Assembly: GCA_017453705.1 (NCBI GenBank)
Contig: JAFTEK010000180.1
Span: 1 to 25,973 of the forward strand
Origin: Treponema sp.
GTDB lineage: Bacteria > Spirochaetota > Spirochaetia > Treponematales > Treponemataceae
DNA length: 25,973 bases
Direction: 5' to 3'
Translations under genes and position numbers: made by a program
The notes under the pieces: generated by a model
What the model was told of the DNA's origin: nothing
Seen by the model: the letters and a program-made list of their open reading frames with translations, nothing else
Database searches by the model: none
Part shown: positions 1 to 25,973 of the stretch, in pieces
How positions within the stretch are numbered: position 1 is the stretch's first letter
Layout of the letters: every line of letters begins with the position of its first letter

Positions 1-2
1 AC

Positions 3-230
3 ACTTTCATCGACCGTTCTCCCGACTCTGACAGCGGGTATATATACTCATACGGGTATCGTGAAGAGAGACCGTTACCCTCTGATCCCAAAGAAGCTGC
101 CCTTTGTATTCTCGAGGAATACTGCTTACGAAGAGATATTCTCCCGACAATTGAAAAGCTGCAAGTTGCCCCAAATTTGTCTAGAATCCCGGCAGTGACA
201 GGATTTCCTCCGGTTTGTCAACGATAGGGG
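3..230 (+). CDS. possible 3' end of an upstream gene (partial, unrecognised)
   Basis: This reading frame is open from the left window edge to a TAG stop at 228-230, about 75 residues. It has a plausible protein-like composition, with acidic and Tyr/Gly-rich stretches followed by a segment that could be helical (CILEEYCLRRDILPTIEKL). I do not recognise a family. It would overlap the end of the convergent phosphatase gene by about 50 bp. Another plus-strand frame and a minus-strand frame are also open over much of the stretch, so the frame choice is uncertain. If it is not coding, these 180 bp are a non-coding tail with nothing else I can identify. Confidence 0.3.
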
Positions 231-882
231 AAGCTCCTTGTCCTGCAAGAAAATCCCTGCTGCGAAATCCCCAAGCCACGCTTATGCAGGGCAGGCCGGA
301 GTTCCGGGCGGTGGCCATGTCCACCTCGGAGTCACCAACGTAAACGGCGGCGGACTTGTCTTCGCCCAGAGCCGCGAGCGCAGTGTATACGGAATCCGGC
401 GCGGGTTTGCGCCTGACCCCTGCCGCCTCGTTCTCGCCTATAGCCGCCTCTTTCGGGATTGCCTTGAAGTATAGGTCTGCCAGTTCCTTTACCTGGGCAT
501 CGGGCTTGTTGGAGACAATCGCCATTTTTATTCCCCGCTCCTTCAAGGCATCCATAAGCTCCAGCACACCAGTGTACGGGCCGGTTTTGTTTAGGCAGTT
601 GCCTGCGTAAATCTCACGCATGGTAGCCAGAGCCTTGTCATAGTCGGGGTTTGTCCTGCCGCCCGGCAAAGCCTTCTCTATCATAACGCCAAGCCCGTTG
701 CCCACAAACTGCCTTACTTCGTCAATTGTATGTGCAGGATAGCCCAGGCTTGCAAGGGTCTGGTTGCAACTGTCCGTAAGGTCTTCCAGTGTATCCAGCA
801 GGGTTCCGTCCAGGTCAAAAACGACCGCCTTGTATTTTTTTTCTGCCTTGTAATTCTCTTTTGCCTTGTATTTGTCTTCCAT
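181..882 (-). CDS. gph: HAD-family phosphatase, phosphoglycolate phosphatase-like
   Basis: This is a haloacid dehalogenase superfamily hydrolase of about 233 residues, the usual size for Gph/PGP enzymes, which dephosphorylate 2-phosphoglycolate or related small phosphates in the cytoplasm. Motif I is VVFDLDGTLLDT near the N-terminus and holds the nucleophile and acid/base aspartates. Motif II is IVSNKP, the motif III lysine lies in VRRKPAPDSV, and motif IV is VYVGDSEVDMATA. The helical cap sits between motifs I and II, as in subfamily I. An in-frame ATG at 909 would add nine residues, but it falls between the -35 and -10 boxes of a good promoter, so the ATG at 882 is preferred. The substrate cannot be read from sequence, and other HAD phosphatases of this type act on different sugar phosphates. 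Confidence 0.88.
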   Translation of the reverse strand: MEDKYKAKENYKAEKKYKAVVFDLDGTLLDTLEDLTDSCNQTLASLGYPAHTIDEVRQFVGNGLGVMIEKALPGGRTNPDYDKALATMREIYAGNCLNKTGPYTGVLELMDALKERGIKMAIVSNKPDAQVKELADLYFKAIPKEAAIGENEAAGVRRKPAPDSVYTALAALGEDKSAAVYVGDSEVDMATARNSGLPCISVAWGFRSRDFLAGQGASPIVDKPEEILSLPGF

Positions 883-890
883 AATAGGAC

Positions 891-919
891 ATTTAACACA
901 ACTTTGCATAAACCGTCAA
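891..919 (-). promoter_or_regulatory. sigma70-like promoter of the HAD phosphatase
   Basis: The -35 box TTGACG (919-914) is followed by a 17-nt spacer and the -10 box TTAAAT (896-891). The -10 box ends 8 nt before the ATG at 882, so the transcript would have almost no 5' leader. There is no Shine-Dalgarno sequence at that ATG. Confidence 0.55.
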
Positions 920-965
920 GCAAAATTAATTTCCTGTTAGCTTTGCTTTTATAACAGCTAAAATA

Positions 966-995
966 TGGTCACTTCAAACAGCCTCTTGTTATAAT
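966..995 (+). promoter_or_regulatory. promoter of the beta-helix lipoprotein gene
   Basis: A consensus -10 box TATAAT lies at 990-995, with a weaker -35 TGGTCA (966-971) at 18-nt spacing. The -10 box ends 8 nt before the ATG at 1004, which implies a near-leaderless mRNA. Confidence 0.55.
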
Positions 996-1003
996 GAGTG
1001 TAC

Positions 1004-2551
1004 ATGAAAAAGACCAATCTTCCTGTTGCTTCGTTTATACTTGCGGTTGCAGTTCTTTCTGGCTGCAAATCAACGTCATCTTCCAAGGTTTCTGGTGGAA
1101 CGTCGGAGCTTTCCAATACGCAGGCCGACAGACCCCTTCCCCCGCCGGATTCCAACGGGGGAACTGGCAAACCAGACGGCCGTCCCCCTGGGGCTAATCC
1201 TGCGGGCGGGCCTCCTCCCGGAGGCGGGATGTCCGGCAAGCCGGACAGCTATCAGGCAGTAAACAGATACACTTCTGTCGCGGAAATCAATGGAAAAACG
1301 CTTTCATCGACAGGCAAGGACGAGAATGCCATCCTTGTTGACTCGGCCTCGGCTGGTGTGAATGTGTCTGACTCAAGCATAACGCGCAAGTCTGCTTCTT
1401 CCACTGGCGGTGACAGTGCGTCATTTTACGGAGTAGGCGCCGCGGCTTTAGTCACAAATGGGCTGCTCCTTGTCCAGGACAGCACAATCACAACGGACTC
1501 CAAGGGCGGAGCCGGTGTGTTTGCTTATGGTGACGGCGAAGCATACGTTATGAACACAACGATAAGAACAAAGAAAGACACGTCCGGTGGTGTCCATGCT
1601 GCTGGCGGTGGAAAGCTGTACGCATGGAATCTTTCTGTGGAAACTGACGGAGAGTCCTCCGCCGCAATCCGCAGCGACAGGGGCGGCGGAACGATGGTCG
1701 TTGACGGCGGCAGCTATACTTCCAATGGAAATGGCTCTCCTGCCATATACTCAACGGCGGATATTGCGGTTCGAGGCTCAACTCTGGCTGCGAACGGCAG
1801 CGAGGCAATCTGCATAGAAGGGCTGAATTCCATACGCTTGTTTGACTGCAATCTCAGCGGCAACATGGCCGACTTAAGCCAGAACGACTGCACTTGGAAT
1901 GTCATATTATACCAGAGCATGTCGGGCGACTCTCAGATAGGCAACAGCACTTTTGAGATGCAGGGGGGTAAACTGACCGCAAAGAACGGAGGCATGTTCT
2001 ACAGCACCAATACGGAGTCCACTTTCATATTGAAGGGAGTTGACATAGAATATGCAAAAGACAGCGAGTTCTTCCTTAAGGTGACAGGCAACTCAAACCA
2101 GCGGGGCTGGGGTAAGTCCGGGGCCAACGGCGCGCAAAGCAAATTCACCGCGATAGACCAGAAGATGCAGGGAAAGGTCATCTACGACAGCATTTCCACC
2201 CTGGACTTTTATATGACACAAGGCAGTGAGCTGACGGGGGCTTTTGTGGACGATGAGTCAGCGGCTGGCAGCGGAGGCAAGGGATACGCCAACCTCTACA
2301 TAGATTCCAAGAGCAAGTGGATAGTCACGGCGGACAGCAAGCTTAACAAGCTGTCCTGCGCGGGTAAAATCGTTGACTCTGACGGAAACACGGTTTCGAT
2401 TGTCGGTAAAAACGGCAAGAGCTATGTCAAGGGCAGCAGCCCCTATACCGTGACCGTCTCCAGCTACGACAAAAAAGGCTCTGTTTCCGCTGCGTCCAAA
2501 GCAAGTTCGTGGAGCGATTACGAGAAGACGCTGGGGGATGTTGAAATGTGA
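1004..2551 (+). CDS. surface lipoprotein with predicted right-handed beta-helix
   Basis: This 515-residue exported protein is not one I can name. The N-terminus is a lipoprotein signal peptide: basic MKKTN, a hydrophobic core, and the lipobox LSGC with the lipidated Cys at residue 21. A Ser-rich stretch and a Pro/Gly linker (about residues 40-80) follow. The rest is a long run of short strand-turn repeats rich in Gly, Ser, Asn and Asp (for example LLLVQDSTITTDSKGG and LSVETDGESSAAIRS), as in right-handed parallel beta-helix surface proteins and polysaccharide-active folds. No catalytic motif is evident, so adhesin, substrate-binding and enzyme roles all remain open. A GTG at 998 would add two residues, but the TATAAT box and the signal peptide favour the ATG. 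The next gene downstream is a sensor kinase with its own promoter. Confidence 0.8.
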   Translation: MKKTNLPVASFILAVAVLSGCKSTSSSKVSGGTSELSNTQADRPLPPPDSNGGTGKPDGRPPGANPAGGPPPGGGMSGKPDSYQAVNRYTSVAEINGKTLSSTGKDENAILVDSASAGVNVSDSSITRKSASSTGGDSASFYGVGAAALVTNGLLLVQDSTITTDSKGGAGVFAYGDGEAYVMNTTIRTKKDTSGGVHAAGGGKLYAWNLSVETDGESSAAIRSDRGGGTMVVDGGSYTSNGNGSPAIYSTADIAVRGSTLAANGSEAICIEGLNSIRLFDCNLSGNMADLSQNDCTWNVILYQSMSGDSQIGNSTFEMQGGKLTAKNGGMFYSTNTESTFILKGVDIEYAKDSEFFLKVTGNSNQRGWGKSGANGAQSKFTAIDQKMQGKVIYDSISTLDFYMTQGSELTGAFVDDESAAGSGGKGYANLYIDSKSKWIVTADSKLNKLSCAGKIVDSDGNTVSIVGKNGKSYVKGSSPYTVTVSSYDKKGSVSAASKASSWSDYEKTLGDVEM

Positions 2552-2558
2552 AGCACGA

Positions 2559-2580
2559 AAAACGCGCAAAGCGCAATTTT
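2559..2580 (+). terminator. weak hairpin with T-run after the lipoprotein gene
   Basis: GCGC (2564-2567), an AAA loop and GCGC (2571-2574) form a short GC stem flanked by an A-run and a T-run (2577-2580). It lies 8 nt after the lipoprotein stop and just upstream of the kinase promoter. The stem is short, so termination may be weak. Confidence 0.3.
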
Positions 2581-2602
2581 CCGAGCTCCCCTGAGGCAAA
2601 AC

Positions 2603-2631
2603 TTGACTTTTACATGCGTTTAGCATAAGAT
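2603..2631 (+). promoter_or_regulatory. promoter of the first hybrid kinase
   Basis: TTGACT (2603-2608), a 17-nt spacer and TAAGAT (2626-2631) precede the GTG start at 2641 by 9 nt. No Shine-Dalgarno sequence fits that GTG, so the expected mRNA starts within about three bases of the start codon. Confidence 0.5.
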
Positions 2632-2640
2632 TGCTTCAAG

Positions 2641-5061
2641 GTGATAGATATTTACGATAAGCATCTGGCAGAGGTGGAAGGGGTGAATTTCAGGGTCTAC
2701 AAGGCCCTCACCCTGACTTCCATGCTTATCAGTTTACTGCTTGGCTTTGCCACCTTTATTCCCGGCTCATATATTTCCACAAAGGACTTCCGGATTCTTT
2801 TTTTGTCATCGGCTCTCATATTTGCAGCCGCGTACTTGCCCAGCCTATGGAAAAGCCGTTTCCTGCTTCATCATTCAACAACGGTCCTGTATGTCAACAT
2901 ATTTATATGCCAGATTTTCTTTTTGCTTTTGGACAGGTCAATAGCCTATCACAGGGGGAACGAGGTTCCTTATTCCATCCTGCTTGGCTTTCTTATGATT
3001 CAACCTATAATAATCACTGACAAGCAGCCCCGGCTTGTCTCGTGGACTGTCTTTTCTGCCCTTGAGTTTATGGTTCTGTCCGTAATCCTTAAGCCCCTGC
3101 ATATAGCTATGAATGACATAATCAACTGCATGGTTATGAGCGTGATGGGGGTTATAATCGGCGGGGTTTCCAAGACTTACTTCATAAACTATACGGAAAT
3201 GAAGGTCAGGGAAAAGGACATTGAAATCCGTTCTGCAGAAGCGGCGAGCAAGGCAAAGACTGAGTTCCTTGCGCTCATAAGCCATGAGGTGCGTACACCG
3301 CTCAATGCCGTCACCAACATGAACGAGATGATTCTCCGTGAGTCCGGCGACGAGACCGCCCTGGGCTATTCCCGTGCCATAAAAATTGCCTGCAAGACCC
3401 TCTCTTCTCTGATAAATGACATATTGGATTTTTCCAAGCTGAACTCCGGCGAATTCTCCCTTCTTCCCATTGAGTACAATCTGGACGAGATGCTTAACGA
3501 AATGCTGAGCATGGTTATACCCCGTGTGCAGGAAAAGGGACTGGAGTTTAAACTGGATGTACAGGCGGATATTCCCAACAACCTGATGGGGGACGACTTA
3601 AGAATCAAGCAGTGCCTGATGAATCTTCTTTCCAATGCAATCAAGTATACGGATTCTGGCAGTGTGTCCTTGTCCGTGAGCTATTGCAAGGCGGAAGAAG
3701 ATGATGACCAGAGTATATTCCTTACTTTCAAGGTGTCTGATACCGGTATAGGGATAAAGGAGTCCGATATAGGGCGGATAGCCTATCCTTTTGAACGCCT
3801 TGACGAGATGAAAAACCGCAGTATAGAAGGTACCGGCTTGGGACTTGCCATAGTGCATGGAATTTTGAGCAAGATGGGCAGCAGCCTTCATGTTAAGAGT
3901 GAGTATGGGAAAGGCTCTGAATTCTCTTTTACAATTTGGCAGCCTGTGTCAATAAATATTCCCATTGGCAATTATGTGGCTAGTCCTCCCAGCAGCGAGG
4001 AGAAGGCTGCCCGCTACGGGACTTTCACGGCAGCCGGGGCAAGAATCCTGATTGTCGATGATTTGCAGATGAACCTGGATGTGATTTGTTCTCTTTTAAA
4101 ATGCACCGGGCTCCAGATAGACACCGCCCTAAGCGGCAAAAAGGCGATAGAGATGGTTCGGCAGAATCATTATGATGTGGTTTTCATTGATCATCGTATG
4201 CCTGTCATGGACGGCATTGAGACTCTTCATGCAATAAAACAGCTGGAGATAGCCGGCGTTGAGTCTACGAAGTTTATAATGCTCACGGCCAATGCTGCTA
4301 AGGACTCCCGCAGCCTGTACTTGCGAGAGGGCTTCCATGACTACCTGTCCAAGCCTGTGGATCCGCAGGAACTGGAGGAGATGCTGGTCTGTCACCTTCC
4401 CAAGAGTCTGGTCAGGCTCTCGGCAGGACGCAAGAATGAAGCTGCCGGGACTCAGGATGCGGACGATGCCTTCCTGCAAAAGTACAGCCTGATAGAGGGA
4501 GCTTCCGTTGAGGATGCGATGAAGTATTGCAGGAGTGTTGATTCCCTCAAAAAAGCCATACAGTCTTTCTGTGAGAATGTAGCTGGAAACACGGAAGACC
4601 TTTTGCAGGGAACCGCGAAAAGCGACTATAAAAACTGCGGCCTGATATACCATTCACTCAAGACAGAGCTGCGTCTTTTGGGCTTTACGCTCCTGTCCAA
4701 GACTGCCGCCCAGCTGGAGGAATACGCTGACTCAGAATACGCCGAGGGGCTTCGGATTCTTGCTCCGGATTTCACCGAGCAGGTCATGCTGTGTGCCAGG
4801 CAGCTGGAGGGGCTTACTGATAAAAAACAGGCTATGACCGATGCCGTCCTTGAGGATGCCGTCAGGTCACTGGAAGAATGTGCCCAGGCCGGGGATTTTC
4901 GCTCGGCATCCCGTGTACTGGATATGCTGGAAGAATATGAGGTTCCTAAGGAACTGCGCGAGATTATTGGCCAGATAAGGCAGGCCGTGAGGAATCAGAA
5001 TGTTGATTTTTTCAGAGATTTAGTACAAGATGTCACAGAGATAAAGGGAAACGCTGACTAA
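2641..5061 (+). CDS. hybrid sensor histidine kinase (6TM-HisKA-HATPase-REC-Hpt)
   Basis: This 806-residue protein combines kinase, receiver and phosphotransfer modules. About six hydrophobic segments occupy residues 22-178 with little room for a periplasmic domain, which suggests sensing within or near the membrane. A short coiled linker leads to HisKA (LISHEVRTPLN, phospho-acceptor His215). The HATPase_c domain has its N box at NLLSNAIKYT (Asn332), a G1 box DTGIGI at 367, and a GTGLGL box at 397. The receiver (about 467-585) has IVDD at 471-474, acceptor Asp517 in FIDHRMP, and Lys571. The C-terminal Hpt domain carries His671 in HSLKTELRLLG. A final helical stretch of about 80 residues resembles the ends of two other proteins in this island. 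The start is GTG. The gene probably passes phosphate to the double-receiver protein 42 nt downstream. The signal sensed is unknown. Confidence 0.92.
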   Translation: MIDIYDKHLAEVEGVNFRVYKALTLTSMLISLLLGFATFIPGSYISTKDFRILFLSSALIFAAAYLPSLWKSRFLLHHSTTVLYVNIFICQIFFLLLDRSIAYHRGNEVPYSILLGFLMIQPIIITDKQPRLVSWTVFSALEFMVLSVILKPLHIAMNDIINCMVMSVMGVIIGGVSKTYFINYTEMKVREKDIEIRSAEAASKAKTEFLALISHEVRTPLNAVTNMNEMILRESGDETALGYSRAIKIACKTLSSLINDILDFSKLNSGEFSLLPIEYNLDEMLNEMLSMVIPRVQEKGLEFKLDVQADIPNNLMGDDLRIKQCLMNLLSNAIKYTDSGSVSLSVSYCKAEEDDDQSIFLTFKVSDTGIGIKESDIGRIAYPFERLDEMKNRSIEGTGLGLAIVHGILSKMGSSLHVKSEYGKGSEFSFTIWQPVSINIPIGNYVASPPSSEEKAARYGTFTAAGARILIVDDLQMNLDVICSLLKCTGLQIDTALSGKKAIEMVRQNHYDVVFIDHRMPVMDGIETLHAIKQLEIAGVESTKFIMLTANAAKDSRSLYLREGFHDYLSKPVDPQELEEMLVCHLPKSLVRLSAGRKNEAAGTQDADDAFLQKYSLIEGASVEDAMKYCRSVDSLKKAIQSFCENVAGNTEDLLQGTAKSDYKNCGLIYHSLKTELRLLGFTLLSKTAAQLEEYADSEYAEGLRILAPDFTEQVMLCARQLEGLTDKKQAMTDAVLEDAVRSLEECAQAGDFRSASRVLDMLEEYEVPKELREIIGQIRQAVRNQNVDFFRDLVQDVTEIKGNAD

Positions 5062-5065
5062 TATA

Positions 5066-5087
5066 GGAAACATTAATCAGAGTTTCC
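5066..5087 (+). promoter_or_regulatory. intercistronic hairpin
   Basis: GGAAAC (5066-5071) and GTTTCC (5082-5087) can pair around a 10-nt loop in the gap between the first kinase and its receiver protein. There is no T-run after it, so it looks more like an mRNA stability or processing element than a terminator. The stem is only 6 bp and could be chance. Confidence 0.25.
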
Positions 5088-5103
5088 AAAGGGAAAGGCT
5101 TGT

Positions 5104-5922
5104 ATGAAAAATAAAGTTGCTTTTATCTGTGATGAGATGAATCATTTTCTTGTCAGGAGCATGGTCTCGGAACTCAGGGAGGCCGGATACAGCGTTGATG
5201 TGTATCCAATCAATATAAACGCCTACAGCTTTAGCAGCTCCGATCACGGTGTGTTCATTGTCTATATGGACGGATTCAGCACTGACAGCGAGAAGCTGCT
5301 TGCTTCCCTTGACATAGTTATGGGCGACAAAAAGAAGGAGAGGCGGCTGTATCTTATAGGCTCGGACGAGGATCTAAAAAAGGCATACAGCCACATAGAG
5401 CTGACCCTTGTTACCCATGCGTTCAAGAGGCCGGTCAATATGGAGAGCGTGCTCAAGGAGCTGAGCATCATCAACCCTTCCTATTCCTATGATGGCAGCC
5501 TTAAAATCCCAGGCTCTATCACCGTGAACATAAGCCGCAAGTCCATCCTCATAGTCGATGATGATGACGTTTACCTCAGGAACATAGAGACCTGGTTCTC
5601 TGATGACTACAATGTCTACACTGCGGCATCCGTGACAAGCGCGCTCTCCCTGCTCAAGAGGGTCAGGACGGACTTGATACTGCTGGACTACGAGATGCCC
5701 CTTCTGTCAGGCTTGGATTTCCTGCGTATACTCAGGAGCGAGCCTGCCACGGAGAAGATACCGATAATCTTCCTTACCGCCAAGGATGACAAGGAAATAA
5801 TCCTTGAGATACTAAAGGAAGGCCCCACCGGATACCTGCTCAAGTCCACCGCCCCAATCCTGCTCAAGCACAACATCAAGAACTTTTTTGACGGCAAGGA
5901 GCTGTGGTGGAAGTCCGAGTGA
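5104..5922 (+). CDS. double-receiver response regulator (pseudoREC-REC), no output domain
   Basis: This 272-residue protein has two receiver-like domains and nothing else. The C-terminal receiver (about 140-265) is complete: ILIVDDDD, acceptor Asp195 in LLDYEMP, the switch Thr in FLTAKDD, and Lys in YLLKS. The N-terminal half (about 1-125) keeps the receiver-like pattern but has VFIVYMD where the phosphorylatable Asp belongs, and ends with KRPVNMESVL like a receiver's K-P loop. No HTH, GGDEF, HD or other output follows. It starts 42 nt after the Hpt-bearing kinase behind a purine-rich Shine-Dalgarno sequence (AAGGGAAAGG), so the two are likely cotranscribed. It is a clear paralogue of the protein at 8165-8923. 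Signalling by protein contact is the likely mode, and the partner is unknown. Confidence 0.88.
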   Translation: MKNKVAFICDEMNHFLVRSMVSELREAGYSVDVYPININAYSFSSSDHGVFIVYMDGFSTDSEKLLASLDIVMGDKKKERRLYLIGSDEDLKKAYSHIELTLVTHAFKRPVNMESVLKELSIINPSYSYDGSLKIPGSITVNISRKSILIVDDDDVYLRNIETWFSDDYNVYTAASVTSALSLLKRVRTDLILLDYEMPLLSGLDFLRILRSEPATEKIPIIFLTAKDDKEIILEILKEGPTGYLLKSTAPILLKHNIKNFFDGKELWWKSE

Positions 5923-5953
5923 GCTCTCATTATGGGGGCTACGCGCGTTGCCC

Positions 5954-5988
5954 TATGGCTGCCAGCCAGTGGTTATGGCTGCCAGCCA
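5954..5988 (+). repeat. 20-bp-period direct repeat with internal palindrome, at the end of the SDR gene
   Basis: Two copies of TATGGCTGCCAGCCA lie at 5954-5968 and 5974-5988. Each contains the odd palindrome TGGCTG-C-CAGCCA. The second copy encodes the last residues (GWQP) and overlaps the stop of the minus-strand SDR gene. The first copy lies just beyond that stop, in the convergent gap. It could serve as a bidirectional terminator-like structure or a protein-binding site. Confidence 0.6.
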
Positions 5989-6686
5989 CGGTCTACGTTC
6001 AGGAGGACTCCGTTCATGGCGGGGTTGGCGAGCAGGTATATGGCGGCCTGAGCCACATCGTCCGAGCTGACGGAAAGGCCTGCCACGTTTGCCGGTGCGT
6101 TCTGTGGTGGAGAGCTGGAAACGGAGCCGGGCAGGATTGCGTTGCAGCGGATTCCCTTGGCCGCATAGTTCTTGGCGACTGAGCGGACTATTACAGACAG
6201 CCCTGTCTTGGCTCCGTGGTACGCGGCGGTCAGCGAGCGGGGCAGTATGCTCTCGCTCCGGGTTCCGCCAAAGAGCAGGATGGAGCCGCCCCCCCTGGCC
6301 AGCATCCCCGGCAGGGCAATGCTTATGGCAAGACCGGGCATGGCATAGTCCAGCATGGCTAGCCTGGCCCAGTCCCCGGCTTTTGTGTCTTCAAGTTTCT
6401 TCCTTATAAAGGGGCCGTAGGCGACCAACAGGATGTCGGCATCCTTTATGGCCTTGTTCAGGCTGCCTTTTTCCAGAGCCTGTATCCCTTCCTTTTCAAA
6501 GTCACACCTTATGAAGCCTGGCTGGACTGCAGGTTTTTCCTGCTCATCGCCTTCACCCGGAAGGTTTCGACCTGTTATGATTATCTTTGCCCCGGCTTTG
6601 AGCAGCATGGAGGCACATTCCCTCCCAAGGCCGCTGGTTCCGCCTATTATGAGGGCCTTTTTTCCTGCAAAAAAACTGCTTTCCAT
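5973..6686 (-). CDS. short-chain dehydrogenase/reductase (SDR)
   Basis: This 237-residue Rossmann-fold oxidoreductase is the normal length for a classical SDR. The dinucleotide-binding motif GGTSGLGRE follows the first strand (ALIIGG). The NNAG-like strand appears as LLVAYGP. The catalytic Ser is expected near LLFGGTRSESI, and the YxxxK pair is seen in YHGAKTG. IRCNAILPGSV is the usual strand after it, and the C-terminus LLNVDRGWQP matches the SDR substrate-loop end. It therefore probably reduces or oxidises a carbonyl/hydroxyl with NAD(P)H. The substrate is unknown. It lies on the minus strand inside the two-component island and looks unrelated to signalling. Its promoter ends 7 nt before the ATG. 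Confidence 0.87.
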   Translation of the reverse strand: MESSFFAGKKALIIGGTSGLGRECASMLLKAGAKIIITGRNLPGEGDEQEKPAVQPGFIRCDFEKEGIQALEKGSLNKAIKDADILLVAYGPFIRKKLEDTKAGDWARLAMLDYAMPGLAISIALPGMLARGGGSILLFGGTRSESILPRSLTAAYHGAKTGLSVIVRSVAKNYAAKGIRCNAILPGSVSSSPPQNAPANVAGLSVSSDDVAQAAIYLLANPAMNGVLLNVDRGWQP

Positions 6687-6693
6687 CGGGAAC

Positions 6694-6721
6694 AGTCTAG
6701 CAGATTGCGGGAGATTTTCAA
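6694..6721 (-). promoter_or_regulatory. promoter of the SDR gene
   Basis: TTGAAA (6721-6716), a 16-nt spacer and TAGACT (6699-6694) preceded by an extended -10 TG. The -10 box ends 7 nt before the ATG at 6686, and there is no Shine-Dalgarno sequence. The 23-bp repeat array begins about 20 bp upstream of the -35 box. Confidence 0.5.
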
Positions 6722-6742
6722 AGCCCGGAAATCAATTTTTAC

Positions 6743-6979
6743 AAGATGTTCCAATGTACGACTACAAAATGTTCCAATGTAACGCGCTTGTTTTGTGCTA
6801 CAATAAACAACTACGAAATGTTCTAATATACAACCACAAAACATTCTAATATACAACTGCAAAATGTTCTAATGTACGACTACGAAATGTTCTAATGTAC
6901 AACTACAAAATGTTCTAATGTAATGCACTTGTTTTGTACCACAATAAACAACTACAAAATGTTCTAATAAACAAGCACG
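6743..6979. repeat. 23-bp tandem repeat array with two 49-bp long units
   Basis: Eight head-to-tail units share the core ATGTTCTAATGTAC followed by AACTAC. Units start at 6743, 6766, 6815, 6838, 6861, 6884, 6907 and 6956. Units 2 and 7 are 49 bp long because each carries the same extra 26 bp (containing CTTGTTTTGT and CACAATAAA or CTACAATAAA). The other complete units are 23 bp. Among units 1-7 and the two inserts I count 17 base differences and all are transitions. Unit 8 is more degenerate. The array fills the gap between the SDR promoter and the 7157 gene. A 23-nt unit cannot keep a reading frame, so it is not coding. Confidence 0.9.
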
Positions 6980-7071
6980 AATTTTTTGTCCTTCGAGGTG
7001 CAGCAAAAATGTATGGAAACATCTCGCGGGAATAGGTTTTTCCTGATGGTTTTCGTGCTGCCCCGGGGGTT

Positions 7072-7097
7072 AAGTCCGAAATTCGGGACTTTTATTG
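7072..7097 (+). terminator. hairpin plus T-rich tail abutting the -35 box
   Basis: AAGTCCGAA (7072-7080) pairs with TTCGGGACTT (7082-7091) apart from one bulged G. A T-rich run follows. It has the form of an intrinsic terminator and ends right at the -35 box of the next promoter, so it could insulate that promoter from transcription entering through the repeat array. The loop is a single base, so some inner pairs must open. Confidence 0.4.
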
Positions 7098-7123
7098 ATT
7101 TTCCTCTTGTTTGCATATATAAT
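7095..7123 (+). promoter_or_regulatory. promoter of the Hpt / response regulator / kinase operon
   Basis: TTGATT (7095-7100), an exact 17-nt spacer and a perfect TATAAT (7118-7123). The start codon at 7157 is 33 nt further on, so unlike most promoters here this one gives a real leader. That leader holds two tiny upstream ORFs, at 7144 (six codons) and 7149 (two codons), both ending in overlap with the start region. Confidence 0.65.
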
Positions 7124-7156
7124 TGAAGGGATTTTTGCTGTAGATGCGATGTCCTG

Positions 7157-8158
7157 ATGAATAACAAGTTGGAAGGATGGGCGCTGCTCATTGACTCAGA
7201 CATAGACCGCCTCAAATTTGTAAGTCAAACGCTCATTTCCGCCGGAATGAGGGTAAGCTGTGCAAAATCTGTGGATATCGCGTCATCCTTCCTTAAGGGG
7301 CACAGGCCTGATATAGTTTTGGTTCACAGCTGCCTTTTCAAGGCCCTGCTTTTCCTTTCTTCCCTTCCTGTCCTGCTTATGAGTTCCGGTGATGAAGGTG
7401 AGGATGCCTTGGAGGGCTTTTTTGATGCCGGAATAAGGGATGTCATACAAATTCCCCCGCCGATTCCCAGGGTTCTCTATAGCCGGGTGGCGAATTTGCT
7501 TGCGGCGGAAAGGCCGCTTGCAGTCGGTGACAAGGATGTTCCAAAGAAAAACGCCGATTCTTTGCCAAAAGTCGAAGGAATTTCCTATGATGAGGCTCTC
7601 AAGAACTGCGGGAGCGAGGATGTCCTGAAAGAAGTCTTCCAGAAGTTCTATGACAGCATAGAGGAGAAGATAAGCGGCATAGAGGCTTTTGTCGCCGCCG
7701 GCAACTGGAAGGACTACCGCATATCCGTCCACTCGCTCAAGACTTCTGCCAGGCTTATAGGGGCCGCCAAGTTGTCCGAGGATGCCAAGGAGCTGGAATA
7801 TGCGGCAAACTACCTTAGGACGGATGAAATCGTGGAAAAAACTCCCGCCCTTGTCAGCTTGTACAGGAGTTACCGGGAAAAGCTGCTCCCTTTTGTGCAG
7901 GTACAGGAGGAACAGGCGCAAGAGGGGGAGATGCTGAGCGAGAAGGACTTTCTTGCTGCTTGTTCTGACCTTAGGGAGTGCATAACTATCTCCGACTTTG
8001 ACAGCGCGGATTTTATCGTCAAGAGCCTTTCGGAGTATAAAATTCCCGATGAAAGAAAGGATTTTATGGCACGGTTAAAGAAGGCCGTGGGGGATGTCAA
8101 CAGGCAGGAGGTTTTGACCCTGCTTTCAAATATATTAAGTATATCAGCTAAGGAATAG
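7157..8158 (+). CDS. pseudoreceiver-Hpt phosphotransfer protein
   Basis: This 333-residue soluble protein has three parts. Residues 5-115 form a receiver-like fold (LLIDSD ... IVLVHS ... VLLMSS) in which the acceptor Asp is replaced by His in VLVHS, so it should not be phosphorylated. Residues about 135-245 form an Hpt domain with the canonical HSLKTSARLIGAA, phospho-acceptor His192. The last 80 residues are a helical module like the C-terminus of the kinase at 2641-5061. It looks like a kinase that has lost its HisKA and ATPase domains. It opens an operon with the double-receiver protein 6 nt downstream and two hybrid kinases that lack Hpt domains of their own, so it may be their shared phosphotransfer hub. 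Confidence 0.88.
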   Translation: MNNKLEGWALLIDSDIDRLKFVSQTLISAGMRVSCAKSVDIASSFLKGHRPDIVLVHSCLFKALLFLSSLPVLLMSSGDEGEDALEGFFDAGIRDVIQIPPPIPRVLYSRVANLLAAERPLAVGDKDVPKKNADSLPKVEGISYDEALKNCGSEDVLKEVFQKFYDSIEEKISGIEAFVAAGNWKDYRISVHSLKTSARLIGAAKLSEDAKELEYAANYLRTDEIVEKTPALVSLYRSYREKLLPFVQVQEEQAQEGEMLSEKDFLAACSDLRECITISDFDSADFIVKSLSEYKIPDERKDFMARLKKAVGDVNRQEVLTLLSNILSISAKE

Positions 8159-8164
8159 CGCGTT

Positions 8165-8923
8165 ATGGAAAAGAGAGTTCTGTTTATTTGTAAGGAGCCG
8201 GGCTTCCTGGCAAAGGCTATGATAAAGAGTCTGGAGGAGCATCATTACGATGTTGATATTTCGCATCCTGACTCTGCGATATTGTCTTCCAGGGAAGGGG
8301 ATTTCCCCCCGGTTTTCTTGTTGTATATGGAAGACAACATACAGGGCTTTGAGGAATGCCTGAAGTATTTGCAGGATACAATAGCCAAGAATCATGGGGC
8401 GCATAGGCTGTACATAATCGGTTCCAAGGGGGAGCTGGACTTTGTGCATGATATAATACCGCCTGAGTATGTGGACAAGATGTTTACCAGGCCTGTTGAC
8501 CCCAAGGATGTGATATTGGAGCTGGACAAGTCCTTGTCCGGTTCTTCCGACGGAATGGGAAGAAAAATACTTATTGTCGATGATGACCCGATATTGCTCA
8601 GGACCATGAAGGCCTGGCTTGACCAAAAGTACACGGTCTATATGTCGAACAGCGGAAAGGATGCGATAGAGTTCCTGAAGGTCAACGATGTTGACCTGGT
8701 TCTGCTGGACTATGAGATGCCTGAGACCTCTGGGTTGGAAACCTTTGAGATTATGAAGAGGGATGCGGAATTGTACAGGATACCTGTGATTTTCCTGACC
8801 GCCAAGGACGACAGGGAAACTGTGGAGAAGGTTCTGGATGCCCACCCGGAGAAGTACATCCTTAAGACCCTGCCCCAGATAAAGATAACCAAGAGCATAG
8901 ACGCTTTCTTCGCTGGCGAATAA
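8165..8923 (+). CDS. double-receiver response regulator (pseudoREC-REC), paralogue
   Basis: This 252-residue paralogue of the protein at 5104-5922 has the same two-domain build. The N-terminal domain has VFLLYMED in place of the phosphorylatable Asp segment and the matching TRPVDPKDVI end. The C-terminal receiver is intact: ILIVDDDP, acceptor Asp182 in LLDYEMP, FLTAKDD, and Lys in ILKT. There is no output domain. It follows the Hpt protein by 6 nt with AAGGA upstream of the ATG, and is followed 13 nt later by a hybrid kinase, so the genes form one operon. It is the likely phosphate acceptor from His192 of the Hpt protein. The target it controls is unknown. Confidence 0.88.
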   Translation: MEKRVLFICKEPGFLAKAMIKSLEEHHYDVDISHPDSAILSSREGDFPPVFLLYMEDNIQGFEECLKYLQDTIAKNHGAHRLYIIGSKGELDFVHDIIPPEYVDKMFTRPVDPKDVILELDKSLSGSSDGMGRKILIVDDDPILLRTMKAWLDQKYTVYMSNSGKDAIEFLKVNDVDLVLLDYEMPETSGLETFEIMKRDAELYRIPVIFLTAKDDRETVEKVLDAHPEKYILKTLPQIKITKSIDAFFAGE

Positions 8924-8936
8924 AGACGGCGGGCCT

Positions 8937-11252
8937 ATGGAAACAAAAATCAAGCAGGATGAGGAGCTGCTGGCTGCCCATTTGGCGGCCATAACCGTAG
9001 CGAGCTTTCTGTTCCTTTTGCTCATTGTCGAGACGGTTGTGATGGGCTGGGAGAGCTGGGCCATACCTTTTCTTGTGGCGGCTACGATAGCGTTGTGGTT
9101 TTGCCATCTGTCCCGCTCCATTCCGCTTTCCCTCAGGGTTCCTGTCTACGTTGTCACCATGCTCGGCGTATTCTTTTTTTATGGTATCCACAAGGACAGC
9201 TTGTTTGACGTTCCCATAATCGCCATCATAATGCTTTCCGTGTTCCTGACCCTGGAATGTGACTGGGCGGTTTACGTCGGGGCCGGCATGTATGCAATGG
9301 TTCTGCTGTGGCAGCTGCTTGTGCTTAGGAACTACGAGGCTCTGCGCGGTCAGCTGGAGTTTTCGCGGCTGGTGCTGGACATTGTTGCCGTGACAGTCGC
9401 GACCCTTTCCACCAGGGATGTGAGCAACCGCAGGCGCAAGTCCAATGCCAGGGTGAATGCTGCTGTTGCCCAGCTGGAGGAGCTGAACCGGCAGACCGAA
9501 GACTTTATGGCGAATGTGTCCCATGAGTTCAGGACTCCTATAAACGCCGTGATGGGAATAAGCGAGTCATTGCTTAAAAAAGAGGGGAATACCCAGAAGA
9601 GGACGGAGCTGCTGGCCATAAAGAGAGCGGGTCACAGGCTGTTCAACCAGATAAGTGACATTCTGGATTATACTGAGATAGGAATGGGCAGGCTCAAGCT
9701 GAGTGATGCTCCCTACAGGATTGACTCCTGCATAAACGATGTGATGAGCGAGCTTAGGGCTTTGGACGAGAAGCCCTCCGTGGAGCTTGTCCTGGACGTG
9801 GACATAAAGACCCCTGCCGTTATGGTGGGGGATGAGGGGAAGATAAAGAAAGTCCTGCGCCACTTGATTGAAAACGCCATGAAATTCACCCAGGAAGGGG
9901 GTGTGTATGTGCGTGTCAGTTATCTCAAGAAAGAATATGGCGTAAACTTGTTCATCACTGTCTCTGATACCGGCTCAGGGATGAGAGAGGAGCTTTTGGG
10001 CAAGATTTTTGGCAGGCTGTATCAGGCCAACTCCGACCGTACTCGCAGGAGCGGCGGCATAGGCCTGGGGCTTACTGTCGTGTCCGGCCTTGTGCGCAGG
10101 ATGGGCGGTTTTGTTCAGGTTAGAAGTGAGATTGGGAAGGGAACGGAAATTCATGTGAGCATACCCCAGAAGGTCTCGGATGACTCGCCCTGTATGTCCA
10201 TTTCAAATGAGAAATCCCTCTGCGTGGCATATTATTTCCTGACTGAGAAGTTCAGCAATCCGATGGTTCGTGAGTATTACGAGCGGATGGTTACGACTAT
10301 ACAGGATTCCATGCCGGGCACTTTGATAAGGGCTTCTGATTTTGAAGCACTGGAGAGGATATGCCAGCAGTATCCTCTGACCCATATTTTTACTACCCGC
10401 GATGAATATAAAGTCCATACGGATTTCTTTAAGGGCCTTGCGTCCAGGATTAGCGTCATTATCATAGTGGGGCGTGAATTCCCTGACAGCAGGCTTGACG
10501 GTATCCCCATAATCAAAAAGCCCTTGTTCAGCATTCCCCTTGTCAATGTGCTCAACGGTGAGTTCCTCTCGGAAGAGGCAGTTGCGACCCAGCATTTTAT
10601 CTGTCCTGGCGTAAGGGCGCTTGTTGTGGATGATGATGAGATGAACCTTATGGTCGCGGAAGGTGTGCTCAAGGATTACCAGATGGATGTTACCCTTGCC
10701 ATAAGCGGCAAGAATGCCGTTGAGCTGTGCAAGAGGCGGGACTTTGATATTGTGTTCCTTGACCACATGATGCCGGAGATGGATGGCATAGAGTGTTCGC
10801 ACATCATAAGGCGGCTTTCCCCCCATGCCCAGAAGGACATGGTGATAATCGCATTCACTGCAAATGCCGTCAGCGGCGCGCGTGAGCTTTTCCTTGGGGA
10901 AGGATTTGATGAGTTCCTTGCAAAACCAATCGAGGTTACGACACTGGAAAGAGTCCTGAAAAGGACATTGCCAGCGTCAATGATAAAGCCTGTGACTGAG
11001 GGCCTTGCCAGGCAGAAATCTGTTGAACCGGACTTTTATGAGAGCCTTGACGGATTTGATGAAGCCCAGCTCCTTGAGCGGCTAAGCGATGCCTTGGACT
11101 GTCTGGAAGAGGACAGGGCTGTGCGGATACTGAACAGGCTTAATCCTGCGGGCTATAAGGATATCGAGGCCGCTGTCAATCAGTTTGACTTTGAAGGAGC
11201 GTCGGCAAAGCTTTCGCTTTTGACAGGAGGGAAATATGGCTCCCAGGCTTAG
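8937..11252 (+). CDS. hybrid sensor histidine kinase (6TM-HisKA-HATPase-pseudoREC-REC)
   Basis: This 771-residue kinase begins with about six membrane segments (residues 14-160) and a short helical linker. HisKA has SHEFRTPIN with His196. HATPase_c has HLIENAMKFT (Asn313), DTGSGM and GIGLGL. Residues about 422-535 form a receiver-like domain without an acceptor Asp (THIFTTRDE, then IIIVG and IIKKPLF). The true receiver (about 560-685) has VVDDDEMN, acceptor Asp609 in FLDHMMPEMDG, and Lys in FLAKP. The final 80 residues resemble the helical module of the first kinase and the Hpt protein, but with no Hpt domain before it. Phosphate would therefore need the separate Hpt protein. The Shine-Dalgarno sequence is weak (GGCGGG). 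The end overlaps the next gene by 17 bp. Confidence 0.9.
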   Translation: METKIKQDEELLAAHLAAITVASFLFLLLIVETVVMGWESWAIPFLVAATIALWFCHLSRSIPLSLRVPVYVVTMLGVFFFYGIHKDSLFDVPIIAIIMLSVFLTLECDWAVYVGAGMYAMVLLWQLLVLRNYEALRGQLEFSRLVLDIVAVTVATLSTRDVSNRRRKSNARVNAAVAQLEELNRQTEDFMANVSHEFRTPINAVMGISESLLKKEGNTQKRTELLAIKRAGHRLFNQISDILDYTEIGMGRLKLSDAPYRIDSCINDVMSELRALDEKPSVELVLDVDIKTPAVMVGDEGKIKKVLRHLIENAMKFTQEGGVYVRVSYLKKEYGVNLFITVSDTGSGMREELLGKIFGRLYQANSDRTRRSGGIGLGLTVVSGLVRRMGGFVQVRSEIGKGTEIHVSIPQKVSDDSPCMSISNEKSLCVAYYFLTEKFSNPMVREYYERMVTTIQDSMPGTLIRASDFEALERICQQYPLTHIFTTRDEYKVHTDFFKGLASRISVIIIVGREFPDSRLDGIPIIKKPLFSIPLVNVLNGEFLSEEAVATQHFICPGVRALVVDDDEMNLMVAEGVLKDYQMDVTLAISGKNAVELCKRRDFDIVFLDHMMPEMDGIECSHIIRRLSPHAQKDMVIIAFTANAVSGARELFLGEGFDEFLAKPIEVTTLERVLKRTLPASMIKPVTEGLARQKSVEPDFYESLDGFDEAQLLERLSDALDCLEEDRAVRILNRLNPAGYKDIEAAVNQFDFEGASAKLSLLTGGKYGSQA

Positions 11253-14200
11253 GCTTTCGCGGAAACAGAGGCACCGCCTGTATTTCATTATCATGGCTGT
11301 GGGGCTTGTCGCTGTATTGGTAAGCTCCAATTACCTGTACAGGTTCAAGATTGGGCATATCTTGGCAAAAGAGGCGGAGTCAACAATACGGCAGGCCCAG
11401 GCACTCAAGAGCGAGATGCTCCTTTGTGCGCATACAATGGCTTACAGCCCTGTGCTAGTGGACTACTTTTTTAGCCCGGAGGATGTGTCCAAGCAGAAGC
11501 TTGCAAGGGACTCTTGCAATATGTATTCGCTCCGCTTTATGTCCGGTAGGGCATTCTGGGTTTCGGACAAGGATCTCCGCTATTACGAGAACGGTGAGTT
11601 TTTGTACAGGGTTTTCCCCCCGTCCAAACAGGACAGATGGTACAACGCGGCATACGATGAGGAATATTGCCTTATAACTGAGGAGTTTGACCGTAACAGC
11701 AACAAGCCCTTTCTCCGCATGAGCATCCCTGTCTACGGAGTTGACGGAACGAAGGCGGGGGTTGCCGGGGCTGTAATGTCCATTTACGATATAGGGGAAT
11801 TGTTTAGCCCGAAGGAAAGGAAGTGGGAGAACCTGTTTTTCTTGTGTGATGCCGAAGGCAGGCTCACGAGCATGTCCAGGTTTGACTCGAATGAGGAAGA
11901 AAGCTTCTTTGTTGAAAACCTTCAAGATTGTGTGGTTAACCTTCCCTTGCATCCATCCGGCATGATACGGGGGTCATCCTCTATGGGGGAGTTTGTTGTG
12001 GCTCCTATCGGGGATACATGGAAGCTCCTGCTCCTGTACCCCTTTTCTGTGAGGACGCTCCTTTATTGCCTTGCAGGTACATTTGGAATCCTAATCTTTT
12101 TGCTTGCCGTTGTTTTGAGTATCTTCCAGACCCGAAGGTATATTGCCGAGAACAAAGTGATTCGCGAGCAGAAGCATGAGATAGAAATTTTGAATGAGAA
12201 CCAGAGCAGCTTCTTTTCCTGCATGAGCCACGAGATTAGGACTCCTATAAACACGATAATAGGGCTGGACGAGATGATTTTGAGGGAGGACATTTCCGAT
12301 GAGGTAGCCGAGGATGCCCGCGATATAGCCGGAGCCGGAAAAATCCTTCTCGCTCTCATAAACGACATTCTGGATATGTCCAAACTTAGCAATGGCAAGA
12401 TGGAAATTGTTCTTGCCCCCTACAACACCGGGGAACTGTTCTCTGATATCGTCAATATGATGTGGGTCAGGGCCAAGGCAAAGGGGCTGGACTTTCAGGT
12501 GGACATAGACCCGGCCATACCCTCTTCTCTTATGGGCGATGAGGTGAGAATAAAGCAGGTGCTGCTGAATTTGATTAGCAATGCCATCAAATATACGAAA
12601 GAAGGAACCGTCGCTTTTTCTGTGAGGCATGAGGAAAGCAATCTTGGCGAAGTAATGGTTACTTACTCCGTGGAAGACACCGGTATAGGAGTTAAGAAGG
12701 AAAGCATTCCGTATCTCTTTGATGCTTTTAAGCGCGTGGATATGCAGAAGAACCACATGATAGAGGGTACGGGTCTGGGGCTTTCTATTGTCAAGCAGCT
12801 TGTGGATCTGATGGGCGGCAGGATAGATGTCAGGAGCATTTACTTGAAGGGGTCTACCTTTACCGTCACCTTAAGCCAGAAGATTGTAAACTCAAACCCT
12901 GTGGGGGAACTGAACCTTAGGACAGGGAATTCCAAACGTGAGGTCAGGGAATATACTCAGAGCTTTGAGGCTCCTAATGCAAGGGTTCTTATTGTTGATG
13001 ACAACGATATGAACCTCACTGTGGAAAAGAAGCTTCTTCGTGACACCAAGCTAAGGGTTGACACCGTGGACAGCGGAAAGAAAGCCCTTGTCCAGACCAT
13101 GCATGTTAGGTACCATGCGATATTGCTTGACCACTTGATGCCTGAGATGGATGGAATCACCTGTTTGCATGAGATACGGAGACAGCCCGGTGGATTGAAC
13201 AGAAATACACCTGCGATTGTCCTGACTGCTAACGCCGGGCACAAGGATCAGCTCTTGTACGAAAGGGAAGGTTTTGACGGCTACCTGACAAAGCCTGTGA
13301 GCGGAAGCCAGCTTGAGAAGGAACTTTTGTCTGTCCTTCCTGAAGACCTTGTGACATTGCATGGTGATGGAGCGAACATAATGAACATTCGGGATGTTGG
13401 CTCGACCAGGCGTTTGTCTTCCAAAAAGAAACCCATCATAATTACTACTGATTTTGAATGTGATTTACCGGCACAGCAATTGCGCAACCTGGGTATTCCT
13501 GTCATCTCGGGCAAGATTATCACTGATGAGGGGACTTTCCGCAGTGATATAGAGATAGACACAGATGCAGTCCTTGCTTATATGGAAGAGCCGGGGCACA
13601 TTTTAAAGACTGAAGAGCCTACTGTCGCGGAATACGAGGAGTTCTTTGCAAGGCAGCTGCAGGATTACCAGTACATAATCCACATATCCATGTCTTCGCA
13701 TGTTGGCGTTTCGTTTAATCATGCAATGGAGGCTTCCAAGTCATTTGATAATATAACCGTTGTTGACTCAGGGCTTGTGTCCAGCGGTATGGGGCTTATG
13801 GTTCTAAATGCCAGACAGTTTTCCAAGGAAACAATGTCACCCCAGCTCGTCTTGAAGAAAATCGAGGAAAGCAAGTCTCTTTTTTCTACCAGCTTTGTCG
13901 TGGAGTCGCTTGATTATCTGGAAAGCAACGGCATAATCTCACATCTGGCAAAGAGTTTGTGCAGGTCTTTGCTCATGCATCCTGTTGTGAAATTCCATAA
14001 AGGCTACATGAAGGTTGCCCGCATGGAATTTGGCGAGGTGGAGAAGGCCAGGTCTAAGTATATCAGGGCTTGCTTGAGCAATCCTTCGCGCATTGATGAC
14101 AGTATACTGTACATCACTTATTCGGGGCTGTCTTTTCAGGAGCTGGAGTCCATAAAAGCCCAGGCTCTCAAGCTGGTTCCGTTTAAACAGGTGCACATCC

Positions 14201-14277
14201 AGAAGACAGCCCCTTCTGTCGCGTGTAACTGCGGGCCGGGAGCGTTTGGCCTTCTTTTCAAGAAGAAGGGGTTGTAG
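11236..14277 (+). CDS. hybrid histidine kinase fused to a DegV-like fatty-acid-binding domain
   Basis: This 1013-residue protein is dCACHE-HisKA-HATPase-REC-DegV. TM1 (about 14-33) and TM2 (about 277-299) flank a periplasmic domain with a dCACHE-like signature (DRWYNAAYDEEYC ... FLRMSIPVYGVDG ... AGVAGAVMSI). HisKA has SHEIRTPIN with His332. HATPase_c has NLISNAIKYT, DTGIGV and GTGLGL. The receiver has IVDDNDMN, acceptor Asp632 in LLDHLMPEMDG, and YLTKP. Residues about 730-1013 form a full-length DegV/EDD domain: IITTDFECDLP, KTEEPTVAEYEEFF, IHISMSSHVGVSFNHA, ITVVDSGLVSSGMG, and terminal NCGPGAFGLLF. DegV/FakB proteins bind fatty acids. A strong AGGAGGG precedes the ATG, which overlaps the upstream kinase gene. 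The fusion has no frameshift. The receiver could relay through the Hpt protein of this operon. Confidence 0.92.
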   Translation: MAPRLRLSRKQRHRLYFIIMAVGLVAVLVSSNYLYRFKIGHILAKEAESTIRQAQALKSEMLLCAHTMAYSPVLVDYFFSPEDVSKQKLARDSCNMYSLRFMSGRAFWVSDKDLRYYENGEFLYRVFPPSKQDRWYNAAYDEEYCLITEEFDRNSNKPFLRMSIPVYGVDGTKAGVAGAVMSIYDIGELFSPKERKWENLFFLCDAEGRLTSMSRFDSNEEESFFVENLQDCVVNLPLHPSGMIRGSSSMGEFVVAPIGDTWKLLLLYPFSVRTLLYCLAGTFGILIFLLAVVLSIFQTRRYIAENKVIREQKHEIEILNENQSSFFSCMSHEIRTPINTIIGLDEMILREDISDEVAEDARDIAGAGKILLALINDILDMSKLSNGKMEIVLAPYNTGELFSDIVNMMWVRAKAKGLDFQVDIDPAIPSSLMGDEVRIKQVLLNLISNAIKYTKEGTVAFSVRHEESNLGEVMVTYSVEDTGIGVKKESIPYLFDAFKRVDMQKNHMIEGTGLGLSIVKQLVDLMGGRIDVRSIYLKGSTFTVTLSQKIVNSNPVGELNLRTGNSKREVREYTQSFEAPNARVLIVDDNDMNLTVEKKLLRDTKLRVDTVDSGKKALVQTMHVRYHAILLDHLMPEMDGITCLHEIRRQPGGLNRNTPAIVLTANAGHKDQLLYEREGFDGYLTKPVSGSQLEKELLSVLPEDLVTLHGDGANIMNIRDVGSTRRLSSKKKPIIITTDFECDLPAQQLRNLGIPVISGKIITDEGTFRSDIEIDTDAVLAYMEEPGHILKTEEPTVAEYEEFFARQLQDYQYIIHISMSSHVGVSFNHAMEASKSFDNITVVDSGLVSSGMGLMVLNARQFSKETMSPQLVLKKIEESKSLFSTSFVVESLDYLESNGIISHLAKSLCRSLLMHPVVKFHKGYMKVARMEFGEVEKARSKYIRACLSNPSRIDDSILYITYSGLSFQELESIKAQALKLVPFKQVHIQKTAPSVACNCGPGAFGLLFKKKGL

Positions 14278-14341
14278 CCCTGGGGACTTGATGCAGTTTC
14301 AAAAGTGCCGTGGCAACTGCGCTGTAAAAAACGCAGTGCAT

Positions 14342-14427
14342 CCTGCAATGCGGTGCTGCTTGTAATGCACTTGCCTGCCCGCGGTCGACGCCTGCAATGC
14401 GGTGCTGCTTGTAATGCACTTGCCTGC
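14342..14427. repeat. perfect 37-bp direct repeat, period 49 bp
   Basis: Two identical 37-bp copies lie at 14342-14378 and 14391-14427, separated by 12 bp (CCGCGGTCGACG). Both contain the 13-mer TGTAATGCACTTG, which also occurs in long unit 7 of the 23-bp array (6919-6931). GTGCAT at 14338 and ATGCAC at 14365 form an inverted pair. The repeat sits between the convergent ends of the DegV kinase gene and the XylF-like gene, and no conventional terminator is visible in that gap. Confidence 0.85.
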
Positions 14428-14455
14428 AACGCAACGCCCGGACTTTTAAACTGCC

Positions 14456-15508
14456 CTATTTGTATACTTCCCCATGTGTGTGGAAGCCGGACTTTATGAT
14501 TACTTCGTCTATGTTTTCTTTTGTGGCTATCTGGGGTTCCAGCCATAGGACGGGGACGTTCTTGTAACCGTTGTCTATCGTGGACTCATAGCCTGCGACA
14601 TAGGCCGCGGTTTCTCCTCTGGCGAGCCTGACCGCGCACTCGGCGGCTTTTTCGGCAAGCTCTGTTATCGGCTTGTATACGGTAAAGTCCTGTCTGCCCC
14701 GTACTATGTCCTGGCAGGCTGCTATGTCTGCATCTTGTCCGCAGATGGGGATATGACGGCCGGGGTAGTATTCGTCTATGGCGGTCAGCACGCTGCCTGC
14801 CACTGAATCGTTGCCGCATACGATGGCGTCGGGAATCTCGCTTTCCGTCAGCACACTTACTGCCGTCTCGTATGCCAGATCGTAGTTCCAGCCGGCCGTG
14901 TAGTAGATTCCTTTTATATCCACTCCCTGATTTTGTATTACATCATTTATACCCCTGAGCAGGAGCGTCATGTTGTAGTCTTCGTCAGGGCCGAGAATCA
15001 ACTTCCAGTTCTTGCCTACGCCCATGTCGAGTAGTTTTTGAGCCATGAGCCTGCCCACGCTCTCTGTGTTCACTGATATGTAAAGGCTTATGTCAGCGCC
15101 TGTTATCAGGCGGTCGTAGGATACTACCTGGATGCCCTTGTCACGCATTCTTTTTATGATTCCGCCCATCTTTTCCCTGTTCTTGGCGACAATAACCACG
15201 GTGTCCACCCGCCTTTGCATCAGGTATTCCAGCTGTGAATTCTGCATTTCCACGCTGTTACCGGCATTTTGGACGATGACCTCTGCCCCCAGCTCCCTTG
15301 CCTTGTTCATGAACACATCAAGGTCACGCTGCCAGCGTTCCAAGGCGAGTGTATCTATGGAAAAGCCGACCTTTGGTTTGTCATCTCCTTTCGCGGGATT
15401 TCCTTCCTCTGTCTTTGTGCTTTGCATTTTGTTACAGGCGGCAAGTGATATTAAGAGGATTGCTGCATAAGCTATGGCTGTGAATATGCTTGTTTTATTT
15501 TGCGACAT
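14456..15508 (-). CDS. XylF-like sugar-binding lipoprotein
   Basis: This 350-residue periplasmic sugar-binding protein is of the XylF/RbsB type (Peripla_BP_4). It has a lipoprotein signal with lipobox LAAC and the acylated Cys at residue 25. KVGFSIDTLALERWQRD, YDRLITGADISLYIS, VCGNDSVAGS, CGQDADIAACQ and TVYKPITELAEKAAE match the D-xylose-binding protein family closely. It is the last gene of a four-gene operon and overlaps the response regulator gene by 14 nt, with GGAG upstream of the ATG. XylF normally feeds a XylG/XylH importer, but none is adjacent: the gene ends in a convergent gap. It may therefore serve the neighbouring sensor or work with a permease elsewhere. Xylose is the best guess for the ligand. 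Other pentoses or aldoses are possible. Confidence 0.87.
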   Translation of the reverse strand: MSQNKTSIFTAIAYAAILLISLAACNKMQSTKTEEGNPAKGDDKPKVGFSIDTLALERWQRDLDVFMNKARELGAEVIVQNAGNSVEMQNSQLEYLMQRRVDTVVIVAKNREKMGGIIKRMRDKGIQVVSYDRLITGADISLYISVNTESVGRLMAQKLLDMGVGKNWKLILGPDEDYNMTLLLRGINDVIQNQGVDIKGIYYTAGWNYDLAYETAVSVLTESEIPDAIVCGNDSVAGSVLTAIDEYYPGRHIPICGQDADIAACQDIVRGRQDFTVYKPITELAEKAAECAVRLARGETAAYVAGYESTIDNGYKNVPVLWLEPQIATKENIDEVIIKSGFHTHGEVYK

Positions 15509-17051
15509 TGCGGAACTCCGTTGGCGTCATGCCGAATTTATTCTTGAATATACGTGAGAAGTAATTTTGATCGTTGAAACCGACTTCTGCGCTTATCTCT
15601 TTTATGGGGGTGCGTGGATTCTTCAAGAGCTCCTGTGCACGCCTGAGCCTCAGGTCTGTCAGATAGTTTATATAGTTTTCACCTCTTACTTCTTTAAACA
15701 TCCTGCTCAGATAGAAAGGGCTTACGTTTATGGCCGCCGCCACATCTTCCAATGATAAATCCTCGGAAATGCGTTTTTCTATATAGTCCTCGGCCTTTTT
15801 TACAATCGGGTTTTCTTTTGTTGACGTGACCAGCATCACGTTGCTGGCACATTCCTCGCATCGTTTAAGGGCAAAATCCAGTATGGACTCCATGCTGTCA
15901 GCGGCGGAGAGAACCGAGAATGCGGAGGAAAACTCTTCGTTCTGGTAGTTACAATCTATTTCTGTCGTTATGTTGCGGACGTTGACCAATAGTTCAAAAA
16001 TGGCGTTTTTTATCTTTCCCATGTCACCGGCATAAGCTTCCTGCAGGGCGGCACCGTATGACTTGAGCAGGTGGTGAATCGATGCGCCGTCGCCAGCCCT
16101 TACCCTTCCAAATATGCTTTCCGCAAGCATACCCGGGTCATTGTCCTTTTTCTTTGTTGCGTTTTTCAGGGCAAATAGAATTCCCCCGGAACTTTCCGTG
16201 GACTTCAAGGCTTCAAGAGCTTCGTTGTAGGCCGCTCCTGTCATGCTGGCATCTGTCCAAAGGGAGCTGACCCCTGCCCGTATGCCGGTGCTTATGTTGA
16301 GGCACAGGAGGTTGTATATAGAAGAAATTGCTTCTTTGGCTCCCTGGGTGACTTTCTCCTCTCCTCCTTCAATTGGAAAGTAAAAGAAGGCTGTGAGCCG
16401 GTTGGCCATAAAGGAGCCTGTGATGCATTTTGCCCTGCTTTTTAGGAGTGTGCGTATTTCATCGTAGGCTTCGCTTTGTCGCCTTTCGTCCATTCCCGGA
16501 AACTCCAGGCAGCAAAAACACCATGCCGAGCCTGATATGCCGAAATAAGAAAAGTATTCAGACACATCTTTCATGCCGCTAAGTGCTGCGGAGTAGATGA
16601 AGTCGCTCTCGACCATCGGGGAAACTATATCAAGCTTTTTGTGCAGTTCTTCTTCGCTGCTTTTTAGCCCGCGTTTTTGGTCTACGATGGTCATCGCGTT
16701 TCGCAGTGTTTCCACGACGGTATTCCTGTTGACAGGTTTGGTGAGGTATCGGTATACCCCCAGGTTCACGGCTTCCTGTGCATACTGAAAGCGGTCAAAA
16801 GCACTCAGTATGACTATCACTGTGTCCGGCTTGGACTGCTTGATGAACTTAACTGTCTCCAGCCCGTTTAGCCCGGGCATATTGATATCCATAAAGATTA
16901 TGTCCACCTGCTCCTTGGCAACAATTTCAAGGGCAGAGGAGCCGGACAGGGCGGAAAAAAGCATTGTCTCCGCCGGGAAGTTTTTTTCAATTATGAACTT
17001 TAATGAGTCAATCATTATCTGTTCGTCATCTGTCAAAAGGATTCCGTACAT
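15495..17051 (-). CDS. AraC-type response regulator (YesN-like)
   Basis: This 518-residue response regulator has a real DNA-binding output. The N-terminal receiver has LLTDDEQ, acceptor Asp55 in FMDINMPGLNG, Ser in ILSAFD, and Lys in YLTKPVN. A long middle region (about 130-400) is of the type common in YesN regulators. The C-terminal hundred residues hold two AraC-family helix-turn-helix motifs: LSLEDVAAAINVSPFYLSRM and IKEISAEVGFNDQNYFSRIF. It is the partner of the LytS-type kinase just upstream: the kinase stop TGA and this ATG share one base (TGATG), with AAGGTGG as Shine-Dalgarno. A TTG at 17054 is in frame but the ATG is better placed. It probably activates sugar uptake or glycan-use genes, possibly including its own operon. 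Confidence 0.92.
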   Translation of the reverse strand: MYGILLTDDEQIMIDSLKFIIEKNFPAETMLFSALSGSSALEIVAKEQVDIIFMDINMPGLNGLETVKFIKQSKPDTVIVILSAFDRFQYAQEAVNLGVYRYLTKPVNRNTVVETLRNAMTIVDQKRGLKSSEEELHKKLDIVSPMVESDFIYSAALSGMKDVSEYFSYFGISGSAWCFCCLEFPGMDERRQSEAYDEIRTLLKSRAKCITGSFMANRLTAFFYFPIEGGEEKVTQGAKEAISSIYNLLCLNISTGIRAGVSSLWTDASMTGAAYNEALEALKSTESSGGILFALKNATKKKDNDPGMLAESIFGRVRAGDGASIHHLLKSYGAALQEAYAGDMGKIKNAIFELLVNVRNITTEIDCNYQNEEFSSAFSVLSAADSMESILDFALKRCEECASNVMLVTSTKENPIVKKAEDYIEKRISEDLSLEDVAAAINVSPFYLSRMFKEVRGENYINYLTDLRLRRAQELLKNPRTPIKEISAEVGFNDQNYFSRIFKNKFGMTPTEFRNVAK

Positions 17052-18580
17052 CAAACCACCTTCTTTCCCAACCTGGGTATCTTCAATATGAAGCTAGTTC
17101 CGCCTTCTTCATTAGTTTGTATGTCAAAAACGTCCGCCCTGCGGAAGTACAGGCGCAGACGGGAGGCGACGTTGACAAGTCCTGTTCCCGTCCCGGATGA
17201 ATTGCCTGTAGTTCCGCCTGTGGCCGCTACAGTGGACTGGGAGTCTGTTTTTTCTGCCGCGGCCTCCAGAATCTTGTGCCTTTGCTCATCGCTCATCCCC
17301 CCTCCATTGTCGGAGATGGATATAGTTGTCTCAAAAACCGTCTGTGCTACTTCAAGGATGACGTGCCCCTTGTCTTCTTTGAGGCCGTATTTTATGCAGT
17401 TTTCGACCAAAGGCTGAAGAATCATCCTGGGGAGAGGTACGCTGTAGTCTGCCATTTCAGGCAGCTTCTTTATGAATTCGAGCCTGTCTCCGAACCTTAC
17501 CTTCATTATGTATACAAAGTTGTCAACAAGTGAAAGCTCTTCTTCCAGGCTTGCCGCAGTACCTTTTTGCTGTATGTTATAGCGGAAGAAGTCAGCTACC
17601 TGCTCTATGAAATAGCAGGTTTTGTCCGCTCCTTCCATCATTGCCAGCTGCGCCCCGGTGTTCAGCGTGTTAAATAGAAAGTGGGGGTTTATTTGGTTTT
17701 GCAGCACCCGGAGCTGGGCGGAAGAGTAAAGCTCCCGCATCTCCATCTCCTTTTCTTTCATCTCATTTTCCTGCGCGACCTTTTGCCATATCTTGTCTAT
17801 ATAGGCCTGTATGCTGACTATCATGCGGTCAAAGGCACGGCAGATGTTGCCAACCTCGTCCTCTGAGCGGCTGTTGAACAGGGGTACCTCGAAATCCATG
17901 CTGGCTATCCGCATGGCAACATCCGAAATGTTGGAAAGAGGTTTCATTATTATAGTTAACGAAAGATACAGTATGGTGGTTGTCAGGATGGAAAAGAGCA
18001 GTATGACGGCGGTGCTGACTTTAAAGAACTTTTGAAAGCTTTGTTGGTTGGCTGCGTAAAGAGATGCGTTCCGTTCCATGAGAAGGGAGTTGAGGTTCTC
18101 TATTTCTTTCTGCAAAATTCCATAGCACTCCAGGCTGAGTGTGTAGTTTTCTTTTGCGACATAAAAGTTCTTGGCTCTCTGGAATATAACGGCCTTGCGG
18201 CTGTAGGAAAAGAAACTTTTGGACAGTTTGTATACCTTGTATTCGCAAAGCCGCACGCTGTCTGTTGACGGGGGGATGTTGAATTCTTCCAAGGCGGCTT
18301 CCGCCAGGTTCTGGTGCTGGTAATAGCTGTCTATGCTCTCAAATGTCCTGTAAGACATATAGTTTTCCAGGGCGACTTCGGTGCCGAGCAGCTCTGATGA
18401 GATTTCTCCCAGCCTCTCGTTGGTCTCATAGGAGCGGCCTGTCCTGCCCAGGAAATTCCTGTTTTGCCTTGTTGTCACGAAGAAGAATGTTCCTGTGACT
18501 GCCATTGCCAGAATGACTTCCAGGAGTATCTTTGTCTTTAGGCTTTTATGGAATGGAATCGTCCACCTGCTGTGGGTCAT
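17051..18580 (-). CDS. LytS/YesM-type sensor histidine kinase
   Basis: This 509-residue membrane kinase has TM1 at about 18-36, a helical periplasmic domain (about 40-185), TM2 at about 190-213, and a HAMP domain (IIMKPLSNISDVAMRIASMDFEVPL). A coiled linker leads to the His_kinase domain with QINPHFLFNTLN, phospho-acceptor His300. The HATPase_c domain has LVENCIKYGL, SDNGGGM and GTGLVNVASRL. The low-complexity Thr/Gly/Ser insert before the last box (TVAATGGTTGNSSGTGTG) is unusually long. The chosen ATG overlaps the upstream stop as ATGA and lies behind GGAGG. An ATG at 18595 would lie inside the upstream gene without this support. The mostly helical ectodomain suits contact with a binding protein rather than direct ligand binding. 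Confidence 0.92.
   Translation of the reverse strand: MTHSRWTIPFHKSLKTKILLEVILAMAVTGTFFFVTTRQNRNFLGRTGRSYETNERLGEISSELLGTEVALENYMSYRTFESIDSYYQHQNLAEAALEEFNIPPSTDSVRLCEYKVYKLSKSFFSYSRKAVIFQRAKNFYVAKENYTLSLECYGILQKEIENLNSLLMERNASLYAANQQSFQKFFKVSTAVILLFSILTTTILYLSLTIIMKPLSNISDVAMRIASMDFEVPLFNSRSEDEVGNICRAFDRMIVSIQAYIDKIWQKVAQENEMKEKEMEMRELYSSAQLRVLQNQINPHFLFNTLNTGAQLAMMEGADKTCYFIEQVADFFRYNIQQKGTAASLEEELSLVDNFVYIMKVRFGDRLEFIKKLPEMADYSVPLPRMILQPLVENCIKYGLKEDKGHVILEVAQTVFETTISISDNGGGMSDEQRHKILEAAAEKTDSQSTVAATGGTTGNSSGTGTGLVNVASRLRLYFRRADVFDIQTNEEGGTSFILKIPRLGKKVV
17056..17062 (-). promoter_or_regulatory. Shine-Dalgarno deciding the response regulator start
   Basis: AAGGTGG lies 4 nt before the ATG at 17051 and fits that codon better than the in-frame TTG at 17054. 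Confidence 0.6.
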
Positions 18581-19572
18581 AGTTCCTCCGCCCAACGAAC
18601 CTTGACATCTGCCGCTATGTAACTGTTGGCATGTCCGTAGTGGATGTATTCAAACAGTTCCCTGAGTGCCACTGAGCCAATCTTCTGGGAGTCTATCGAT
18701 ATTAGCTCCGTTATTACCCCTATCTCCAGGTATCTGTCTAGAACGCTCCCTTCCCCGAATCCAATTATGCCTACATATCCTGACTTTCCCAGGTCGTTGA
18801 CCAGCTGGGCCGCCCTGATGCTATCCTCGCTTGACAGGCAAACGAGAAGGTCTGCTTCTGAGTATCGTATCCTTCTGGCCAGTATGCTGGAGGTGTCAGT
18901 GATTGCTGTGCTTGAGTCCAAGTCTGTTATCAGTACGTCTATATCATTGTAATAGTCCAGGTAGCCGGTGACACTGGCCATGAGGTTGCTGTAGTTTGCG
19001 CTGTTTGATTTGACCGTGTTGATTATGATTATTCTGCCGCTTCCATTCAGGAATTTTACGCTTTCTTCGGCAATTTTTTTCCCAAGCTCCGAGTAGTTGG
19101 TTCCAATGTGTGAAATCTGCGGTATCGTCTCGTCGTAGCGGGAAACCGTTATCAGCGGGATTTCCCTGCCCCCAGTGGTTCTGGGAATCCTGACGGATGA
19201 GACCCCTTCACCTATGTATGCAATAACGCCGTCTGCGTCCACGAACGAGGCAAAATCAAGCATACTCTGGAGCGACTGGTCTTCCGCAAGTGATGACGGT
19301 ACGTTCAGCTCCACAACGCAGTCGTATGATCTGCTTTCCGCTTCCGCACCCCTGTATATTTCCCTCAGGGCATCTTCATCCGCCGACTCCCCAAGGATAA
19401 GCACGTGATGGCTTCTGTCGGCTCCGTGTGGCTGCGGGTCATTCTGGCTTGCAATGGTTGGAAGCATATAGAAAGAGTAAAGGCAAAGTATGATAACGGT
19501 CAGTACGGTCAATGCCACTGCTGCCAGCTGCGGGGCAGATTTCTTTTTCTGTGATGGCATCTTCAGTTTCAT
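18577..19572 (-). CDS. membrane-anchored periplasmic sugar-binding sensor protein
   Basis: This 331-residue protein has a basic N-terminus, one hydrophobic segment (about 14-36) without a lipobox, and a periplasmic-binding domain of the LacI/RbsB type (HVLILGES, DGVIAYIGEGV, IPLITVSRYDE, HIGTNYSELGKKIAEESVKF, VGIIGFGEG, VLDRYLEIGVITELISID). The domain ends with a dimer-type strand (YIAADVKVRWAEEL). It resembles the XylFII-type sensor proteins that sit beside LytS kinases in Clostridium and relatives, rather than a transport receptor. It is the first gene of the operon and overlaps the kinase gene as ATGA. An upstream ATG at 19680 would start in the metN gene, upstream of the TATAAT box, and add a 36-residue non-signal extension, so the ATG at 19572 is preferred. 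The ligand is unknown. Confidence 0.85.
   Translation of the reverse strand: MKLKMPSQKKKSAPQLAAVALTVLTVIILCLYSFYMLPTIASQNDPQPHGADRSHHVLILGESADEDALREIYRGAEAESRSYDCVVELNVPSSLAEDQSLQSMLDFASFVDADGVIAYIGEGVSSVRIPRTTGGREIPLITVSRYDETIPQISHIGTNYSELGKKIAEESVKFLNGSGRIIIINTVKSNSANYSNLMASVTGYLDYYNDIDVLITDLDSSTAITDTSSILARRIRYSEADLLVCLSSEDSIRAAQLVNDLGKSGYVGIIGFGEGSVLDRYLEIGVITELISIDSQKIGSVALRELFEYIHYGHANSYIAADVKVRWAEEL
18585..18589 (-). promoter_or_regulatory. Shine-Dalgarno deciding the LytS-type kinase start
   Basis: GGAGG sits 4 nt before the ATG at 18580, which also forms an ATGA overlap with the upstream stop. This fixes the kinase start and shows translational coupling. Confidence 0.7.
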
Positions 19573-19578
19573 TGTCTC

Positions 19579-19587
19579 ATTATAGCA
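19579..19587 (-). promoter_or_regulatory. extended -10 promoter of the sugar-sensor operon
   Basis: TGCTATAAT (19587-19579) is a perfect extended -10 box. No convincing -35 box lies 16-18 nt upstream, as is usual for extended -10 promoters. The hexamer ends 6 nt before the ATG at 19572, so transcription should begin at the start codon itself. Confidence 0.6.
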
Positions 19588-19618
19588 CTCTTTGCCGTCT
19601 GGGGCTAGCAGTGTGAAG

Positions 19619-19647
19619 TTGCAACACAGACCGCCTTTCGTTATAAT
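19619..19647 (+). promoter_or_regulatory. promoter of metNI
   Basis: TTGCAA (19619-19624), a 17-nt spacer and a perfect TATAAT (19642-19647). The ATG of metN is 12 nt after the -10 box, leaving a leader of about 5 nt with no Shine-Dalgarno sequence. There is no room for a riboswitch. Confidence 0.65.
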
Positions 19648-19659
19648 TTCCCCTAAATT

Positions 19660-20721
19660 ATGCAGATACGACTGGAACATCTTACTAAGACATATCTGGC
19701 AGGGGAAGAAAAAATAGAGGCGGTCAAGGACAACAGCCTGATTATCCCTGAGAACAAGATATTCGGAATAATTGGCAAGAGCGGGGCGGGCAAGTCTTCG
19801 CTCGTCCGTTTGATTAGCCTTTTGGAAGCTCCTGACTCAGGGGCAGTCTACTATGACGACAGAAGGGTGGACAACCTGCCGCGTCCTGCCCTCATAGAGC
19901 AGCGGCGCAAAATCGGAATGATTTTTCAGAATTTCAACCTCTTCTCATCCCGGACGGCTGGCAAGAACGTCGCATATCCGCTGGAAATCTGCGGTATGGA
20001 CAAGGGAGAGATAGATTCCAGGGTAAAGGAAATGCTTTCATTGGTTGGCCTTGAGGACAGGGAAGATGCCCCCATAAGCACCTTGTCCGGGGGGCAGAAG
20101 CAGAGGGTTGCGATAGCCCGTGCTCTTGCGGCCAAGCCGGATGTCCTTTTCTGTGACGAGGCTACCAGCGCGCTGGATCCTCAGACCACCAGGAGCATCC
20201 TTGCCCTCATTCGGGAAATCCAGGCCAAGATGAAGCTCACCGTCGTGATGATAACCCACCAGATGGAAGTCGTCCGTGATGCCTGTTCCCAGCTGGCGGT
20301 CATCGATGGCGGCGGGGTCGTGGAGCAGGGGAGCGTGGAAGACATATTCACCTATCCCAAGTCCGCTGTCACCAAGGAATTCCTTTCCAATATAAGCCCT
20401 GCGGAGGACGGCATGGGGGCGGGGAACGGCAGTTCATCTTCGTTTGTGCGCTGGTCTTCGGAAGGTGGCAAGTACATCCTGCATTTTACCGGAGGCTCAA
20501 CCGGGGAGCCTGTGCTGAGCCGTTTGTCAAGGATTGCTGACGTTGAGTTTAACATAAGGGCGGCTGGAGTCCAGCATATTCCGACCGGGCAGGGCTGTGA
20601 CATAGGAACCATGCTCATTGACATAAAGGGCGGGAAAGAAGAGACAGAAAAGGCACTTGCCTTTTTAAAGGATAATGCCGTCATTGTCGAGAAAAACGAA
20701 GAAAGCGGGGAGGAAAAGTAA
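19660..20721 (+). CDS. metN: methionine ABC transporter ATP-binding protein
   Basis: This 353-residue protein powers D/L-methionine import with MetI and a MetQ lipoprotein. Walker A is GKSGAGKSS (39-47), the Q-loop is IFQNFNLF, the signature LSGGQ is at 142-146, Walker B is VLFCDEAT (Asp166, Glu167), and the switch His is in MITHQME. The C-terminal 90 residues form a NIL domain (YILHFTGGSTGEPVLSRLSR ... GTMLIDIKGG), the methionine-sensing regulatory domain of MetN that gives substrate trans-inhibition. That separates it from other ABC ATPases. It starts an operon with metI 3 nt downstream. No metQ gene follows, so the binding protein must be encoded elsewhere. Confidence 0.93.
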   Translation: MQIRLEHLTKTYLAGEEKIEAVKDNSLIIPENKIFGIIGKSGAGKSSLVRLISLLEAPDSGAVYYDDRRVDNLPRPALIEQRRKIGMIFQNFNLFSSRTAGKNVAYPLEICGMDKGEIDSRVKEMLSLVGLEDREDAPISTLSGGQKQRVAIARALAAKPDVLFCDEATSALDPQTTRSILALIREIQAKMKLTVVMITHQMEVVRDACSQLAVIDGGGVVEQGSVEDIFTYPKSAVTKEFLSNISPAEDGMGAGNGSSSSFVRWSSEGGKYILHFTGGSTGEPVLSRLSRIADVEFNIRAAGVQHIPTGQGCDIGTMLIDIKGGKEETEKALAFLKDNAVIVEKNEESGEEK

Positions 20722-20724
20722 TTT

Positions 20725-21378
20725 ATGGAAGAACTTCTTTATCTGGTGGGAACATCCACCCTTCAAACTCTCCTTATGGTGCTTTTTTCCACCATATTTT
20801 CCCTGCTGCTGGGCTTTCCCCTTGGAGTCCTGCTTAACATAACGGGCGCAAACGGAATCATGCCCAAGAAGGTCTTGAATCAAGTTTTGAGCCGCATAGT
20901 CAACGTGCTGCGCTCCTTCCCGTTCATCATACTGATGATAGTCCTCTTTCCCCTCTCACGCCTGATTGTGGGGACGAGCATAGGAACTGCGGCGACAATC
21001 GTGCCCCTGTCAATAGCGGCGGCTCCCTTTGTTGCCCGCGTCATAGAGTCTGCCCTTAACGAAGTGAACCCGGAGCTGGTGCTTGCTGCCAAGGCAATGG
21101 GCTCCACGAACATGCAGATAATCCTCAAGGTGCTGGTTCCGGAGGCTCTGCCTTCTCTGGTGGACGGAATCACCCTTACTATAATCAACCTGATTGGATA
21201 TTCTGCCATGGCCGGGGCGATAGGCGGTGGCGGGCTGGGAGACCTCGCGATCCGCTATGGCTACCAGAGGTTCCGCACGGGAATCATGGCGGCGGCGGTC
21301 ATAGTCATACTGGTGCTTGTGGAGCTGATACAGTTCTTTGGCTCCAAGATAAGCGCGGCGCTGATAGCCAAACGCTGA
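20725..21378 (+). CDS. metI: methionine ABC transporter permease
   Basis: This 217-residue inner-membrane permease has five predicted membrane helices and the normal MetI length. The cytoplasmic EAA loop that docks on MetN reads ALNEVNPELVLAAKAMGSTN, and SAMAGAIGGGGLGDLAIRYGYQRF is typical of MetI C-termini. It begins 3 nt after the metN stop with GGAGGA upstream, so the two are cotranslated. Its last codons form the first unit of a 26-27-bp tandem repeat that continues past the stop. Confidence 0.92.
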   Translation: MEELLYLVGTSTLQTLLMVLFSTIFSLLLGFPLGVLLNITGANGIMPKKVLNQVLSRIVNVLRSFPFIILMIVLFPLSRLIVGTSIGTAATIVPLSIAAAPFVARVIESALNEVNPELVLAAKAMGSTNMQIILKVLVPEALPSLVDGITLTIINLIGYSAMAGAIGGGGLGDLAIRYGYQRFRTGIMAAAVIVILVLVELIQFFGSKISAALIAKR

Positions 21379-21440
21379 GGACGATATCTTTCGGCAAACG
21401 CTGAGGGCGGATTCTTTCGGCAAACGCGACGGGCGGCTCC
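21367..21440. repeat. 26-27-bp tandem repeat, three copies, starting inside metI
   Basis: Units beginning GC(C)AAACGC start at 21367, 21394 and 21420. The first covers the metI stop codon (AAACGCTGA). The second repeats the same stop-like string, and the third is more diverged. The repeat fills the convergent gap between metI and the acetyltransferase. No classical intrinsic terminator is present there. Confidence 0.75.
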
Positions 21441-22325
21441 TCAGTTTTCCCAGTATTCTATTGTATAGTTCCTGCCGTTGTCGCGGAAGCCCGCCTTGCG
21501 GTAGGCGGAAATGGCGTTTTTGTTCTTTTTGTTCACAAACAGGACGGTCGCCATCCCCTTTTGAGCCGCGCTCTGGGCAAGGAATGCTGTCAGGGCGGCG
21601 GCGATTCCGCGTCCCCGCGCGCTTTTGTCCGTGTACACCCCGCCAAGCTGCATTACTTTGCAAGCTATGGCGTTTGTTCCAGCCTTTGCCAGTGCGTTGC
21701 CGCCGGACTTTTCTGTCGCAATGACGACAACCTGATTTTGCAAAGCCTCAATAAGCTGCCTGCGTTCAAACGGCTCATTGAGTTCCCTGCCGTTTATCAG
21801 CACTTCTTCCCTCATGTAGGCAAAATGCAGGGGTAGAATCAATTCCGCGTCTTTTGTCCCTGCCATCCTTATCTCAAGCTCCTGCGGAAGGGCTGCAATG
21901 GCTGTGCGGGCCGCCACCTCATCTTGGTGCTCAAAGAACAGGTATTCCCGCCTCTCAACAAGCTTTGGGGCAACGGCAAGCCGGGTAAAGCAGCTGTGAA
22001 TCTTGCGAATGTCATCTTCTAGGGCGGAGATGCAAAAGAGCTTTTTTCCTTCCAGAAAGCTTGCAAGGGCTTTAAGCCCGCAGTTCTTGATACCTGACAG
22101 GCAGGGAAGGATAATGTCATCATCCAGGAAGAAAAATACTCCGTCCACCAAGGGGCGGGCTGAGTTTTGCCTGGCAGGGGCGTGGACAATGAGGTGGACA
22201 CCATCCGTCCTGTCCAAAATCTTGCGTGTCAGGGCACAGCAAGTTTTCTCATGGGCTAGCACAAATGAGAGAGCCAGCAGGTAGTCTTCTTTCTCTGTGG
22301 CTTTGATTACCCGGCAGTCAGGCAT
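21441..22325 (-). CDS. GNAT-family N-acetyltransferase
   Basis: This 294-residue protein has a GNAT domain in its C-terminal half. The acetyl-CoA pyrophosphate-binding loop is seen in LGGVYTDKSARGRGIAAALT, followed by the FVNKKNKNAISAYRKAGF helix-strand unit that ends most GNAT enzymes. The N-terminal 150 residues (with FLDDDIILPCLSG and a HEKTCCAL segment) may be a second, degenerate acyltransferase-like domain, as in the two-domain GNAT proteins. The acceptor substrate is unknown. A weak -10-like TACTGT ends 8 nt before the ATG, with no clear -35 and no Shine-Dalgarno sequence. Confidence 0.8.
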   Translation of the reverse strand: MPDCRVIKATEKEDYLLALSFVLAHEKTCCALTRKILDRTDGVHLIVHAPARQNSARPLVDGVFFFLDDDIILPCLSGIKNCGLKALASFLEGKKLFCISALEDDIRKIHSCFTRLAVAPKLVERREYLFFEHQDEVAARTAIAALPQELEIRMAGTKDAELILPLHFAYMREEVLINGRELNEPFERRQLIEALQNQVVVIATEKSGGNALAKAGTNAIACKVMQLGGVYTDKSARGRGIAAALTAFLAQSAAQKGMATVLFVNKKNKNAISAYRKAGFRDNGRNYTIEYWEN

Positions 22326-22459
22326 GACAGCAAACAGTAAAGCCCCAGACCACCTATCGATTGAAAGGTAGGACTGAAGCCTTGTTCAAGATAGATTATC
22401 TATTTGGTATAGCGTCAAAAAGATATTTAGGCTAAGGAACAGCCGTTATTCAAGCGAAT

Positions 22460-22768
22460 TTAGCAGATAACGACAGAATTGTCCGTATGAGAGAAAGGAG
22501 CAGGAATGTACTTGTCGGCATTCCAGTCGTTCTCCCAGTGCTTGCCATCGAGCAGGTAACGGAACTGATATTCCTTTCCGGCGGGCAGCTTGAGCTTGAC
22601 AGCGAAACTTCCGTCTTTCTCATGAGTAAGCGGTGTCTCAGTGCTGGACCAACTGTTGAAATCACCAGCGATAGTTACGGTCTGTGCGCCGTGCGCAGCT
22701 TCCTTGGAAACAGAAAAAGTGACAGTACAAGTGTTCTTGTCCTTGGAATAACTTTTTTTCAAAGCCAT
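22460..22768 (-). CDS. stand-alone CBM48 / glycogen-binding-like protein
   Basis: This 102-residue cytoplasmic protein consists of one early-set beta-sandwich domain of the CBM48/AMPK glycogen-binding type. VTIAGDFNSWSSTETPL, DGSFAVKLKLPAGKEYQFRYLLDG and WENDWNADKYIPAPF are the family hallmarks. The Trp residues and the YQFRYLLDG strand normally contact glucan. In most proteins this domain is joined to a branching or debranching enzyme or a kinase subunit. Here it stands alone, so it may localise partners to glycogen. It has a proper leader and Shine-Dalgarno sequence (AGAGG at 22781-22777), with a palindrome between the promoter and that site. Confidence 0.85.
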   Translation of the reverse strand: MALKKSYSKDKNTCTVTFSVSKEAAHGAQTVTIAGDFNSWSSTETPLTHEKDGSFAVKLKLPAGKEYQFRYLLDGKHWENDWNADKYIPAPFSHTDNSVVIC

Positions 22769-22789
22769 ACAAAAAACCTCTTATAATCC

Positions 22790-22806
22790 GTTGAACATAT
22801 TTCAAC
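22790..22806. promoter_or_regulatory. 17-bp palindrome in the leader of the CBM48 gene
   Basis: GTTGAA-CATAT-TTCAAC is a perfect inverted repeat with a 5-bp centre. It would lie just after the transcription start of the CBM48 promoter and 9 nt before the Shine-Dalgarno sequence, a position suited to a repressor site or a small RNA hairpin. Confidence 0.45.
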
Positions 22807-22816
22807 TTTTTCTAAT

Positions 22817-22845
22817 ATACTATAGTAAAATAAAAAATTAGTAAA
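22817..22845 (-). promoter_or_regulatory. probable promoter of the CBM48 gene
   Basis: TTTACT (22845-22840), a 17-nt spacer and TAGTAT (22822-22817), in very AT-rich DNA. It would give a leader of about 40 nt. AT-richness offers alternatives, so the exact boxes are uncertain. Confidence 0.4.
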
Positions 22846-22893
22846 GCCCCCTTTTCGATCACAAGTAAATGCTGTCGCCCTGCCTCCATTCAC

Positions 22894-23334
22894 CTATTCG
22901 GGCAGGGAGAAAGATTCCGGCAAAAGCTCCGCAAGGGTTCTTACTTTGTATTCCGTGTGGCTCCGGGGCATGATGACCAGAAAGTCCGCCTTGCAGAATT
23001 CGGCAAGAACCTGCCTGCACACACCACAGGGCGGGCAGTAGTTTTCCACATTGCCCTCGTGACCGCCGACAATGACAATGGCCTTGAATTCCCTTGCCCC
23101 TTCGCTGACTGCCTTGAACACAGCCGTGCGCTCGGCGCAGTTGCTAGGCCCGTAGGCTGCGTTCTCCACGTTGCAACCGCCCCAAATCCTGCCGTCCGCA
23201 GACAGAAGAGCCGCCCCGACCTTCCAGTGGGAATATGGCGTATAAGAGAATTCCAGCATGGAATAAGCTTTGTCTATCATCTGTGCAAGTGGCAGGGCTG
23301 CCAGAAGCTCTTGTCTTTTCTTTTCGTCCATCAT
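22894..23334 (-). CDS. cdd: cytidine deaminase
   Basis: This 146-residue enzyme is the size of homotetrameric cytidine deaminases, which hydrolyse cytidine and deoxycytidine to uridine forms in pyrimidine salvage. The zinc site is complete: CAE (Cys66, catalytic Glu68) in NCAERTAVFKA and PCGVC (Cys103, Cys106). The substrate-binding stretch YSHWKVGAALL and GGCNVENAAYGPSNC are typical. Two ATGs are adjacent at the start. The promoter geometry fits the second one (23331) best, leaving 145 residues. It is divergent from the membrane protein gene at 23535 across a repeat-rich gap. Confidence 0.93.
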   Translation of the reverse strand: MMDEKKRQELLAALPLAQMIDKAYSMLEFSYTPYSHWKVGAALLSADGRIWGGCNVENAAYGPSNCAERTAVFKAVSEGAREFKAIVIVGGHEGNVENYCPPCGVCRQVLAEFCKADFLVIMPRSHTEYKVRTLAELLPESFSLPE

Positions 23335-23337
23335 TCT

Positions 23338-23366
23338 ACGCTAGCACAGAGCTGACAGGCCGTCAA
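23338..23366 (-). promoter_or_regulatory. promoter of cdd
   Basis: TTGACG (23366-23361), a 17-nt spacer and TAGCGT (23343-23338) with an extended -10 TG. The -10 ends 6 nt before the second ATG (23331). There is no Shine-Dalgarno sequence. Confidence 0.4.
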
Positions 23367-23407
23367 GCCCTTGTGTTTCCCTGTTGTAACAGGCATAGTA
23401 TTGTTCT

Positions 23408-23490
23408 CGGAACCGCCCTGTCCCGCTCATGGAACCGGGTGGTTCCGCCTTCGGGACTGGACGGTTCCGTGCAGGGGATAGCCCGGTTCC
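23408..23490. repeat. nested inverted repeats with GGTTCC motifs at 22-bp spacing
   Basis: GGAACC occurs at 23409 and 23431, and GGTTCC at 23441, 23463 and 23485, so same-orientation copies are 22 bp apart. An outer inverted repeat (23408-23425 with 23452-23469, 18 bp, two mismatches) encloses an inner hairpin GGAACC-GGGT-GGTTCC (23431-23446). The last GGTTCC is 9 bp before the -35 box of the 23535 gene. The unit is GC-rich in an otherwise AT-leaning gap between divergent genes. Confidence 0.8.
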
Positions 23491-23499
23491 ACAATATAG

Positions 23500-23528
23500 T
23501 TGTAAAGTTCCCTCATAAATAATAAAAT
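23500..23528 (+). promoter_or_regulatory. promoter of the two-TM coiled-coil protein gene
   Basis: TTGTAA (23500-23505), a 17-nt spacer and TAAAAT (23523-23528). The -10 ends 6 nt before the GTG at 23535. No Shine-Dalgarno sequence is present. Confidence 0.5.
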
Positions 23529-23534
23529 ATACTT

Positions 23535-24623
23535 GTGAAAAGAAAGTTCCTTTCTAATTCCCCATTTACCAGGCTTACAAGGCGGCTTTCTGCCCCTGTC
23601 AGGAGGACGGTCGGCCTTGTTTTCCGCATTGCCTCCTGTGCTATGCTTATAGCCTGCATCATTGTGGCCCTCTACCTCTCGCTCGCAATAGCAAGGGCTA
23701 CCCCTAGGCTTGCCGTACTGATTTCATCCGCTGCGGTCGGCTGCCTTTCCTTTTCGCTGGCCCTGACCTCACTGCCCCTGCTAAAAAAGCTGCTTCGCTA
23801 TGATGAGCGGCAGATTCAGGAGCAAGTTAGGGAACAAGAGCTGGAGCTGGAGCGGCTGCGTAAGGATAAAGAAGCCTACGAAGAAAAGGCTATAGATTTC
23901 CAGAGGCGGATAACCCTGCTGGAAAACCTTACGTTCAACATGGAGACATACCGGGATGTGCTCAAGGTTTGCTTCCGTGACTACAGGCAGGAAGCGACGA
24001 TAAAAAGGCGGGAAAGCTTTAACGAGGACGATGGAGAGGCATCTTTCAGCCCGCTGTCTCCGCTGAACAAGATGCTTGGCAGGCAGGGAAAGAGCTATGA
24101 TGAAGTCCTGTCCGTGATGGACTGTACCATAAGCTATCAGCGTGGCGTTGACTTGCAAAAGATAAAAATCGCAAAAGTGAACAACAGTACGGTAGTGGTC
24201 TCTGGTCTTAGCGGAGAATACCTGACTATGCCCAGGTTTGACTACAAGGACTTCTTTAGCGAGATACGCCATGTCAAGCTGGACAAGGAAGGGGAGCTTA
24301 AGCGTATAAACGTTGAGAGTGGCGAATACTACGAGCATGAGCTTAAAAAGAGGCAGAGCGAGTACAAGGCTCAGTTTGAGGATTCCTTCCTAAACGGCAA
24401 AGACAGCGATGACAACGAGGAGATAACCAGGCGGGCAGAGGACTTTATCCGCATAATCCTGCAGCCAATCTATTCCCATGTGGAATTTGACAACACGATT
24501 CCTGCCGCAGATTCCAAGCCCCTGCTGGAATTTTTGCGTGGCGAAACAGGCCTGTACCGTGCTATGCTGGAAAAACAGTCTGCACAGGACAAGCCCCTCA
24601 GCCTTCCAGATGGGCTGGAATAA
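23535..24623 (+). CDS. two-TM coiled-coil membrane protein, DUF4230-like C-terminus (tentative)
   Basis: I cannot assign a function to this 362-residue protein. After a basic N-terminus there are two membrane helices (about 27-51 and 56-79) with a very short loop between them, then a charged coiled coil (about 85-135, ERQIQEQVREQELELERLRK). The remaining cytoplasmic region contains CTISYQRGVDLQKIKIAKVNNSTVVV and a late helical stretch (ITRRAEDFIRIILQPIYSHV), an arrangement that recalls DUF4230 proteins. That resemblance is from memory and tentative. Translation starts at GTG. It is divergent from cdd and followed after 61 bp by the phenylacetate-CoA ligase gene on the same strand. Confidence 0.75.
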   Translation: MKRKFLSNSPFTRLTRRLSAPVRRTVGLVFRIASCAMLIACIIVALYLSLAIARATPRLAVLISSAAVGCLSFSLALTSLPLLKKLLRYDERQIQEQVREQELELERLRKDKEAYEEKAIDFQRRITLLENLTFNMETYRDVLKVCFRDYRQEATIKRRESFNEDDGEASFSPLSPLNKMLGRQGKSYDEVLSVMDCTISYQRGVDLQKIKIAKVNNSTVVVSGLSGEYLTMPRFDYKDFFSEIRHVKLDKEGELKRINVESGEYYEHELKKRQSEYKAQFEDSFLNGKDSDDNEEITRRAEDFIRIILQPIYSHVEFDNTIPAADSKPLLEFLRGETGLYRAMLEKQSAQDKPLSLPDGLE

Positions 24624-24684
24624 GCACGACCTCTAGCCAATATCTGTTTTTTCCTGTAGTATCAATGTAGAGGTTACTAAGACT

Positions 24685-25973
24685 ATGATTTGGAACGAGC
24701 CGAAAGAATGTATGGACAGGGAGCAGCTTAGGAAGCTCCAGGGCGAGAGACTGGTGAAGGTCGTCAACCACGTGTACCACAACGTCCCCTCCTACCGCAA
24801 GAAGATGCAGGAGGCCGGACTGGAGCCGGGCGACATCCGGGGGCTGGAGGACCTGCCCAAGCTGCCCTTCACAACTTACGAGGACTTGAACCAGGCCTAT
24901 CCCTTCGGCCTTTCCGCAGTTCCGCAGGAGCAGCTGGTGCGTGTCCATGCTTCCAGCGGAACGACCGGCAAGCCCAAGATTGCCGTGTACACGAGGCGGG
25001 ACATAGACACCTGGTCTGAGTGCGCCGCCCGCTGCCTTGCCATGGCAGGAATCACGCGGAACGACGTCATTCAGGTGGGCTACGGCTACGGACTTTTCAC
25101 AGGCGGACTTGGTGCGCATTACGGGGCGGAGTACCTGGGTGCGCTCGTCATACCGATGTCCACGGGCAACACAAAGAAGCTGATTGACATGATGGTGGAC
25201 TGCGGGGCGACCGCGATTGCCTGTACCCCCTCCTACCTCCTGCATGTGGCGGAGGACTTGAAGAAGTCCGGCATGATGGACAAGATAAAGCTCAAGGCCG
25301 CCATTTGCGGGGCGGAGCCTTGGACTAACGAGATGCGGAGTGCGATGGAGCAGCAGCTTGGCATAAAGGCATACGACATCTACGGGCTTACCGAGGTCAT
25401 GGGGCCGGGTGTCGCCGCAGACTGCGAGTACCACAAGGGGCTTCATATCTGGGAGGACCACTTCCTGCCTGAGATAATCGACCCCAAGACCCTCAAGCCT
25501 CTTCCCGACGGCGAGACCGGTGAGCTTGTCATCACGACGTTGACCAAAGAGGGCATGCCTATGATACGCTACCGCACAAAAGACCTGACCAGTTTGGAGA
25601 CAAGCCGCTGTGAGTGCGGGCGGACTATGGCGAGAATCCAGAGGTTCAAGGGACGCACGGACGACATGCTTATAATCCGCGGCGTGAACGTCTTCCCGTC
25701 ACAGGTGGAAGCCGCCCTGCTCACCGTGGACGGGACGACCCCCCACTACATGATTATCGTGGACCGCGTGGACAACACCGACACGCTGGAAGTGCAGGTG
25801 GAGGTGGAGGAATCCTTCTTCTCGGATGAGGTCGGCAAGCTGGAAAAGCTTTCCCGCACGATTCACGACCGCCTGCGCGAGGCTCTCGGACTGAACGCCA
25901 AGATAAGCCTTGTGCAGCCCAACTCCCTCGTGCACTCGGACGGCAAGACCAAGCACGTGACCGACAAGCGCAA
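24685..25973 (+). CDS. paaK: phenylacetate-CoA ligase (3' end cut by window edge)
   Basis: The frame is open from ATG 24685 to the right window edge (429 codons). PaaK-type ligases are about 430-435 residues, so only the last few are missing. The enzyme activates phenylacetate or a related aryl acetate with ATP and CoA. The AMP-binding P-loop is HASSGTTGKPK (Ser90-Lys96 region). DIYGLTEVMGPGVAADC is the adenylate-forming A5 motif, MIRYRTKDLTSLE the A7/A8 region, and RCECGRTMARIQRFKGRTDDMLIIRGVNVFPSQVE the hinge and C-terminal domain start. A modest AGAGG lies 11 nt before the ATG. In anaerobes such ligases often serve aromatic amino acid breakdown with a ferredoxin oxidoreductase, which may lie beyond the window. 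Confidence 0.92.
   Translation, partial: MIWNEPKECMDREQLRKLQGERLVKVVNHVYHNVPSYRKKMQEAGLEPGDIRGLEDLPKLPFTTYEDLNQAYPFGLSAVPQEQLVRVHASSGTTGKPKIAVYTRRDIDTWSECAARCLAMAGITRNDVIQVGYGYGLFTGGLGAHYGAEYLGALVIPMSTGNTKKLIDMMVDCGATAIACTPSYLLHVAEDLKKSGMMDKIKLKAAICGAEPWTNEMRSAMEQQLGIKAYDIYGLTEVMGPGVAADCEYHKGLHIWEDHFLPEIIDPKTLKPLPDGETGELVITTLTKEGMPMIRYRTKDLTSLETSRCECGRTMARIQRFKGRTDDMLIIRGVNVFPSQVEAALLTVDGTTPHYMIIVDRVDNTDTLEVQVEVEESFFSDEVGKLEKLSRTIHDRLREALGLNAKISLVQPNSLVHSDGKTKHVTDKR

Follow-up and report, generated by a model that had tools for sequence, protein, structure and literature searches.

A hybrid histidine kinase-receiver protein that ends in a complete DegV domain is encoded at 11236..14277 (1013 aa) of the window, by which we mean the whole 25,973-nucleotide stretch of Treponema sp. 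DNA that was analysed; all features described here lie on its + strand. The gene is not a stand-alone kinase gene but the second gene of a two-kinase operon, a context that the preliminary description of this DNA had missed. DegV/FakB proteins are carriers that present fatty acids to FakA. Our preferred reading, to which we assign a probability of about one half, is that the operon encodes a two-kinase phosphorelay in which a FakB-derived DegV domain, uncoupled from FakA, serves as an internal lipid input. This reading builds on observations made here: the fusion and its predicted fold, conservation of the catalytic residues, the operon of two kinase genes, the position of the HPt domain and the loss of the FakA-docking arginine.

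Domain architecture of the DegV kinase

The open reading frame starts with ATG at 11236, its stop codon ends at 14277 and it contains no internal stops. Pfam and NCBIfam models place along it a HisKA domain with phospho-acceptor H332 (12202..12396, residues 323-387, E 1e-12), an HATPase_c domain (12535..12879, residues 434-548, E 6.7e-27), a receiver (Response_reg) with phospho-acceptor D632 (12985..13323, residues 584-696, E 1.5e-20) and a DegV domain (13435..14265, residues 734-1010), the last also identified by fold match and residue comparison. The Pfam DegV match (PF02645) spans profile positions 2-279 of 280 at E 5.3e-41 and 141.2 bits against a cut-off of 27, and the NCBIfam model TIGR00762 is likewise passed (154.7 versus 99.7 bits). 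The protein retains H332, the N, G1 and G2 residues of the ATPase and, in the receiver, the acidic pair, D632, T664 and K686; across 92 aligned proteins the HisKA histidine is present in 90, the N/G1/G2 residues in 90 or 91, and D632 together with K686 in all. By its HisKA histidine, HATPase N and G boxes and receiver aspartate and lysine, the window protein is a hybrid histidine kinase.

The same architecture recurs in relatives. HisKA, HATPase_c, receiver and DegV domains are all carried by 118 of the 120 database relatives listed (precomputed Pfam matches, counted from the listing; scoring was confined to the 7996 candidates with the most shared words), and the fusion is found at 79 loci, isolate records included. 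These 79 kinases comprise that of the window and 78 from 80 fetched loci, the best 80 of at least 510 matches, of which two (one of them L050) were dropped for lack of a DegV frame reaching 600 aa. The preliminary description's unbroken HisKA-ATPase-receiver-DegV protein is thus borne out, and its concern that a sequencing error had joined two genes is ruled out by the recurrence. Split or chimeric records do occur: at L101 kinase and DegV lie in two overlapping frames, and P0012 is chimeric, joining partner sequence to DegV kinase sequence. The latter was rejected as a natural two-kinase fusion, as it is a single sequence whose break falls within homologous kinase parts, for which deletion or assembly collapse is equally likely. 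Such records are what an annotation or assembly artefact would lead one to expect, but against the intact window frame, the 79 loci and the four-domain relatives we regard an artefact as refuted.

Among 299 genomes sampled from a single Clostridia family, 52, the centre genome included, gave a match (E 1e-35) to DegV domains of the window's type; frames of 700 aa or more are listed for 45 of them and only shorter ones for the other 7. Within the window's phylum such domains occur in 4 of 392 genomes, all Treponema, that of the window being one of the four; from outside this draw of 392, G017, another Treponema, also has a fused DegV. Where database names are given for the listed relatives they read 'DegV family (EDD domain-containing) protein', so that the sensor kinase nature is hidden. 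No characterised kinase-receiver-DegV system was found in the open papers searched, in agreement with what had been stated beforehand.

Residues 34-278 (11335..12069) form an extracytoplasmic sensor region that is probably a dCACHE domain, flanked by hydrophobic residues 15-33 and 279-297 (own hydropathy script). The dCACHE assignment of the preliminary description has indirect support from relatives: PF02743 is precomputed for 5 of the 10 nearest database relatives (P0002-P0011, among the matches listed) and a close orthologue matches dCache_1 at 6e-4, under the curated cut-off, but the window protein itself has no Pfam dCache match at E 1e-3. In a sequence search against solved structures the best match of this region was a chemotaxis protein at E 0.06.

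A two-kinase operon with one HPt

The partner hybrid kinase (8937..11252, 771 aa), assigned by Pfam and by its homologues upstream in relatives, is ordered as hydrophobic bundle, HisKA, HATPase_c, degenerate receiver and receiver, the first receiver being judged degenerate from our alignment. The two kinase genes share 17 bases. Among the 79 loci (from the best 80 of at least 510), a partner homologue lies directly upstream at 71, the window included; at the other eight it is cut by the contig start in four, sits at -2 in one, and has no room in three. With enough sequence available, a second hybrid kinase is found upstream at 76 of 76 loci. Adjacent pairs overlap in 40 of 71 cases, 30 of them by 4 bases, and the two kinases are probably co-translated. 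Over the 72 loci whose partner has at least 600 aa, the distances of DegV and those of the partner are correlated at r = 0.89, a figure without species-tree control (highest of 500 permutations, 0.11) that is close to the 0.93 obtained within the same protein.

The position of the HPt domain ties the two kinases together. At the same 72 loci, the HPt histidine is present in 66 partners; five partners are without it, and their DegV kinases carry an HPt behind DegV, as is also the case at a further locus, L138. At L079 the HPt match falls under the cut-off. The proteins with HPt behind DegV form one clade in the tree, indicating one event, plus one for the clade of the window, where the HPt is a separate protein (7157..8158, 333 aa; HPt at residues 159-217). 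This protein scores 29.2 bits with Pfam Hpt against a cut-off of 24.6, contains the motif VHSLKTS and has a receiver-like start that matches only at E 0.008. The closest relative, G410, encodes its orthologue, so that the HPt is a separate gene in both. One HPt between two kinases makes it probable, judging from gene content, that DegV kinase and partner share one phosphorelay. The one-HPt rule holds for the two kinases only: extra HPt proteins are encoded by 3 of 58 upstream and 2 of 41 downstream genes examined, and L020 has one although its partner has an HPt.

Between HPt and partner the window encodes a receiver protein without a recognised output domain (8165..8923, 252 aa, receiver at residues 135-245 by Pfam and translation), and G410 has no such gene at this position. 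An upstream gene was present at 70 loci, on the same strand and within 150 bases at 61, of which 58 were examined and 3 run off the contig. The genes upstream of the partner encode a receiver in 47 of 58 cases, HD_5 in 24 and GGDEF in 17; in relatives the gene before the kinase pair often specifies a receiver protein, in part one for c-di-GMP turnover (HD-GYP/GGDEF). A fixed downstream gene was rejected, as downstream genes are mixed. No fatty-acid-metabolism family appeared among the families listed for 58 upstream (25 of 34) or 41 downstream genes (25 of 57). Stand-alone DegV genes lie near the operon at L041, L055, L064 and L071, and elsewhere in the host genome of the window FakA follows directly on a FakB gene and is cut off by the contig end.

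The fused DegV domain departs from FakB at the FakA-docking arginine

The predicted receiver-DegV structure has a mean pLDDT of 87.2, and the first 45 structure matches of this model are solved DegV/FakB chains with TM-scores of 0.82-0.91 of the target; on this model the C-terminus has the three-dimensional DegV/FakB fold. Residue comparison used 201 fused domains (distinct sequences from open frames in which DegV begins after residue 300, with no case-by-case check of what else the frame encodes; 4 DAK2 fusions and 9 shorter cases left out) and 38 stand-alone DegVs, from which 12 short-contig fragments and one split gene had been removed. At FakB2 positions 61, 93, 170, 202 and 266 the window has T792, G824, I900, F932 and N998 in our numbering.

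FakB docks to FakA via an arginine (FakB1 R205, FakB2 position 202; PMC8892158), and FakB1(R173A) shows normal fatty acid exchange but is inactive with FakA (PMC9136124). In 200 of the 201 fused domains the docking arginine is replaced by Ile, Phe, Met, Val, Leu, Ala or Ser (Phe in the window), with Gly in the next column in all 201, whereas 35 of 38 stand-alone DegVs have Arg or Lys there. The catalytic arginine (FakB1 R173) is kept in 141 of 201 fused and in 38 of 38 stand-alone domains; the 60 replacements include 7 Lys, 11 His and the Ile of the window, whose DegV therefore departs from FakB at both arginines. The direct link from sensing to lipid metabolism that had been proposed for this protein finds no support in view of these replacements, and loss of the docking arginine with partial loss of the catalytic one favours lipid sensing instead.

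Residues that contact the carboxylate are retained to a varying degree. Position 61, the carboxylate threonine, is Thr or Ser in 184 of 201 fused domains and position 266, equivalent to His270, is Asn in 197, whereas position 93 is variable and is not Ser in 51, the clade of the window included. At all three positions hydrogen-bonding residues are found in 151 of 201. Against the Thr62/Ser95/His270 network of FakB, the window thus has Thr, Gly and Asn and the fused family mostly Ser, Ser and Asn. The serine-to-glycine change also occurs in the 10 database relatives nearest to the window protein (among the matches listed), and fatty-acid binding in this clade may be altered or lost. Asn266 was rejected as proof of a non-phosphorylatable domain: DAK2-DegV fusions share both Asn266 and a hydrophobic 202 in four of four cases, so that the two together are no proof of lost phosphorylation, and 7 Ser and 3 Tyr occur at position 266 in the 38 stand-alone DegVs. 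FakA-like_C matches in two relatives were likewise rejected as a hidden FakA part, since they overlap DegV itself. Overall, conservation is lower in DegV than in the kinase core (mean commonest-residue frequency 0.58 versus 0.73-0.83), and in a quick-build tree with SH-aLRT support only, the fused domains group as a single clade whose stem is long, at 0.96 changes per column.

Proposed mechanism and alternatives

We infer that the fused DegV binds a lipid, that the two kinases share a phosphate flow and that DegV acts as input rather than output. The DegV kinase, the partner or both would autophosphorylate, and phosphate would pass to the kinase receivers, to the shared HPt and then to a separate receiver protein, which in many relatives would be a c-di-GMP enzyme and in the window perhaps the adjoining receiver-only protein. 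DegV would be a cytoplasmic module that descends from FakB and has ceased to cooperate with FakA. Most likely it would act as an internal input: once bound, a fatty acid or a lipid like it, taken from the inner face of the membrane, would shift the state of the adjoining receiver or of the two kinases, and the N-terminal domain would respond to an external cue. The DegV kinase may in this way allow the cell to detect a lipid instead of metabolizing it. Somewhat short of even odds, we would generalize this to a two-kinase phosphorelay that is common, though undescribed, among gut Clostridia and Treponema: a carrier of the FakB type, built into a kinase, would have become an intracellular lipid sensor, and fatty acids of the membrane or imported ones would set the c-di-GMP or receiver output together with an outside signal.

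The preliminary description had left DegV as either an output or an input module, and the evidence leans to the latter. Counting against an input role, the place behind a receiver is the classical one for an output domain, and phosphorylation of the receiver might gate fatty-acid uptake, storage, release or hand-over to FakA by DegV. The FakB-FakA gene pair of the host genome, the hydrogen-bonding residues kept at the three carboxylate positions (151/201) and the catalytic arginine kept in 141 would fit such gating. We nonetheless think it unlikely, given that the docking arginine is gone in 200 of 201 domains and the catalytic one in the window, that the neighbour families listed include none of fatty-acid metabolism, and that in one clade the HPt behind DegV places a relay step after it.

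The DegV fold might instead have lost its ligand and provide a protein-protein surface that keeps the kinase pair or the HPt assembled, as its lower conservation, the loss of the Ser93 equivalent in 51 domains including the window's clade, and the HPt joined behind DegV in one clade would suggest. This is a rather doubtful alternative, however, as the confidently predicted fold lies near solved lipid-binding structures, Thr/Ser at 61 and Asn at 266 are widely kept (184 and 197 of 201) and three-quarters of the domains (151/201) can still hydrogen-bond at all three carboxylate positions. Compatible with lipid input, and a variant of it, is a ligand other than an ordinary long-chain fatty acid, be it another lipid or a small molecule; the long stem, the near-uniform Asn for His in the carboxylate network and the variable position 93 make this a tentative possibility, against which the overall fold is unchanged. 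Were lipid input correct, the DegV fold would gain a sensing role through a widely distributed kinase family whose DegV has lost the contact with FakA, and Clostridia of gut and rumen would have a means of passing their lipid status on to signalling.

Comparison with known systems

Staphylococcus aureus FakB1/FakB2 and Bacillus subtilis DegV share with the fused family the fold, the full domain length and the carboxylate Thr/Ser (184/201), but the fused family differs by its hybrid kinase, by the replaced FakA-docking arginine (200/201) and by Asn at the His270 equivalent (197/201). The single-chain DAK2-FakA_M-DegV proteins of spirochaetes also have a C-terminal DegV, with Asn266 and Phe202 in 4 of 4 (L084-L087); unlike the present family they carry a fatty acid kinase domain (Pfam: L087, L134, L135), keep the catalytic arginine in 4 of 4 and presumably make acyl phosphate as active fatty acid kinases.

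The HisKA-HATPase-receiver-HPt order of the usual partner is that of the ArcB, BarA and TorS phosphorelays, although in the present family the HPt can move between two kinases, and among the families listed (25 of 131 for the DegV kinase, 25 of 135 for the window partner) every kinase model stays below its curated cut-off. In the GacS/RetS network of Pseudomonas, a kinase with receiver and HPt acts together with another hybrid kinase. The kinase region in the present system resembles RetS and GacS structures, and from the operon and HPt evidence the likeness may extend to the pairing of two kinases; here, however, the two are genes of one operon, and the second kinase carries DegV.

Domain structure of the DegV kinase

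The frame at 11236-14277 (+) encodes an uninterrupted protein of 1013 residues in which Pfam recognizes HisKA, HATPase_c and receiver domains and a DegV domain matched over its whole length, which bears out the preliminary description of an unbroken hybrid kinase-receiver with a complete DegV domain. Two hydrophobic stretches lie at residues 15-33 and 279-297, and the region between them is probably a dCACHE sensor, as judged from relatives only. Residues required for phosphotransfer in the kinase and receiver are present and, depending on the residue, are kept by 90 to 92 of the 92 proteins aligned. The predicted structure of the receiver and DegV domain has a pLDDT of 87.2, falling below 50 only at residues 139-152 of the modelled piece, which form the linker. 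Its first 45 structure matches are all DegV/FakB proteins (TM of the target 0.82-0.91), with 2dt8, 1pzx and 4x9x as the best solved matches to the model. In the full-length model (pLDDT 77.7), the DegV match is unchanged and the predicted kinase region resembles RetS and GacS, among others.

A two-kinase operon

Gene order was compared for 79 DegV kinases, comprising the window and 78 of 80 fetched loci (the best 80 of at least 510). For 71 of the 79, a second hybrid kinase (the partner) is encoded immediately upstream on the same strand; at one locus (L069) it lies two frames upstream, at four (L013, L021, L062 and L065) the contig start truncates it, with a small intervening frame in L013, and at three there is no room for it. 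No counter-example was thus found at the 76 informative loci. The two genes overlap in 40 of the 71 cases, by 4 bases in 30 of them and by 17 bases in the window. Across 72 loci, DegV distances track partner distances with a correlation of 0.89, a figure uncorrected for the species tree. The DegV kinase is half of a two-kinase system. Among individual relatives, the database protein P0012 joins a portion of the partner kinase (residues 2-405) to the latter portion of the DegV kinase, which may reflect a deletion or an assembly collapse, and L101:6684-9363 carries two overlapping frames, kinase-receiver versus DegV, instead of one.

The partner consists of a hydrophobic bundle followed by HisKA, HATPase_c, two receivers, the first of them degenerate, and usually an HPt domain; 66 of 72 partners have the HPt histidine. 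Five partners stop short of the HPt, and there the DegV kinases carry an extra C-terminal HPt (L054, L066, L073, L079 and L080), above the Pfam cut-off in four and at 22.4 versus 24.6 bits in L079; a further locus, L138, shows the same arrangement. Judged by length, the remaining DegV kinases have no space for one. The window and its closest relative (G410) encode the HPt separately, in a gene immediately upstream. One HPt between two kinases, on either or beside them, is as would be expected if both feed one phosphorelay. This line of evidence has limits: the shift of HPt to behind DegV traces to one clade of the DegV tree, and extra HPt proteins adjoin some operons (3/58 upstream and 2/41 downstream genes), in L020 in addition to the partner's own HPt.

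Neighbouring genes

In relatives, the gene immediately preceding that of the partner (58 tested) often matches receiver (47), HD_5 of HD-GYP type (24) or GGDEF (17), and loci L098 and L099 from the window's genus have receiver-HD proteins at this place; genes downstream of the DegV kinase are mixed in kind (41 tested). These domains point to c-di-GMP as a likely output in many relatives. In the window, the place is occupied by a receiver protein with no recognized output domain (8165-8923), and in G410 a protein of this type is absent from the corresponding place. Elsewhere in the window, 2641-5922 encodes a further hybrid kinase (HK-receiver with a weak HPt match, 806 residues) followed by a 272-residue receiver protein built like the 252-residue one beside the DegV operon. 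A 517-residue protein with a lipoprotein-like start (998-2551) matches no Pfam or NCBIfam family at E 1e-3. A binding protein, an AraC-type response regulator, a sensor kinase and a second binding protein lie at 14456-19680 (-), and the same set flanks the DegV operon of G410 (L097).

Distribution and origin of the fusion

A search with residues 580-1013 gave at least 4544 related proteins, many perhaps through the receiver alone; by precomputed Pfam, HATPase_c, receiver and DegV occur together in all 120 matches listed, joined by HisKA in 118. The nearest among the matches listed are nine proteins of about 1010-1020 residues (61-65% identity), two of them named as Treponema MAG proteins, followed by Clostridia proteins of about 889 residues with a hydrophobic bundle in place of dCACHE. 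Where about 200 residues precede the HisKA motif (77 aligned proteins), four to six helices are predicted in 75. A DegV domain of the kinase-fused type occurs (E 1e-35) in 52 of 299 sampled genomes of Schaedlerella's family, which we take to be Lachnospiraceae, in a frame of at least 700 residues in 45 of the 52; isolates G060 and G061 have four such long frames apiece. The window's phylum has the type in 4 of 392 genomes, all of the window's genus and one being the window's own. All 52 kinase-fused domains in a 94-row DegV tree group as one clade (SH-aLRT 100) at the end of a long stem, adjoined by three stand-alone Clostridia DegVs. Members from genomes named Treponema or belonging to the window's genus need four label changes, of which well-supported branches make two unavoidable. 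The fused clade and the label changes suggest a single fusion event, most likely in Clostridia, with repeated transfer into gut Treponema. The stand-alone DegVs that the tree places closest to the fused domain include two encoded near a two-kinase operon (L055:4562-5482 and L041:5051-5899). An 870-residue paralogue (L136:1951-4563 (+)) matches HATPase_c and DegV, with HisKA and receiver unmatched at E 1e-3, as if DegV could outlive the phosphorelay parts.

FakB residues and the role of the DegV domain

In published work on FakB1, Arg205 binds FakA and is the first residue to touch the membrane in simulations, Arg173 is required for phosphorylation, with R173A keeping fatty acid exchange, and Thr62, Ser95, Ser171 and His270 form the carboxylate network (PMC8892158, PMC9136124). 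The Arg205 place holds neither Arg nor Lys in 200 of 201 distinct fused domains, whereas 35 of 38 stand-alone proteins have one of them; Arg173 is Arg in 141/201 versus 38/38, with Lys in 7 and His in 11 of the 60 fused domains that differ. By these counts, the FakA contact is lost across nearly the whole family, and retention of the catalytic arginine is not firm. Thr or Ser stands at the Thr62 place in 184, Ser at the Ser95 place in 150, and Asn at the His270 place in 197 of the 201 (stand-alone: His 27, Ser 7, Tyr 3, gap 1), and in 151 each of the three carboxylate positions holds a residue able to hydrogen-bond. In the window, the Thr62, Ser95, Arg173, Arg205 and His270 places are taken by Thr, Gly, Ile, Phe and Asn, respectively.

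A role for DegV as an output behind the receiver is possible, as is a pure scaffold. Two points count against a lipid-binding role: Gly replaces the carboxylate Ser in the window and the ten database proteins closest to it, in which the ligand may therefore be different or absent, and DegV varies more among the proteins than the kinase core does. A DegV protein outside the phospholipid route has a precedent in Streptococcus pyogenes FakB4, which reportedly has no effect on exogenous fatty acid incorporation into membrane lipids (PMC10138225). Searches of open PMC papers brought up none describing this kinase-receiver-DegV architecture, as judged by titles, abstract beginnings and term counts, in agreement with the earlier statement that no characterized system of this design is known.

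The host genome also has a FakB gene, and the FakA gene that follows it is truncated where the contig ends. Relatives in the window's order also contain single chains of DAK2, a FakA-like middle and DegV by Pfam (L134:1812-4328 (-), L135:1513-3444 (-) and L087), and L084-L086 are probably DAK2-DegV chains too, from length and residues. By its domains, such a chain appears to be a fatty acid kinase joined to its own carrier; in L133, a frame matching glycerol-3-phosphate acyltransferase lies at the end of the same stretch. Four DAK2-DegV fusions (L084-L087) share the Asn and the Phe with the sensor-kinase DegV but keep Arg173; a DegV tethered to its own kinase would thus need the catalytic arginine, the docking arginine being dispensable. 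This contrast between the two kinds of fusion is the strongest argument against the sensor-kinase version being a metabolic carrier.
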